52,740 nucleotides of DNA from a virus. The stretch spans positions 1 to 52,740 of IMG/VR virus record IMGVR_UViG_3300036861_000578, one strand, 5' to 3'. The notes under the pieces were generated by a model. That model searched no databases, had not been told where the DNA came from, and was given only the letters and a program-made list of their open reading frames with translations. The translations under genes were made by a program, and so were the position numbers. Below, one piece after another: positions 1 to 52,740 of the stretch (position 1 is its first letter; every line of letters begins with the position of its first letter).

Positions 1-36
1 GTGGTGCGGGTTGTGTAGCGGCCGTGGGGGGGGACC

Positions 37-411
37 TTGGCTAGGGGTCCGGTGGAGCGCGCGACCCGCCGCGATGTGAAAGCCCTCGGCGACCTGGCCG
101 GCGTGCAGCGGTCGCTGGCTGAGGCCGCGTACAACCTCGCGAAGACCCTCGACGATGGTGCCGGTCTGGCGACGGCGGCGGTCGCTCGGGAACTACGGGC
201 GACCCTGCTCACGTTGAAGGAGGCCGGCGGTGTCGGTGCTGCTACAGACGCCCTCGCCGACGCGTTGTCCTCCCCGATGGACGACCCCGCGATCCCCCGA
301 GCGGCGCACGCTGGGCGGGAGGGTGGCGCAGGTGGCGGCGGCGTTGGGGACGCCGCTGATGCCGTGGCAGCGGCACGTCGCCGACGTCGCGCTGGAGGTC
401 CATCCGTCTAG
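37..411 (+). CDS. Putative terminase small subunit
   Basis: TTG-start frame of 124 residues directly before the large terminase. Residues 10-65 are a charged, alanine-rich helical segment (RRDVKALGDLAG, ELRATLLTLKEAG) of the kind seen in small proteins preceding terL in actinobacteriophages, which recognise packaging DNA and recruit the large subunit. After about residue 81 the composition collapses into Gly/Arg/Ala, because the frame there runs across codons of the large subunit. The true C-terminus may lie earlier than the stop at 411, or a frameshift may be present. A GGACC/GGTCC inverted repeat overlaps the start. Assignment rests on position and helical character, not on a catalytic motif. 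Confidence 0.55.
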   Translation: MARGPVERATRRDVKALGDLAGVQRSLAEAAYNLAKTLDDGAGLATAAVARELRATLLTLKEAGGVGAATDALADALSSPMDDPAIPRAAHAGREGGAGGGGVGDAADAVAAARRRRRAGGPSV

Positions 412-1717
412 CGGGCGGCTGGTGTACCGGCGGGTCGTGCTGACGGTTCCCCGGCAGTCGGGCAAGACGACCGAGCTGCTGTCGGTGATGGTGCATCGGG
501 CGCAGGCGTGGCAGCGGCAGCGGATCACCTACACGGCGCAGACGCGGTTGAAGGCCCGGAAGAAGTGGGACGAGGAGCACGTGCCGGTGCTGGAGGCGTC
601 CCGGTTCCGGCCGTTGTTCCGGGTGACCCGGCAGATCGGACAGGAGGGTATCCGCTGGCGCAACGGCAGCATCCACAGTCTTGACGCGCCGTCGGAGGAG
701 GCTTCCCATGGGGACACGCTCGACCTGGGCGTGATCGACGAGGCGTTCGCGCAGGTGGACGCGCGGGTTGAGCAGGGCATGGCACCGGCGATGATTACCC
801 GGCCGCAGCCGCAGCTGTGGGTCGTGTCGACCGCGGGGAAGTCGAAGGCGGCGTCGCCATATCTGTGGGGGAAGGTCGAGGCTGGCCGCCTCGCCGCTGA
901 AGCAGGGATCACGTCGGGGGTCGCCTATTTTGAGTGGTCGGCTCCGAACGATGCGGACCCGTCCGACCCGGCGACGTGGTGGGCGTGTATGCCGGCACTC
1001 GGCCATACGATCACCGAGGAGGCGATCCGGGCCGAGTTTCAGGATATGGCGCTGCCGGAGTTCCGCCGCGCGTATCTGAACCAGTGGTTGGACGAGACCC
1101 CGGCCGAGTGGCTGGTGATCGGGCAGACCGCGTGGCAGGGGCTCAAGGACCCGGCCAGCCAAATCGTTGACCGGCCGGCGTTCGCGGTTCACATGAGCCG
1201 GGATCGGACCTGGGCGTCGATCGGGGCGGCCGGGTGCCGCGCTGACGGCCTGCGGCATGTGGAGTCGGTCGAGAACCGCCGCGGCAGCGGTTGGGTTGTG
1301 CCCTGGCTGAAGGAACGGGTCGACCGGGCCGACCAGTGGTCGCCGTGCGTCATTGTCATTGCGCCGTCCGGTCCGGCGGTGTCGCTGATCGCTGAGGCTG
1401 AGGCGGTCGGCTTGGAGATCCTGAAGCCTGGCATTCCCGAGGTCGCCGCTGCTACGGGAGCGTTCTACGACGCCAGCGGCGCGAACCCCGAGGTGGATGA
1501 GCCGGCGAGCATGCGGCACCTCGGCCAGCCTGTCCTTGACCTTGCGGTGGCGGGCGCGACCCGCCGGGAGCTCGGCGACCGGTGGCTGTGGAACCAGGAA
1601 ACCGCGTCTGTGGATATCTCGCCGCTGATGGCGGTGACCCTGGCCGCGTGGGGTCACGCCACAAGGGCGCACCTCGAGGACTCGAACGTATCGGAGCCGT
1701 GGGCAGCATGGCAGTAG
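230..1717 (+). CDS. terL: Terminase large subunit (packaging ATPase/nuclease)
   Basis: The motor that pumps DNA into proheads and cuts it. The N-terminal ATPase has Walker A PRQSGKTT at residues 74-81 and Walker B LGVIDEA at 166-172. Segments such as RITYTAQTR and WVVSTAGKSK fit the actinophage TerL family, and the C-terminal part carries the RNase H-like nuclease region. At 495 residues it is of normal length. The GTG at 230 is chosen because SPERRTLGGRVAQ, upstream of the next candidate start (GTG 323), still reads as family sequence. This gives an unusually long 182-nt overlap with the preceding small gene. The end overlaps the next gene at 1708. Confidence 0.93.
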   Translation: MSVLLQTPSPTRCPPRWTTPRSPERRTLGGRVAQVAAALGTPLMPWQRHVADVALEVHPSSGRLVYRRVVLTVPRQSGKTTELLSVMVHRAQAWQRQRITYTAQTRLKARKKWDEEHVPVLEASRFRPLFRVTRQIGQEGIRWRNGSIHSLDAPSEEASHGDTLDLGVIDEAFAQVDARVEQGMAPAMITRPQPQLWVVSTAGKSKAASPYLWGKVEAGRLAAEAGITSGVAYFEWSAPNDADPSDPATWWACMPALGHTITEEAIRAEFQDMALPEFRRAYLNQWLDETPAEWLVIGQTAWQGLKDPASQIVDRPAFAVHMSRDRTWASIGAAGCRADGLRHVESVENRRGSGWVVPWLKERVDRADQWSPCVIVIAPSGPAVSLIAEAEAVGLEILKPGIPEVAAATGAFYDASGANPEVDEPASMRHLGQPVLDLAVAGATRRELGDRWLWNQETASVDISPLMAVTLAAWGHATRAHLEDSNVSEPWAAWQ

Positions 1718-1959
1718 CGTTTCCGATCGACCTGCTCGGCGGGCTGCGGCAACGCTGGACCGCGGCCGCGATCGCCGCGTGGGTTCGCGCCCGCAGCGCC
1801 TCCCGGGTCGCCCGCGCCCGGGTCGGCTATGCCGCCGGCCTCACCACGTCAGCGTGGGGTGTTGGGGTGCTGTGGGGGTTCGGGTGGACCCTCATCGTCG
1901 GCGGGATCGCGTGTTCGGTATCGTTCCTGCTGCTCTATGACGTGGATGGTTCTCGTTGA
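1708..1959 (+). CDS. Small membrane protein between terminase and portal
   Basis: 83 residues starting at an ATG inside the end of terL and ending in a TTGA overlap with the portal gene. An amphipathic arginine-rich N-terminal half (about 1-40) is followed by two hydrophobic stretches around residues 42-60 and 62-77, consistent with two membrane passes. Small membrane proteins at this position are known in some actinophages but have no settled role. I do not recognise a family. Confidence 0.6.
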   Translation: MAVAFPIDLLGGLRQRWTAAAIAAWVRARSASRVARARVGYAAGLTTSAWGVGVLWGFGWTLIVGGIACSVSFLLLYDVDGSR

Positions 1960-3470
1960 CGAACCTGTTGCAGCATTCCCGCCGCGGGCTGGTGTGGCCG
2001 TTCCCGACCGAGGCGATGGAGGGGTTCTCCTATGGCGGGTCGACCTACTTCGGGCTTGCCGGCGCTGGGCAGCCGAACGAGGAGAATATCGAGGCGAACT
2101 TCGCCGGCCTGGTCGACGGCGCGTTCAAGCACAACGCGGTTGTGTTCGCCTGCGAGTTGAAGCGGCTGTCGATCTTCTCCGAGGCGTGGTTCGTCTTCCA
2201 GGGCTTCAACGCGGGCAAACCCGGCCGGCTGTTCTCCACCCCGGCACTGGACATCCTCGAGGAGCCGTGGCCGCGTGGGGTGACGGGGGATCTGCTGTCG
2301 CGGATGCTCGCCCACGCCGACCCGGGCGGCAACGCCTACGTCGCGCGGACGATGGACCAGCCGGACCGGCTGCGGATGATGCGGCCGGACTGGGTCACGA
2401 TCGTCATGGGCGACTCCAGCGGACAGCCGGTGCAGACCGCAGCGCAGCTGGACGCGGAGATCATCGGGTTCATCTACGACCCGAAGGACGGGCAGACGCA
2501 GCCGGAGGCGCTGACCGCGGAGGAGGTCGCCCATTTCGCGCCGATCCCCGACCCGCTGGCGCGCTACCGCGGGATGTCGTGGCTGACGCCGGTGGTGCGG
2601 GAGATCCTCGGCGACCAGGCCGCGACCGAGCACAAGCTGGGATTCTTCGCCAACGGCGCGACACCGCAGCTGGTCGTGTCGTTCGACACCAGCGTGAGCT
2701 CCGAAGCGTTCCAGAACTTCGTCGCCAAGATGGAACGAACCCATTCGGGCTGGCAGAACGCCTACAAGACGCTCTATCTGGGTGGCGGCGCGGATGTGAC
2801 CGTCGCGGGCAAGGACCTGCAGCAGCTCGACTTCAGCAAGACCCAAGGCAAGGGCGAAACTCGGATCGCGGCGGCGTCGGGGATCCACCCGGTTATCGCG
2901 GGCCTGTCGGAGGGATTGCAGGGATCATCGCTGAACGCGGGGAACTTCAACGCGGCTCGGCGGATCACCGCCGATACGACGATGAAGCCGCTGTGGCGCA
3001 ACGCCTGCGGATCCTTACAGACGATCGTGCCACCGCCGAACTCGGGCGCGCGGCTGTGGTACGACGAGAGCCAGATCGCGTTCCTGCGGGAGGACGCCGC
3101 CGACCGCGCCCAGGTCCAGTTCGTCAAGGCGCAGACGATCCGCCAGTACGTCGAGGCAGGGTTTGAGCCCGCGACGGCGGTGGAGGCGGCCAACGCCGAG
3201 GATGAGACCCTCCTCAAGCACACCGGCCTGACGAGCGTACAACTCATCCGACCCGGCGAAGGCGACGGGCAGACCGCACAGACGCCCGCCGAGGAGGCCC
3301 GCAACCTCGTTGAGATGGTCCAGAAGGTCTACCTCGGGGTTGGCGTAGTCCTGTCGGCTGAGGAGGCCCGCGGGCTGCTGAACCAGGCCGGCGCAGACCT
3401 CTCCCCCAGCGGGTTGCGCGCCATCGCGGCCGGTAACGGCAAACCGCCGATTCCCGCCGGGATGGGCTGA
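1956..3470 (+). CDS. Portal protein, HK97 type
   Basis: Forms the dodecameric ring at the unique capsid vertex through which DNA enters and leaves. 504 residues, normal for the family. Visible family features are LLSRMLAHADPGGNAYVAR near residue 115, the RPDWVTIVMG strand near 145, and the PLARYRGMSWLTPVVREIL helix near 205. It lies between terL and the prohead protease in the standard HK97 order. The TTG start overlaps the previous stop by four bases, suggesting translational coupling. The C-terminal 60 residues are helical and charged. Confidence 0.93.
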   Translation: MTNLLQHSRRGLVWPFPTEAMEGFSYGGSTYFGLAGAGQPNEENIEANFAGLVDGAFKHNAVVFACELKRLSIFSEAWFVFQGFNAGKPGRLFSTPALDILEEPWPRGVTGDLLSRMLAHADPGGNAYVARTMDQPDRLRMMRPDWVTIVMGDSSGQPVQTAAQLDAEIIGFIYDPKDGQTQPEALTAEEVAHFAPIPDPLARYRGMSWLTPVVREILGDQAATEHKLGFFANGATPQLVVSFDTSVSSEAFQNFVAKMERTHSGWQNAYKTLYLGGGADVTVAGKDLQQLDFSKTQGKGETRIAAASGIHPVIAGLSEGLQGSSLNAGNFNAARRITADTTMKPLWRNACGSLQTIVPPPNSGARLWYDESQIAFLREDAADRAQVQFVKAQTIRQYVEAGFEPATAVEAANAEDETLLKHTGLTSVQLIRPGEGDGQTAQTPAEEARNLVEMVQKVYLGVGVVLSAEEARGLLNQAGADLSPSGLRAIAAGNGKPPIPAGMG

Positions 3471-3473
3471 GCA

Positions 3474-4907
3474 GTGCCCTGGCATGTTGCCGAGACGGCG
3501 GAGTGCCCGGCGTCCAAACCCTACGGCGTCATCAAGGATGCTGACGGGTCGGTCGATGGCCGATGCCACGCCACCCGCGAACAAGCCAACAAGCAGATGG
3601 CCGCCCTGTACGCGGCCGAGCCGCAAGCCTCAAGGAGGGCAGCCGTGGCCGTGTCGAACCGGCCCTGGTCGGACTTCACCCAGGCCGACTACACCGATGA
3701 GCAGTGGGCCCGCGCCTGCCTGATCGATACTGGCCAAGGCGAAGGCAAGCAGCGTTATAGCCTGCCGGTACGTGAACCCGGCGGGACGCTGAACCGCAAC
3801 GCCGTCCACAACGCCGCTGCCCGCCTCAACCAGGTCCAGGCACCAGCAGAGAAGAAGACGGCCGCCGCGCGGGCGCTGGTCCGCCTCTACGGCGAACTGG
3901 ACGAGGAACCACCCGACAGCCTGCGGCAGATGGCCGGCCAGAGCAGCAGTCGCGACGGTCAGCTGCTGGCCGGCCCCCATCTCTATGTCCGGTCGTTCCC
4001 GCTGGAGGACATCCGTATCCGCTCCGGCGGCGACGGCCGCACCGTCGAAGCCTACGCCGCCGTGTTCGACACTCCCGCGGAGATCCACGACCAGGACGGC
4101 CACTACACCGAGGTGAACGACCGGGTCATGTTCAACCGGGCCATCTCGGACGCCGCTCCCGCCGGCAGCCGCACCGGCTGGCGGGTGCGGGTGTTCTACA
4201 ACCACGCCCGCACGATCTACGGCACCCCATCCGAACGCGGGTCGATGCCGATCGGGACGCCGCTGGAGATCAAGGCCGACACCCGCGGCCTGCTCACCGT
4301 GACCCGCTACCACCGCACCGCGCTGGCTGATGAGGCGCTGGAGCTCATCCGCGAAGGCGCAATCGACGGGTACAGCTTCCAGGGCATGTACCTGCGGTCC
4401 TCGGCGACGGACACGGCTGGTCGGCCGATCACCCGTATCCCCCGCGGCGGGTTCCGCCCCGACCCGGCCGGCAAGCTGGTGACAGTACGGCGGATGGAGT
4501 CGACCCTCAAGGAGTACGGCCCGACCCCGTTCCCCGCCTACGTTGAGGCGGGCGTGGTCGGGATGCGCGCCGAGGCTGCCGCGCTGCTGTTGAGCGGCCT
4601 CGCCCCCGGCGAGCGTGCGCAACTCGCCGAACTGATCCGGGATGGCGCTCCCCCCGACGCTCCAGCCGAAGAGGCGGATTCGTCGGACGACCAGTCATCC
4701 CCCGACGCTCCCGACGATGGATCGGGACTCGTCGCCGACGACCCGCCCTCGGAACAGACCGAGGCGCACTCGAGCCGGCATGCCCTGCTGCAGCGGATCG
4801 CTGCGGCGAAGACGACTCGGCCGGGCCTGGCCCACGACCCGTACGTGGAGACGCTCCGCGAGCGGGCCCGCCAGATCGCCCGGCCGAAGGAAGGCGGCTC
4901 CGAGTGA
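3474..4907 (+). CDS. Prohead maturation protease with N-terminal extension
   Basis: HK97-family serine protease that trims the capsid scaffold domain. Residues 1-50 (MPWHVAETAECPASKPYG) and 64-150 (a DFTQADYTDEQW segment, then REPGGTLNRNAVHNAAARL) are accessory domains often fused to this protease in actinophages. The protease core spans about 165-350, with the likely catalytic His244 in FYNHARTIYG and Ser301 in DGYSFQGMY. The C-terminal 90 residues are acidic and low-complexity, then basic, and may bind the shell interior. GTG start 3 nt after the portal stop; ends in a GTGA overlap with the capsid gene. Confidence 0.9.
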   Translation: MPWHVAETAECPASKPYGVIKDADGSVDGRCHATREQANKQMAALYAAEPQASRRAAVAVSNRPWSDFTQADYTDEQWARACLIDTGQGEGKQRYSLPVREPGGTLNRNAVHNAAARLNQVQAPAEKKTAAARALVRLYGELDEEPPDSLRQMAGQSSSRDGQLLAGPHLYVRSFPLEDIRIRSGGDGRTVEAYAAVFDTPAEIHDQDGHYTEVNDRVMFNRAISDAAPAGSRTGWRVRVFYNHARTIYGTPSERGSMPIGTPLEIKADTRGLLTVTRYHRTALADEALELIREGAIDGYSFQGMYLRSSATDTAGRPITRIPRGGFRPDPAGKLVTVRRMESTLKEYGPTPFPAYVEAGVVGMRAEAAALLLSGLAPGERAQLAELIRDGAPPDAPAEEADSSDDQSSPDAPDDGSGLVADDPPSEQTEAHSSRHALLQRIAAAKTTRPGLAHDPYVETLRERARQIARPKEGGSE

Positions 4908-6301
4908 ACCTGCAAGACATCGTGAAGCGGCAGGAGGCGATCCGCGCCGAGCTGCAGACGATCGAGAAGAACCCGGCCTCCACCGAGGAGACCGACAGCG
5001 ACTACGTCGACACCCTCATCGGTGAGTTCGACGCGTTGGAGGAGCGCCGCAAGCCGCTGGCGGCTCGCGCGCAGAAGCTGAACCTCATCAGCGTCGCCGC
5101 CAAGGACCAGCCGGACGCCACCGAGGACGGCTCCGACCGTCAGGCGCCCGAGCAGATCTACCGCAACCGCCGCGACCCGTTCGACGCGATGGAGTCGGTG
5201 CGTTCCTCCGGCCCGACCGGGCTGCTGCCCGCCGGCGAGATCCGCTCCCGCGCGCAGGACGCGATCGAATGGGTCGGCCGCGCCGGGTTCGTCGACTTCC
5301 CCCACGATCACGCCGAACGGGCCAGCCAGCTCGTCACCAGCGTCCCGGGCGTCGCCAAGCACGTCCTGCTCACCGGCAGCCAGGAGTACTTCGAGGCGTT
5401 CCGGTCCTACCTCGCAGACCCCGAGGGGATGAGCCAGCGTGCCACCACCCTCGGCACCGGCAGCTTGGGCTTCATGCTCCCGTTCGTCCTAGATCCCACG
5501 ATCATCCTCACCAACGCCGGCAGCTCCAACCCCTACCGGCGGGTGTCGCGGGTGGAACAGACCACCAGTGTCGACTGGAATGGGGTCTCCTCGGCGGGTG
5601 TGAACGCCGCGTTCGTCGGTGAGGCGGTCGCTGCTAGCGATGCCTCCCCGACCGTCGGGCAGATCAAGATCACCCCCAAGCGGGCGCAGGCGTGGGTCTT
5701 CGGTAGCTATGAGTCGCTGGAGGACTCCAACCTCGGCACGCAGCTTCCCCGGCTGTTCGGCGACGCGAAGGACCGGCTGGAGGAGTCGGCGTTCTCCACC
5801 GGGGTCGGCACCGGCAACATCCCGCAGGGTGCGATGACTGCCGCGACGACCGGGAACACCGCCGCCGCGACCGCGTACGCCGTCGGCGACGTCTACACCC
5901 TGCAGGGTCGGCTCGGGCCGCGGTTCCGCAGCTCGCGGTCGACGGCATGGATGGCCAACCTCTTCTACATCAACAAGACCCGCCAGTTCGACACCTCCGG
6001 CGGTGCTGCATTCCTGGTCAACCTGGGTCAGGGCACCCCGAACATCCTGCTCGGCCAGCCCCTCTACGAATCCAGCTCGCTCTCGTCGGCGACCGGTTCC
6101 GGCTCCAAGGTCCTGCTGTACGGCGACTTCGAGCAGTATATAATTGTGGACAGAGTGGGCATGCGGGTTCTTTATAACCCAATGGTCACAGCGGCCGCAA
6201 CGGCCAACTTGCCCACCGCGGAAGCAGGCTGGTTCGCATACTGGCGCGTTGGCGCAGGGGTCAGTACTGCCAACGCTCTTCAGGCGCTGCTCATCCAGTA
6301 G
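4904..6301 (+). CDS. Major capsid protein, HK97 fold
   Basis: 465 residues. Residues 1-75 are helical and charged (IVKRQEAIRAELQTIEKN), fitting the scaffolding delta domain removed by the upstream protease. The mature part shows typical strands (LGFMLPFVLDPTIILTN, FVGEAVAASDASPTVGQIKI, WVFGSYESLEDSN). The last 60 codons contain an A+T-rich patch (6131-6185) with codons rare in this genome (ATA, AGA, CTT). This hints at a recombination join or an embedded promoter. The GTG start overlaps the protease stop. Confidence 0.93.
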   Translation: MNLQDIVKRQEAIRAELQTIEKNPASTEETDSDYVDTLIGEFDALEERRKPLAARAQKLNLISVAAKDQPDATEDGSDRQAPEQIYRNRRDPFDAMESVRSSGPTGLLPAGEIRSRAQDAIEWVGRAGFVDFPHDHAERASQLVTSVPGVAKHVLLTGSQEYFEAFRSYLADPEGMSQRATTLGTGSLGFMLPFVLDPTIILTNAGSSNPYRRVSRVEQTTSVDWNGVSSAGVNAAFVGEAVAASDASPTVGQIKITPKRAQAWVFGSYESLEDSNLGTQLPRLFGDAKDRLEESAFSTGVGTGNIPQGAMTAATTGNTAAATAYAVGDVYTLQGRLGPRFRSSRSTAWMANLFYINKTRQFDTSGGAAFLVNLGQGTPNILLGQPLYESSSLSSATGSGSKVLLYGDFEQYIIVDRVGMRVLYNPMVTAAATANLPTAEAGWFAYWRVGAGVSTANALQALLIQ

Positions 6302-6370
6302 CTACTGTCCTGGCGGGTTGGTGACCGCGCGCGAGTAGCTGCTCTTCCACTCACCCACCAATCCGGTCCC

Positions 6371-6403
6371 CGGGGCGCGCTGTTTCCCATGCGGCGCGCC
6401 CCG
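6371..6403 (+). terminator. Strong hairpin after the capsid gene
   Basis: CGGGGCGCGC at 6371-6380 pairs perfectly with GCGCGCCCCG at 6394-6403 around a 13-nt loop. It sits in the 120-nt gap after the capsid gene, just before the ribosome site GGGAGG of the glycosyltransferase. There is no T-run, so it may attenuate transcription or stabilise mRNA rather than terminate fully. Confidence 0.5.
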
Positions 6404-6421
6404 GGTCATGGGAGGCCAACC

Positions 6422-7447
6422 TTGCCCCTCTCCGAACCCACCGACCAGCTCACGATCCTCGGCTACCCCCATCAGGCTGACGGGTCCGGCTACTACCGGT
6501 TCTATCTGCCCTACCAGCATCTCGCCCGCGGCACCCATCACCGTATCCTGCTGCCCGAACCGGGGACGAAGTTCACCCCCAACGATGAGCAGACCGAAGA
6601 GATCGACATGATCGTCGGGCAGCGGTTCAGCGGCCCGGATTCGGTTCCGCTGTGGAGCCGCTGGAAGGACAAGGCCAAGCTCGTCTACGAGATCGACGAT
6701 GACGTGCTCCAGCCGGACACCTGGAGCGGCATGGCGGTCTGGTTCGACCCGCTGTGGCGCGACTCCTGCGTCGAGTGTCTCAGGATGAGCGATCTAGTGA
6801 CGGTCTCAACGGAGCCGCTGGCCGAGCGGATGCGCCAGTACAACCCCAACGTCAAGGTCGTGCCCAACCACATCGACGCGGATGCGCTGTATGTTGACCG
6901 GCCGCGGCGGGACCGCCTTGTTGTCGGCTGGTCGGGTGGGATGAGTCACCTGCGCGATTGGATGGATGTGGCCGACCCGGTCCGGGAGGTCCTGACCGCC
7001 CATTCGCAGGTCGATATGCATTTCCTCGGGATCGACTATTCCCCGGTGCTCAAACTGGACCGCCCATGCCGGTACACGCCATGGAAGCCGGACGTCTGGT
7101 CGTTCTTCAAGGCCAACGACTTCGACATCGGCCTGGCGCCGCTCGCGCCGACCCCGTTCAACGACAGCAAGTCCCACATCCGCGCGCTCGAGTACATGGC
7201 CTTGGGGATCCCCGTGATCGCGGCGGACCGGCCCGCCTACCGCGACCTCGTCATCGACGGCGTCACCGGCTACCTCGTCTCCACCGCTGAGGAATGGGCG
7301 GCACGGTTGCGGGAGCTCATCAACGATGAGGCCGCCCGCGACGAGCTCGGTGCCAAGGGACGGCAGGTCGCGCAGGGCTGGACGATCCAGACCGGTTGGA
7401 AGCTGTGGCGTGACGCCTATGAGGAGGTCGCTGGATGGCCAAGCTGA
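6422..7447 (+). CDS. Glycosyltransferase, GT-B fold (GT4-like)
   Basis: 341 residues, predicted to transfer an activated sugar, perhaps to a virion protein given its place behind the capsid gene. N-terminal Rossmann part: LTILGYPHQADGSGYYR. Donor-binding C-terminal part: RLVVGWSGGMSHLRDW, then HIRALEYMALGIPVIAAD and VIDGVTGYLV, the conserved end of retaining GT-B enzymes. The TTG at 6422 is preferred to ATG 6389 because GGGAGG lies 8 nt upstream and 6389 falls in the hairpin. The end overlaps the next small gene. Confidence 0.82.
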   Translation: MPLSEPTDQLTILGYPHQADGSGYYRFYLPYQHLARGTHHRILLPEPGTKFTPNDEQTEEIDMIVGQRFSGPDSVPLWSRWKDKAKLVYEIDDDVLQPDTWSGMAVWFDPLWRDSCVECLRMSDLVTVSTEPLAERMRQYNPNVKVVPNHIDADALYVDRPRRDRLVVGWSGGMSHLRDWMDVADPVREVLTAHSQVDMHFLGIDYSPVLKLDRPCRYTPWKPDVWSFFKANDFDIGLAPLAPTPFNDSKSHIRALEYMALGIPVIAADRPAYRDLVIDGVTGYLVSTAEEWAARLRELINDEAARDELGAKGRQVAQGWTIQTGWKLWRDAYEEVAGWPS

Positions 7448-7626
7448 TGCGGGCTGCGCAGTCGTACTGGGCAGGGAACAACTTCGTCGCGGAGAACAAG
7501 GTCATGCACGAGGGTGACCCGGACATGATCGCGGACTACTGCGAGGAGTTCACCCTGCCCGAATCTCCAGCAGCGCCGGAGGAACCCAAGCGGGGCCCGG
7601 GGCGGCCCCCGAAGGCGCAGGGGTAG
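7435..7626 (+). CDS. Small protein with AT-hook-like tail
   Basis: 63 residues starting inside the end of the glycosyltransferase. The N-terminal part (MAKLMRAAQSYWAGNNF) is followed by an acidic segment. The tail KRGPGRPPK matches the AT-hook core (GRP flanked by basic residues), a minor-groove DNA-binding motif. A 13-residue ORF at 11132 ends almost identically. The role is unknown; DNA or nucleocapsid contact is possible. Confidence 0.6.
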   Translation: MAKLMRAAQSYWAGNNFVAENKVMHEGDPDMIADYCEEFTLPESPAAPEEPKRGPGRPPKAQG

Positions 7627-7663
7627 CCAGGGACTGGCGATAGGAGCCCGCTTCCCGGCGGGT

Positions 7664-7703
7664 GAGCGCAGGCGGGTTACCTCCGTGGCCCGCCTGCGCG
7701 CTC
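7664..7703 (+). other. Imperfect hairpin in leader of the next gene
   Basis: GAGCGCAGGCGGG (7664-7676) pairs with CCCGCCTGCGCGCTC (7689-7703) with one 2-nt bulge. It lies in the 104-nt gap upstream of the GGAGG-type ribosome site at about 7712-7727. It may be a partial terminator or an mRNA stability element; no T-run follows. Confidence 0.4.
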
Positions 7704-7730
7704 AAGGGACACGGAGGAGACGGAGGAACC

Positions 7731-7961
7731 ATGGGACCCAAGATGATCCATAGCCGGAGCTTCTGGCAGGCGCTGGTTGACGCGGGCGTGTTCCGCGAGG
7801 ACGAGAAGATCCTCCGCTGCATCATCGACATGAAGGCCGGCGAAGCGGTCGTCATGCACATCCAGCGATGGGGCGACGAGCGGCTGCTCGAAGTCGACCT
7901 GGCGATGCTCAAGGAAGCTGAGATCCGCGAGGTCGGCAAGGACGGTAACGATGCGCCGTGA
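7731..7961 (+). CDS. Small conserved-looking protein of the sugar cassette
   Basis: 76 residues. ATG 7731 is chosen because GGAGGAGACGGAGG lies directly upstream; the longer frame to 7662 would read through a hairpin. The sequence is a compact alpha/beta type (HSRSFWQALVDAGVF, AGEAVVMHIQRWG). I recognise no family. It overlaps the C-methyltransferase by 11 nt, suggesting co-expression. Confidence 0.6.
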   Translation: MGPKMIHSRSFWQALVDAGVFREDEKILRCIIDMKAGEAVVMHIQRWGDERLLEVDLAMLKEAEIREVGKDGNDAP

Positions 7962-9219
7962 GGTCTGCGGTGGCTGCGGCGCCGACCAACTCGAACCCTT
8001 CCTCGACCTCGACAAGACCCCCCTCGCCGACCGGTTCCCCGCCACCGAAGATGAACCGGAGCCGACATTCCCGCTTGAGTTGGCGGTGTGCCGGTCATGC
8101 TGGTTGGTGCAGCTTCTGGAGGTCGTCGACGACGATCTGCTGTTCGGGGCCGACTACGGGTTCTACTCGGGTACGTCGCCGTCGAAGGTCGCCGAGCACG
8201 AGGCACTCGCCGCTGAGCTGCTGACCGCGTACCCGGACCAGGCGAAGCGGCTGACGGTCGAGGTCGGCTGCAACGACGGCGACCTGCTGCGCCACTTCAA
8301 GGCGGCTGGTTGTGACACCTTCGGGGTCGATCCTGCGAAGGGACCTGTAGAAGTCGCTCGCGACCGAGGGCTCGACGTGGCCCTGGGAGCGTTTGGGCGC
8401 CACTCGTCCATGGCACGCGCTATGGCCGGCAAAGCTGGGCTGGTCATCGCCCGGAACGTCGCCGCGCACGTCGCCGACCTCGACGACTTCTTCGGCGGCA
8501 TCCATGATCTGCTCGCCCCCGACGGTGTCGCCGTGGTCGAGGTGCAGTACCTGCCGGACCTGCTGCTCGGCAATCAGTTCGACCACGTCTACCACGAGCA
8601 CCGGTTCTACTTCTCGGCCGGGTCGCTGAGTGAAATCCTCAGCCGGCATGGCCTCTGGGCCTATGACGTGCAGCACACACAAGCCCAAGGTGGCAGCGTG
8701 CGGATTGCCGCCGGGAAAGCCCACGGGCATGGTGACGCGTGGGTGAATTACTGGCGTCAGGAATCGTGGCTGCGAAACCAGACCGCCTACGAGAACTTCC
8801 AGGGCCGCACCGAATACCTCCGATCCCGCCTGCTCGACCTGCTCGACGAGGTGCTGAACCCGGGCGCCACGATCGCCGGGTACGGCGCGACGGCGAAGTC
8901 GACGACGCTGTTGAACTGGTGCGGGATTGGTCGGCCGATCCTGCCGTACATCGAGGACACCACCCCGACGAAGATCGGCCGGTACTCCCCAGGGATGCGG
9001 ATCCCGATCGTCGCACCACCCAAACAAGATGACATCAAGCGGATTTGGCCCTTTGGACCGGGGCAGGTGGTAGAGGTCACCGGGCTAGACCACGCCTATC
9101 CGGATGTGTACCTCCTCCTGCTCTGGAACGACCTGGCGGGCGTCCTACGCCGCGAGCGTGAGTTCCTCGACCGGGGCGGCCGGTTCCTGGTCCCGATTCC
9201 GGTCCCGGTGCTGCTGTGA
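7951..9219 (+). CDS. NDP-sugar C-methyltransferase (SAM-dependent)
   Basis: 422 residues with the three-part layout of the TylCIII/NovU-like sugar C-methyltransferases. Zinc-binding N-terminus: Cys6, Cys9, Cys47, Cys50. SAM-binding Rossmann motif: LTVEVGCNDGDLL, about 101-113. C-terminal domain: IAGYGATAKSTTLLNW near 308. These enzymes add a methyl branch to a 4-keto-6-deoxyhexose. The GDP-mannose dehydratase encoded nearby would make such a keto sugar, so the two probably act in sequence. Ends in a GTGA overlap with the next ORF. Confidence 0.88.
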   Translation: MRREVCGGCGADQLEPFLDLDKTPLADRFPATEDEPEPTFPLELAVCRSCWLVQLLEVVDDDLLFGADYGFYSGTSPSKVAEHEALAAELLTAYPDQAKRLTVEVGCNDGDLLRHFKAAGCDTFGVDPAKGPVEVARDRGLDVALGAFGRHSSMARAMAGKAGLVIARNVAAHVADLDDFFGGIHDLLAPDGVAVVEVQYLPDLLLGNQFDHVYHEHRFYFSAGSLSEILSRHGLWAYDVQHTQAQGGSVRIAAGKAHGHGDAWVNYWRQESWLRNQTAYENFQGRTEYLRSRLLDLLDEVLNPGATIAGYGATAKSTTLLNWCGIGRPILPYIEDTTPTKIGRYSPGMRIPIVAPPKQDDIKRIWPFGPGQVVEVTGLDHAYPDVYLLLLWNDLAGVLRREREFLDRGGRFLVPIPVPVLL

Positions 9220-9461
9220 CCCGCTACCGGATCCCGGTCGCGGTCGAGGTGCTGGTGGCACCCAACCTGGAACTGCCGCGCGGGATGCTGATCGCCGCTA
9301 CCGGCGAGCCAGATCGTTATGGGGTGTGTCTGGTCGAGGTCGAAGACGACGATGCCCCGGCGGACCTTGAAGGGAAGACACTCTCGCCGACGTTCACGAA
9401 GAACTCCGTCACGGGCGAAGTGACCATCGCCGACTATGGCGAGCCGGTGAACTACCCATGA
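9216..9461 (+). CDS. Small unknown protein between sugar genes
   Basis: 81 residues, GTG start overlapping the methyltransferase stop and ATGA overlap with the dehydratase. Mostly beta-type sequence (VAVEVLVAPNLELP, YGVCLVEVEDDDAP, EVTIADYGEPV). No family recognised. Tight coupling on both sides suggests it belongs to the sugar pathway or modifies its products. Confidence 0.6.
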   Translation: MTRYRIPVAVEVLVAPNLELPRGMLIAATGEPDRYGVCLVEVEDDDAPADLEGKTLSPTFTKNSVTGEVTIADYGEPVNYP

Positions 9462-10411
9462 GAGCCCTCATCACGGGCGTCACCGGCCAGGACGGCTCCT
9501 ACCTGGCCGAGCAGCTCACCGCGGATGGCCATGACGTGTTCGGGCTGGTCCGTGGCCAGGCGAACTTGAAACGCGGATGGATTCAGCAGTTGGTGCCTTC
9601 CCTCCAGTTGCTGGATGGCGACCTGCTCGACCAGTCGTCTCTGGTGGACGCCCTCCAGGCCACCAAGCCCGACGTGGTGTTCAACCTCGGCGCGGTCACC
9701 TATGTCGGCATGAGCTGGCAGCAGCCGACGCTGATGACGGAGGTCACCGGCCTCGGCGTGCTGCGGCTGCTGGAGGCGATCCGGCAGGTCGACCCGGCCA
9801 TCCGTCTGGTCCAGGCCAGCTCGAGCGAGATGTTCGGCAGCGCGCCGGCGCCGCAGAACGAGCTGACACCGTTCCGGCCCCGCTCGCCGTACGGGGTCGC
9901 CAAGGCGTTCGCGCACCATACAACCGTCAACTACCGCGAGTCCTACGGGCTGCACGCGTCCACGGCGATCATGTTCAACCATGAGAGCCCGCGGCGCGGG
10001 GAGGAGTTCGTCACCCGCAAGATTACCCGCGCGGTCGCCCGAATCGCCGCCGGCCAGCAAACCGAACTCGGCCTCGGTAACCTCGACGCCCGCCGCGACT
10101 GGGGCTGGGCCCCCGACTATGTGACGGCGCTGCCGCTGATCGCCGAACAGGATCGCCCTGGTGACTATGTCCTAGCAACTGGGGAATCCCACACCGTTCG
10201 GGAGCTCGTCGAGGTCGCATTCGGGCGGGCCGCGCTGAATTGGCGCGACCATATCCGGCTCGACCTCGCGGCCTGCCGACCTGCCGACGTTGCCCATCTG
10301 CAGGGCAATCCGATGTACGCGGCGAAGCAGCTGGGTTGGCAAGCCACGGCCCGGTTCCGCGGAATCGTCGAGTGGCTGGTCGCCCACGACCTGCAGCAGC
10401 TGGCAGCGTGA
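9458..10411 (+). CDS. gmd: GDP-mannose 4,6-dehydratase
   Basis: Converts GDP-D-mannose to GDP-4-keto-6-deoxymannose, using bound NADP. Extended SDR fold: nucleotide motif GVTGQDGSYL at 7-16; active-site Ser122/Glu124 in SSSEMFG; Tyr145 and Lys149 in SPYGVAK; diagnostic NHESPRRGEEFVTRKIT near 174 and LGNLDARRDWGWAPDYV near 200. 317 residues, slightly shorter than cellular enzymes. No 4-reductase gene is visible, so the keto sugar would be used directly, methylated, or reduced by host enzymes. Coupled to the next glycosyltransferase by GTGA. Confidence 0.93.
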   Translation: MRALITGVTGQDGSYLAEQLTADGHDVFGLVRGQANLKRGWIQQLVPSLQLLDGDLLDQSSLVDALQATKPDVVFNLGAVTYVGMSWQQPTLMTEVTGLGVLRLLEAIRQVDPAIRLVQASSSEMFGSAPAPQNELTPFRPRSPYGVAKAFAHHTTVNYRESYGLHASTAIMFNHESPRRGEEFVTRKITRAVARIAAGQQTELGLGNLDARRDWGWAPDYVTALPLIAEQDRPGDYVLATGESHTVRELVEVAFGRAALNWRDHIRLDLAACRPADVAHLQGNPMYAAKQLGWQATARFRGIVEWLVAHDLQQLAA

Positions 10412-11127
10412 CCGCCCCCGGCCCGGCGGTCACCTGCCTCCTGACTGCCCACATGAAGCCCTACCTCCGCGACGCGCTCGAATCGGCGGTCAACCAGACC
10501 CGGCAGGATATCCACATCCTGGTGGTCGACTCGGGCCGGTGGCGCGGCCAGCCAGGGCGCGAGTCGAAGCTGATGGCCCGCATCCACCGCGACTACGCCA
10601 AGTATCCGCTGGTCGAGTGGACGTTCACCGACGAGGGCCCGGACCTGAAGCAGATGGCGTGTCCGGTGGCGCTGGCCACCAACAATGCCATCCGTGCCGG
10701 GCTGGTCCGCGGCCGGTACATGTGCACCTTCTACGACGACGACCGGTACCTGCCGACATTTATGGAGCGGATGGCCGGCTACCTCGACCAGTTCCCCCAG
10801 GTCGGCGCGGTCTGGTGCTCGCAACTGCTCACCGTCGTCGCTCCGGACGGCACCGAGACGGAGGTCGGCCTGCGGCCAGCGACCGACGTCAAGTACGGCG
10901 CGTCGATGGACTGCCGCGTGGATGGCGGCCAGGTGATGTGGCGGACCGCCCTGCTCGACGAGATTGGCGACCCGTGGCTGCCGGAAGCGCCGCAGACCTG
11001 CTACCACTCCGACGGGATCTTCCTCGACAAGCTCGGCAGCGTCTGCGGGATGGTCCCCCCGATTCCCGAGGTGCTGTGCGTGCATCGGTACACGCCGCTG
11101 TCGACCTACTCGCCCTCGCCCGTCTGA
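10408..11127 (+). CDS. Glycosyltransferase family 2-like protein
   Basis: 239 residues from a GTG overlapping the dehydratase stop. GT-A fold signals: VTCLLTAHMKPYLRDALESA at the N-terminus, ILVVDSG near 37-43, and the metal-binding DDD (110-112) in CTFYDDDRYLP. CYHSDGIFLDKLG near 197 is a likely acceptor-side acidic motif. As last enzyme of the cassette it may transfer the deoxy sugar to a virion component. The acceptor cannot be told from sequence. Confidence 0.82.
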   Translation: MTAPGPAVTCLLTAHMKPYLRDALESAVNQTRQDIHILVVDSGRWRGQPGRESKLMARIHRDYAKYPLVEWTFTDEGPDLKQMACPVALATNNAIRAGLVRGRYMCTFYDDDRYLPTFMERMAGYLDQFPQVGAVWCSQLLTVVAPDGTETEVGLRPATDVKYGASMDCRVDGGQVMWRTALLDEIGDPWLPEAPQTCYHSDGIFLDKLGSVCGMVPPIPEVLCVHRYTPLSTYSPSPV

Positions 11128-11131
11128 GGAT

Positions 11132-11173
11132 ATGGCCAAGCGCGGCCCCGGCCGCCCCCGCAAGTCGGAGTAG
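11132..11173 (+). CDS. 13-residue AT-hook-like micropeptide (tentative)
   Basis: ATG to TAG encoding MAKRGPGRPRKSE. It is nearly all AT-hook core and close to the tail of the 7435 gene (KRGPGRPPK). A GAGGA lies immediately upstream, but the spacing (1 nt) is poor. It may be a real peptide or the leftover end of a duplicated 7435-like gene. Confidence 0.3.
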   Translation: MAKRGPGRPRKSE

Positions 11174-11281
11174 GAGGGGCCGGCCCGGCGACCCATCCCG
11201 CGACGCGGGTTGGAGGCTGACCACCCTTTCGCCAGGCCGGCTCAGTCGGCCTATACCCACCACTACGGAAGGTCATATCTG

Positions 11282-13390
11282 ATGCCGCTGGCCGCAGAAA
11301 ACTTCGTCCAGGAAAACTCCGGGGTCATCTCCACCCCCGGCACGTCCTGTGTGGTCAGCGTCCCATCCGGTACCACCGATGGGAACACGGTGCTTATCGT
11401 CCTCAAGTCCTCAATGGGACCAACGGCGCCCGCCGGGTTCGCGGAGGATAAGGCCGTCGGCAGTTTCCTGCGTGTGTACCGCAAGTCCGAGGTCGCCGCG
11501 GGAGAGACCTCCTGGACGTTCACGACGGCCTCCAACAGCCTTTTCGACTGGTACGTCGCGGAGGTGTCAGGTATCGGCCTGGTGGAGCCGCTGGACGCTT
11601 CAGCGTCGACCGTCGCTGCCCCGGCGGCGAACGGCGGCACCGTCACCAGTGGCACGGCGCCGTTGAACGCATCGCTTAACACAGTGGTGCTCGCGGCGTT
11701 CGGCTCAGCCTCAATCGCCGGTGATACACACTCCTGGAGTGGCTACACCAACGGCTTCGACGAGGTCGTTGATATCGGGCCGTCCCCGGTATCGGGGTTC
11801 CAACTCGCGGTGGCGCGGAAGTTCGTCACCGGTCAGACCGACCAGTTCGAGTGCACCGCGACGTTTGCCACCTCCGGAAGTACCACCAGCGCCGATACGC
11901 TCCTGGTGGCGTACCGGGCGGCCGATTCCCCGATCGCGGCACCGCTCGCGATGCTGGCCGGGTTCGAGTGGGGGACCCACGGTGGCATCACCGCCACCAC
12001 CGGCGACACCGCCATGCTCGGCAACCCAATCGTCACCACGGGCACCTGGGACACGAACTATCTGATCCAGGCTGGCTCGGCGCGGAATTCGGGCTACGGA
12101 CTCCGCATCGTGCAGTCTGCGGCAGCGACGGCGGTCCGTTTGGGGAACCTCGCTGGCGGGTCGGCCTCCTGCGGGTTCAACGTGCGGGTGGTGTCGGCGT
12201 CCGGCACGGTCTCGGTCGCCTACATCGCCACCAACATCGGCAGCGTCCTTGCCCAACTGCTCTACGACACCTCCACCAGCAAGTTCGGCGTCAGGTGCGG
12301 CAGCACCGGCACGGTGTCGTGGCAGCCTGGCACCACTGCGATCAACACCTGGGTATGGGTCGACCTGCGGGTCAAGGTCAACATCTCCACCTGGCACGCA
12401 GAGTGGCGGTTGGAGACCGCCACCGACACCTACACCGACCAGACCGCCGCCGATTTGAGTGGGCAGTCCCCGGCCACGGTCTCCTTGTTGACCCTCGGCA
12501 ACGCCAACGCCCAGACGATGACCGCTGACTACGACGACGTGGTTTTGTCCCGCTACTACGTCGCCTATCCGCTCGGCCCCCACCAGATCCGGCTGCTGAC
12601 CGTTGACCCGGCCGGCACCCCGACCGTGTCCGGCACCAGCACGAACTTCTCGGTGTTCACCGCCAATGGCACGCTCGGCGCATGGAACGCGACCAACGCC
12701 CGTGACGCGGTCGATGAGGTTCCCCCGACCGTCTCGGCGTCGGCTGATGGGGTGTGCCAGACCGCCGTCGCAGCCAATGACTACATCGAGTTCCCCATGG
12801 CCGCCCCGACGGTCGCCGCCGACGAGATCATCGCCGGGGTGCGGGAGTTGGCGGCGATGTGGGGCGGCACCGGCACCGGCACCGGCACCGTCGGCATCCG
12901 CGGCTGGGACGGCACCACCGAAACCATTCTGGTCGCGGCCAGCGTCTCCTATGACGCGGGCAGCCCCACCGCGTACTCCACGACCGAGCCGCGCTGGCAA
13001 TGCGCCATGTGGCCGTTCCCCACGGGCGGTTGGACCGAAGCCTTGCTGGCCGGCGCCGCGCTCCGGTTCGGGTTCTCCACCGACGCAACCCCCGATATGG
13101 GCTGCGATGCGCTCTACCTGGAGTACGCGGCCCGCAAGACAGTCACCTCCGCGCAGTTCGGCGATCTAGTCGCCTCGGCCAGCAACCCCAACACCGCCGG
13201 GATCCGATCGATCACAACCACCCCACCCGCCGGCTACGACGCGACCCTGCACTATGAGGAGAGCGGCAGCCCAACCGACGTGGCCACCCCCGGGGGGACG
13301 ACGACGGTCGAGGTGATCGACGCACCCGACGCACCCGCCGTCAATTACGTCGCCGCGTACCCGCCGCCCGAAGACATCTCCGACGCCTGA
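11282..13390 (+). CDS. Large beta-rich virion surface protein
   Basis: 702 residues; ATG 11282 has GGAAGG about 10 nt upstream. The N-terminal 220 residues form a beta-sandwich-like domain (SCVVSVPSG, NTVLIVLKSS, FDWYVAEVSG) resembling the starts of the proteins at 13390 and 14759. The middle (about 230-430, AGFEWGTHGGITATTG to TADYDDVVLSRY) resembles LamG/concanavalin folds. A short Gly-Thr run at about residues 526-534 comes from tandem GGCACC hexamers. The C-terminus is an extended Thr/Pro tail. Probably a head decoration or fibre protein, and a possible acceptor of the upstream sugar enzymes. No catalytic motif seen. Confidence 0.7.
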   Translation: MPLAAENFVQENSGVISTPGTSCVVSVPSGTTDGNTVLIVLKSSMGPTAPAGFAEDKAVGSFLRVYRKSEVAAGETSWTFTTASNSLFDWYVAEVSGIGLVEPLDASASTVAAPAANGGTVTSGTAPLNASLNTVVLAAFGSASIAGDTHSWSGYTNGFDEVVDIGPSPVSGFQLAVARKFVTGQTDQFECTATFATSGSTTSADTLLVAYRAADSPIAAPLAMLAGFEWGTHGGITATTGDTAMLGNPIVTTGTWDTNYLIQAGSARNSGYGLRIVQSAAATAVRLGNLAGGSASCGFNVRVVSASGTVSVAYIATNIGSVLAQLLYDTSTSKFGVRCGSTGTVSWQPGTTAINTWVWVDLRVKVNISTWHAEWRLETATDTYTDQTAADLSGQSPATVSLLTLGNANAQTMTADYDDVVLSRYYVAYPLGPHQIRLLTVDPAGTPTVSGTSTNFSVFTANGTLGAWNATNARDAVDEVPPTVSASADGVCQTAVAANDYIEFPMAAPTVAADEIIAGVRELAAMWGGTGTGTGTVGIRGWDGTTETILVAASVSYDAGSPTAYSTTEPRWQCAMWPFPTGGWTEALLAGAALRFGFSTDATPDMGCDALYLEYAARKTVTSAQFGDLVASASNPNTAGIRSITTTPPAGYDATLHYEESGSPTDVATPGGTTTVEVIDAPDAPAVNYVAAYPPPEDISDA

Positions 13391-14172
13391 TGCCACCTAC
13401 TGTTGTCGGGGTCTCCGCCAGTCCCGCCGCCAGCGCCTCCGCGATCACCCCAGCCTTCCCCGCCTCGCTCGCGGTCGACGATGTGCTGCTGGGGATCGGC
13501 GAATCGGTTGGTGGGGCGAACTTCCCCTCGATCGCCACCAACGGATTCGCCCACGTCTCCTCCGACGCGACTCCGGTCAGCCCGGTCGTCCAAGGGGTCA
13601 ACACCCAGCTCAGCGTGGTGTGGCGCCGCTACGACGGGGTGGTGACCGCGCATGCGTGGGGGGACTCCGGCGACCACAACATCGGCCGGTATATCGCGGT
13701 CCGTGGCTGCCCCACCACCGGCAACCCGTGGCACGTCGTCGCGGTCGCCAGCTCAGCGACCTCGAGCACCGCGGCATCGTGGCCGGGGCTGACCACCACG
13801 GTGGATGACTGCCTGATCCTGGAGATCCTGGCGACCGGCGCCGACATCAGCACCGCGCAGATCGCCAGTATCACCAACGGCGCCTACACCAGCATCACCG
13901 AGCAGATGGACAACGCGACCGCCCTCGGTGGCGGCGGGGTCATCATCTGCTACTCGGCGACCAAGGCCACCGCCGGCGCCACCGGCTCCAGCACCGGGAC
14001 GCTGACCACGGCGGCGACGAAGGCCTACATGACGATCGCGTTCGCGCCGGCCGCCGGCGGCGGGGTCGCGCCGCAACTGCTGCACCGCTCCCCACGCCCG
14101 GCTGAACAGGGCTCTCCCTACGGCCCGTACAGCCAGCCACACATGGCACCCCACATCCGCCCTGGAGGCTAG
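13390..14172 (+). CDS. Putative virion surface protein, paralogue-like
   Basis: 260 residues; start overlaps the previous stop by one base. Beta-sandwich pattern similar to the N-terminal parts of its neighbours: alternating Ala/Ser/Thr strands, GDHNIGRYIAVRG, TTTVDDCLILEILATG, and AYMTIAFAPAAGGG as closing strand. The last 30 residues (HRSPRPAEQGSPYGPYSQPH) are a flexible Pro-rich tail. Likely a structural or decoration protein. Confidence 0.65.
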   Translation: MPPTVVGVSASPAASASAITPAFPASLAVDDVLLGIGESVGGANFPSIATNGFAHVSSDATPVSPVVQGVNTQLSVVWRRYDGVVTAHAWGDSGDHNIGRYIAVRGCPTTGNPWHVVAVASSATSSTAASWPGLTTTVDDCLILEILATGADISTAQIASITNGAYTSITEQMDNATALGGGGVIICYSATKATAGATGSSTGTLTTAATKAYMTIAFAPAAGGGVAPQLLHRSPRPAEQGSPYGPYSQPHMAPHIRPGG

Positions 14173-14619
14173 ATGGCCCGCTACTCCGCTGCCTGGCGCT
14201 CGACCGGTGCCGGGTCGACCACCCTGCCTATCGGTGGGCTGATGGCGCAGGCCTCCACGCCGCTGTGGGTCGTCGAGGTCTGGGTGACCAACACCACCAC
14301 CACCGCGTTTTCTTGTGGCTTGCGCAAGATCACCGTTGTTGGCACGCCCGGTGCCGCCAAGACAGTGTTCCCCGAGGAGAACGACACAGTCACCCTCAAG
14401 GGCGACCCTCGTGACACCTGGACAGTGGCTCCAACGATGACGGGCACCGCTGAGGGCTACCGAAATGCCGCTGTTGGCGCATCAATCGGGTCGGGTGACG
14501 TGTGGACCTTCGGCGGCCGAGGTCTCTATATCCCCCCCGGGACGGGGAACGGTATCGGCGTCATACCGCTCACCGGCGCCGGCCAGATCTCCGATCTGAC
14601 GTTCGTTTGGGACGCCTAG
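14173..14619 (+). CDS. Small beta-rich structural protein
   Basis: 148 residues starting 1 nt after the previous stop, with GGAGG upstream. Sequence is beta-strand-like (PLWVVEVWVTNTTTTAF, LYIPPGTGNGIGVIPL), typical of small phage structural proteins resembling jelly-rolls. No family assigned. Its place in the series suggests a head or fibre component. Confidence 0.6.
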   Translation: MARYSAAWRSTGAGSTTLPIGGLMAQASTPLWVVEVWVTNTTTTAFSCGLRKITVVGTPGAAKTVFPEENDTVTLKGDPRDTWTVAPTMTGTAEGYRNAAVGASIGSGDVWTFGGRGLYIPPGTGNGIGVIPLTGAGQISDLTFVWDA

Positions 14620-14625
14620 CCGCCC

Positions 14626-14754
14626 ATGGGCTGGGCATGGGCGGCCCTGGCCGTCGCCGGCCTGGTCGGGCTGCTATGGATCTGGCTGGCCCGACGGTTC
14701 GACCGGCTTGAAATCCTGATTTTTCGCGGCCCGCCGCCGCCAGCGGGAGGCTGA
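14626..14754 (+). CDS. 42-residue single-pass membrane protein
   Basis: ATG 14626 to TGA 14752-14754. Residues 3-23 are one hydrophobic helix (WAWAALAVAGLVGLLWIWLA), followed by a basic turn RRFDR and a Pro-rich end. It fits exactly between two structural genes. Unrecognised; perhaps membrane-bound during assembly or lysis. Confidence 0.5.
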   Translation: MGWAWAALAVAGLVGLLWIWLARRFDRLEILIFRGPPPPAGG

Positions 14755-14758
14755 GCCG

Positions 14759-16420
14759 ATGCCCAGAGTCCGCCGGGCCCCGACTAGGCCGCGGCTGCCG
14801 CGGGCACGGCTCGGGTCGCGGATCCTGCGGCCGGCGCCGGCCGCGCCATCCCGTACCGCCCCGGTCTTCTCGACCACCCGCGGGTCCGTGTCCGGCTCGA
14901 CCCAGGCGATCACGACCAGCTCGTTCACCCCTGCGGCGAATTCGATCCTGATTGCCTGGTCGTGGACGAGCACCGATGTCCGCGATGTCGTCACCGACTC
15001 CCTCGGCGGTGGCTGGACGGCGTTCCTGGGACGAGACTTCACCGAGGGTGGTGAGCGGTCCGGCTGGCAGGCGTCCTACCAACTCATCGGCGCGAGCCCC
15101 GCATCGCGGACGGTGACGTTCACCGCCAGCGCGGTCGACGACCACGGCGGCGGGGTCGAGGAATGGACCAGCCACGACGCCGCCAGCCCAATCGGCGCGA
15201 CCTCTGAGACGAGCTTCGCGCTGTCCAGCGCGGACCCGCGGACGCTCGCGCTGACCACGCTGAACGAGAACAGCTGGGTCATCGGCGGCCTATCCAACTG
15301 GGACAACACGTCCTGCTCGTCGGGTGACGGTGGTTCCACCGTCATCATCAACCAGTCGACCATCCCGCCCGGCGGCGGCGGCTGCTCAGCCCGCCGGTCG
15401 GCCGCGACCGCGGCACCCGGGTCGGTCACCCTGTCGATCAACCGGGCTGGGGTCGCCGAACGCGGCAACATCTGCGCGTTCGAGCTCAAGGGTGCGATTT
15501 CGGCTGGCGGCCCTCAGACGATCGCCGCCGATCAGGCGATTGAGACTGAGACCGCGCAGGCGGTCGGCAAACTCAAGACCGCCGCTGCAGCGCAGGCCAG
15601 TGAGACCGAGACTGCGCAGGCAGTTGCCGCCAGCAAGACCAGGGCCGCCATCCAAGCGACCGAAACCGAAACAGCGCAGATACTCGGGAAGCTCAAGACC
15701 CGCGCTGCAGCGCAGGCCAGTGAGACCGAGACCGCGCAGGCGATCACGGTCCGCAAGACAGTCGCCGTCGGGCAGGCAACCGAAACCGAAACCGGCCAGG
15801 CGGTCGCCGCCAGCGGCGTCCTTGGCCAAGCCGCCGAGACCGAGACCGCGCAGGCCCTCACGGCCCGTAAGGCAAAGGCGCTAGCGCAGACCATTGAGAC
15901 CGAGACGGCCCAGCCGATCACGGTCCTCAAAATCCGCAGCGTCGCGCAGGCCAGCGAGACGGAGACCAGCCAGGCCCTCGGCCGGACCAAGGTCAAAGCC
16001 GCCAGCCAAGCCATCGAGACCGAAACCGGCCAGCAGACCAGTAGCCGCAAGACCCGCAGCCTCGGCCAGGCCAGCGAGGCCGAGACCGCGCAGACGGTCC
16101 AGCCAAGCGGGCCCAAGCTCGTCGCGGTTGGCCAGGCCATCGAAACCGAAACTGCGCAGCCCCTTGGCAAGGCCAAAGTCAAGGCGCTCAGCCAGGCTGC
16201 CGAATCCGAAGCGGCGCAGACGCTGATCAGGCTGCGGGCCTATGGCGTCGCGCAGGCGCTTGAGCTAGAAACGGCGTTCGGGGTTGTGACCGGAGTCACC
16301 CCCAGCAGCCCCCCAGGGTTCGCCGCCGTCGGCGCCACCGCTGGTCGCGCCCAGACCGCTGGTATGTCCGGCAGCGTCATCGCAGAAAGCACAGAAGGAA
16401 CCGTCAGGGTCGGCGAGTAG
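14759..16420 (+). CDS. Fibre-like protein with 13 tandem QAxETETAQ repeats
   Basis: 553 residues. Residues 1-35 are basic and proline/arginine-rich. About 36-250 form a beta-sandwich-like domain related to the upstream surface proteins (FSTTRGSVSGSTQAITTSSF to NICAFELKGA). Residues 259-510 are 13 repeats of about 20 residues built on Q-A-x-E-T-E-T-A-Q followed by a variable basic half. The C-terminal 40 residues are a separate cap. The architecture suggests an anchored shaft with a tip. Repeat 12 is degenerate (AESEAAQ), 5 is short, 10 is long. Confidence 0.65.
   Translation: MPRVRRAPTRPRLPRARLGSRILRPAPAAPSRTAPVFSTTRGSVSGSTQAITTSSFTPAANSILIAWSWTSTDVRDVVTDSLGGGWTAFLGRDFTEGGERSGWQASYQLIGASPASRTVTFTASAVDDHGGGVEEWTSHDAASPIGATSETSFALSSADPRTLALTTLNENSWVIGGLSNWDNTSCSSGDGGSTVIINQSTIPPGGGGCSARRSAATAAPGSVTLSINRAGVAERGNICAFELKGAISAGGPQTIAADQAIETETAQAVGKLKTAAAAQASETETAQAVAASKTRAAIQATETETAQILGKLKTRAAAQASETETAQAITVRKTVAVGQATETETGQAVAASGVLGQAAETETAQALTARKAKALAQTIETETAQPITVLKIRSVAQASETETSQALGRTKVKAASQAIETETGQQTSSRKTRSLGQASEAETAQTVQPSGPKLVAVGQAIETETAQPLGKAKVKALSQAAESEAAQTLIRLRAYGVAQALELETAFGVVTGVTPSSPPGFAAVGATAGRAQTAGMSGSVIAESTEGTVRVGE
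15533..16287 (+). repeat. 13-copy coding repeat, about 60 bp period
   Basis: Direct repeats of about 60 nt, each containing a GAGACCGAGACCGCGCAG-like core, within the fibre-like gene. Third-position differences show an old, selected array rather than a fresh expansion. Copy number could change by slippage or recombination. Confidence 0.85.
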
Positions 16421-16431
16421 GAGAGGTCAAG

Positions 16432-16962
16432 ATGAACAGGCGACACGCTCTCGGCGTAATGCTCCTCGCCGCACTGCTGCTCACGGCTGGGATTGCCTAC
16501 GCCTCCATCCCCGGCCCGGACGGCGTCATCCATGCCTGCTACAAGAGCAACAATCCCGCCCAGGGCGCCATCATCGTCATCGACCACACCGCGAGCTGCC
16601 CAAGTGGCTACACCGCGCTGAACTGGAACCAGACCGGTCCGCAGGGTCCGGCGGGCCCGCAAGGCCCGGCCGGCATCTCGGGATATGAGATCGTGGTCGC
16701 CCAGAACACCTTGGTGCTGAATCAGGGAAACGGATGGCAGGCGGATGCCAACGCCGTATGCCCAACGGGCAAGGTCGCCTTCTCCGGCGGTGTGGCAACC
16801 AACTCCAGTGGAACCTTCTACATGATCGGGGACTTTCCATCGCTCGTCGGCGGCACATACCGGCAATGGAATGTCCGCTACAGGGTGAATCCCCATGGAG
16901 ATCCCCAGTACTCGGAGCAATTCGAGGCGCCCGTCATAGCGGTTTGTGCCATAGCGAACTGA
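16432..16962 (+). CDS. Secreted protein with short collagen-like segment
   Basis: 176 residues. A signal peptide (MNRRHALGVMLLAALLLTAG) ends near Ala24. Then comes the IPGPDGVIHACYKSN segment with paired cysteines, ALNWNQTGPQGPAGPQGPAG at 61-80, and a C-terminal globular part with Cys109, Cys173 and GGVATNSSG. This layout is common in actinobacterial secreted proteins and unusual for an assembled virion part. It may be a host-derived gene altering the lysogen surface, or a secreted fibre component. GGAGAGG lies upstream. Confidence 0.7.
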   Translation: MNRRHALGVMLLAALLLTAGIAYASIPGPDGVIHACYKSNNPAQGAIIVIDHTASCPSGYTALNWNQTGPQGPAGPQGPAGISGYEIVVAQNTLVLNQGNGWQADANAVCPTGKVAFSGGVATNSSGTFYMIGDFPSLVGGTYRQWNVRYRVNPHGDPQYSEQFEAPVIAVCAIAN

Positions 16963-16977
16963 AGCTAGGCTCAGTTC
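16956..16977 (+). terminator. Possible terminator after the collagen-like gene
   Basis: GAACTGA (16956-16962) pairs with TCAGTTC (16971-16977) around an 8-nt loop; a pyrimidine-rich TCTCGTCCT follows. The arm includes the stop codon. Moderate stem strength, so only a candidate. Confidence 0.4.
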
Positions 16978-16993
16978 TCTCGTCCTAAAAGGG

Positions 16994-17512
16994 GTGTCTG
17001 CGACGGCCGACTTCGTTTTCAATATCGCGCGTGGCGCAAGCCACTACTACTACTATGCAGTGAAGCAGAGCCTCGTCGTGACTGCGACTGGCACGCCCCC
17101 GTTCACCTCAGCGGCCGACTCCGCGCTCATCGTCGTGGCGATCAACGCTGGCGGGGAAACCGACCCTGTCCTGAGGGACTATGACACCCTTGATGCGCTA
17201 CTCGTCGCTGCCAACCCGGCTGAGGTTACTAACACCAACTACGCCCGCAAGGTCCTAACCGATACCGAACTCGCGGCCGTACCAGCCCCAGATGACACCA
17301 ACGAGCGCTACGAACTCGACATCCCCGACCAGACCTGGACAGCGGTCGCGGCTGGGACCGCCTGGACGGACCTGCTGGTCTGCTTCCGACCCAACGCCGC
17401 CGCTGCCGATACCGCAATCATTCCGCTGACCTGCCATGACTTCGCTGTAACTCCAGACGGCAGCGATATAACAGCACAAATAGCTGCTACAGGTTTCTAT
17501 CGTTCCGCCTAG
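16994..17512 (+). CDS. Unknown, probably structural protein
   Basis: 172 residues from a GTG with AAAAGGGG just upstream. Opens with FVFNIARGASHYYYYAV and is otherwise beta-type with acidic turns (ALIVVAINAGG, YELDIPDQTWTAVAAG, TDLLVCFRPNA). Visibly more A+T-rich than its neighbours, with codons such as TAC/ACT clusters, suggesting separate origin. Looks like other small phage head/tail decoration proteins. No family recognised. Confidence 0.55.
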   Translation: MSATADFVFNIARGASHYYYYAVKQSLVVTATGTPPFTSAADSALIVVAINAGGETDPVLRDYDTLDALLVAANPAEVTNTNYARKVLTDTELAAVPAPDDTNERYELDIPDQTWTAVAAGTAWTDLLVCFRPNAAAADTAIIPLTCHDFAVTPDGSDITAQIAATGFYRSA

Positions 17513-17535
17513 CATATTCGTGCTAGAATGCAGGC
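17501..17535 (+). promoter_or_regulatory. Leaderless promoter of the endonuclease VII gene
   Basis: Extended -10 TGC-TAGAAT with TAGAAT at 17524-17529, exactly 6 nt before the ATG at 17536, so transcription should start at or beside the start codon. CTAGCA (17509-17514) and TGCTAG (17521-17526) form an inverted repeat overlapping the -10 box, a possible operator. No good -35. Confidence 0.55.
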
Positions 17536-18162
17536 ATGGAATTGGCCTGCACGATCTGTGGCACAACGTTCGAGTGGCGGCAGCGCGGTCATCAGCCCGA
17601 GACATGTGGCTCCGATGAGTGCCGCCGACGACGGCGTGCAAGAAGCGTGGTGGAGCACCGCTGGCGCACTCGGGGCGGTTCAACGATCCAGATTCGCACC
17701 TGCCTGGGATGCGGCAACGTCTTCGAGTTCATACGCATTCAGGGAGTGCGGGGCCGGGGTCCGGGCTTCTGCTCCGACGAGTGCCGCCGCCAACGGCATC
17801 TGGCGCAGGCAAGGAAGAAGCGCGCGACCTATTGGGACGCGATACCTAAGACCGAGCAAGCACGCCGCCGCCGAGCGGCCCTGCTGGCCAGGTACAACCT
17901 GACCCCGGAGCGGTACATCGAGATGGTCGCCGACCAGGGCGGGATCTGCGCGGTCTGTGGCAAGGCGGAGGCCAAGCATCACAGCCTGCTATTGAAGATC
18001 GACCACGATCGATCCTGCTGCCCGGGGAATGAATCGTGCGGGCGCTGCGTGCGAGGACTGCTGTGCTCCAACTGCAACCGGGCGCTCGGTCTATTCGGGG
18101 ATGACCCGAAGACGCTCCGGGCGGCCATCGACTACCTGGAGAGGACCCGCGTCCTCTCCTGA
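17536..18162 (+). CDS. Recombination endonuclease VII-like HNH nuclease
   Basis: 208 residues. Two N-terminal zinc motifs (Cys5/8/24/29 and Cys56/59/79/83) precede the T4 endonuclease VII-type domain: LLARYNLTPERYIEMVADQ near 116-134, Cys138/Cys141, catalytic Asp156-His157 in LKIDHDRSCC, Cys177/Cys180, Asn181. Such enzymes resolve branched DNA or act as free-standing homing nucleases. It sits alone between structural genes with its own promoter, which favours a mobile origin. The two extra zinc motifs probably target DNA. Confidence 0.85.
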   Translation: MELACTICGTTFEWRQRGHQPETCGSDECRRRRRARSVVEHRWRTRGGSTIQIRTCLGCGNVFEFIRIQGVRGRGPGFCSDECRRQRHLAQARKKRATYWDAIPKTEQARRRRAALLARYNLTPERYIEMVADQGGICAVCGKAEAKHHSLLLKIDHDRSCCPGNESCGRCVRGLLCSNCNRALGLFGDDPKTLRAAIDYLERTRVLS

Positions 18163-18170
18163 GGACGCAC

Positions 18171-19052
18171 ATGGCTGATTACAACATCGGGGATGCCGTT
18201 AGTCTGGTCTACACCATCAGCGGAACCGCCACGGTCGTGCTCACGGTCACCGCGCCCGACGGGACCTCCAGCACGCCAGGCTTGACCCAGGGCGGCTCAC
18301 CGCCGACGGTAACCTATACCGCCGCGGTCGCCGCCACCCAGGCCGGCACCTGGCTGTACCGGTTCGTCGCCACCGGCGCGGTCACCGACGCCGAAGATGG
18401 GCAGTTCTTTGTCCGGGCGATCTCGACCGACCGTGTCTACACCAGCCGCGAAGAAGTCAAAGGTCGCCTCTCCATCCCGTCAGCGAAGACGCAGGACCAT
18501 GCCAGCATCGACAGCAAGATCCGCGTCGCGACCCGGATGATCGACTCCGACTGCCAGCGGCACTTCTGGAAGATCACCGAAGCGCGCACCTTCACCCCGA
18601 CCGACCCGTGGTGCCTGGAGCTCGGCGCCTACAACGACCTGGTCTCCGCCACCACCCTGAAGACCGACGCCGCCGGCGACGGGACGTTCGAGCAGACCTG
18701 GACGACCGCCGATTATCAGCTGCTGTGCGCCGATGGCAGCCCCAATGTCAACGCCGGCCCCCAGCCGCGCCCGTATGTGCAGATCAAGGCGGTCGGCGGG
18801 CTGCTGTTCCCCTACCCCAGCTTCAGCGGCGCCCGCGCCAACCTCGTCGAGGTCAGTGGGATATGGGGCTGGCCAGCCGTGCCCGACGACATCCGCGAAG
18901 CAGCCGAGATCGCCGCCGCCGAGCTGTTCGCGCTGAAGGACACCAAGTTCGGCGTGTTCGGCGTTGCCGACCTGGGCATCTCACGGGTCCGCACCAACGG
19001 CAAGTATCAGGAGCTCATCGGCCCCTACAAGAAGCTGCTGTCGTTCGCATGA
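18171..19052 (+). CDS. Head-tail connector with N-terminal Ig-like domain
   Basis: 293 residues. Residues 1-85 are Ig-like beta sequence (VLTVTAPDGTSSTPG, AGTWLYRFVATG). Residues about 90-293 match the gp6-like connector family: a helical YTSREEVKGRL start, EARTFTPTDPWCLELG, IWGWPAVPDDIREAAEIA and the terminal LFALKDTKFGVFGVADLG. It would bind below the portal and link head to tail. Start ATG 18171; ATGA overlap with the next gene. Confidence 0.78.
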   Translation: MADYNIGDAVSLVYTISGTATVVLTVTAPDGTSSTPGLTQGGSPPTVTYTAAVAATQAGTWLYRFVATGAVTDAEDGQFFVRAISTDRVYTSREEVKGRLSIPSAKTQDHASIDSKIRVATRMIDSDCQRHFWKITEARTFTPTDPWCLELGAYNDLVSATTLKTDAAGDGTFEQTWTTADYQLLCADGSPNVNAGPQPRPYVQIKAVGGLLFPYPSFSGARANLVEVSGIWGWPAVPDDIREAAEIAAAELFALKDTKFGVFGVADLGISRVRTNGKYQELIGPYKKLLSFA

Positions 19053-19486
19053 CCGCGCCCATGATCGCTGCGACCCTCGACGCGCTCGCCGCCAAGCTGG
19101 CCCTGGTGCCGACCCCCGACGGCAGCGCCACCCTCAACGTTCAGGACACCGTACCCGGGCAGGTCACGGTCCCGGCGGCCGTCATCTGGGTCGACTCGAT
19201 CACCTACGCGACCAGCCAGAGCAGCGCCAGCCACGACCTCACCGTCGCGGTGCTACTGCTCGCCTCGGACGCCAGTAGCGAGGACGGCCAGGAGCTGCTG
19301 CTCGCCTACCTCGAACCCACCGGCACCTCCAGCGTGTACGCGGCGCTGAACACCGACCCCGACCTCGGCGAAACCGGCCTCATCACCTGGGTCGCCGCGG
19401 TCCCGGAGGGGCAGGCCGGCCGGGTGCAGTACGGCGGGGTCGAGTACCAGGGCGCCCGGTTGAACGTCGGGGTGATGCTCGGCTAG
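19049..19486 (+). CDS. Putative tail terminator / neck protein
   Basis: 145 residues from an ATGA overlap. The pattern ALAAKLALVPTPDGS, then AVIWVDSITYATSQS, HDLTVAVLLLASDAS, GQELLLAYLEPTGTSSVYAAL and YGGVEYQGARLNVGVML is characteristic of actinophage tail-terminator-like proteins. These cap the tail tube and join it to the connector. Gene order after the connector agrees. Confidence 0.68.
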   Translation: MTAPMIAATLDALAAKLALVPTPDGSATLNVQDTVPGQVTVPAAVIWVDSITYATSQSSASHDLTVAVLLLASDASSEDGQELLLAYLEPTGTSSVYAALNTDPDLGETGLITWVAAVPEGQAGRVQYGGVEYQGARLNVGVMLG

Positions 19487-19686
19487 GCCAGATGGCCGAC
19501 GGGCGGGTCGATCCGGTCTGCCTCGGCCCGCAGCGAGATCCCGACGCAGCGGCTACAGACCAGCCACCCGAACGCATCCGGCGGGATCGGTGGCCCGGCA
19601 GTCTCTACGCCGCAGAACGCCTGACCCTGACCATCGTCGATGTGTAGCGGCGTCTGCTGCTCGCCAGGGTTACGGAGATAACTCAT
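19483..19686 (-). CDS. Small reverse-strand Cys-containing protein
   Basis: 67 residues, convergent with the tail terminator (4-nt overlap) and divergent from the CgeB-like gene. Contains a Cys near 25 and CSRC at about 44-47, so a small metal-binding knuckle is possible. It has its own leaderless promoter. Similar His/Cys-containing small proteins occur in actinophages without assigned function. Confidence 0.55.
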   Translation of the reverse strand: MSYLRNPGEQQTPLHIDDGQGQAFCGVETAGPPIPPDAFGWLVCSRCVGISLRAEADRIDPPVGHLA

Positions 19687-19698
19687 AGCGGGAGTCTA
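19687..19698 (-). promoter_or_regulatory. Leaderless -10 box of the small Cys protein
   Basis: On the reverse strand TAGACT (19698-19693) is followed by 6 nt (CCCGCT) and the ATG. This is the same geometry as the two other accessory genes in this module. No clear -35. Confidence 0.45.
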
Positions 19699-19702
19699 GC
19701 CC

Positions 19703-20725
19703 TTGAAGCGCGTCCTCGTCGTCCACCCGGGCCCGAACTTCTCCGTCGCGGACGTGCACACCGGATGGATCGAGGCGCTCCGCGAACTCGGCCTGATGGT
19801 GTTCCCCTACAACCTCGACGACCGCTTGGCCTTCTACGACAGCACGTATCTGCCCGATGGGGAAGGTGGCTACCGCAAGGCCCTGTCCGATGACCAGGCG
19901 ATCGGGATGGCCACCAACGGGATCGCCGCGGCACTGTTCAAGATCCGCCCCCACATCCTGCTGTCGATCAGCTCGTTCTTCATCGACTTCGAAATGCTCA
20001 AGCACGCGATGCGGACCGGCACCCAGGTCGTTCTCGTCCACACCGAAAGTCCGTATGAGGACGATCGGCAGCTCGGCCTCGCCCCGCACGCGACGCTGAA
20101 CCTTCTCAACGACCCGACGAACATCGACCGGTTCCGCACCCTCGGCCCCACCGAATACGTCCCCCACGCCTACCGGCCCAACCTCCATACGCCGGGTCCC
20201 GTGGTGCCGGAGCTCGCGTGTGATCTGGCGTTCGTCGGGACCGGCTACCCCAGCCGCGAGACGTTCTTCAACGCGATGGACCTCGAGGGCCTCGAGGTGC
20301 GGCTGGGTGGTAACTGGATGCGCCTTCCCCCCGACTCGCCGCTGCGGAAGTTCGTCATGCACGACATCGACGAATGCATGGACAACGAAGATGCCGTCCC
20401 GCTCTACCGGTCCGCGAAGGTCGGCATCAACCTGTATCGCCGCGAGGCCGCCCACCCCGAGCTCCAGCAGGGCTGGGCGATGGGGCCCCGCGAGGTCGAG
20501 ATGGCCGCGTGCGGGCTGTTCTTCCTCCGCGACCCCCGCGGCGAAGGCGACGAAGTCCTGCTGTTGCCGACCTTCACCGACGCCGAGGACGCCTCGGAGA
20601 AGGTGCGGTGGTTCCTGGCCCATGACGGGGTTCGCGAGGCGATGGCCGATAAGGCACGCGAAGCCGTGCAATCCAGGACGTTCACCAACAACGCGAAGCG
20701 GCTGATGGAGCTACTAGGCCAGTAG
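19703..20725 (+). CDS. CgeB-like glycosyltransferase
   Basis: 340 residues, TTG start. GT-B architecture of the CgeB/DUF3880 type: N-terminal KRVLVVHPGPNFSVAD, acceptor-side HTESPYEDDRQLG near 113, LAFVGTGYPSRETFF opening the donor domain near 174, VGINLYRREAAHPELQQGW near 238, and MAACGLFFLRDPRGEGDE near 260. A second, separate sugar-transfer gene within the neck/tail genes, which supports glycosylation of a virion protein. It is the only gene between the tail terminator and a reverse-strand cluster. Confidence 0.78.
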   Translation: MKRVLVVHPGPNFSVADVHTGWIEALRELGLMVFPYNLDDRLAFYDSTYLPDGEGGYRKALSDDQAIGMATNGIAAALFKIRPHILLSISSFFIDFEMLKHAMRTGTQVVLVHTESPYEDDRQLGLAPHATLNLLNDPTNIDRFRTLGPTEYVPHAYRPNLHTPGPVVPELACDLAFVGTGYPSRETFFNAMDLEGLEVRLGGNWMRLPPDSPLRKFVMHDIDECMDNEDAVPLYRSAKVGINLYRREAAHPELQQGWAMGPREVEMAACGLFFLRDPRGEGDEVLLLPTFTDAEDASEKVRWFLAHDGVREAMADKAREAVQSRTFTNNAKRLMELLGQ

Positions 20726-20899
20726 GTCTGGTTCCTGGTTGTCCGCCCAGCGACCGAACGTCTCGACCGGGTAGACGATGAAGGCCACATCGGCAGGAAT
20801 TATATTAAGCCGGGCAGCGATGCGCTTCACTGGTGATCGCTCGTCCTCAGCCAGAGAACCCCATTCGGCCCATACGGCTTGCTCTAGTTTCGTCAGCAT
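20714..20899 (-). CDS. Small helical protein, possible DNA binder
   Basis: 61 residues, reverse strand, ATG with AGAAGGGA 6 nt upstream; end overlaps the glycosyltransferase stop. Sequence LTKLEQAVWAEWGSLAEDE then VKRIAARLNIIPADVAFIVY has the rhythm of a small helix-turn-helix (RIAARLNI-PADVA). Unrecognised. Confidence 0.5.
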   Translation of the reverse strand: MLTKLEQAVWAEWGSLAEDERSPVKRIAARLNIIPADVAFIVYPVETFGRWADNQEPDLLA

Positions 20900-21191
20900 C
20901 GTGATCCCTTCTAGTCGTTCTTGGGGGCTCGAAGTCGTGACGTTGTGACAAGTCCTCGGAGGACGAGGTAGGGTTAAGACGCCCGCTCCACATGAGCAGA
21001 TACCTCATCTGACCAGCCACTTTCGGGGTGGCCAGCCGGCCGGGATGCCGACCGGACCTTGGCGCAGCGGGCGGCGGCGGTCGGTCTGACGGACCGCGGG
21101 TCCTTGAGTGAATTCACCCTGACAGGGCCGATCGCTTGCTGCGGCGTGCCGACCAGAACGGTCGATGCTCGGGGGTCTGAGGGCGAAGCCC
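20900..21191. other. 292-bp non-coding region between two reverse genes
   Basis: No convincing gene. It holds a perfect palindrome GTCCTC-G-GAGGAC at 20952-20964, between a weak forward -35-like TGACAA (20946-20951) and -10-like TAGGGT (20969-20974); a hairpin GCCAC/GTGGC near 21018-21035; and the palindrome GTGAATTCAC at 21108-21117. It may contain an operator or a short structured RNA. Nothing identifies it further. Confidence 0.4.
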
Positions 21192-21896
21192 TCACTGGTG
21201 CAGTGCCCGCCAGTGAGCGGGATTCACGCAGCTCTGAGTGCTGCATTGTTGCTTGAACATCGTGGGCTCTGAGATCGGTCCATGGGTCAATTCCCACGCC
21301 ACCCGATGTGCTGATTGGGCCTTGCCCTGCCAGGCAACCCTTCCATAACCGCCGGTACCCTTACCGGCCAGCCATGGCCAGCAGGCATCCGCACCTCCCG
21401 ACCGATCAACCTTCGCCCAGAAGCGCGCGTTGTCTGGAAGCGATGCGATCGGCTGCGCGGTCGTTCCGGCACGTCGCAGCCGCGCTTTGAGCTTCACCTG
21501 CTCGTTCCAGCAGATACGGCACTGCCGACCGGGCTTGCTGGCGACGAGATTGTTGCCGGTCAACTCATGGCCCTTGGGGCAGTGCGTCTTGCGGGCGTTG
21601 ACGGCGGTTGGTGCTTCGCCGCGTAGCACGTTGGTGCGGTGCTGAACCGGCTCTAGATGAGTCGGCTGGCAGCATGCTCGATTGCGGCAGAGGTGGTCGA
21701 TCGTCAGGCCAGCCGGGATCGGCCCATGTGTTAGTTCCCAGGCTATGCGGTGTGCAGGAGTCATCTTGCTCTGCCACCAGACGTAGCCATAGCCAGCCGG
21801 AGTCTTGCCGGCCGTCCATGGCCAGCATCCAGCGGCATCTGTCTGGTCGACCCTCGACCAGAAGTAAGTAACCGGATCAGACCGCCGTCCTGTCAT
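21192..21896 (-). CDS. HNH endonuclease with duplicated, half-dead domain
   Basis: 234 residues, reverse strand inside the tail module. First domain 11-92: CWPWTAGKTPAGYGYVWW, then LTIDHLCRNRACCQPTHLEP with catalytic Asp67-His68. A zinc knuckle follows (Cys106, His110, Cys126, Cys129). Residues 157-232 repeat the first domain (RFWAKVDRSGGADACWPW, AHRVAWELTHGPI), but the DHLC catalytic stretch is replaced by MFKQQC, so the second copy should not cut. Probably a mobile, homing-type nuclease whose second domain binds DNA. Confidence 0.85.
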   Translation of the reverse strand: MTGRRSDPVTYFWSRVDQTDAAGCWPWTAGKTPAGYGYVWWQSKMTPAHRIAWELTHGPIPAGLTIDHLCRNRACCQPTHLEPVQHRTNVLRGEAPTAVNARKTHCPKGHELTGNNLVASKPGRQCRICWNEQVKLKARLRRAGTTAQPIASLPDNARFWAKVDRSGGADACWPWLAGKGTGGYGRVAWQGKAQSAHRVAWELTHGPISEPTMFKQQCSTQSCVNPAHWRALHQ

Positions 21897-21913
21897 GGAG
21901 GCAGTCTACCATA
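21897..21913 (-). promoter_or_regulatory. Leaderless promoter of the duplicated HNH gene
   Basis: Reverse-strand extended -10 TGG-TAGACT (TAGACT at 21908-21903), 6 nt (GCCTCC) before the ATG. Matches the promoters at 17524 and 19698 in spacing and sequence. Confidence 0.5.
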
Positions 21914-21926
21914 CGGAGGTGACACC

Positions 21927-22322
21927 TTGGCACGCAGCCATGGCAGGTTCGGAAGGGTTTATATGAACCTGACCTCGGCCGGCACCGCCGAGCCGATCGC
22001 GTTCATCCGCAGCTGGAGCTTCAACGCCGCCACCGACAAGGTCGACATGACCGCGCTGCTGGACACCGCCAAGGTCTACTCGGCCGGCCTCCCCGATGGG
22101 TCGGGCGAGCTCACCTTCTGGTATGACGACGCGACGGTGCAGACCTATACGGCTGCTTCGGACGGTATCGCACGTAAGTTCTACTTGTACCCGACCGCTG
22201 CGACCGCCCAGTACTTCTGGGGCACCGTCCTGCCCGACTTCAACGTGTCGGCCGCGGTCGACGGCGGCGTTGAGGGTTCGGCATCCTGGTCGGCGGCGAC
22301 CCCGATCGCGAAGATCGGTTAG
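21927..22322 (+). CDS. Major tail (tube) protein
   Basis: 131 residues. TTG 21927 is chosen because GGAGGT lies 6 nt upstream and residues LARSHGRFGRVYMNLTSAG match the usual N-terminus of actinophage tail tube proteins; starting at ATG 21963 would remove it. Family hallmarks: EPIAFIRSWSFNAATDKVD, ARKFYLYPT, and the closing GSASWSAATPIAKIG. Subunits polymerise into the tail tube. A strong hairpin follows the stop. Confidence 0.88.
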   Translation: MARSHGRFGRVYMNLTSAGTAEPIAFIRSWSFNAATDKVDMTALLDTAKVYSAGLPDGSGELTFWYDDATVQTYTAASDGIARKFYLYPTAATAQYFWGTVLPDFNVSAAVDGGVEGSASWSAATPIAKIG

Positions 22323-22332
22323 CAGGAATAGG

Positions 22333-22357
22333 CGCGGCCCCCCGATTCGGGGGGCCG
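22333..22357 (+). terminator. Strong terminator-type hairpin after tail tube gene
   Basis: GCGGCCCCCC (22333-22342), loop GATTC, GGGGGGCCGC (22348-22357): a perfect 10-bp GC stem. No T-run, as is common in high-GC actinobacterial systems. Expected to lower read-through after the abundant tail tube mRNA, or to protect its 3' end. Confidence 0.75.
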
Positions 22358-22419
22358 CTTGCCGGGCCAACCGAGGACCCGACCCTTGCGGGGCCGATTC
22401 CGGCGGGGGCCCGTGGCTG

Positions 22420-22923
22420 TTACGAAGACGAGACTCGCTGAATCTCGGTGACCTGTGCCTTGGCGGCCAGCTTCTCGAACGTGGAGAAGTGCACCACTGC
22501 GCGCTGGCCGGGGCGGACCTGCTGTGCGACCGCGTTCGTCCAGTCGATATTGGTGCCGGCCTGGTCGAGGATCACCAGCTCGATGTAGTAGTCGCTGGTG
22601 CCGTCGGAGTGATTGACGATCTCGATCGTGCCCTGGTACTCGCCGTAGTCGCGGTGGCGGAAACTCAGCAGTTTGATATCGGCGGATGCGTCCTTGGTGC
22701 CGAGGCCCTTGCTGATTCCGCTGTCAGCTGGTTCCGCTGCTGGGGTGCTGACCGGGTCGCTGGTAAGCGCGGCGACGGCGAGAATTGCGAGCAGAGCGCC
22801 GATGATCACCAGGATCACCATGCCTGTGTTGCGGTGCTTCTTCGGCGGTGCCGACGGCGTCTGGCCCCACTGGGGCTGCGACGCGGGTGGTGGCTGCGGG
22901 GGTGGTCCCCAGGTCTGACTCAT
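22420..22923 (-). CDS. Membrane-anchored protein with outer beta domain
   Basis: 167 residues, reverse strand. Pro/Gln-rich cytoplasmic N-terminus (about 1-33), one membrane helix (MVILVIIGALLAILAVAALT, 35-54), a linker, and an extracellular beta domain (YQGTIEIVNHSDGTSDYYIE, RPGQRAVVHFSTF) resembling FxLYD-like folds. The N-terminal style is typical of actinobacterial membrane proteins. As a lone reverse gene in the tail module it is a candidate lysogen-expressed (moron) gene, for example for superinfection exclusion. GAGAGGAAG lies before the ATG. Confidence 0.68.
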   Translation of the reverse strand: MSQTWGPPPQPPPASQPQWGQTPSAPPKKHRNTGMVILVIIGALLAILAVAALTSDPVSTPAAEPADSGISKGLGTKDASADIKLLSFRHRDYGEYQGTIEIVNHSDGTSDYYIELVILDQAGTNIDWTNAVAQQVRPGQRAVVHFSTFEKLAAKAQVTEIQRVSSS

Positions 22924-23018
22924 CGGGATCTTCCTCTCGGTTAGGTGTCCCGTGTCCTGAGTATGCGCCTCTTCCGGGCTGGCCGATAGGTGAAAAGGGT
23001 CACGTTTAGGGGGTCATT

Positions 23019-23474
23019 GTGCGCGTCACGGTTCGTGACTCGGCCGACCTGAAAGCGGTCAGTAAGCAACTGCGGCAGGTCGCCGACGGCAAGGCATTGC
23101 GGAAGGAGCTGACCGGCGGGATCCGCGACGCGCTGAAGCCGGTATTGGCGCAGGTCAAGTCTGCCTACGGCAGCGGCCGGATCCGCAGTCACCTGCGCCG
23201 GGCCAGCCGGATCGAGGTCCGCACCTCCGGGCGGATGGCCGGCGCTCGGCTGCGGGTCGACGGTCGCAAGATGCCCGACCAGATGAAGTCCCTCCCAGCG
23301 ATGTGGGAGGGACTGACCCGCTGGCGGCACCCCGTCTTCGGCGACCGCGAAACATGGGTGCAGCAGGACAGCCACCCGACCTTCTACCGGATTGTCACCC
23401 CGCAGGAAGACCGGGTCGGCCGCGCCATCGACCAGGTCCTCGAGGATGTCCGCGACAAGCTGGAGCGAGGCTAA
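23019..23474 (+). CDS. HK97 gp10-like tail/neck protein
   Basis: 151 residues, GTG start. VRDSADLKAVSKQLRQVADGKALRKEL, then SHLRRASRIEVRTSGRMAGARLRVDG and the WEGLTRWRHPVFGDRETWVQQ motif are typical of the HK97 gp10 family, which helps complete the head-tail joint. In most phages it precedes the tail tube gene; here it follows, separated by a reverse-strand gene. Overlaps the next start by one base. Confidence 0.78.
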   Translation: MRVTVRDSADLKAVSKQLRQVADGKALRKELTGGIRDALKPVLAQVKSAYGSGRIRSHLRRASRIEVRTSGRMAGARLRVDGRKMPDQMKSLPAMWEGLTRWRHPVFGDRETWVQQDSHPTFYRIVTPQEDRVGRAIDQVLEDVRDKLERG

Positions 23475-23845
23475 TGACCGAGAACGAACAGGTGCCGGAC
23501 CGGCCGTCGCTGAACCCGGAGCTGCTCACGCCGCGGGACATGCAGCGCGCCAAGGTCGCACTCGCCGAGGTGCTGGGCGACCGCGACCCCTACGACATGA
23601 TCGAGGAACGAGCCACCGCGGTGCCGTTCACTATCTGGTGCCTCCGCTCCCGGGTTGACCCGTCGTTCACGTGGGAGCAGGCGTTGGACACACCGTTCCT
23701 CGGCGACTTCGAGCCGTTCGGCCCTCCTCAGATCCCCGGGCCCGCCGCGAATGGCGGTTCGCCCGGGAGGAGTACCGCGAGCGGGTCCAAGAGGAAGCGG
23801 CCCGCGCCCGCGACCGCGCCCGGCTCTGCGAGTTCTTCGGGTTGA
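23474..23845 (+). CDS. Tail assembly chaperone, short form (gpG-like)
   Basis: 123 residues. The conserved part is residues 15-75 (DMQRAKVALAEVLGDRDPYDMIEERATAV, SFTWEQALDTPFLGD). This matches the first chaperone upstream of tape measure genes, which binds the tape measure protein before tube polymerisation. After about residue 88 the frame turns into low-complexity Ser/Pro/Arg, as expected where most ribosomes stay in frame but function lies in the shifted frame. Confidence 0.8.
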   Translation: MTENEQVPDRPSLNPELLTPRDMQRAKVALAEVLGDRDPYDMIEERATAVPFTIWCLRSRVDPSFTWEQALDTPFLGDFEPFGPPQIPGPAANGGSPGRSTASGSKRKRPAPATAPGSASSSG

Positions 23846-23922
23846 CCCGGCAGGAGCACGACGCGATGACGTTCGAGACGCTCGACGTATGGGCCACGGT
23901 CATGGGCGGCCGCGGTGGCTAA
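23734..23922 (+). CDS. Frameshift extension of tail chaperone (gpGT-like)
   Basis: The -1 frame encodes RREWRFAREEYRERVQEEAA, a charged helix, and then CEFFGLTRQEHDAMTFETLD, the usual second chaperone domain; it has no good start of its own. A shift at C-CCC-GGG (23734-23740) would fuse 88 residues of the first frame to 61 of the second, giving about 149 residues. The P-site Pro codon re-pairs perfectly after slipping; the A-site Gly codon re-pairs only in part. The stop overlaps the tape measure start. Confidence 0.72.
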   Translation, partial: PRARREWRFAREEYRERVQEEAARARDRARLCEFFGLTRQEHDAMTFETLDVWATVMGGRGG

Positions 23923-26689
23923 TTCCGTCGTTTGGCGCCTCGTCGCCGACCCGACCGGGTACGGCCGCGGGTTCCGCGAGGCTGACCGGGTCAACGAGCG
24001 GTTCGCCCGCAACACCAAGAAGCATTTTCAGCGCGGCGGCGACGACGCCGGCCAGCAGTTCGGCCTGCGCTTCAACAAACGCCTCGGCCACGGCTTCTCC
24101 GCGTCGACCCGGATCGCGAAGCTGGCCGCCGGCGGGATCGCCGGCGCGTTCGCCGCAGTCCAGATCGGCGGGTTCCTGAAGGGCGCGATCGACGAGGCGC
24201 GGGAGGCCGCGAAGGTCGGTCGGCAGACCAACGCCGTCATCAAGGCCACCGGCGGGGTCGCGAAGGTCAGCGCCCGCGACGTCGGCCGGCTCGCCGATTC
24301 GCTGTCGCGGAAGGTTGGCGTCGATGACGAGGTGATCCAGGCCGGCGCGAACATGCTGCTGACATTCAAAGGCGTCCGCAACGAGGTCGGCCGCAACAAC
24401 GACATCTTCAACCAGGCCAGTGTCGCGATCCTGGATATGACCGCCGCGCTGCATCAGGGGGAGGTCACCCAGCAGGGCCTGGAGAAGGCCTCGATTCAAG
24501 TCGGGAAGGCTCTCAACGACCCGATCAAGGGCATCGCCGCGCTGACCCGCGTCGGCGTCACGTTCACGCAGGGGCAGAAGGACCAGATCAAGTCGCTAGT
24601 CGAGTCGGGCCGCAAGATGGAGGCCCAGAAGATCATCCTCGCCGAGCTGAAATCCGAGTTCGGTGGGGCGGCGAAAGCGGCGGCGGACCCGTGGCAGCGG
24701 GTCGTGGTGGCGTTCAAGAACGTCCAGGAAGCCATCGGGAAGCGGCTGATGCCGGCGTTGGCCTCCGCGGCTGGCTTCCTCACCACCCGGGTCCTCCCCG
24801 CAGCTGAGCGGGTGACCAACCAGTTCCTCGCCGACTTCCGCCCTGAGCTCGGCCGGCTCAAGTTCGCATGGGAGGAGAACAAGGGCGCCATCCTCGGGTT
24901 CGTCACCAGCCTGACCGGCGCCGACGACAAGATGGTCTCCAGCAAGGACGCGGCGGTCGCCCTGGCCGACGGTCTGGAACGGCTCATCAAGTTCGGCGGT
25001 GACCTGGCGACCTTCGGTGACCGCGCCGCCGGACATCTGAACGACATGTCGGACTCGTTGGGCAAGACCGCCCATGGCCTTCGCGAGTTGTTCAAGATCA
25101 CGACCCCATTCGGCGCGATCGCTGACAAGCTTGATCTCAGCAAGGAAAAGACGAAGGAACTCGCCGCCGCGACCGACCTTGCCTCGACCGCGGCTGAGCG
25201 GCATACCCGGGCGTTGACCGGGGAGAAGCAGGCGCTGGAGGAACTCCAGCGCGCACTGGACGACGAGAAGACCAAGGAACTCGATCTCCGTCAGGCCAAG
25301 ATCAACGTCGCGGTCTCGCAGAGCCGCCTCAACGATCTGAAACGGACCGGCAAGACTCGCTCGGTCGACTACAAGCAGGCACAGATCGACCTCGAGCGTG
25401 CCCAGCTCGCTCTGCGGCGGCAGACCGATGCCTACAAGGACGCGCAGAAGCGGGCGAACGCGGCCACCGCCGGTGCGATGACCGCCACCCAGCGTGCCAC
25501 CACCCCGGTCCGGGAATTGGGCCTGGCCGCCCGGACCGGCGGGCAGCGCGCCAACAATGCGCGGGTGCCGTGGCGGAAACTCGGCGAGGACGCCGCCGGC
25601 GCGATGGCCCGGATCAAGAGCAAGCGGGCCCGCATCACCGCGAACTTCGGCTGGCAGGGTCTGGAGGTGTTCCGGGTCGGCCCCAAGGGGCAGACGCGGC
25701 TGGCGTTCGCGGAGGGCGGCGAGGTCAACGGCCCCGGCACGTCCACGTCCGATTCGATCCCGGCCCGGTTGTCGCGCGGTGAGCATGTCTGGTCGGCGAG
25801 GGAAGTCCGAGGCGCCGGCGGGCACCGCGCCGTTGAGGGACTCCGGCGCGAGGCACGCGGATTCGCGCAGGGGGGCACCATCCCACAGTTCGGTATGACC
25901 GGCACTGGCGGGTTCGTGAAGGCGCTCAACAGCTGGGAGAGCCGCGTCACCAGGATCCTCGACGTCGGCGCCAAAGCGTTCGGCAACACCGTCAAGGCCA
26001 TCGGCGGCAACCCGACGATCAAGCGGTTCATCCTGGGTACCGACCCGCTGCCGTACCGGTTGGGCGCTGCCGGGCCGGGCGCCTACGACTGCTCGGGGCT
26101 GGTCGGCGCGGTCTACGGGAAGCTGACCGGCCGCGGCGGCGGCCATGGCCAGCGGTACTTCAACACCGCCACCATCAGCACCGCAGTTCCCGGATTGAAA
26201 CCGGGATTGGGCGGGGTATTCCAGATCGGCGTCACCCCCACCAAAGGTCACATGGTCGGCCGCTACGGCGGCCTCGGCTTTGAAGCTGAGAGCACCCGGA
26301 CCGGCATCAAGGTCGGCGCCGCCGCGTCCCAGCCGGAGTCGTTCGCGCGGCATTTCCACATGGCCCGCGGCGGCCCGGTCGACGACAAGAAGCTGGCCGT
26401 TCTGTCGCAACTGCGCGGCGTCGACATCGGCGGCGACGCCGGGAAGCTCCGCATCAATGGCAAGGTGTTCGACCGCGGCGGCTATCTGATGCCCGGCGCG
26501 ACGCTGGCGGTCAACCGGACCGGCCGACCTGAACCCGTCGGCGGCGGCCGGCTGTCCCGCGAGGATGCGCGGATGATCGCGCAGGAGCTGGCCAAAGTGA
26601 TCCCGACCACCGTCCAGGTCGTGGATGTCCAGGCGGGGCTGCTGAAGCGCAAGCGCAACACCGGCGGGGTCGCCCTGGGGTTGTCCTGA
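23915..26689 (+). CDS. Tape measure protein with NlpC/P60-like domain
   Basis: 924 residues, GTG start. The N-terminus (SVVWRLVADPTGYGRGFREA) and alternating hydrophobic/helical blocks to about 560 set tail length, roughly 130-140 nm by the usual 0.15 nm per residue. A hydrophobic segment lies near 65-95. Residues about 700-810 carry an NlpC/P60-type core: Cys726 in YDCSGLVGAVYG and His779 in KGHMVGRYGG. A tail-borne peptidoglycan hydrolase would open the cell wall on entry. The last 120 residues are basic. Confidence 0.9.
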   Translation: MANSVVWRLVADPTGYGRGFREADRVNERFARNTKKHFQRGGDDAGQQFGLRFNKRLGHGFSASTRIAKLAAGGIAGAFAAVQIGGFLKGAIDEAREAAKVGRQTNAVIKATGGVAKVSARDVGRLADSLSRKVGVDDEVIQAGANMLLTFKGVRNEVGRNNDIFNQASVAILDMTAALHQGEVTQQGLEKASIQVGKALNDPIKGIAALTRVGVTFTQGQKDQIKSLVESGRKMEAQKIILAELKSEFGGAAKAAADPWQRVVVAFKNVQEAIGKRLMPALASAAGFLTTRVLPAAERVTNQFLADFRPELGRLKFAWEENKGAILGFVTSLTGADDKMVSSKDAAVALADGLERLIKFGGDLATFGDRAAGHLNDMSDSLGKTAHGLRELFKITTPFGAIADKLDLSKEKTKELAAATDLASTAAERHTRALTGEKQALEELQRALDDEKTKELDLRQAKINVAVSQSRLNDLKRTGKTRSVDYKQAQIDLERAQLALRRQTDAYKDAQKRANAATAGAMTATQRATTPVRELGLAARTGGQRANNARVPWRKLGEDAAGAMARIKSKRARITANFGWQGLEVFRVGPKGQTRLAFAEGGEVNGPGTSTSDSIPARLSRGEHVWSAREVRGAGGHRAVEGLRREARGFAQGGTIPQFGMTGTGGFVKALNSWESRVTRILDVGAKAFGNTVKAIGGNPTIKRFILGTDPLPYRLGAAGPGAYDCSGLVGAVYGKLTGRGGGHGQRYFNTATISTAVPGLKPGLGGVFQIGVTPTKGHMVGRYGGLGFEAESTRTGIKVGAAASQPESFARHFHMARGGPVDDKKLAVLSQLRGVDIGGDAGKLRINGKVFDRGGYLMPGATLAVNRTGRPEPVGGGRLSREDARMIAQELAKVIPTTVQVVDVQAGLLKRKRNTGGVALGLS

Positions 26690-28578
26690 TGGCGTGGACG
26701 ATCACGGTCGAGATGGCGTTCGCGACCCAGCCGATGGCGACGACGCCGACGTGGACGGATATCACGCAGTATGTGCTGGTCAAGGATGGGATCGTTCACA
26801 CGTGGGGCCGCACCGACGAGTTCGGCGACGTCCAGCCGTCTACCATCTCGGTGACGCTGAATAACCGTGATGGCCGGTTCACCCGCTTCCTTTCCAGCTC
26901 GCCCTACTATCCGAATGTGCGGAACGGTAAGCGGATCCGGGTGAGCGCGACCCGCAGCGCGGTGACGTACCGCCGCTTCGACGGGCATGTCAACGAATGG
27001 CCGACCGAATGGGTATCGGGCCGCGCGACCTACGCGGAGGCGAGGATCACCGCGACCGATCGGTTCAAACGGTTCGGTGCGCTCGGTGAGCTGCGCAGCA
27101 TGCTGGAGGAGGAGATCCTCCGCGACGACGCCATCGCCTACTACCCGCTCGGCGACCCGTCCGGCTCGACCACGGCGGGCAACATCAGCACCCAGATCCA
27201 GCCGGCTGCGGTGGTCCGGCAGGAAGGCTCCGGCGGGGAGATCAACTTCGCGACCGGGACCGGCCCAGGTACCGACGAGCTGTCGGCGCCGAGCTTCGAG
27301 CCGGTCGACGCCGATAACGGGAAGTACCTGGAGGCCAGCCCGCTGGGCACCAACGTCGGCGGCAACCCCGGCTACACGCTGGAGTGCTTCTTCGATGGCA
27401 TCGCGATCGGCAGCCGGATGCTGGCCGGTATCACCAACGCCTCCGGCGTCCACGCCATCCTGCAGCTGGACTCGACCGGGAAGCTGCAGGCCGAGCAGAC
27501 CATCCCCTTCCTGCCCGACGAGGTGACCACCTCCGCCGTCGAGGTCGATGACGGCGCGACCCACCACGGCGCGCTGACCGTGTCGATCTCGGGCACGACG
27601 GCGACGATGCGGCTCTACCTGGACGGCGTGGAGGTCGGCACCGCCCAGACGTGGTCGGTCCCGGGGGGAGCCCTGTCGACCTACTCGCGGCTGCTGGTGG
27701 GCGGCAACTCGACCGGCGACTGCTTCCGCGGCACGCTGTCTCACGTCGCCGCGCATTCCACCGCCCTGTCGGCTGCGCGCCTGCTCGACCATTACAACGC
27801 CGGCCGCCACGGCCTGGCCGGGGAGCGGACCGACCAGCGAATCGGCCGCATCGGCGACTGGGTTGGCATCCCGTCGGCCGACCGTGCCCTCGACGTCGGC
27901 GACTCGACCGTCAGCGCGCAGGCCACGTCCGGGCGGCAGCCGCTGGAGGTCATGCGGGAAGTTGAGAAGGCCGAAGCCGGCGTGCTCTATATCAGCGGGG
28001 ACAATAAGCTGACCCTGCACAACCGGTCGCGGCGGTACAACACGACACCGGCGGTCACGCTCACCGGCCAGCAGATCTTCGGCGATCTGCAATTCCCCGG
28101 TGACGACTTCGGCCTCACCAATGACATGACCGTGACCCGGTCCAACGACAACGAGGTCCGCGCGGTCGACCAGACCTCGATCGACGAGTTCGGCCTGTAC
28201 CGCGATACCCTGCAGATCCCCGCCGTGGACGACAGCGCGGCCCTGGCGGCGGCGCAATGGCGGGTCGGGAACTACGGCACGCCACGCACTCGGGTGCCGA
28301 ACGTCACCGTCGACCTCCACAAGCTGGAGAGCACCGCGCCCTCGCAGGTCGCGCTCCTGCTCGCTGCGGACATCTCGACCAAGCTGCGGCTGTCCAGCCT
28401 CCCCAGCCAGGCGCCCACCTCAACGGTGGACGTGTTCATCGAGGGCGGCACGGAGACGATCACGCCGAAGTTCTGGCGGATCACGTTCAACACCAGCCCC
28501 GGGGACTTCTCGCAGGTCTGGCAGCTCGGCGTCTCCGGGTTCAGTGAACTGGGTGATACGACGCGGCTCGGTTTGTGA
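26689..28578 (+). CDS. Minor tail protein with inserted LamG-like domain
   Basis: 629 residues, ATG overlapping the tape measure stop. Flanking parts are the distal-tail type: TDITQYVLVKDGIVHTWGRT, TISVTLNNRDGRFTRF, and the C-terminal LRLSSLPSQAPTSTVDVFIEGG. Between about 155 and 385 sits a concanavalin-like domain (AIAYYPLGDPSGS, YTLECFFDGIAIG, ATMRLYLDGVEVGTAQTW, LVGGNSTGDCFRGTLSHVAAHS) that may bind surface glycans. Likely at the tail tip. Confidence 0.82.
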   Translation: MAWTITVEMAFATQPMATTPTWTDITQYVLVKDGIVHTWGRTDEFGDVQPSTISVTLNNRDGRFTRFLSSSPYYPNVRNGKRIRVSATRSAVTYRRFDGHVNEWPTEWVSGRATYAEARITATDRFKRFGALGELRSMLEEEILRDDAIAYYPLGDPSGSTTAGNISTQIQPAAVVRQEGSGGEINFATGTGPGTDELSAPSFEPVDADNGKYLEASPLGTNVGGNPGYTLECFFDGIAIGSRMLAGITNASGVHAILQLDSTGKLQAEQTIPFLPDEVTTSAVEVDDGATHHGALTVSISGTTATMRLYLDGVEVGTAQTWSVPGGALSTYSRLLVGGNSTGDCFRGTLSHVAAHSTALSAARLLDHYNAGRHGLAGERTDQRIGRIGDWVGIPSADRALDVGDSTVSAQATSGRQPLEVMREVEKAEAGVLYISGDNKLTLHNRSRRYNTTPAVTLTGQQIFGDLQFPGDDFGLTNDMTVTRSNDNEVRAVDQTSIDEFGLYRDTLQIPAVDDSAALAAAQWRVGNYGTPRTRVPNVTVDLHKLESTAPSQVALLLAADISTKLRLSSLPSQAPTSTVDVFIEGGTETITPKFWRITFNTSPGDFSQVWQLGVSGFSELGDTTRLGL

Positions 28579-28696
28579 GAGGGGCGGGCCGGCGGGAGTT
28601 GAACCCGCGAGTTCGGTGGGCCACAGCCGCGAGTCACCGAACCGCCCTGTGACGACGACCACTCTTCCTGCCAGTGGCAACTAGCCCGCCCCTCTC
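28577..28696 (-). ncRNA. tRNA-like four-arm structured element
   Basis: A perfect 13-bp closing stem (28577-28589 with 28684-28696) encloses three arms. Read on the reverse strand they are: CCACT/AGTGG with a 9-nt GG-containing loop like a D-arm (28677-28659); an 8-bp GTTCGGTG/CACCGAAC arm with a 16-nt loop (28642-28611); and a perfect T-arm GCGGG-TTCAACT-CCCGC (28608-28592). The anticodon arm does not have the 5-bp/7-nt form, so it is not a normal tRNA. It could be a tRNA-like RNA, a decayed tRNA, or a forward-strand mRNA element. Confidence 0.45.
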
Positions 28697-28714
28697 CTCG
28701 AGGATACCCCCTCC

Positions 28715-29095
28715 ATGGCCCAGATCAAGGACGGCAAGGAGTACGTTCGCGACGGCGTCGCCGATGCCGGTGCCGCGACCATCATCGACCTGCGCCGCAA
28801 GGCCGGGATGTTCCTGCCCGACCCGGCCGCTGGTGCCCCGACCGGCGCGGCGGTGCTGGCGCGGCTGAACCATGGGCGCTGGATCGGTGACTGCAATCTC
28901 TGGGACGAAAGCCAGAACCGGACGTGCCTGAACGCGCAGTTCCTTGACGAGGGCGACAAGCGGTTCTGGTGCGTGGAGTGCTTCAACGTCGCCAACACCG
29001 GCCGGTGGCGGCCGGTGACCTGGCCGGCCAGCCGCGCCACGGTCGAGGCGCCACTCGCGGACCTGCCGGCACCCGAGCAGAACTGGGAGCCGTAG
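28715..29095 (+). CDS. Small tail-region protein with cysteines
   Basis: 126 residues starting 18 nt after the structured element. N-terminus AQIKDGKEYVRDGVADAG; later DCNLWDESQNRTCLNAQF and FWCVECFNVANTGRW give four cysteines, perhaps a zinc site. Ends directly before the next start. Probably a minor tail-module protein; no family recognised. Confidence 0.6.
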   Translation: MAQIKDGKEYVRDGVADAGAATIIDLRRKAGMFLPDPAAGAPTGAAVLARLNHGRWIGDCNLWDESQNRTCLNAQFLDEGDKRFWCVECFNVANTGRWRPVTWPASRATVEAPLADLPAPEQNWEP

Positions 29096-29647
29096 ATGGC
29101 GCTGCCGACCGTAAGAACCTGGGTGGCCAGCGAGTTCGTCACGGCGACCACCATGAACGGCGACCCCCGCGACGTCGAGAACTTCCTGTGGCAGCCGCCA
29201 CGGGTCAGCGTCTACAAATCCGCCAACCAGACCCTGACCAACAACGTCGAGGCGGTCGTCAGCTTCAACACCGAGTTGTACGACCCGTACTCGACGGCGA
29301 TGCACGATAACGCGACGAACAACAGCCGCCTGGTCGCCCGCGAGACCGGCCTGTACACCGTCAATCTGTTCATGATCTTCGGCGCGGACATCGACGGGCA
29401 GCGGCAGTACACGGTGGAGAAGAACGCCGGCGGCACCCCCAACGCCGGTACCGAGCTGGCCAACGCTGCCTTCGACGCCACCAGCGCCACGATCGGGATG
29501 CGGATCTTCCGCACCTTCGATGTGCCACTGACCTCCGGGGACTACATCGAACTGTTCGCGTTCCACACCGCCGGCGCCAACCTCGACCTGGTGGGCGGCA
29601 CCCAGTCCGACACCAGCTTCCAGATGCGCTGGTTCAGCAAGCAGTGA
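29096..29647 (+). CDS. Minor tail protein, C1q/TNF-like jelly-roll
   Basis: 183 residues. Residues 1-35 (LPTVRTWVASEFVTATTMNG) resemble the N-terminal attachment segment of many siphovirus tip proteins. The rest reads as a trimeric C1q/TNF-like jelly-roll: VYKSANQTLTNNVEAVVSF, TGLYTVNLFMIFGAD, SGDYIELFAFHTAGANLDLV and FQMRWFSKQ at the end. Such domains act in receptor binding, so this may contribute to host recognition. Confidence 0.72.
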   Translation: MALPTVRTWVASEFVTATTMNGDPRDVENFLWQPPRVSVYKSANQTLTNNVEAVVSFNTELYDPYSTAMHDNATNNSRLVARETGLYTVNLFMIFGADIDGQRQYTVEKNAGGTPNAGTELANAAFDATSATIGMRIFRTFDVPLTSGDYIELFAFHTAGANLDLVGGTQSDTSFQMRWFSKQ

Positions 29648-29670
29648 CAGGCTTCTAAAGGACTGAGGAT

Positions 29671-29856
29671 GTGCGTCACCTCCGCGACATCATCATCCTC
29701 TCAATCGGCGGGGCGCTCTGCCTGTCCCAGATCATCATCCAATTCCAAGGTGGCGAACCGTCCATCCCGATGCTGACCGCAGGTGCGGGTCTGCTCACCG
29801 GGTATCCCCTGTTCAAGATTGGTGACCGCAGAGCCGACAACGACGGCAGGTCGTGA
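29671..29856 (+). CDS. Small two-helix membrane protein
   Basis: 61 residues from a GTG. Two hydrophobic segments, about 6-26 (DIIILSIGGALCLSQIIIQF) and 32-48 (IPMLTAGAGLLTGYPLF), and a charged C-terminus. A holin-like role is possible, but a better holin candidate lies at 33683. Coupled to the next gene by a GTGA overlap. Confidence 0.55.
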   Translation: MRHLRDIIILSIGGALCLSQIIIQFQGGEPSIPMLTAGAGLLTGYPLFKIGDRRADNDGRS

Positions 29857-30323
29857 GGGCAATGCGAGACCTCGTGCGCGCAGTCTGGTATCGCCGGGAG
29901 GCATGCGCCTGGCTGCTGCTGATCGGTGCCCTTATCACCGTCCAGACCCACACCTACGGCGAGTTCCTACCCGGGCCGCCACCGCCATACACAGATGGTG
30001 CGCTCATCCCATCATGGCCGCCGACCACCCTGCTGACCACGACCCTGCCGCCGCACGGTAGCCCGACAACTACGGCCGGTCAGCCAACCACGACGACGCT
30101 GCCGCAGGGTCCGGGTCGGGGCACGGGCCCGGTCCCCCCTCCGGGCCTGGCGCCCACCACCACAACCCTTCCCGCCGTCACCAGCAGCACCACAACAACG
30201 TTGGCGACGACGACAACCAAGCTGTGTAACCGGCCGGGGCAACCCAGCCAGAGCACGCTGCGGAACGGGAAGCCGGTCGTGACGAGGGAGGTCGATGATC
30301 GTGTCGTCTGCACCCCCGCCTGA
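29853..30323 (+). CDS. Membrane-anchored Thr/Pro-rich protein
   Basis: 156 residues. One N-terminal helix (ACAWLLLIGALITVQTHTYG, about 17-36) followed by about 75 residues dominated by Thr and Pro (PTTTTLPQGP, SSTTTTLATTTT), then a short C-terminal module with two Cys residues. Such Thr/Pro stalks in actinobacteria are often wall-spanning and can be O-glycosylated. May project through the wall in lysis or in lysogens. Confidence 0.55.
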   Translation: MRAMRDLVRAVWYRREACAWLLLIGALITVQTHTYGEFLPGPPPPYTDGALIPSWPPTTLLTTTLPPHGSPTTTAGQPTTTTLPQGPGRGTGPVPPPGLAPTTTTLPAVTSSTTTTLATTTTKLCNRPGQPSQSTLRNGKPVVTREVDDRVVCTPA

Positions 30324-30669
30324 GCGGCCGGCGGGTTGGACCGGCCGTTGGCCGCCGCTGCGCATCAACCCACTCGACCGGCTCATCCTCCGCGGCCGCG
30401 ACCCATATTACCCCGTGATGCTGGTCCGGTTCGAGCGGATGCGGTATGCGGTCCTGCTCACCGCGCTGGTCGCCCTGCTTTTCACTGGGCTCATCGCCTG
30501 GTCGGGGCAGCAGAAGGCCAAGCAGGTCTGCCTCCAGCGCAATGCCGCGTCGGTTCAGTACCGCAAGGCGCTGGAGGGACTCGCCGCCGCCGCCGAACGT
30601 CGCGGCGACCGTGAGTCCGCGTCGATCTACCGGACCCTCACGCCGCGGGCGCCAATTCCGAACTGCTGA
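30295..30669 (+). CDS. Small single-pass membrane protein
   Basis: 124 residues, starting 29 nt inside the previous gene. Pro-rich N-terminus, one helix (YAVLLTALVALLFTGLIAW, about 51-69) followed by QQKAKQVCLQRNAASVQYRKALEGLAAA, which looks like a periplasmic-side coiled coil. The layout recalls lysis accessory proteins. No family recognised. Confidence 0.55.
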   Translation: MIVSSAPPPERPAGWTGRWPPLRINPLDRLILRGRDPYYPVMLVRFERMRYAVLLTALVALLFTGLIAWSGQQKAKQVCLQRNAASVQYRKALEGLAAAAERRGDRESASIYRTLTPRAPIPNC

Positions 30670-30728
30670 GAATCCCAACGTCCACCCGCCCGCCCTGGGC
30701 GCCGAGCCGCCGCCGGAAAGTGAGCACC

Positions 30729-31424
30729 ATGAAACGTGTCCTGTTCGTGCTGCTGCTGGCCGCCGCAGCGGTCGCCGTGGCGGTCCCTGTCCAGGCGACA
30801 CCCAGCGAAGGCGGCCGGCCACGGCGGCACACCTGTCCGACGGGGCAGCTCGTCTACCCGGCTGCCTTCATCCAGGTCTCAGGCCCGCAGGACGCCGAGG
30901 TCGCCGCGGTCGAGTACGCCGGGATCGCGGAGGGCGAGCGGTCCTGGTACGACGCGGCGCAGAACCGGTTCTACACTGAGCACATCCGCAGCTCGGTCGC
31001 GCATGAGGCTGTCGGGACCTGCAACGACTACGACTACTGGGCCTACCGCGCCCACGTCTGGTGCACCTCGGAGTACGGGCCCCTTTCGTACACGACTCCA
31101 TGTGACATGGTCGTCGACCGTGCCGAGCTGCGAACCAAGCCGTGCCGCGAGTTCACCCAATGCACGTCGGAGGCGCCATGGGGCGGCGGGGACTGGGTCC
31201 GCCACAACGACGACGACTACACCTTCCAGGGCAGCTGGCACCTGTTCGGCACCCCCGGCACGGCCTCGGCGTCGCTGCTGACCTTCTCCGACGATTTCCG
31301 CGTCAAGTTCCTGTCCTCGACCGGTGACCACGTCACCAACAATCGGACGGCGTGCTCGGCGTGGGTCTGGGAGGGCAACACCGACTACCAGGCCGACTCG
31401 TGGTGCACGGGGCTGTTCGGCTAG
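30729..31424 (+). CDS. Secreted Cys-rich protein
   Basis: 231 residues; ATG 30729 is preferred over GTG 30720 because GGAAAG sits 8-9 nt upstream of the ATG. Signal peptide MKRVLFVLLLAAAAVAVAVP, cleavage near AQA-type site at about 22-24. The mature part is beta-rich with about eight Cys (HTCPTGQ, GTCNDYDYW, VWCTSEYG, CREFTQCTS, RTACSAW, DSWCTGLFG), suggesting disulfides and export. Not a typical virion protein; may be a lysogen or lysis-related secreted factor. Confidence 0.62.
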   Translation: MKRVLFVLLLAAAAVAVAVPVQATPSEGGRPRRHTCPTGQLVYPAAFIQVSGPQDAEVAAVEYAGIAEGERSWYDAAQNRFYTEHIRSSVAHEAVGTCNDYDYWAYRAHVWCTSEYGPLSYTTPCDMVVDRAELRTKPCREFTQCTSEAPWGGGDWVRHNDDDYTFQGSWHLFGTPGTASASLLTFSDDFRVKFLSSTGDHVTNNRTACSAWVWEGNTDYQADSWCTGLFG

Positions 31425-31594
31425 ACCTCGCGGCCGTCGGCGACCTGCGCGGCCCATGCGCGTAGCTGGTCGGGTAGCTGCTCGAGCCCGGCTGGCGCCG
31501 GCGGCAGCTGGAACTCGACGGCGCCACGGGTCATCAGCTCGACCCTGACCGCCAGCACCAGCAGCTCGTGCGCGAAGACCTGCCTTGCGGCCAT
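31421..31594 (-). CDS. Small reverse-strand protein
   Basis: 57 residues, convergent with the secreted protein (4-nt overlap). GAGGGGAG lies 5 nt before the ATG. Hydrophobic-alternating VFAHELLVLAVRVELM, then Pro/Ala-rich PPAPAGLEQLPDQLRAWAAQ. No family recognised; supported mainly by the ribosome site. Confidence 0.4.
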   Translation of the reverse strand: MAARQVFAHELLVLAVRVELMTRGAVEFQLPPAPAGLEQLPDQLRAWAAQVADGREV

Positions 31595-31685
31595 GGCCGC
31601 TCCCCTCGTCGTCGTCGGGCAAGCACACCCCCGCCAGCATGCGCCCGTCAAGGGTTGCTGCAGCCGCCGCCATGGAGGTGAACGA

Positions 31686-31847
31686 ATGCACGAATCATCC
31701 GACCATGATGTGATGGCGGCCCGGGTCGAACATCCCGACCTCGATGAGGCGGTGGACTGGGACGAGCACGGCCCGGTATTCGAGGCCATCCTCGGGGGTC
31801 TGGACGACCCCGCCCCCGACCAGGGCATGGCAGGCACCGATGCCTGA
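31686..31847 (+). CDS. Small acidic protein
   Basis: 53 residues with GGAGGTG 5 nt before the ATG. Strongly acidic (HPDLDEAVDWDEHGPVFEAI, LDDPAPDQG). No family recognised. It lies just before the HNH leader element at 31872. Confidence 0.5.
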   Translation: MHESSDHDVMAARVEHPDLDEAVDWDEHGPVFEAILGGLDDPAPDQGMAGTDA

Positions 31848-31871
31848 TCCCGATCTGTGACACGGAAGGGA

Positions 31872-31945
31872 TAGAATCAGCAGGTGAGTGGCCCCGCGGT
31901 GGGGAAACACCCGGGGCCGTGGACGACACCGGAAGGGGTGCCGCC
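31872..31945 (+). promoter_or_regulatory. Two-hairpin leader element, copy A (with promoter)
   Basis: -10 box TAGAAT (31872-31877). Hairpin 1: GGCCCCG (31890-31896) with CGGGGCC (31912-31918), extended by GGTG (31898-31901) and CACC (31908-31911), loop GGGAAA. Hairpin 2: CACC (31927-31930) with GGTG (31937-31940), enclosing the ribosome site GGAAGG. The ATG follows at 31946. Same architecture as the copies at 36159, 37011 and 51008. Confidence 0.7.
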
Positions 31946-32401
31946 ATGCCGAAGGGTATCTACCCTCACCGCCGCAAGTCACCAGAGGAACGGTTCTGGG
32001 CCAAGGTTCAGAAGACGGAGACCTGCTGGCTCTGGACCGGCGCCAAAGAAACGAGAGGCTACGGCCACTTCACCCTTGGCGGCCGAACTGACCGACGGAT
32101 CGTCAAGGCCCACCGCTATGCCTACGAGTTGCTGGTGGGTCCGATCCCCGAAGGCTTGACGCTTGATCACCTCTGCCGGGTGCGATGGTGCGTTCGACCA
32201 GATCACCTAGAACCAGCCACCAATCGCGAGAACCAATTACGTGGCGATGGTCAGGGTGGCCGGAACGCCCGCAAGACCCACTGCCCGAAGGGTCACCCCT
32301 ACGACGAGGCGAACACCTACATCGACTCTCTGGGCAGAAGGGTATGCCGCCAGTGCCGCCGAGCGTATCGAGCCAGATACAGGAGAACGCATGCCCGATA
32401 G
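31946..32401 (+). CDS. HNH endonuclease upstream of lysin
   Basis: 151 residues. N-terminal RFWAKVQKTETCWLWTGAK domain, catalytic Asp74-His75 in LTLDHLCRVRWCVRPDHLEP with Cys77, Cys82 and His87, and a zinc knuckle (Cys113, His117, Cys134, Cys137). Close relative, visibly also at DNA level, of the reverse-strand HNH at 36543-37010. ATG 31946 is chosen because the leader's ribosome site serves it. Overlaps the lysin start by 11 nt. Probably a free-standing homing-type nuclease that has settled beside an essential gene. Confidence 0.87.
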   Translation: MPKGIYPHRRKSPEERFWAKVQKTETCWLWTGAKETRGYGHFTLGGRTDRRIVKAHRYAYELLVGPIPEGLTLDHLCRVRWCVRPDHLEPATNRENQLRGDGQGGRNARKTHCPKGHPYDEANTYIDSLGRRVCRQCRRAYRARYRRTHAR

Positions 32402-33179
32402 CGACTTGTGGTTTCCAGGGGCACGTCTCAATCAACTAGCACCAGTTGATGGCGGATCCATTTTGGGCGGTAAGCCCAAAATCTTGTGGCATGACACAGA
32501 ATCGTCCGGGTTCCCGTCCTACTCGAGCGGATTCTGGCCGCACATGACGATCAATCCCGCGACCGGTGAGACCCGCCAGCACATCCCCGCCAACCGGGCC
32601 TGCCGCGCGCTCCGCAACGAGTCGGGTGGGGTCCAGACGAACCGGTGGCGGGTTTTCCAGATCGAGATGCTCGGGTTCGCCAACGAGGTCCGGTTCCATC
32701 CGGTGATGTCCGAGGTCGCCCGCTGGGCACACGACCGACTGGGCGTGCCGCTCCGCGAGGGCGTGAGTTGGCGCTCCTACCCGTCCAGCTACGGCCAGAC
32801 CAGCGTGCGCCTGTCCGGCGCCGAATGGAATGACTACGCCGGGCACCTCGGCCATATGCACGCACCGGAGAACGACCACGGCGACCCCGGCTGGCCGTTC
32901 CCGATCACCCAGATCCTCGAAGGGGGAGATATGGCATTCACCGCAGAGGATGAGAAGCTCCTACGGGCGCTGCGCGACACCGTCACCGGCGAGGGCGCCT
33001 ACACCGACCGGATCAACACCCTCAGCAAGGTCCGCGGCGAGATCGACCTCCTCCAGGCCGCCGTCGCCGACCTGCACGCCAAGGTCGATGCCCTCGGCGG
33101 CGGTGCTGCCGGCACGCTCACCAAGCAGGATGTCGAGGACGTCGTCCGCGCCGTGTTCGGCGACGCCTCAACGCCCTGA
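32391..33179 (+). CDS. Endolysin, N-acetylmuramoyl-L-alanine amidase type
   Basis: 262 residues; AGGAGA 5 nt before the ATG. Residues 20-178 form an amidase_2/PGRP-like zinc domain: His34 in KILWHDTES, HMTINPATGETRQHIPANRA near 51-70, VFQIEMLGF near 88, and GHLGHMHAPENDHGDPG at 151-167 with likely zinc ligands His157 and Asp165. It cleaves the bond between MurNAc and the stem peptide. The C-terminal 82 residues are helical, no known binding domain, and are preceded by an internal ribosome-site-like AGGGGGAG and ATG at 32931, so a separate C-terminal product is possible. Confidence 0.88.
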   Translation: MPDSDLWFPGARLNQLAPVDGGSILGGKPKILWHDTESSGFPSYSSGFWPHMTINPATGETRQHIPANRACRALRNESGGVQTNRWRVFQIEMLGFANEVRFHPVMSEVARWAHDRLGVPLREGVSWRSYPSSYGQTSVRLSGAEWNDYAGHLGHMHAPENDHGDPGWPFPITQILEGGDMAFTAEDEKLLRALRDTVTGEGAYTDRINTLSKVRGEIDLLQAAVADLHAKVDALGGGAAGTLTKQDVEDVVRAVFGDASTP

Positions 33180-33322
33180 TGGCCGACCGCCATCGCTACT
33201 GGCTGGTGATGTACGCAGCCGGAACCCGCTTCCGCCGGTTCGAGAGGCTGGAGGAGGCGCGGCGCTACTTGGCACACCACGATCCGCAGGAAGGGACGCC
33301 AATACTGGTCGGGTGTGACTGA
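33179..33322 (+). CDS. Small basic protein after lysin
   Basis: 47 residues from an ATG overlapping the lysin stop (TGATG) and ending on the next start (TGATG). Sequence ADRHRYWLVMYAAGTRFRRF then LEEARRYLAHHDPQEG. Compact alpha/beta; unrecognised. Overlaps on both sides support it as a real gene. Confidence 0.5.
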   Translation: MADRHRYWLVMYAAGTRFRRFERLEEARRYLAHHDPQEGTPILVGCD

Positions 33323-33633
33323 TGGCCGATGTGACCGCGATCCCAGTCGGCGCCGACGTCCAATGTCGCTGCGTGAAGTGGCACCGGCCGAAGGTCCGCA
33401 TCATCGACGTCCACCACATCCAACCGCTGTCATGGGACGGACCGGATACCCCCGCCAACAAGGTGACGATCTGCCCCAACACCCACCGCCTCGTCCATGA
33501 GTTGCTGGATCGGTACAAGCGGCACGGCGGGGTCCTGTCCGCCGACGACGTGCGGCCGTTCCCACGCTATGTGCGGGAGCTGGCCCGGCAGGGATGGCAA
33601 CGGTACCTGGAGAGTCAGGAGAGGACGCCATGA
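33322..33633 (+). CDS. Short HNH-like protein in lysis area
   Basis: 103 residues. CRCVKWHRPKVRIIDVHHIQ gives Asp29 and His31-His32; Asn46, Cys51, His55 and His59 in KVTICPNTHRLVHELL complete an HNH-like core. The C-terminal WQRYLESQERTP is a terminal helix. A different HNH subfamily from the three CWxW-type genes. May assist packaging, as do HNH proteins near terminases, or be mobile. Confidence 0.68.
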   Translation: MADVTAIPVGADVQCRCVKWHRPKVRIIDVHHIQPLSWDGPDTPANKVTICPNTHRLVHELLDRYKRHGGVLSADDVRPFPRYVRELARQGWQRYLESQERTP

Positions 33634-33686
33634 CCTATCGGCTGCGTGAGCAGCATCCACGCCATTGCAGCGGAGGGAACCCATGA
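33630..33686 (+). CDS. 18-residue coupled mini-ORF (tentative)
   Basis: ATGA overlap with the HNH gene and a TGA that overlaps the ATG of the holin candidate. Encodes MTYRLREQHPRHCSGGNP. May be only a translational bridge that carries ribosomes to the holin start. Confidence 0.3.
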   Translation: MTYRLREQHPRHCSGGNP

Positions 33687-33925
33687 GGCTGGCGCGGATG
33701 CGGAAGTTCCTGGTCGTGGCCAGCCTCGGCCTGCTCGAGGCCGCCGCCTACGTCGCCGCCGACCCGCGTGACCTGCCCGCGTGGGTGGTCACGGGTGCGC
33801 TGGCGGTCAACGCCGCTGGGGTGTACTTCGTGCGGAACCGGCCTGCGCCGTCCGCGGAGGCGCTGCTGGCCCAGCGGGTTCGCGAATCGAGGCGGCAGCA
33901 GGCGCCACCGTTCGAGGCGCCATAG
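33683..33925 (+). CDS. Holin candidate
   Basis: 80 residues; GGAGGG upstream of ATG 33683 decides the start. Basic N-terminus (MRLARMRKF), hydrophobic LVVASLGLLEAAAYVAA (10-26), a short polar turn, then LPAWVVTGALAVNAAGVYFV (32-51) and a charged tail. This two-helix form with VTGA and AAGVYFVRN matches common actinophage holins that open the membrane for the amidase encoded upstream. A terminator hairpin follows. Confidence 0.7.
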   Translation: MRLARMRKFLVVASLGLLEAAAYVAADPRDLPAWVVTGALAVNAAGVYFVRNRPAPSAEALLAQRVRESRRQQAPPFEAP

Positions 33926-33971
33926 TAGAATCCGGCTGCGATCCGGGCTAAGGGATCCTGATTCAGTCCCC

Positions 33972-34001
33972 GACCCCCCGCTACTTCGGTGGCGGGGGGT
34001 C
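33972..34001. terminator. Bidirectional terminator between convergent operons
   Basis: GACCCCCCGC (33972-33981) and GCGGGGGGTC (33992-34001) form a perfect 10-bp stem with a 10-nt loop. It lies after the forward lysis genes and at the end of the reverse operon. The reverse gene's Pro-Pro-Pro-Pro-Lys tail is encoded by the stem and its stop lies at the loop edge. No T-run on either side. Confidence 0.75.
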
Positions 34002-34247
34002 GTTCGCGTTCCGAGATGCCCCTTGTCCAGTAAGTGCCCGGAGGGTCGCGATGAATGCATCTTCGATGGAGTCACCCCGCAGTCGATACAGATCGTAGAG
34101 GTTGAGGGCAGCAGGGTCTTGCGGAAGGTACTGCTTGGCTTCCTCATCGGTGGCCGGGATGCTGTCACGCCAATCGGTTTGGCCGGTGGCAAAGTTGTGC
34201 CAGCCATGCGATTGGTTTTGAGGTACATCAGGCGGCATTAAAGGCAT
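33981..34247 (-). CDS. Last gene of the reverse small-gene operon
   Basis: 88 residues; AAGAGGAT 5 nt before the ATG. PLMPPDVPQNQSHGWHNFAT, then DEEAKQYLPQDPAALNLYDLYRLRGDSIEDAF. The C-terminal PPPPK comes from the terminator stem. No family recognised; soluble and mostly helical. Confidence 0.55.
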   Translation of the reverse strand: MPLMPPDVPQNQSHGWHNFATGQTDWRDSIPATDEEAKQYLPQDPAALNLYDLYRLRGDSIEDAFIATLRALTGQGASRNANDPPPPK

Positions 34248-34297
34248 CGTCGATCCTCTTGAACCAGCTGCCGCCAGAGCTGCGCAGGGTTGGTCAT
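34238..34297 (-). CDS. 19-residue coupling ORF (tentative)
   Basis: Starts with ATGACC at the same repeated junction as the neighbouring genes and encodes MTNPAQLWRQLVQEDRRCL, ending just past the start of the next gene. It may be a leader that couples translation, or the surviving start of a broken gene. Confidence 0.35.
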   Translation of the reverse strand: MTNPAQLWRQLVQEDRRCL

Positions 34298-34542
34298 GGC
34301 TGGGAACCTTCGGATGGGTCGTCGGCTTCTCTCTCGACCCATTCGACGATCTCTGCAAACCGCCGATACAGGTCCATGTAGAAACGGGCACGTTTCTCAG
34401 CCTTGTCGCGGTGCTTCCGGCAGTCCTCCCACATCGCCTCGAAGTCGGGAGGCGTCCCGTCCTGCGGAGCGGTGAAGTAATGGGGAGTGGGGTGCTTGCA
34501 GTGCGGGTCAGCGCAGAACTGCCAGACCGACAGGTCGGTCAT
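34294..34542 (-). CDS. Small coupled protein, SEGSQP tail
   Basis: 82 residues. LSVWQFCADPHCKHPTPHYF (possible Cys/His site: Cys10, Cys15, His16, His20) then a basic helix CRKHRDKAEKRARFYMDLYR. Ends ...PSEGSQP, the shared tail of this operon. Overlaps its neighbours by ATGA. Unknown function. Confidence 0.55.
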   Translation of the reverse strand: MTDLSVWQFCADPHCKHPTPHYFTAPQDGTPPDFEAMWEDCRKHRDKAEKRARFYMDLYRRFAEIVEWVEREADDPSEGSQP

Positions 34543-34727
34543 GGCTGCTCACCTTCGGGTGAGGGGCCATCATTCTCATTCAGCCAGTCGACAAGAGGTC
34601 CGCGCACCAGAACCCGCGATATGGACGCGGCGGCTTCCTCAAGCGACACACCTGCCGCTCGGGCAAGTTCGTCTGTGACGTCCCAGACTTCAGCCGGGAG
34701 ACCCCATCGTTCCCGCGGGTCGGTCAT
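34539..34727 (-). CDS. Small coupled protein, PEGEQP tail
   Basis: 62 residues. PRERWGLPAEVWDVTDELARAAG and EEAAASISRVLVRGPLVDWL form a short helical domain; ends SPEGEQP. Starts with MTDP like the next two genes upstream. No family recognised. Confidence 0.55.
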   Translation of the reverse strand: MTDPRERWGLPAEVWDVTDELARAAGVSLEEAAASISRVLVRGPLVDWLNENDGPSPEGEQP

Positions 34728-35089
34728 GGCTGCTCACCTTCGGGTGGCAACTCGGCCTTGTCGGCCTCACCCCATGCCTTCAGGGCATCCCGCAGCCGCG
34801 GCCTGTCGGTGATGGTATCGGGCCCCCATGCCAGTTCATGGATGACGGCGCGGGCGAGGCGTAGTTCGGCCCGCAGCTGCTCGATCTCGCGGCTTCGTTC
34901 GATGGCGACACGGCTTTCGGTTCGCCAGCCGTCAAGCGCACCCACCAGTTGGGTTCGCTTGTCCTCGACCTCGCCGATGAGCGTGTCGAGGACGTTCATC
35001 CTGATACTGATGAGGTCCGTCGGGCCGACAACGTTGGCGCTATAGAGCGAGTCTCGGTAATCCCTGATCTCGTCCAGCGGGTCGGTCAT
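34724..35089 (-). CDS. Coiled-coil coupled protein, PEGEQP tail
   Basis: 121 residues. MTDPLDEIRDYRDSLYSANV opening, then NVLDTLIGEVEDKRTQLVGAL and SREIEQLRAELRLARAVIHEL, a clear coiled coil. Ends PPEGEQP. Its first eight residues equal those of the next gene upstream, so the two may be diverged duplicates. Confidence 0.58.
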   Translation of the reverse strand: MTDPLDEIRDYRDSLYSANVVGPTDLISIRMNVLDTLIGEVEDKRTQLVGALDGWRTESRVAIERSREIEQLRAELRLARAVIHELAWGPDTITDRPRLRDALKAWGEADKAELPPEGEQP

Positions 35090-35502
35090 GGCTGGTCGCC
35101 TTTGGGTGGGTTCAGCAGGTCATGAATGCGGGTCTTTGCGGTGGCGAGCATGTCCCGCGTGAATGACGAGCACGCCAAACCTTCGTCCTCGAAGAACGCC
35201 TCAACGGTAGCCACCGTCATGACGAGCGCCGCCAGGAACTCGTCGGCCAGCCCCCGCAGCCGCTCGACCTCGGCGGTGAGGATGGCCACGTCGTCGACCT
35301 TGTACCGCCGCAATTGCTCGACCTCGCCGACGAGCGCGTCGATGTCGGCCGGGGCATGGGCGATGAACTCAGGGTTGCCCACGCCCGACACCTCCGCGAC
35401 AACGAGGTCATCCGGGCTCAGCACTTCATCGCCGATGTGGTGCCAAGGATCGGACGAGACTCCCGCGCGCCGCGCCCGGATCTCGTCCAGCGGATCGGTC
35501 AT
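35086..35502 (-). CDS. Coiled-coil coupled protein, KGDQP tail
   Basis: 138 residues. Opens MTDPLDEIRARRAGVSSDPWHHIG, then DIDALVGEVEQLRRYKVDDV and ILTAEVERLRGLADEFLAAL (coiled coil). Phage proteins of the pattern 'DPW...I.D..ALLAEVERLR' are common in actinophages and unassigned. Ends NPPKGDQP, a variant of the repeated tail. Confidence 0.6.
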   Translation of the reverse strand: MTDPLDEIRARRAGVSSDPWHHIGDEVLSPDDLVVAEVSGVGNPEFIAHAPADIDALVGEVEQLRRYKVDDVAILTAEVERLRGLADEFLAALVMTVATVEAFFEDEGLACSSFTRDMLATAKTRIHDLLNPPKGDQP

Positions 35503-35714
35503 GGCTGCTCACCTTCGGGTGGGCGGTAGTCCTCTAGGATCGGCACCGCGACCACGACCCCGCCGACCTCCTGCGCTCGGCTGCGGGCGAACTCCAGGTC
35601 GTAGACGACCCACATGATGCCGTGAGGCTGGGCGGCTACAACGGCGTAAACTCCCCGCAGCTGCTCGATCTCGGCGAGCGCATCCTTGAGGTTGTTCGGC
35701 TTGTGCTCGGTCAT
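35499..35714 (-). CDS. Small coupled protein, PEGEQP tail
   Basis: 71 residues; GGAGGA before ATG 35714 decides the start over an upstream in-frame ATG. TEHKPNNLKDALAEIEQLRG, then YAVVAAQPHGIMWVVYDLEF. Ends PPEGEQP at the repeated junction. No family recognised. Confidence 0.52.
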   Translation of the reverse strand: MTEHKPNNLKDALAEIEQLRGVYAVVAAQPHGIMWVVYDLEFARSRAQEVGGVVVAVPILEDYRPPEGEQP

Positions 35715-35725
35715 GGCGTCCTCCT

Positions 35726-35962
35726 TCACCAGCGTCGCCACCAGCGACCCACCGTCCGGTCGGGTCGGCGGCCGCCCTGCAGGTCGGCGGCGAACCGCCG
35801 TAGCACTCCCGGGATGGCGGCGACGTCGGTCGGGTAGCGCAGCCGCTGCGCCTGGCAGAATGCCTGGACGGGTAGGAGCGTCTGGTCGGCGTGGTCGGCG
35901 AGGGCGGTCACGCGGGCGGCGACGGCGCGGCGTCGCGCGTCGGGCGCGTCAGGCGTCAGCAC
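35726..35962 (-). CDS. Small helical protein of reverse operon
   Basis: 78 residues, GTG start inside the end of the preceding gene (14-nt overlap). RRRAVAARVTALADHADQTLLPVQAF then YPTDVAAIPGVLRRFAADLQ, helical and basic, ending WRRW. No family recognised; start uncertain. Confidence 0.48.
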   Translation of the reverse strand: MLTPDAPDARRRAVAARVTALADHADQTLLPVQAFCQAQRLRYPTDVAAIPGVLRRFAADLQGGRRPDRTVGRWWRRW

Positions 35963-36158
35963 GCTCGTTGGCCTTCCTCACCGCTTCGGCGACGACCAGG
36001 GCGGCCATCATCCACGGGTGCCGGTCGTCGTCGTCGAGCTGCTGCCAGGTCGCGTACGTCCAGGACGAGTCGGTGGTGACCTGCATGCTCCACGTGCGGT
36101 AGGCGATCTCGCCGAGCTGGGCGGCCGGCGGAATATGGATCGTCGTACTGTTTGGCAT
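35949..36158 (-). CDS. First gene of reverse small-gene operon
   Basis: 69 residues with AGGAGG 5-6 nt before the ATG, placed inside hairpin 2 of leader copy B. STTIHIPPAAQLGEIAYRTW and MQVTTDSSWTYATWQQLDDD, then RHPWMMAALVVAEAVRKANE. Tryptophan-rich small phage protein with no assigned function. The only leader-bearing gene here that is not a nuclease. Confidence 0.58.
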   Translation of the reverse strand: MPNSTTIHIPPAAQLGEIAYRTWSMQVTTDSSWTYATWQQLDDDDRHPWMMAALVVAEAVRKANERADA

Positions 36159-36234
36159 GGCGACCTCCTAGCGGGTCGTCCGGGCCCCGGGCTGCTGCCG
36201 GCAGCTGCGGGGCCATCTTATTGGCTGGGCTGGG
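36159..36234 (-). promoter_or_regulatory. Two-hairpin leader element, copy B
   Basis: Reverse strand. Hairpin 1: forward GGCCCCG (36183-36189) with CGGGGCC (36208-36214), extended by GCTGC (36191-36195) and GCAGC (36201-36205). Hairpin 2: forward CGACC (36161-36165) with GGTCG (36174-36178), enclosing AGGAGG of the gene at 36158. Possible -10 boxes are GATAGT (about 36234-36229) or TAAGAT beside hairpin 1. Confidence 0.65.
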
Positions 36235-36267
36235 GCGAAACTATCTGCCATGCGAACTGCCCGAGGC

Positions 36268-36546
36268 TCATCCTTCCCCCTCAAGCTCGAACAGGTGGAA
36301 GACGTAATCGCCGCCGTGGACGAGCGCGGTCGCGACATGTCGGCACGCGCCGAAGTCGGCCGGGTGGCCAGTCCCGACAACGCGGAAGTGGCGCCGCTCG
36401 GTTGCGACCTCGTCGACGTCATGCCGTTCCCAGATGCAGAACCGGTCATGCTGCTCAGCGAAGTGCAGGACGGTCGCGCCCCTGGGAAGGTCGAGGTCGG
36501 CGGCGATGCCTTCGCCGAGGTCATGCTTCCAGATGACGAACTTCAT
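36268..36546 (-). CDS. DUF7352-like small phage protein
   Basis: 92 residues, ATG overlapping the HNH stop by ATGA. The order KFVIWKHDLG, DLPRGATVLHFAEQHDRFCIW, then RRHFRVVGTGHPADFG and DYVFHLFELEGEG matches a widespread small beta-sheet phage family (DUF7352 type; function unknown). Translationally coupled to the mobile HNH gene, which therefore seems to have landed in front of it. Confidence 0.65.
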   Translation of the reverse strand: MKFVIWKHDLGEGIAADLDLPRGATVLHFAEQHDRFCIWERHDVDEVATERRHFRVVGTGHPADFGACRHVATALVHGGDYVFHLFELEGEG

Positions 36547-37010
36547 CGGTTTGCCTTTCTCGGCTGGCGCGGGTCGTTGATCCGGTCGACCGCGCGGGTC
36601 CGCGCCCGGTTGAGCGTGGCCTTCTCTCGGTTGCACGTCAGGCAGTAACGGCGACGGCCGGTGCCACGGCGGTATGTGCCATCGAGTGGGTGGCCCTTCC
36701 GGCAATGGGTTCGGGCAGCGCTGGCCCGGCTGATGTTCTCCTGATGCGTCACTGGTTCTAGGTGGTCCGGCTTAACGCAGAGGGGGACACGGCACAGATG
36801 ATCGAGCGTCAACCCCTTGGGGATCGGACCCACCAGCAACTCATAGGCGAAGCGATGGACATAGACCGGGCGGTTGCCGCCAGCGTTGAAGGTGCCATAT
36901 CCCTGAGCGTTCTTACTGCCCGTCCACAGCCAGCACGTCTCGGTCTTGATGACCTTCGGCCAGAACCGTTCCTCTGGTGGCCGCGGCGGTACGCCCGTAC
37001 GCTTACCCAC
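36543..37010 (-). CDS. HNH endonuclease, reverse-strand twin
   Basis: 155 residues from GTG 37010, chosen because GGGAGGG of leader copy C lies 6-7 nt upstream. RFWPKVIKTETCWLWTGSK, catalytic Asp70-His71 in LTLDHLCRVPLCVKPDHLEP, zinc knuckle THCRKGHPLDG to YCLTCN. Shares long stretches with the HNH gene at 31946, so the two form an inverted repeat about 5 kb apart around the lysis genes and the reverse operon. Ends in ATGA coupling to DUF7352. Confidence 0.87.
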   Translation of the reverse strand: MGKRTGVPPRPPEERFWPKVIKTETCWLWTGSKNAQGYGTFNAGGNRPVYVHRFAYELLVGPIPKGLTLDHLCRVPLCVKPDHLEPVTHQENISRASAARTHCRKGHPLDGTYRRGTGRRRYCLTCNREKATLNRARTRAVDRINDPRQPRKANR

Positions 37011-37086
37011 GTCGATCCCTCCCGTTAGGGGTCGGCCGGGCCCGGGGTGCCGCAAGCGCCGCCGGGCCATTGACCTGCTCATTGTC
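37011..37086 (-). promoter_or_regulatory. Two-hairpin leader element, copy C
   Basis: Reverse strand. -10-like GACAAT (37086-37081) overlaps the integrase 3' end. Hairpin 1: forward GGCCCGG (37039-37045) with CCGGGCC (37062-37068), extended by GGTGC (37046-37050) and GCGCC (37056-37060; one C-A mismatch on the transcript). Hairpin 2 covers 37013-37035 with CGA/TCG and CCC/GGG pairs around the ribosome site GGGAGGG. AGCAGGT follows the -10 as in copy A. Confidence 0.65.
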
Positions 37087-38233
37087 TCACCTGGGCCCCA
37101 CGTCTTGGGTCAAGGATCTTCGGGACCTGCTCAGCCAACTCCCAGTCATACCCAGAAACGTACCGTCTGGTCACTCTGTCTGATTCGTGCCCGAGGAACG
37201 CGCTCACCTGCGACAGGTTGCGGCCTTTCTCAGCCGCCAGCAGCGCTGTTGCTGCGGAGTGCCGAAGGCTGTGCCCGGACTCGTCGACGCCGCAGCCGTG
37301 CATGAAGTCCGATACCAGCCGCGAGAGCGACTTGGCCCGCAGCGGCAGGCCCGGGAAGCGGCGGTTGGCGATCAGGGGCTGGCCGGGTCGGGCATCGCGG
37401 GCGCCGAGGTACTTGCTGATCGCGGCCTGTGCCTCAGGGTGCAAGGGAATCCATCGCTCTTTGCGGCCCTTTCCCATGACGCGGATCTTGCCGGGAAGCA
37501 GCACCGGGTCCTCTTCATCAGATTCTGGTGGGGGGAACCACAAGCGCGGCGGGTAGTAGTCCTCGACTTTGAGGCTGGCGATCTCACCGCAGCGCAACCC
37601 ACCGAAGTAGCCCAGCACGACCATGAGATACATACGTGGGTCGTCTTCGGCGGCGAGCAGCACGGCACGGAGCTGGTCGGCGTCCAGGGAACGTGGCGCC
37701 CCGGGCCGGACCTTCGGTGGGCGCACCAGCTCCATCGGGTTACGTCGGAGGTAGCCGGCCTGGTGGGCGAACCGGTAGAGACCCCGGATCGCGACGATGT
37801 AGTGCGCCCGCGCTGCTGGCGACAGCGGCTGCCCGCGGCGCCGTCCCGTGCGGGCAGGACGGTCAAGGAACCGCACCACATCAGCGGGGCCCGCCTGATG
37901 CCATGCCTTCGTGCGGCCCCGAACCTTGCTGGTGGCCAGGTAGGCGCAGAAGTCGTATGCGACCTTGCGGATCTCGCTGACCGTGCTCTCCGCGCAGTCC
38001 GCCTCGACAAGGAGAAACCGCCGGTAGTCGCGCCACAACGCGGGGAACGTGACGACGCCGAGGAGCTGGAGGTCGACCTCGGCGAGGTGGTGGTGGTCGT
38101 CGAGCCAGATGCTCACGACGGCGACCAGGACGACGCCGCCGACGGGTGCGAGGCGTGGGACGAGGACTTGGAGCCACCGCCAGACGGCGGCGTAGAAGTA
38201 GATATACAGGATGAGATAGGCCAGGACCGGCAT
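37079..38233 (-). CDS. int: Tyrosine integrase with N-terminal membrane helices
   Basis: 384 residues. Catalytic set complete: Arg214 (GLRCGEIASL), Lys255 (GKGRKERW), His321 and Arg324 (HSLRHSAAT), His349 (LGHESDRVT), Tyr358 (RRYVSGYD). A core-binding domain (SAM-like, about 64-165) precedes it. Unusually, residues 4-19 and 30-44 are hydrophobic membrane-like helices, and GGAAGAGGGGGC upstream of ATG 38233 supports that start; GTG 38116 would remove them. Carries out phage integration/excision. The attP site is not identifiable; the 162-bp gap 38234-38395 shows nothing clear. Confidence 0.9.
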   Translation of the reverse strand: MPVLAYLILYIYFYAAVWRWLQVLVPRLAPVGGVVLVAVVSIWLDDHHHLAEVDLQLLGVVTFPALWRDYRRFLLVEADCAESTVSEIRKVAYDFCAYLATSKVRGRTKAWHQAGPADVVRFLDRPARTGRRRGQPLSPAARAHYIVAIRGLYRFAHQAGYLRRNPMELVRPPKVRPGAPRSLDADQLRAVLLAAEDDPRMYLMVVLGYFGGLRCGEIASLKVEDYYPPRLWFPPPESDEEDPVLLPGKIRVMGKGRKERWIPLHPEAQAAISKYLGARDARPGQPLIANRRFPGLPLRAKSLSRLVSDFMHGCGVDESGHSLRHSAATALLAAEKGRNLSQVSAFLGHESDRVTRRYVSGYDWELAEQVPKILDPRRGAQVRQ

Positions 38234-38395
38234 GGCGCCCCCTCTTCCGCGCGTGCCCTACCACGCGGCTGCCAGAAAGGCGCAGTCTCACCCTGCCAAG
38301 TCACGAGCGGGTCACAACGGCCGAAGGCGGGTAGAAGGCCATACCGACCAATGCAAGCAGGATGTGCATTCCCCGTCGGGGACAACACGGGGCAG

Positions 38396-38647
38396 TCATC
38401 CTTTGGAGAGCTTCTGAATCAACTCGGCAGCAGCCTTCTCGCCCGTTGTTGTGAGCCGGAATAAAGGGCCGCCCTGGTCGTCGATGCTCATTTCAAGCAG
38501 CCCCTCCTCGACGAGTTCGAGCAAGGCTGCCTCTGTCTCATCAGGTGTGGCAATCTTCCGGCAGAGGCGGCAGAAAGGCCCGTGGTCGTAGGCGTCGCAT
38601 TCCCACCACTGGCCACCCCGATCCTTCCACCGATGCAACTGGCTCAT
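38396..38647 (-). CDS. Small protein with zinc knuckle and winged-helix-like end
   Basis: 83 residues; GGAGG before the ATG. Cys-containing N-terminus (ECDAYDHGPFCRLCRK), then TPDETEAALLELVEEGLLEM and GGPLFRLTTTGEKAAAELI, which has the helix-helix-wing rhythm of small transcription regulators. It lies between repressor and integrase. A similar wing pattern occurs in the gene at 41836. Confidence 0.55.
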   Translation of the reverse strand: MSQLHRWKDRGGQWWECDAYDHGPFCRLCRKIATPDETEAALLELVEEGLLEMSIDDQGGPLFRLTTTGEKAAAELIQKLSKG

Positions 38648-38659
38648 GCTGCCTCCTTG

Positions 38660-38878
38660 TCATGGCTGCGGTGGGATCAGTTCGACCCGGCCGCCGCATC
38701 GCGGGCAAAGCCTGATGATGCGTCCTCGTGTGCGGCGACGTTCGCCCCTCCAGCCGCACGGGTCGCCCAGTTGTCTCTTCACCAGCCCGTGATCCGCGAC
38801 CCATCTCATCTCGGACCCGACTCCTTGCGCCCATGGGACCAGGCGTCCCCCGCCGGCACACCGGACGTTGGCGGCCAT
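38660..38878 (-). CDS. Small zinc-ribbon-like protein
   Basis: 72 residues from ATG 38878, overlapping the repressor stop (TGATG), AGAAGG upstream. MRWVADHGLVKRQLGDPCGW and the terminal IIRLCPRCGGRVELIPP give a possible metal site (Cys50-type residue plus CPRCGG). Basic, so nucleic-acid contact is possible. Function unknown. Confidence 0.5.
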   Translation of the reverse strand: MAANVRCAGGGRLVPWAQGVGSEMRWVADHGLVKRQLGDPCGWRGERRRTRGRIIRLCPRCGGRVELIPPQP

Positions 38879-39312
38879 CACGCGGCCTTCTGACCTGTGA
38901 TGATGGTGAGCGCGGGCCGCTGACCTGCCCAATGGGAAAGCTGGTCCGTTGTGCGTTTGCCCTGCGCGGCAACGGGACGGTCACTGCGGCGGCGCCGGGA
39001 GGTTGCGCTCGCCGCCGCGAGCGCCGGCACCGCGGGGCGCGTGACCATCCGCAACTGCTCGGCGGTCAATCCCGGCGGCCACAGCCCGGCCTTCTCCCAC
39101 GCCGTCGGCGGGTCGAGGTCGAGGATCTCGATCAGCCGGTGGACAAGTTCGGGTTCGAGGTGGCGCTGTTCGCCCCGTCGGAGTCGTGCCACCTGCTTTG
39201 AGCTGAACACGCGGCGGCCGGGCAACAGCCCGATGGCGGCCGCGAGCTGATAGTCGTTCAAGCCGGCTTCCCGCGCGACGCGGTCAACCAGCTCCGCGAA
39301 GGTCGCGTCCAT
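38878..39312 (-). CDS. Repressor-like HTH protein
   Basis: 144 residues from ATG 39312. The XRE-like HTH region is about residues 5-70: FAELVDRVAREAGLNDYQLA, then FSSKQVARLRRGEQRHLEPE and LVHRLIEILDLDPPTAWEKA. The C-terminal half is Ala/Arg-rich and not peptidase-like, so SOS-type self-cleavage is not evident. It is transcribed leftward from a promoter facing that of a Cro-like gene, the usual place of an immunity repressor, and leads the operon that ends in the integrase. Confidence 0.72.
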   Translation of the reverse strand: MDATFAELVDRVAREAGLNDYQLAAAIGLLPGRRVFSSKQVARLRRGEQRHLEPELVHRLIEILDLDPPTAWEKAGLWPPGLTAEQLRMVTRPAVPALAAASATSRRRRSDRPVAAQGKRTTDQLSHWAGQRPALTIITGQKAA

Positions 39313-39340
39313 GGTCGTCCCTACCCCTTTCCCTGGACCC

Positions 39341-39404
39341 GGTTGTCGGCAACGCGCCAACAGTAGTTGGTGTTCGGCCGACAGTCAAGCAGTCTCGGCC
39401 GAGG
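39341..39404. promoter_or_regulatory. Operator-like inverted repeats of the switch
   Basis: Between and across the divergent promoters are GTTG-TCGG-CAAC (39341-39352), CCAAC-AGTA-GTTGG (about 39357-39370), TCGGCCGA (39374-39381) and TCGGCCGA (39395-39402). TGTCGGC and GCCGACA also pair over a longer range. The doubled TCGGCCGA flanking the leftward -35 is the best operator candidate. Confidence 0.55.
39360..39388 (-). promoter_or_regulatory. Leftward promoter of repressor/integrase operon
   Basis: Reverse strand: -35 TTGACT (39388-39383), exact 17-nt spacer, -10 TACTGT (39365-39360). The palindrome CCAAC/GTTGG overlaps the -10. Confidence 0.72.
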
Positions 39405-39406
39405 TG

Positions 39407-39435
39407 TTGACATCTTGCCGACCCGGAGTTACCGT
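39407..39435 (+). promoter_or_regulatory. Rightward early promoter
   Basis: Perfect -35 TTGACA (39407-39412), 17-nt spacer, -10 TACCGT (39430-39435), 42 nt before the Cro-like start. The -35 boxes of the two divergent promoters are 18 nt apart, so one repressor could cover both. Confidence 0.72.
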
Positions 39436-39476
39436 CCGTCGTACCGTCCGCCGACTCGGAAGGAAGCCAAGCCCCC

Positions 39477-39698
39477 ATGCTGAACGTCACCCTCGCCAAG
39501 CGTCGGCGCCAGGAACTCGGCCTCACGCTGGCCCAGGTCGGTGAACTGTGCGGCGTGGGTCGCGATGTCATCCAGCGGTGGGAGACCGGCCAGCGGGAGC
39601 CACGTAACGCCCAGTCGCTCCGCATCTACGCCCGCGCACTCCAGGTCGAGCCCGGCGAGCTAGTGGCCGAGCCGGAGGAGGTCGCAACCAGTCCCTGA
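39477..39698 (+). CDS. Cro-like XRE regulator
   Basis: 73 residues; GGAAGGAAG upstream. Classic helix-turn-helix: LAKRRRQELGLTLAQVGELC, then GVGRDVIQRWETGQREPRNA and LRIYARALQVEPGEL. First gene of the rightward operon, divergent from the repressor; expected to bind the shared operators and favour lytic growth. Confidence 0.82.
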   Translation: MLNVTLAKRRRQELGLTLAQVGELCGVGRDVIQRWETGQREPRNAQSLRIYARALQVEPGELVAEPEEVATSP

Positions 39699-39765
39699 AC
39701 GCCAGAGGCGCGCGACCCACTCCAGGGCAAGCCGCGCGCCACCGACAACGAAAGGAGCATACCGC

Positions 39766-40020
39766 ATGGCCACGATCATGAGTGGTGGCGGTGCCATGGG
39801 AGGGCCCAACGGCGGTGACCGCCGTTGCGACGCCAAATGCCATGAGGCCAAGCCCGGATCTTCCTGCGACTGCATCTGCGGCGGTGCCTACCACGCCCGC
39901 GGATCGTCCGAGAGCGCGCAGGAGCAACTGACTAAGGACTGGCTCGGCGAGGACTGGCGCGAGCAGTACGGCCAGTTCGTCAAGCCGGCCCTACAGGAGA
40001 CGCTTGGCGGTGCGGCATGA
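39766..40020 (+). CDS. Small Cys-rich phage protein
   Basis: 84 residues; AAAGGAG upstream. Gly-rich start, then RRCDAKCHEAKPGSSCDCIC with four to five cysteines that may bind metal, and a helical tail (QEQLTKDWLGEDWREQYGQF). Proteins with a CDA+CxxAK...CDCICGG pattern recur in early regions of actinophages, unassigned. Confidence 0.65.
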   Translation: MATIMSGGGAMGGPNGGDRRCDAKCHEAKPGSSCDCICGGAYHARGSSESAQEQLTKDWLGEDWREQYGQFVKPALQETLGGAA

Positions 40021-40580
40021 CGAACCGCACCCCGACCGGGGAGGCGCCCGAGCAGCCGTCGGTTCCCGAAGGTAACGTTGAGGTTGTCACCGCCGCCGGC
40101 GAACGCAAGCCGGCGTCGCTGCCGCGCCGCGCCGCGGCCAGAATCAAGGAAGTATTCGACCCGGCCGCCGACGCGCAGCAGCTGGCCTCCAGGGACCTGC
40201 CCACCTGGCCCGACGAACTCGGCCCCGACGATGACGACCCGCCCCCCGACCCCGGCGACCAGACCCTCGTCATCGGCAACGGCGACGTGGCCGTGCCCGA
40301 CCAGCCACCCGCGAACGTGCTGGCGGCCTACCGGCGGCAGCACGCCGCCAACACCGCCACCGCGGTGGACGAGGTCGCCCGGAAGGTCGGCCAGCTCGTC
40401 GGCCTGGACCGCCGCGCCCGCCACTACGCCTGGGACGTGCAGCACCTCATCGGCATCCACGCGATCTGCGCCAAGGCCATCGACCAGCTCGCCGACCACG
40501 ACCTGGTCAGCCACGCGCTGATCCGGGAGCTGGCCGCCGAGGTCGCCGGATGGCAGACCGACCGGGAGGTGGGATCGTGA
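40017..40580 (+). CDS. Unknown early protein, acidic linker plus helical domain
   Basis: 187 residues, ATGA overlap. N-terminal 100 residues are low-complexity and acidic (DELGPDDDDPPPDPGDQ). The C-terminal part (NVLAAYRRQHAANTATAVDE to ALIRELAAEVAGWQTDREVG) is one helical domain. No family recognised. Confidence 0.55.
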   Translation: MTNRTPTGEAPEQPSVPEGNVEVVTAAGERKPASLPRRAAARIKEVFDPAADAQQLASRDLPTWPDELGPDDDDPPPDPGDQTLVIGNGDVAVPDQPPANVLAAYRRQHAANTATAVDEVARKVGQLVGLDRRARHYAWDVQHLIGIHAICAKAIDQLADHDLVSHALIRELAAEVAGWQTDREVGS

Positions 40581-40900
40581 GCGTCCCCACTCGCCATCGG
40601 TCTGAAGTCAGCGGCGGTCATGTCGCTGCGGTCGTCCTGATGATTCCGTTCCTGCTCATGTTCCACGGCTGGGCGGTCAAGACCGTCTGGAACTGGTTTG
40701 TCCCGGCGATCCTCGGCTGGCCACGGCTCGGGATCGCCCAAGCCATCGGCCTGTCCATCGTTGTCAGTGTCGCTCGGCCCCGAACCCCTGACCACCAGGA
40801 TGAGACCCCGACGCAGATGTGGGTCCGCACCTTCACCAATGTCATCACCGTGCTGTTGTCGGTCGGCATCGGCTGGATCGTGCATGAGGTGATGGCATGA
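40577..40900 (+). CDS. Two- or three-helix membrane protein
   Basis: 107 residues from a GTGA overlap. Helices near 15-32 (HVAAVVLMIPFLLMFHGWAV), 45-63 (GWPRLGIAQAIGLSIVVSVA) and 88-104 (VITVLLSVGIGWIVHEV). Small early membrane proteins of this type occur in many actinophages with no settled role. Confidence 0.58.
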   Translation: MSVPTRHRSEVSGGHVAAVVLMIPFLLMFHGWAVKTVWNWFVPAILGWPRLGIAQAIGLSIVVSVARPRTPDHQDETPTQMWVRTFTNVITVLLSVGIGWIVHEVMA

Positions 40901-41082
40901 CCCGGGAACTGGACGGCGTCGAGTTCGGCCAGCGCGCCGCACCCATCATCCGTGTCGAGTTCTTCGACGTCATCGGAACGCCACTTGACCGGCGGGAGTG
41001 GATACCCCGGGACGGCATCGTATGGGTTCCCCGGGACGCTCGGCAGATGCGACTGACGATTGTGCCGGAGCCGACACCATGA
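40897..41082 (+). CDS. Small soluble early protein
   Basis: 61 residues, ATGA overlap. Beta-type sequence: GQRAAPIIRVEFFDVIGTPL, then REWIPRDGIVWVPRDARQMR. Unrecognised. Confidence 0.5.
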   Translation: MTRELDGVEFGQRAAPIIRVEFFDVIGTPLDRREWIPRDGIVWVPRDARQMRLTIVPEPTP

Positions 41083-41255
41083 CCGGCCGCGAACTCGACG
41101 CCCTCGAACTCGACGAGCAACGCATCGCCGTGCCCCTGGAGCTCGAGAACCAGGCCGTCACCGACCAGCACATCGACCCGACTCTTGCCATGGCCGCGCG
41201 GCGCGCGTGGGTCGAGTACCTGGCCATGGCCGCCGCATGGGGAGGTGGGTCGTGA
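41079..41255 (+). CDS. Small acidic early protein
   Basis: 58 residues from ATG 41079 overlapping the prior TGA. TGRELDALELDEQRIAVPLE then LAMAARRAWVEYLAMAAAWG. Its first residues resemble those of the previous gene (TRELDGVEF), suggesting a shared start segment. Unrecognised. Confidence 0.48.
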   Translation: MTGRELDALELDEQRIAVPLELENQAVTDQHIDPTLAMAARRAWVEYLAMAAAWGGGS

Positions 41256-41440
41256 ACTACTACGCCATCGCCACGGTCCGCGAGGTCCTCGCCGGTCGCA
41301 CCAACTCACGATGTCTCTTGGTCCTGGTCTGCGTACTGGTCGGCCACCGAGATCAAGACATCGTCCCGGGGGTCGCGCAGTGCCGACGCTGCTACCACAA
41401 CGCCCCCATCGGTGACGCGCCGAGAGGCTGGATCCCATGA
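41252..41440 (+). CDS. Small protein with Cys pair
   Basis: 62 residues from a GTGA overlap. VNYYAIATVREVLAGRTNSR, then a hydrophobic CLLVLVCVLVGH and VAQCRRCYHNAP. Unrecognised. Ends in ATGA at a 10-residue ORF (41437-41469) that bridges to the next gene. Confidence 0.42.
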   Translation: MNYYAIATVREVLAGRTNSRCLLVLVCVLVGHRDQDIVPGVAQCRRCYHNAPIGDAPRGWIP

Positions 41441-41465
41441 CCGCCGGATGGGGGGATGGGTCGGG

Positions 41466-41567
41466 ATGAGCGGGGACGTGACTTGGCCGGAAGCCTTCCT
41501 CGGGGCAACCATCGTCATCGTCGTCTGCGCCTACTTCGCCTTTGTCGTTTGGCGGGTGGCCCGATGA
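41466..41567 (+). CDS. 33-residue single-pass membrane peptide
   Basis: SGDVTWPEAFLGATIVIVVC and AYFAFVVWRVAR: one membrane helix with a basic inner end. ATGA overlaps at both ends place it in the operon. Confidence 0.45.
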   Translation: MSGDVTWPEAFLGATIVIVVCAYFAFVVWRVAR

Positions 41568-41839
41568 CTCCGTGGCTCGCGCTGCTGGCCGGGTTCGCCC
41601 TCGGCGGGCTGTTGCGCCGCGCGGAGACCATGGCCGCCCGCCGCCGGGCCCGCCAGTGGCGCTGGTCGTCGCAGCGGTGGCAGGCCGAAGCCGCCGACGC
41701 CTACCGCGAAGTCGCGTTCCTCGCAGAGCGGAACGAAGAGCTCCACAAGGCCATCGACGCCACGTTCCCCGCCGGCTATGACATCGGGTTCGGCGAAGCC
41801 GCCGGGATCCGGGTCGACCTTGGGGGAATAGAGCCATGA
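41564..41839 (+). CDS. Membrane-anchored helical protein
   Basis: 91 residues. Short N-terminal hydrophobic anchor (TPWLALLAGFALGGLL), then a long basic helix (RRAETMAARRRARQWRWSSQ, WQAEAADAYREVAFLAERNE) and a small end domain (GYDIGFGEAAG). Unrecognised. Confidence 0.52.
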   Translation: MTPWLALLAGFALGGLLRRAETMAARRRARQWRWSSQRWQAEAADAYREVAFLAERNEELHKAIDATFPAGYDIGFGEAAGIRVDLGGIEP

Positions 41840-42033
41840 CCGCCGCTGAAGCCGCCCGCCTCGACGCCAACCGGCAGGAACTCCTCTGGGACCTGCTGGA
41901 GCTGCGCCGCCTCGGCCTCGTCCAGATCAGCGAGGACGACGACGGGGTCATCACGTTCCAGCTCAGTCCCGACGGGGAACGCAAGGCCGCCGAGTTCGCC
42001 TTGCTGCTGCTACGAACCAGGGGTCGGCCATGA
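41836..42033 (+). CDS. Small winged-helix-like protein
   Basis: 65 residues. LDANRQELLWDLLELRRLGL, VQISEDDDGVITFQLSPDGE, RKAAEFALLLL fits a helix-hairpin wing and resembles the C-terminal part of the reverse gene at 38396. Possible DNA binding; not proven. Confidence 0.48.
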   Translation: MTAAEAARLDANRQELLWDLLELRRLGLVQISEDDDGVITFQLSPDGERKAAEFALLLLRTRGRP

Positions 42034-42227
42034 AATCTCATGCCTATCCGCGTTGCCAGGACACTATTGAAATCCGTGACCTGCTCGGGTTGAACCCGAT
42101 CGCTATCCAATGCCAGCGAGAGATCGTGAACGCCGCCGGCCGGCATGTCGGGCACATCCATCACCACTGCGAGTACGAGGTGGCCGGCTGCGAGCAGGCC
42201 CGGGTCAGCTGGACGAGGAGACCCTGA
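42030..42227 (+). CDS. Small His/Cys protein
   Basis: 65 residues. IEIRDLLGLNPIAIQCQREI and GRHVGHIHHHCEYEVAGC contain clustered His/Cys residues, a possible metal site. TGATG junction to the next gene. Unrecognised. Confidence 0.48.
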   Translation: MKSHAYPRCQDTIEIRDLLGLNPIAIQCQREIVNAAGRHVGHIHHHCEYEVAGCEQARVSWTRRP

Positions 42228-42424
42228 TGAGCGCCGTCAACGGCACCGCCGATACCCCCGACATCCTCAAACGACCTTGGGACGCCGCCGCGGTCGCTGC
42301 CAACCTTCTGCAATCGCTGCTGGAGCGGCAGCAGCAGGGGAAGTTGACGATCTCGCAGGAGATCTCGCTGGCCGCTGCGTTGTCGGAGTTCAGCGAGGCG
42401 CAAAGGTGGATCAATACCGGATGA
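42227..42424 (+). CDS. Small helical early protein
   Basis: 65 residues. DILKRPWDAAAVAANLLQSL, LERQQQGKLTISQEISLAAA, SEFSEAQRWIN. Two helices. Unrecognised; ATGA overlap with the following, larger gene suggests a paired role. Confidence 0.5.
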   Translation: MSAVNGTADTPDILKRPWDAAAVAANLLQSLLERQQQGKLTISQEISLAAALSEFSEAQRWINTG

Positions 42425-43668
42425 CCAGCGACCTGGAGATCTACCCCGACACCGATCGGACCCCGTCGACCCTGTTCGCTAGCCCGGACCCGGCCGCGAT
42501 CGTGGCGCAGGCGACCCGGATCGCCAACGAGATCGCCCCCCTCATCCGCGAACAGCGGCTCGTGAAACGGATCGGCCAATCCGACCATGTGTTCCTCGAG
42601 GGCTGGACGCTGGCGGGAACCATGCTCGGCGTGTTCCCCATCACCGTCTCGTCCGGCCCGATCGTTCACGAAGGCGAAGTCCTCGGTTACCAGGCCACCG
42701 TCGAGGCCCGCACCATGGCCGGGAACATGGTCGGGCGGGCCGACGCGCAATGCACCCACGACGAGAATGCGAAATGGCGCGACGCGCCGTCGTTCCAGCT
42801 CCGGTCGATGGCGATCACCCGCGCCAGCAGCAAAGCGTTGCGGATGCCGCTCGGGTTCGTGATGCATCTGGCCGGTTACGACGCGACCCCCGCCGAGGAG
42901 ATGGAAGCCGCCGCTGGCCGCGGCGAGACCGTCACCGGTGGCCGTGGGGTGCGGCCCGGGTGGCGCGACCTGGCTGAGCAGCAGCGCGCCCACGCGGAGG
43001 TCGGCCGGCTGATCGACGAGCACGGCTTGCGGTCGTGGGTTGCCAGCTGGTTGGAGTCCAAGTCGTATGAGCGGCCGCTGGCGAAGGGTCAGCTGAGCCA
43101 GCTCCGTAAGGCGATCGAACGTGAGGTCGCGCAGATGTCCGACCCGCCCGGTCCCGTCAGCCCCCCCGCGGACGGCCGAGGCGGGTCGGACCCCACGTCC
43201 CCGGCGTCTGGAAGGGGAAGGCAGAGTTCGGGGACCGCAACGTCCGGGGCGGGCGAGCGCGAGGATGTTGGCTCGCACCTCCGTCCTGACCGCCATGACC
43301 TCGCCCCGGACCTCTTGTCCCCGTCTGCCGACCCTATCGACGCCCACGAGGCACAGGGCACGGCAGGGCAGGGCGGGGACGCCAACGCGGGACCGGCCGA
43401 GTCAGATCCGCCGCGGGCAAATGGGGTCCCGACGGTGGACACGGGAGACTCGGCCGGTCCCGCTTACCCCGTCGAGGAATGGGCCATCAACCAGGACCCA
43501 CCCGTCGACCTGCGGCAGGCCAAGGTCGCGTTGCGGAAGCAGTTCAGGGAGGACTTCGGCTGGCTGAAGGACTGGAAGGACCTTCAGGAGTTGCAGGGCG
43601 AACAGGCTGCGAACGCGATCAAGGCGCTGGAAGCGATCTACCTCGACCCCGGAGAGGGGAAGCCATGA
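42421..43668 (+). CDS. Putative DNA recombination/annealing-associated protein
   Basis: 415 residues. Residues 25-165 form a conserved-looking domain: FLEGWTLAGTMLGVFPITVS, YQATVEARTMAGNMVGRADA, QCTHDE, then FQLRSMAITRASSKALRMPL and GFVMHLAGYDATPAEE. This pattern is common in early genes of actinophages and conjugative elements; I suspect single-strand annealing or recombination but cannot prove it. About 245-345 is disordered (Gly/Ser/Pro/Asp), and the last 60 residues are a helical VDLRQAKVALRKQFREDFGW domain. Confidence 0.5.
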   Translation: MTSDLEIYPDTDRTPSTLFASPDPAAIVAQATRIANEIAPLIREQRLVKRIGQSDHVFLEGWTLAGTMLGVFPITVSSGPIVHEGEVLGYQATVEARTMAGNMVGRADAQCTHDENAKWRDAPSFQLRSMAITRASSKALRMPLGFVMHLAGYDATPAEEMEAAAGRGETVTGGRGVRPGWRDLAEQQRAHAEVGRLIDEHGLRSWVASWLESKSYERPLAKGQLSQLRKAIEREVAQMSDPPGPVSPPADGRGGSDPTSPASGRGRQSSGTATSGAGEREDVGSHLRPDRHDLAPDLLSPSADPIDAHEAQGTAGQGGDANAGPAESDPPRANGVPTVDTGDSAGPAYPVEEWAINQDPPVDLRQAKVALRKQFREDFGWLKDWKDLQELQGEQAANAIKALEAIYLDPGEGKP

Positions 43669-44243
43669 GCCGTCGGGCCGGTGTTGACGCGAAGTCCAAA
43701 GACGTTCCGCCCGGCGGGTCTAGCGTTCCCGCGCAACCCACAGAACATCCGGCTCGTCGGGCCGCCGCGAAACCGGAGTCCAACCCCCGCGCGCCCGACG
43801 GATCGGGTTATACCGAACTATATGAGGTGATCCGCGCTGCCGACACCGATCGCACCGTGGAGGCAAGAATACTGGCGATGCGGCTCATGGTAAAGCTGCA
43901 TACAGAGAAACGGTGCAGCCTGCTGGTGCCGATCCTCGCCAAGGAAATCGCCCAGATGCGTCGCCGTCATGTGCGAGGCGTCGAACAGAAGGTGAGGTTC
44001 ACCGGCGAGGCGTCAGCAGCGGATGGTGGGTGGCTGCAATTGCTTCCGGAAGGGTTCGCGATTCCAGATGGTCGATTCGTCACCTGGGCCGAGGCGACCG
44101 TCGAAGACCACGAAGCCCGCATTGAATGGCTACAGGGGCAGATCGAGGCCCTCGGCCAAGACGTCGACCGTCACCAGCAGGCCATCAAGCTCATCCGCGA
44201 ACATGGCGTCACCTGCCTTGCCGAAGTCGAGGACGCAGCATGA
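43665..44243 (+). CDS. Unknown early protein, helical
   Basis: 192 residues. Disordered N-terminal 45 residues, then ELYEVIRAADTDRTVEARIL, CSLLVPILAKEIAQMRRRHV and a C-terminal coiled coil (EDHEARIEWLQGQIEALGQD). Lies in the replication/recombination block. No family recognised. Confidence 0.5.
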   Translation: MSRRAGVDAKSKDVPPGGSSVPAQPTEHPARRAAAKPESNPRAPDGSGYTELYEVIRAADTDRTVEARILAMRLMVKLHTEKRCSLLVPILAKEIAQMRRRHVRGVEQKVRFTGEASAADGGWLQLLPEGFAIPDGRFVTWAEATVEDHEARIEWLQGQIEALGQDVDRHQQAIKLIREHGVTCLAEVEDAA

Positions 44244-45550
44244 CCACCCAAGCTCGGGAGCGGGCCATACGCCTTGCGGATTCCGTGGCACGTCCGTCCG
44301 CTCCCGAACAACCGTCGGACCAGGCCAGCCGGTCTTCGTTGTCCACGCTCGATGCGCCTGGTTCCGGCTCTAACGGCCAGCAGCCCAATGTACTGCCGCA
44401 ATCCGAAGGGTCCGCGGCTGCTGGCACCAACGGGCAGAGGCGAACCATAGATTTCCCGGACTCCAGACTGCTCGCGGCCGCCTCTGCCTACCGTGAGCTG
44501 CGCGTTTTCGCCGAGCTATTCGCCGATGTACAGCAGACCCGCATCGCATGCGGCCACCGCGCCGGCCGCTGCATCCGCTGCATGCACATCCCCAAGGACC
44601 ACCAGAGAGCATGCGGCAAGGAAGGCTGCGCCTGCCCGAGCCTGTTTCTGCTCGACCCCGGGCAGCTCAAGCCGCAGCTCGACATGCTCGCCGCGACCGA
44701 GCACCAGCTCGGCCTCGCAATGGTCCGCTGCTACCGCCGCATCGTCGACCCGAGCATCCGCACCTGGCAGCAGGAGACGACCGGGATCGGCGAGCACCTC
44801 CTCGCCCGTCTCCTCGGCACCATCGGCCACCCCCGGCACGCCACGCCCTACCACTGGGAAGGTCAAGGCCCCGAGCGGGTCCTGATCTCCGACCCGCCGT
44901 TCGAGCGGAACGTCGCCAAGCTGTGGGCGTACTGCGGCCACGGCGATCCGGACCGGAAGCGGCGCAAGGGCATGACCGCCGAGGATGGCGCGGCGCTCGG
45001 CAACCCACGCGCGAAGATGCTCGTGCACCTGCTCGCCGAAGCCGCGATGAAATGCGTCGGCAGTGCCGCCACCGCCGAAGCGGAAGCCAGCGCGCATCCG
45101 CAGCCTGCCGACGCACAAGATGCCGGGTCGATCGCCACAGACGGCGCGGATTCCAGTGACCCTCCGCGATCGACCCGCGCACGTTCCCCGTACCGCGACA
45201 CTTACGAGGAGGCGCGACTACGGTTCGCCGACCGCGATTGGACCCCCGCACACCAGCACGCGGCGGCGCTGCGGTCGGTCGGTAAGGAGATCCTGCGGGA
45301 TCTGTGGCTGGCGGCCGGGGATCACTTGGCGGTCGAATCCCATACCGGACTCGTCCCCGGCGGCTACTCCCGTCGCGATATCCAAACTACAGCCGCCGCC
45401 GGGGACCATTCTGTTCGCGACATCCATACGGCAGCCGTCCCCGGCGGTTACATGCCTCGCGAAAACCAGCCCGCCCTCGCCGCCGGGGATTCCCTCCAGG
45501 CCGGGCACGCCAGCGTCGGCGTGCCTTCCCAACCGGAAGGGGACGGGTGA
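44240..45550 (+). CDS. Helix-hairpin-helix-like protein with periodic C-terminus
   Basis: 436 residues. After a disordered N-terminus, Cys/His residues cluster near 99-130 (ACGHRAGRCIRCMHIPKDH, ACGKEGCACP). The central TTGIGEHLLARLLGTIGHPR then VAKLWAYCGHGDPDRKRRKG resembles the helix-hairpin-helix part of IS110-type transposases, without a visible DEDD nuclease. A helical AHQHAAALRSVGKEILRDLW follows. The last 75 residues alternate 14-residue AAGDH and VPGGY units. Possibly a DNA-structure-binding protein; function open. Confidence 0.5.
   Translation: MTTQARERAIRLADSVARPSAPEQPSDQASRSSLSTLDAPGSGSNGQQPNVLPQSEGSAAAGTNGQRRTIDFPDSRLLAAASAYRELRVFAELFADVQQTRIACGHRAGRCIRCMHIPKDHQRACGKEGCACPSLFLLDPGQLKPQLDMLAATEHQLGLAMVRCYRRIVDPSIRTWQQETTGIGEHLLARLLGTIGHPRHATPYHWEGQGPERVLISDPPFERNVAKLWAYCGHGDPDRKRRKGMTAEDGAALGNPRAKMLVHLLAEAAMKCVGSAATAEAEASAHPQPADAQDAGSIATDGADSSDPPRSTRARSPYRDTYEEARLRFADRDWTPAHQHAAALRSVGKEILRDLWLAAGDHLAVESHTGLVPGGYSRRDIQTTAAAGDHSVRDIHTAAVPGGYMPRENQPALAAGDSLQAGHASVGVPSQPEGDG
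45311..45490. repeat. Alternating inverted repeats at 42-nt steps
   Basis: GC(C/G)GCCGGGGA at 45311, 45395 and 45479 alternates with its reverse complement GTCCCCGGCGG at 45353 and 45437. Each step is exactly 42 nt, four helical turns, so all sites face the same side of the DNA. It ends just before the candidate replication initiator. Confidence 0.9.
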
Positions 45551-46407
45551 CCTGGCTGAAGATCGACGACCACTACGCGACCCACCAGAAGATCATCCGG
45601 GCGGGTCCGGTCGCGATGGCGCTTGACATCGCCGGGATGTGCTATAGCGCCAGCCACGGCACCGACGGATTCGTCCCGGCTGAGGCGCTGCCCGTAGTGG
45701 CACCGCTCCTGTCGAAGGCCAAGGCCGCAGCCTCCGTTGCCAAACTGATCGAGGTCGGCCGGTGGATCAAAGTCGACGATGGCTGGGAGATCCACGATTT
45801 CCTCGTCTACAATCCCTCGGCCGCTGAGCGCGATGAGCGGCTGGCGCTGCATGCGCGCCGCCAAGCCCTGTTCCGCGACAAGGACCTTCGGCAGCTCGTC
45901 CGCGAGCGAGACCATGACCACTGCCGCTACTGCGGCGTCGGGGTCCGGTGGCGTGATCGCAAAGGTCCCCTCGGCGGCACCTACGACCACATCGACCCCA
46001 AAGGCCCCAACTCGCTAGAAAACCTCGTCATCGCCTGCCGCAGCTGCAACTCGAAGAAGAAGGACCGCACCCCCGCCGACGCCGGCATGGATCTACTGCC
46101 GATCTACCTCGGATCTACTGCGGAATCAAACTACGGATCTACTGCGGATCAAGCTCCGGATCTACTCCCGCACGTACGCGCCTCAGATCCCGGCCCGTCC
46201 CCGTCGTCCCGTCCAAAGACGGGACGGGACGACTCCCCCCAGCCCCCCGCTGCCAGCCCGGCCGGCAGTTCGCAAGCGGCCGCCGACCTGGCAGCGGAAC
46301 CCCAAAACAACGGCCAGCCAGCAACAGCTGCGCAGAAGGCGCTGCTCAGGGCTGCGCTGGAACGACGCCGCCAGGACGCCGACGCCGAGGAAGTGAACGA
46401 GCCATGA
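45547..46407 (+). CDS. Putative replication initiator with HNH domain
   Basis: 286 residues, GTGA overlap with the previous gene. Residues 1-92 (WLKIDDHYATHQKIIRAGPV, AAASVAKLIEVGRWIKVDDG, WEIHDFLVYNPS) match the winged-helix start of phage/plasmid replication initiators and replisome organisers. Residues 120-176 are an HNH motif: Cys126/Cys129, Asp147-His148, Cys164/Cys167, Asn168. The tail is disordered to about 260 and ends in a helix. Iteron-like repeats lie in the gene, as in lambda O. Initiator role is inference; a lone nuclease is the alternative. Confidence 0.65.
   Translation: MTWLKIDDHYATHQKIIRAGPVAMALDIAGMCYSASHGTDGFVPAEALPVVAPLLSKAKAAASVAKLIEVGRWIKVDDGWEIHDFLVYNPSAAERDERLALHARRQALFRDKDLRQLVRERDHDHCRYCGVGVRWRDRKGPLGGTYDHIDPKGPNSLENLVIACRSCNSKKKDRTPADAGMDLLPIYLGSTAESNYGSTADQAPDLLPHVRASDPGPSPSSRPKTGRDDSPQPPAASPAGSSQAAADLAAEPQNNGQPATAAQKALLRAALERRRQDADAEEVNEP
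46089..46166 (+). repeat. Iteron-like repeats, candidate replication origin
   Basis: GGATCTACT occurs at 46089, 46111, 46135 and 46158, with an imperfect CGATCTACC at 46100. Spacings are 11, 11, 24 and 23 nt, close to one or two helical turns, so all copies face one side. Lies inside the candidate initiator gene, in its disordered linker. Confidence 0.65.
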
Positions 46408-46622
46408 CGCCTTCTGAGCTGCGCCAACTCTGGCTCACCGCACGCCATCAGCCCGCCGCTCAGGGACACCTAGCACGCGATTTGGCGGCTTGGCCGGACG
46501 CACAAGTCGTCACGTTCCCGACCGAAATCGAACCGGAAGTCGACCAGAAGTCGTCGCGTTCCGTACACGAAGTCGACGCGAGCTGCACCGAAACCGAACC
46601 GGGAACGAGCGGTGATGGCTGA
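46404..46622 (+). CDS. Small acidic protein with repeated tail
   Basis: 72 residues, ATGA overlap. SELRQLWLTARHQPAAQGHL then an acidic tail (EIEPEVDQKSSRSVHEVDAS). The tail DNA (46504-46602) holds doubled blocks AAGTCGTCNCGTTCC, ACCGAAAYCGAACCGG and GAAGTCGAC. Unrecognised. Confidence 0.48.
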   Translation: MTPSELRQLWLTARHQPAAQGHLARDLAAWPDAQVVTFPTEIEPEVDQKSSRSVHEVDASCTETEPGTSGDG

Positions 46623-46699
46623 TGCTTGAGGCGCTGCTGGAGGCCATACAGCTGGTGCTGCTGGTGCTGCTTTACGTCGAGCTGAAGAGGCGCCCATGA
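46622..46699 (+). CDS. 25-residue membrane peptide
   Basis: LEALLEAIQLVLLVLLYVEL ending KRRP: one hydrophobic helix with a basic end. ATGA-type overlaps both sides, so probably translated. Confidence 0.42.
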   Translation: MLEALLEAIQLVLLVLLYVELKRRP

Positions 46700-46926
46700 C
46701 CCACCTCGACGCCGACCTGGCCCGCGAGGCGGAACTTGACCGGCTGCTGATGGATCGCTGCGCCGCTGCCTGCTGCTGCACGGAGACGGCGACGCTGATG
46801 ACCGAATGGCTTGACCGTGCCCTGCATGGCACGAGTTGGGCCAGGGATGCCTCGACCCGCGAGGTCTGGATGACGCTGCTGGACGAGGCGCGACGCTATA
46901 GCGTGAAAGCAGGCTACCCACGATGA
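46696..46926 (+). CDS. Small helical protein, MTxLDADL start
   Basis: 76 residues: THLDADLAREAELDRLLMDR, CAAACCCTETATLMTEWLDR (Cys cluster at 22-28), VWMTLLDEARRYSVKAGYP. Its first residues are shared with the next two genes. Unrecognised. Confidence 0.5.
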   Translation: MTHLDADLAREAELDRLLMDRCAAACCCTETATLMTEWLDRALHGTSWARDASTREVWMTLLDEARRYSVKAGYPR

Positions 46927-47564
46927 CCCAGCTCGACGCCGACCTGACCGCCGAACGGTCGCGGCCTGCGTGGAAGGGGTTGTCACCGCCGTATGCCACG
47001 ATCGTGGCCGACCCGCCATGGCCGCAGCAGGGCGGTGGCCCGCTGGTGCGCGGCGTCGGTGAGCGCTTCCGGCGCCCGGACGAACGGCCCGGCCCGAGCC
47101 TGCTGCTGCCGTACTCGACCATGACCCTTGCGGAGATCGCTGCGCTCCCGGTCGGCGAGCTGGTCGGTCGCCAAGCCCACCTGTACCTGTGGGTCACCAA
47201 CGGGTTCCTCCTGGACACCAAGCCCATCCTGGCTGCGTGGGGGTTCACCTACTCCACCACGCTGGTCTGGGCCAAGGAGCCGATGGGCGGCGGCCTTGGT
47301 GGCGCCTATGGCATCGCCACCGAGTTTGTGGTGTTCGGCTATCGCGGTCGCGTCCGCGCGCGGGCCAGGGTCGGGCGTAACTGGTTCACTTGGAAACGGC
47401 CCTACAGCTACACCGGCAAGCCCATGCACTCTGCTAAGCCACCGGGCCTCCAGGATATGATCGAGCAAGTCTCGCACGGCCCCTACGTGGAGCTGTTTTG
47501 CCGGCAGCCTCGCCTCGGCTGGGACTCGTGGGGCTGGGGCTACGAACAGGCAGCCGCCCAATGA
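46923..47564 (+). CDS. MT-A70-type DNA N6-adenine methyltransferase
   Basis: 213 residues. Catalytic DPPW at 30-33 in ATIVADPPWPQQGGG; QAHLYLWVTNGFLLD and WGFTYSTTLVWAKEPMGGGL; GIATEFVVFGYRGR and SAKPPGLQDMIEQVSHGPYV, ELFCRQPRLGWDSWG, the normal order of the family. Methylates adenine in phage DNA, likely for restriction evasion. No partner restriction gene. The N-terminal TQLDADLTAER precedes the domain and repeats in the neighbours. Confidence 0.9.
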   Translation: MTQLDADLTAERSRPAWKGLSPPYATIVADPPWPQQGGGPLVRGVGERFRRPDERPGPSLLLPYSTMTLAEIAALPVGELVGRQAHLYLWVTNGFLLDTKPILAAWGFTYSTTLVWAKEPMGGGLGGAYGIATEFVVFGYRGRVRARARVGRNWFTWKRPYSYTGKPMHSAKPPGLQDMIEQVSHGPYVELFCRQPRLGWDSWGWGYEQAAAQ

Positions 47565-47710
47565 CAGCCCTGACGGATGACTTGGCCGCCGAACGGTTCG
47601 GCGATGTGGTCCGCGAACTCCAGGCCGCCCTCGACCAGGGCCCGTGGTCGCCGCTGGAGCAGCTGCGCCACCGCGCCGAGCTGCTGGCCGCCATCAAGGA
47701 CGAATCGTGA
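47561..47710 (+). CDS. Small helical protein, MTxLxxDL start
   Basis: 49 residues, ATGA overlap. TALTDDLAAERFGDVVRELQ, AALDQGPWSPLEQLRHRAEL, LAAIKDE. Helical; shares its start with the two genes before it. Unrecognised. Confidence 0.48.
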   Translation: MTALTDDLAAERFGDVVRELQAALDQGPWSPLEQLRHRAELLAAIKDES

Positions 47711-47916
47711 GGAACGTCATCTGCGACGACTGCCGATGGATGGGTGAACGCCTAACCGAAGGCCGATGGATTGAGCATGGCCCCGGCGGTCGCTACACCG
47801 AAGATGGTTTCCGGCGCGAAGTCATCCGAGCGCGAACCGCCAAACCATGCCCCAAATGTGGCAGTAAGAACATCCGGGTTCTCCGCGATCCGGTGACGGG
47901 CCGGTGGTTTCCATGA
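47707..47916 (+). CDS. Small zinc-ribbon protein
   Basis: 69 residues from a GTGA overlap. Two CxxC knuckles: CDDC at about 6-9 and CPKCGSKNIRVLRDPVTGRW at about 48-51. Looks like a rubredoxin-type/zinc-ribbon fold often found in small phage nucleic-acid binders. Function unknown. Confidence 0.58.
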   Translation: MRNVICDDCRWMGERLTEGRWIEHGPGGRYTEDGFRREVIRARTAKPCPKCGSKNIRVLRDPVTGRWFP

Positions 47917-48242
47917 CCACGGCGACCCATCCGGCGACGTTCACCTCGGCGCAGGTGTGCCGCCAGACCGGCCTCAGCTACCGGCAGCTCCACCACTACT
48001 GCCTGCGCGGCTATCTGCGGCCACAGCGGCTCATCAGAAGCAGCGGCAAACTGGTCTTCGATGGTGGCACCGGCCACGATTTCGTCTTCCCGCAGGCCGA
48101 GCTCGATATCGCCCGCATGATGGCCCGCCTGGTCGCCCTCGGCGTCACCGCAGGGTGCGCCGCTGTGGTCGCCCGCGACCCGCAGCAGCGGTGGCGGTGG
48201 CTCGCCGACGTCATGGCCGCATGCAAGGCGATGGACCCATGA
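47913..48242 (+). CDS. MerR-like HTH protein (excisionase candidate)
   Basis: 109 residues from ATG 47913. FTSAQVCRQTGLSYRQLHHY, CLRGYLRPQR is a MerR/excisionase-type winged HTH (about 10-38). The C-terminal AELDIARMMARLVALGVTAG, CAAVVARDPQQRWRWLADVM is a helical module. May direct the integrase towards excision or regulate transcription. A decayed copy of its C-terminus lies at 49262-49399. Confidence 0.65.
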   Translation: MTTATHPATFTSAQVCRQTGLSYRQLHHYCLRGYLRPQRLIRSSGKLVFDGGTGHDFVFPQAELDIARMMARLVALGVTAGCAAVVARDPQQRWRWLADVMAACKAMDP

Positions 48243-48448
48243 TGCCGGAAATCCTGAGCCGCCGCGTCCCCGGCCACGTCTGGGCGCGGGCTGGCTTCAC
48301 CTTCCACCGCGGCTTCGAGCGCGGCCACTGCTGGCAGTACCACGGGATTATCCGCCGGGACGCCTGGAAACTTGGACCGCTCGGTATCTATCTGCTGCGG
48401 ATGCCCAATCAGGTGGACGAAGAGATTGCAAAGGCACGGATGCCATGA
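48239..48448 (+). CDS. Small basic protein
   Basis: 69 residues, ATGATG start overlapping the previous stop. RVPGHVWARAGFTFHRGFER, HCWQYHGIIRRDAWKLGPLG, IYLLRMPNQVDEEIAK. Compact fold with Trp/His. Unrecognised. Confidence 0.48.
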   Translation: MMPEILSRRVPGHVWARAGFTFHRGFERGHCWQYHGIIRRDAWKLGPLGIYLLRMPNQVDEEIAKARMP

Positions 48449-48546
48449 CCGCCGTACTCGCCGATAGCCGCAACTACTGCTTGTGCGGTTCGACGTTCCA
48501 CACCCGCAGTGACCTACTCACCGTGACCAGGCTCGGCCGCCGATGA
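48445..48546 (+). CDS. 33-residue Cys-containing peptide
   Basis: TAVLADSRNYCLCGSTFHTR, then SDLLTVTRLGRR. A CLC plus His could be half of a zinc knuckle. ATGA overlaps on both sides. Confidence 0.4.
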   Translation: MTAVLADSRNYCLCGSTFHTRSDLLTVTRLGRR

Positions 48547-49085
48547 GCGACTGCCCGTTCTGCGACTATGCCGGGCCGAGCCCGGTCCTGGCCGATTATG
48601 GCGGAGCGTTCATCATTGAGCCGCTCAACCCGGTCACCCCCGGCCATCTGCTGGCGGTCACCAAAGGCCACTACGCGGATGCGCTGGAGGCTCCGGACAT
48701 GGCGGCCCGCGTGGTGGTGGCTGCTATCGACTACGCCAACCTGGTCGATGTCGGCGCCTGCAACGTGATCCTCAACAGCGGCGAGATGGCCACGCAGACG
48801 ATCCGGCACCTCCATGCCCACCTTGTCCCGAGGGTGGCTGGTGACGGGCTGCCATTGCCGTGGACCCATCTGCACCCGCACGGCGAAGAGGGCCTGGAGC
48901 TGCTGTCCGCCCGCTTCCACGACATCTACCAGAAGGAAGCCCACCGTCGCGGCGACGTGCGCCATCAGGACGCCTACGAAGATCTCCCGGAGGCGACGAA
49001 AGAGTGGGACCGAGTATTGGCCCGCTGGGTGCTGGAGCATTGGGCTCCCCGGTTCGGTTCGTCCGGGGAGCTGCCGCCGCCATGA
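48543..49085 (+). CDS. HIT-family nucleotide hydrolase/transferase
   Basis: 180 residues. HIT triad HLHAHLVPR with His89, His91, His93; Cys4/Cys7 near the start (SDCPFCDY) as in many HIT proteins; NVILNSGEMATQTIRHLHAH as the nucleotide-binding segment. Hydrolyses or transfers nucleoside phosphates. The extra C-terminal 80 residues are helical. Phage copies may remove adenylylated by-products or dinucleotide alarm signals, but the substrate cannot be told. Confidence 0.87.
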   Translation: MSDCPFCDYAGPSPVLADYGGAFIIEPLNPVTPGHLLAVTKGHYADALEAPDMAARVVVAAIDYANLVDVGACNVILNSGEMATQTIRHLHAHLVPRVAGDGLPLPWTHLHPHGEEGLELLSARFHDIYQKEAHRRGDVRHQDAYEDLPEATKEWDRVLARWVLEHWAPRFGSSGELPPP

Positions 49086-49261
49086 CCCCGACCCGTCTCG
49101 GCTGGCTCCTGCTCGCCCTCGCCGCGGTGCTGGCCGCCTACGCCGCCGACCAGCTCATCGCACGATACGGACCCGTCGGACTCGCTTACGCCGCCGCCGG
49201 CCTCGCCTTCGGCGTGCTGCTGACGTGGGTCGCCAGGCTCATCGAACGGGACCGCCCATGA
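49082..49261 (+). CDS. Small two-helix membrane protein
   Basis: 59 residues, ATGA overlap. TRLGWLLLALAAVLAAYAAD and GPVGLAYAAAGLAFGVLLTW are two membrane helices; basic ends. Unrecognised. Confidence 0.52.
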   Translation: MTPTRLGWLLLALAAVLAAYAADQLIARYGPVGLAYAAAGLAFGVLLTWVARLIERDRP

Positions 49262-49399
49262 GCCCCATGCGAGGCTGGGACAGCATCGGCCGCATGCCTA
49301 AGCATCGGCGTCAGCGCCCAACGCGCCGCCCTGGTCGCCCGCGACCCCCACCAGCGGCGCATATGGCTGAACGAGCTGCTGGAAGCGGTGAGCTCATGA
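49262..49399 (+). pseudogene. Remnant of a second MerR-like gene
   Basis: An open frame without a start codon encodes LSIGVSAQRAALVARDPHQR then RIWLNELLEAVSS. It aligns with LVALGVTAGCAAVVARDPQQ, RWRWLADVMAACK of the MerR-like gene at 47913. Its TGA (49397-49399) still overlaps the next ATG in the normal ATGA manner. Only the C-terminal module survives. An 80-residue frame from ATG 49258 covers the same DNA but is mostly Arg/Pro shadow sequence. Confidence 0.6.
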
Positions 49400-49500
49400 C
49401 CCGCAAGCATCCACTTCATCGAGATAGCCAACTCGGCTGGATGTGCCTTCGTCACGGCGGTTGCTGGCTGGCCCGCATTATTAGGCGGTTGCTACCATGA
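49396..49500 (+). CDS. 34-residue basic peptide
   Basis: TRKHPLHRDSQLGWMCLRHG, GCWLARIIRRLLP. Basic and Trp/Cys-containing; ATGA overlap both sides. May alternatively be the end of a longer frame from 49258. Confidence 0.4.
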   Translation: MTRKHPLHRDSQLGWMCLRHGGCWLARIIRRLLP

Positions 49501-50138
49501 GGCGGCCGAGGCTTCTTGACCTCTTCTCTGGTGCCGGTGGCGCGGCGATGGGCTACCACCAGGCCGGATTCGACGTAGTCGGGGTGGACATCGCCGCGCA
49601 GCCGCACTACCCGTTCGAGTTCCACCAGGCCGATGCGCTCACCTTCCCGCTAGATGGGTTCGATGCCATCCACGCCAGCGCCCCCTGCCAGCGATTCACT
49701 GCGTATGGTCGGCGACGGGGCGTTGACCGCAAACGGCATCTAGACCTAATCGGCCTCACCCGAATCCGGCTCCAGGCGACCGGGTTGCCCTACATCCTCG
49801 AGAATGTAGAAGGCGCCCCCCTTCACAACCCAATCCGGCTATGTGGCACCAGCTTCGGTCCCGATCTGCAGCGTCACCGACTGTTCGAGAGCAACACTGC
49901 CTTGGTTGGGCTTCCGTGCGATCACGACCGCAACACCTCGCGTTGGCCGCAGGCCACTAACCGTCAGAACCGGCGCCGGACGATCGAGATCGGTGTCTAC
50001 CGCATCTCACTGCGTGACCAGCGGCGAGCCATGTGCATCGGCTGGATGACCCTCGAGGAACTAAGCCAGGCGATCCCGCCCGCCTACACCCGATTCATCG
50101 GCGAGCAGCTCCTAGAGCACCTGGGAGCCGCCGCATGA
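49497..50138 (+). CDS. Short C5-cytosine DNA methyltransferase
   Basis: 213 residues. Motif I LLDLFSGAGGAAMGYHQAGF; catalytic Cys64 in SAPCQRFTAYG (motif IV); ENVEG at 102-106 (motif VI); FGPDLQRHRLFES (motif VIII); late motifs RRAMCIGWMTLEELSQAIPP, AYTRFIGEQLLEHL. Much shorter than cellular C5 enzymes because the target-recognition domain is very small, as in some phage forms. Likely protects phage DNA from host restriction. Confidence 0.88.
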   Translation: MRRPRLLDLFSGAGGAAMGYHQAGFDVVGVDIAAQPHYPFEFHQADALTFPLDGFDAIHASAPCQRFTAYGRRRGVDRKRHLDLIGLTRIRLQATGLPYILENVEGAPLHNPIRLCGTSFGPDLQRHRLFESNTALVGLPCDHDRNTSRWPQATNRQNRRRTIEIGVYRISLRDQRRAMCIGWMTLEELSQAIPPAYTRFIGEQLLEHLGAAA

Positions 50139-50506
50139 CCCAACTCCCGCAATCCGAGGACGACTGGGCTCTCACGGTCTACCAGTACGCCCGGCTGATG
50201 GGCTGGCTGTGCCACCATGGCCGCCCCGCGCAGAACCGCCGCGGCAAATGGGCAACCCCGATCCAAGGCGACCCCGGCTTCTTCGACTGGGTGTTCCTCC
50301 GTGAGCGCACGCTGTTTGTGGAGCTCAAGCGGGAAGGTGAGGACCTGACCCCCGACCAGGTCCGCTGGTACGACCGCCACCAGCGCGCCGGCAACGAGGT
50401 CTACGTCTGGCGGCCATCCGACTGGCCCCTGGTCCAGGAAGCCCTCAAACGGCGCCCGCCGAAGGTCCGCCGGGCCGGGGACGTGGACGCTGGTGGGCGG
50501 CTATGA
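50135..50506 (+). CDS. VRR-NUC family nuclease
   Basis: 123 residues. Minimal PD-(D/E)XK-type VRR-NUC core: GDPGFFDWVFLRERTLFVEL, KREGEDLTPDQVRWYDRHQR with likely catalytic Asp51, Glu63, Lys65 and Gln75. Stand-alone VRR-NUC proteins in phages cut branched DNA and assist replication, recombination or packaging. Lies directly after the cytosine methyltransferase, but is unlikely to be its restriction partner. Confidence 0.87.
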   Translation: MTQLPQSEDDWALTVYQYARLMGWLCHHGRPAQNRRGKWATPIQGDPGFFDWVFLRERTLFVELKREGEDLTPDQVRWYDRHQRAGNEVYVWRPSDWPLVQEALKRRPPKVRRAGDVDAGGRL

Positions 50507-50913
50507 CCCGACCCACCCAAGAGGCCCTCGTGCAAGCTCAGCATCAGCTGAGCGTGCTCGCGTGCGACACCGCCACCGAGGACGCCTTCAACGACCTCGC
50601 CGGCATGATCGCCCTCCTGGTCTGGGTCGACCCCGCCCTCGAGCAGGCCCGCCGGGAATCGGCAGCGGGTCCGGGTGTGCAGGTGAACACGATCGGCCGG
50701 CATGGGCTGAACCGGCCAACCGAGGACCGGCTGGCGTGGGGTGCGGAGCACGGCAACGGCCAACGCGGCGGCCCCCTCCAACCCCCCGTGGAACCTAACG
50801 ACCGGGTCTACCAGGATCTGCGGCGTATGCGGGAGGCGTGGCATCGGCAGCTCGGCAGCTGGCGCGACCGGTGGGCTGATGAGGCGAAGAGTAAGGCAGG
50901 ATGGCCGAAGTGA
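50503..50913 (+). CDS. Unknown helical protein, last of the coupled early run
   Basis: 136 residues, ATGA overlap. LVQAQHQLSVLACDTATEDA, FNDLAGMIALLVWVDPALEQ, a disordered middle, then RVYQDLRRMREAWHRQLGSW. Unrecognised. The coupled run ends here, followed by a 172-nt gap with leader copy D. Confidence 0.5.
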   Translation: MTRPTQEALVQAQHQLSVLACDTATEDAFNDLAGMIALLVWVDPALEQARRESAAGPGVQVNTIGRHGLNRPTEDRLAWGAEHGNGQRGGPLQPPVEPNDRVYQDLRRMREAWHRQLGSWRDRWADEAKSKAGWPK

Positions 50914-51007
50914 GCCACATGGCAGGCTCGGTATAGCTCGATAGGTGCGCATCGCGAACACTGCTGGTCGATCCGGTTATTGCGTCGACTTGCATGTGCT
51001 GCTTGAA

Positions 51008-51085
51008 TATACTCAGTGGAGAATGCCCCGGCGCTGAGGGAACAGCCCGGGGCGTGGCCGACCAGATCCTCGAAGGGTGGTCGAC
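51008..51085 (+). promoter_or_regulatory. Two-hairpin leader element, copy D (with promoter)
   Basis: -10 box TATACT (51008-51013). Hairpin 1: GCCCCGG (51025-51031) with CCGGGGC (51047-51053), extended by GCTG (51033-51036) and CAGC (51043-51046), loop AGGGAA. Hairpin 2: CGACCA (51059-51064) with TGGTCG (51078-51083), enclosing the ribosome site GAAGGG. ATG at 51086. Confidence 0.7.
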
Positions 51086-51745
51086 ATGGCCGATGCTACG
51101 CTGCCCAAGCGCAACCATCGTCACCGAGCGCAAACCAGCCGAGCAGTCGTCGAGCTGATACCAGCCGATCAAGCGAACAGCTGGCATGTGGCGATCTTCC
51201 GAGACCGGCACCTCAAGTGCAGCCGCAGACCCAAAACGGCCGAGCTGCTGCCGACCCTGCTTGGAGCCATCGATCTTGACGGTGCCGCCTGGGAGCACAA
51301 TTGGCATTGGCCACAGGAGACCAATCCGTACCTTGAGATAGAGCGGATCGGTTCCGTCTACTACATAGAGGCCGAAGGGCTGAACCTCGTCAAGATCGGC
51401 TATAGCATCGAGCCGCTAGTCCGAATGACGGTGCTACAGGAACAAAGCCCGGTCACGCTCCGGCTGCTGTACACCTGCACAGGTGACAGGAAGCTGGAGC
51501 ATGAGCTTCACCGCAGGTTCGCTGAGCACCGCCACCGCGGCGAGTGGTTCCGCATCACGCCTGAGATCATGGCGTTCATGCAGACCGAGATCCAGGACGC
51601 CCAGCAGCTCTATGCTCGACTTGCCCTGCCCTGGGAACCCCGGCATCCGGCACCGATGTCAACAGTCGAGGACTTGGTAGAACGCCAAGCCGACTATGCT
51701 CTGAGCCCTGCCATCAGAAGCGGATCGGTGATGCGGCGGCGATGA
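51086..51745 (+). CDS. T5orf172/GIY-YIG-type endonuclease
   Basis: 219 residues; ATG 51086 follows leader copy D. Residues 88-160 form the T5orf172 (GIY-YIG superfamily) domain: SVYYIEAEGLNLVKIGYSIE (Tyr92-Tyr93, KIG 103-105), Arg113, then CTGDRKLEHELHRRFAEHRH and Glu153 in GEWFRI. The N-terminal 85 residues are a separate, possibly DNA-binding part. Probably a mobile or recombination nuclease. It shares its leader with two HNH genes, though its catalytic fold is unrelated. Confidence 0.78.
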   Translation: MADATLPKRNHRHRAQTSRAVVELIPADQANSWHVAIFRDRHLKCSRRPKTAELLPTLLGAIDLDGAAWEHNWHWPQETNPYLEIERIGSVYYIEAEGLNLVKIGYSIEPLVRMTVLQEQSPVTLRLLYTCTGDRKLEHELHRRFAEHRHRGEWFRITPEIMAFMQTEIQDAQQLYARLALPWEPRHPAPMSTVEDLVERQADYALSPAIRSGSVMRRR

Positions 51746-52056
51746 GCCAGCACAGCCACGACAGCCGGGCCTGGCGCCGCTACGTCGCCTGGGTCAAGAC
51801 CACCGGACCCACCTGCTGGATCTGCGCGCATCCCGGCAGCGACCAGGGCGACCACGCCCTTCCCGTCAGCCTGTTCCCCGACTTGGCCGCCGATCCTGCG
51901 AACTGGCGTCCCGTGCATGGAGTGAACGGCTGCCCGCACTGCCCGCCCAACACCAGCAGGGACAAGCGCCGCAACGGCCAACCCCAACGGTGCAACCAAG
52001 CCAAGGGGGCTAAGCTGGAACTGCCCCGACCACCAGTCACGTCTAGGAGATGGTGA
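51742..52056 (+). CDS. HNH endonuclease near the right end
   Basis: 104 residues, ATGA overlap. TCWICAHPGSDQGDHALPVS gives Cys25/Cys28 and Asp37-His38; NWRPVHGVNGCPHCPP gives Asn54, His59, Cys64/Cys67; CNQAKG closes the motif. This HNH subtype is frequent beside terminase genes and may help DNA packaging; if the genome is circular or permuted, it lies about 1 kb upstream of terS. Confidence 0.8.
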   Translation: MSQHSHDSRAWRRYVAWVKTTGPTCWICAHPGSDQGDHALPVSLFPDLAADPANWRPVHGVNGCPHCPPNTSRDKRRNGQPQRCNQAKGAKLELPRPPVTSRRW

Positions 52057-52070
52057 GGAGAAGGCGAACT

Positions 52071-52277
52071 GTGAACTTCGTCTACTCCCCCGACGCAGAC
52101 GCGCTCTACATCGAGCTCAAGGCCGAGCGGGTCGGGAAGGTCGCGCGCACAGTCGAGGTCTCGCCGAGCTGCCTGGTCGACCTGGACGGTGAGGGTCGGC
52201 CGCTCGGAGTCGAGCTGCTCAATGTGTTGAGTTTGGGCGTTAGGTATTCAACCGTACGACACAAGGAGACACCATGA
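52071..52277 (+). CDS. DUF2283 protein
   Basis: 68 residues from GTG 52071, with GGAGAAGG upstream; ATG 52050 is less likely because it overlaps the ribosome site. VNFVYSPDADALYIELKAER, VEVSPSCLVDLDGEGRPLGV, ELLNV is the DUF2283 signature. Common in bacteria, often near toxin-antitoxin or phage genes; function unknown. Confidence 0.82.
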   Translation: MNFVYSPDADALYIELKAERVGKVARTVEVSPSCLVDLDGEGRPLGVELLNVLSLGVRYSTVRHKETP

Positions 52278-52447
52278 CCAAAGCCCGCATCGCCGTCGTT
52301 GGCATCGCCCTGTTCGCCATGTCCATCATCAGCATCGCCGCCGCCCTCGCCGACGCGCAGCCTCCGACCAATGGCGGAAATGGAGCGGGACAAAGCGGTC
52401 AGTGCACCGGCAACCCCGACTCGCGTCCTGCCTCCTGCGGTCCGTGA
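52274..52447 (+). CDS. Small secreted peptide
   Basis: 57 residues, ATGA overlap. Signal peptide TKARIAVVGIALFAMSIIS, cleaved near ADA at about 28; mature part QPPTNGGNGAGQSGQCTGNP is Gly/Gln-rich with two Cys. Unrecognised. Confidence 0.5.
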   Translation: MTKARIAVVGIALFAMSIISIAAALADAQPPTNGGNGAGQSGQCTGNPDSRPASCGP

Positions 52448-52454
52448 TCCGCTG

Positions 52455-52601
52455 ATGCTCGCACTCATCGCTGCTGCTCTCCTGCTCCTCGCCGCGTTCG
52501 GCGTCGACTTCGGCAAGGTCGACCTGCTCCTGCTCGGCCTCGCGTTCTGGGCTGCGCACTTCGCCGTCGGTATCGCGCTGCCGTGGCCACGACGAGGCTG
52601 A
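52455..52601 (+). CDS. Small two-helix membrane protein
   Basis: 48 residues. LALIAAALLLLAAFGVDFGK and VDLLLLGLAFWAAHFAVGIA. The pattern with FGVDFGKVDLLLLGLAFW recurs in actinophages and actinobacteria as a short membrane protein of unknown role. Confidence 0.6.
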   Translation: MLALIAAALLLLAAFGVDFGKVDLLLLGLAFWAAHFAVGIALPWPRRG

Positions 52602-52605
52602 CCCC

Positions 52606-52674
52606 ATGAGCCTCGTTACCATCCTGGTCATCGTCCTCGTCGTCATCCTCATCATCTGGGTCGTACGGCGCTGA
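52606..52674 (+). CDS. 22-residue membrane peptide
   Basis: SLVTILVIVLVVILIIWVVR: almost entirely one membrane helix with a basic end. Resembles very small phage membrane peptides near genome ends. The remaining 66 nt to the window edge are purine-rich with no gene. Confidence 0.42.
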   Translation: MSLVTILVIVLVVILIIWVVRR

Positions 52675-52740
52675 CCAGCAACGATAGGGTGAGGGGTAGG
52701 GGGGAGGGGTCGGCACGGGTGTCGAGAGGCGGCTGCCGAC

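Follow-up and report, generated by a model that had tools for sequence, protein, structure and literature searches.

Why should five neighbouring small genes of one phage end in nearly the same nucleotides and nearly the same amino acids? The virus record in which they lie is the window analysed here, that is, the whole stretch of DNA of 52.7 kb (52,740 nt). Its terminase is of the actinophage type and has its best matches in Gordonia and Arthrobacter phages (~33% identity), while the first 25 kb of the window have no near match in the phage collection.

A run of small genes joined by one repeated junction

On the minus strand of the window a tyrosine integrase (37079–38233) and an HNH gene (36543–37082) are followed by small genes down to 33.98 kb (Table 1). 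Gene A could alternatively start at GTG 35741. A Pfam search with genes A to F gave no match, and in the PHROGs search gene B alone of this run was assigned to a clear family. No protein relatives of gene B were found in genome_contigs; one distant relative (L007) stands in a neighbourhood that contains no such junctions. An Rfam scan of 33900–36300 returned two chance-level matches and nothing more, a promoter scan of 33900–38700 found no sigma-70-type site, and a search of plasmids yielded a single 51-nt match.

Five consecutive minus-strand ATGA overlaps, with starts at 35502, 35089, 34727, 34542 and 34297 (J1 to J5), have a common junction, and at every one of them the Shine-Dalgarno (SD) region lies within the closing codons of the gene upstream, whose TGA stop is contained in the ATGA. 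J1, J3 and J4 are identical over 26–27 nt, J2 has 3 differences and J5 about 5–6. On the minus strand the sequence CACCCGAAGGTGAGCAGCCATGA is present exactly at 34539–34561, 34724–34746 and 35499–35521 and with 3 mismatches at 35086–35108, and a weaker fifth copy, CATCCGAAGGTTCCCAGCCATGA, occupies 34294–34316. The alignment shows AAGG and CAGCCATGACC unchanged in all five copies, and CAGCCATGACC occurs exactly five times in the window, each time within the junction run. The repeat is thus confined to the 4-nt overlaps of a 1.2-kb segment (34290–35521), with no copy elsewhere in the window. The sequence-only reading of this DNA had described identical junctions that couple five genes; a repeat is indeed found at five junctions, but only three of them are identical, J2 and J5 have diverged, and J5 leads into an ORF of 19 codons. 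This ORF begins with MTNP, a start typical of the family, and may represent a truncated gene start, what is left of a gene since lost, or a leader peptide.

Table 1. Genes, junctions and other features of the run, listed from upstream to downstream on the minus strand
Feature	Position in window	Strand	Description
Gene A	35499..35714	-	71 aa from ATG 35714; ends PPEGEQP; homologue in viral contig L060
J1, end of A / SD / start of B	35495..35521	-	CACCCGAAGGTGAGCAGCCATGACCGA, exact copy
Gene B	35086..35502	-	138 aa; PHROG 722 family, function unknown; ends PPKGDQP
J2, end of B / start of C	35082..35108	-	3 differences; stem broken (A-C)
Gene C	34724..35089	-	121 aa; ends PPEGEQP; probably paralogous to B
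J3, end of C / start of D	34720..34746	-	Exact copy
Gene D	34539..34727	-	62 aa; no protein relatives found in viral contigs; ends SPEGEQP
J4, end of D / start of E	34535..34561	-	Exact copy; sole copy with unusually stable local structure
Gene E	34294..34542	-	82 aa; no protein relatives found in viral contigs; ends PSEGSQP
J5, end of E / start of 19-codon ORF	34290..34316	-	Degenerate; stem broken
19-codon ORF	34238..34297	-	MTNPAQLWRQLVQEDRRCL; opened by J5; TAA overlaps ATG of gene F (TAATG)
Gene F	33981..34247	-	88 aa from ATG 34247; last in run
Inverted repeat	33971..34002	-	14 nt with 4-nt loop; end of run; possible terminator, without a T run

Outside this run, genes for sugar metabolism stand among the virion genes (6389–11127 and 19703–20725, plus strand) and include by Pfam a GDP-mannose 4,6-dehydratase (E 1.9e-109), a C-methyltransferase and glycosyltransferase-like proteins, which suggests that the particles may be glycosylated. 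A 553-aa protein encoded at 14759–16420 (plus strand) consists in part of many degenerate QAxETETAQ repeats and has no Pfam match. HNH-type genes are found on both strands (31919–32401, plus; 36543–37082 and 21192–21896, minus), carry similar motifs of the form W..KV...CWLWTG, in one case twice, and are apparently paralogous.

The junction copies are related to one another

With 1 mismatch allowed, CAGCCATGACC has 12 matches in the window, compared to a mean of 1.36 and a largest value of 6 in shuffled sequences. Pairwise identity among the five copies is 21–27 over 27 nt, against a mean of 12.0 (sd 2.5, maximum 21) in a background of 1816 pairs of other ATGA junctions with an SD, which came from the window, from its relatives and from four contigs chosen because they have this tail, near-identical homologous junction pairs being excluded. 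A junction profile puts the probability of a 23-nt agreement between two independent junctions at about 10^-8.8. A relaxed 22-nt pattern, CCGAAGGNGANCAGCCATGACC, is matched in two other contigs of the viral collection, with one copy each, and the exact 22-mer in no contig among the GTDB genome_contigs, both scans being of collections that may omit records very near the window. In each of the two contigs with relaxed matches (L005 and L006), which belong to unrelated phages, the junction stands only once and points to convergence. The junction is also absent from seven tail-protein relatives, which are partial and may be fragments.

Because the junction is so rare in other contigs, several copies within 1.2 kb can hardly be independent, and judged by their sequences they must be related by descent or conversion. 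For J5 identity alone is unconvincing (21–22 of 27, where the maximum of the convergence background is 21), and it is its position in the series that makes it a likely copy. The pairing energy of the SD in the copies is weaker than the average of the window.

The stem around the SD is not a conserved hairpin

The sequence-only reading had proposed that a common SD hairpin couples the genes, with a CACC-CGAA-GGTG stem that hides the SD unless a ribosome translating the upstream gene unfolds it. Three copies (J1, J3 and J4) have an intact stem. Of these, J3 and J4 score z –2.7 and –4.1 in 51-nt folds, and in J4 the stem extends into a stable structure (–17.2 kcal/mol) that includes the start codon, which is in keeping with such gating. 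However, two of the five copies break the stem, J2 by an A-C and J5 by a C-U plus one U-G, and there is no compensating change; covariation, for its part, cannot show in three identical copies. When compared to 56 other starts of the window, J4 alone is unusual (MFE –25.5, 4th–5th percentile), whereas the folding of J1, J2 (which folds differently), J3 and J5 is ordinary, and the SD accessibility of J1 to J4 (0.42–0.55) is at the background level (0.39 ± 0.19). The CACC/GGTG stem does not qualify as a conserved regulatory hairpin, and the comparison lends no support to a switch common to the junctions, so that hairpin-gated coupling appears improbable. J4 may be a special case: in its long stable structure (34530–34580, minus strand) the start codon, too, is paired (AUGGC with GCCAU).

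The shared protein tail follows from the nucleotide signal

Read in the frame of the upstream gene, an SD followed by CC-ATGA yields E-G-x-x-P-stop, and the tails at J1 to J5 are those listed for genes A to E in Table 1. We found PEGEQP, encoded by any codons, in front of CCATGA in 17 other viral contigs (one match each), in all 17 at ATGA junctions of two ORFs; the proteins concerned form 8 unrelated groups, none of which is related to genes A to E. The permuted tail GEPEQP, which reorders these residues and displaces the SD, had no match in viral contigs, a strong contrast although this control is one permuted pattern and not a full null. Within the window, independent junctions likewise carry similar tails (PGEGKP at 43665 and QPEGDG at 45547). 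Between the copies, five of six changed tail codons are non-synonymous. As an independent parallel, two successive genes of the unrelated phage L006 (positions 1–520) end in AEGEQP and PKGDKPE at SD junctions.

This bears out the earlier claim that the tail is forced by a DNA signal; the opposite pattern, of tails constrained at the protein level with freely varying codons, is not what the copies display. A selected C-terminal peptide tag, serving for example in partner binding or proteolysis, would account for a tail common to five neighbouring proteins, but it is scarcely credible in view of the amino acid changes between copies, of a gene A homologue (in L060) that lacks the tail, and of the recurrence of the tail, though not of its permuted form, by convergence at SD junctions of unrelated phages. 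From the sequences, what is kept is the nucleotide signal rather than the peptide, and the tail is a by-product of SD and CC-ATGA being read in the upstream frame. The shared C-terminus can in this way be explained without a protein function, and this is a caution against treating such tails as tags or motifs in annotation.

A probable duplication accounts for two of the genes

Genes B and C have MTDPLDEI and other segments in common (BLASTP E 2e-5 when the ends are included), and without the ends their similarity score is reached by 4 of 500 shuffles, which makes one B/C duplication likely. BLASTP detects no relationship of genes A, D and E to B/C or to one another. The earlier description of the tail-bearing proteins as unrelated is therefore correct for A, D, E and the B/C pair as separate groups but not within this pair, whose members look like diverged paralogues. 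Tandem duplication of one gene as the sole origin of the run was rejected, since only B and C are related; B/C apart, the genes have no homology among themselves, and simple tandem duplication is insufficient for all copies.

A homologue of gene A (57% identity over residues 19–64) is present in the viral contig L060, in the same run as an integrase that is 37% identical to that of the window. The DNA of L060 matches through GAGGACTACCG (the EDYR codons) and diverges where the repeat of the window begins, its gene A homologue keeping ...PILEDYR up to the repeat edge; the repeat and genes B to E are absent from L060. As the homology stops at the repeat edge, and as L060 has neither the repeat nor genes B to E, the repeat is a separate unit from gene A. 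We found no close relative of the window phage that carries the junction array.

A comparable junction bounds a present/absent gene in mycobacteriophages

Cluster C mycobacteriophages have distant relatives of gene B at their left end. A different SD-bearing gene end, GCGGTTGTRGCCGAGGGGGAAGACAA (26–31 nt), is present in 158 mycobacteriophage records and gives unrelated proteins the tail AEGED. In 21 loci this junction stands behind 5 groups of upstream proteins (one of which accounts for 21 of 28 sites) and before 8 groups of downstream proteins. At the left end of cluster C, DirtMonster and NoodleTree are ~99% identical on both sides of a 55-aa gene (gene 7) that is present in DirtMonster and absent from NoodleTree. 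The extra gene is bounded by two copies of the junction (28/29 nt), and gp6 and gp7 of DirtMonster accordingly have a common EGED tail (VVAEGEDK and VVAEGEDNHG, respectively). Among the mycobacteriophage loci L039–L059, two or three copies are found in Ovechkin, Fancypants, GigiOuiOui and DirtMonster. Gene 83 of DosHalletts (L054:583–936), which is annotated as the mobile element MPME1, ends in AVVAKGEDNHA, which would fit an insertion of the element into, or next to, a gene that closes with this junction.

Like the junctions of the window, GCGGTTGTRGCCGAGGGGGAAGACAA is one SD-bearing gene end common to unrelated genes, to which it gives a common tail, and it bounds a gene that is present or absent; it differs from them in sequence and in its distribution over 158 phage records rather than one phage. 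The earlier suggestion that the junction had spread by duplication or gene shuffling is thus upheld by an identity far above that of other junctions, by the L060 homology that ends at the repeat edge, and by the gene presence and absence in DirtMonster and NoodleTree.

Discussion

We consider it probable, at roughly three in four, that the five junctions are an ordinary termination–reinitiation junction multiplied by gene duplication or insertion, with the tail as a by-product and with no hairpin switch. The boundary element would comprise the SD-bearing final codons of the gene upstream, the ATGA overlap and the first codons of the next gene, and would have been multiplied as small genes were duplicated or inserted side by side; its near-identity is observed, and from this we infer the events, namely gene duplication for B and C and insertion or conversion for the remaining copies. 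A ribosome ending one gene would be held by the in-gene SD and restart at the overlapping ATG, as suggested by the ATGA/SD anatomy and by published tests in other organisms. Translational coupling is likely on the strength of the ATGA overlaps with an in-gene SD, not of the hairpin.

Such an origin is known in kind, as a by-product of gene insertion or duplication, and is unusual in its copy number. In the cluster I mycobacteriophages Island3 and Brujita a gene-end duplication of ~50 bp causes the inserted small gene (Island3 gene 68) to end like its upstream neighbour, which has been interpreted as recombination at boundary sequences (PMC3029335). The consecutive genes of the window similarly end in near-identical nucleotides while the tail-bearing proteins, B/C excepted, are otherwise unrelated, but for Island3 the copies are two and one phage has the gene where another lacks it, whereas the window has five copies of a shorter repeat and no such pair of phages. 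In cluster O a 17-bp direct repeat flanks Corndog gene 14 and Catdawg genes 95–97 at stop/start junctions and is single where the gene is absent (PMC4351075); there too the copies are two, and a run of identical ATGA/SD junctions as in the window is not described. With these precedents, homologous exchange at such junctions is plausible. Experiments in an archaeon and in E. coli have demonstrated coupling by termination–reinitiation where genes overlap at ATGA (PMC6728339), and in the lambdoid nin region genes are closely packed by means of such overlaps (PMC8022706). In what is available of these two sources, the systems resemble the window in their chains of small genes with ATGA overlaps and an SD inside the upstream gene, and near-identical junction copies, which the window has, are not reported.

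The nearest repeated start signals are the Start-Associated Sequences (SAS) of cluster K mycobacteriophages and of cluster EF Microbacterium phages (PMC3203893, PMC7302621), and the repeats might by analogy be sites at which a phage or host factor co-regulates genes, as proposed for those phages. The repeat of the window matches the description of the SAS in that it places a sequence with an SD, in one orientation, at the ribosome binding sites of several unrelated genes of non-structural type and is conserved, as CAGCCATGACC, beyond the SD core. SAS, however, are dispersed and cluster-wide and mostly occupy gaps over 50 bp, whereas this repeat forms one 1.2-kb run inside coding ends; it lacks the inverted extension upstream, and no related phage is known with the repeat at the same genes. 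Binding by such a factor is in our judgement decidedly unlikely, and a multiplied termination–reinitiation junction is the reading we retain.

More tentatively, and with considerable doubt, SD-bearing gene ends could be general exchange joints, in which a short junction is kept so that recombination can add, drop or swap genes with translation unbroken, the window phage (five joints) and the mycobacteriophages (GCCGAGGGGGAAGACAA, 158 records) being two instances. Among the many sequenced phages that carry it, the GCGGTTGTRGCCGAGGGGGAAGACAA joint offers a natural system in which this can be tested. A general link would then connect gene ends that carry an SD with shared tails and with gene exchange: a joint that holds stop, SD and start together could be recombined without disturbing either reading frame, and may provide a route for phage mosaicism that preserves translation.
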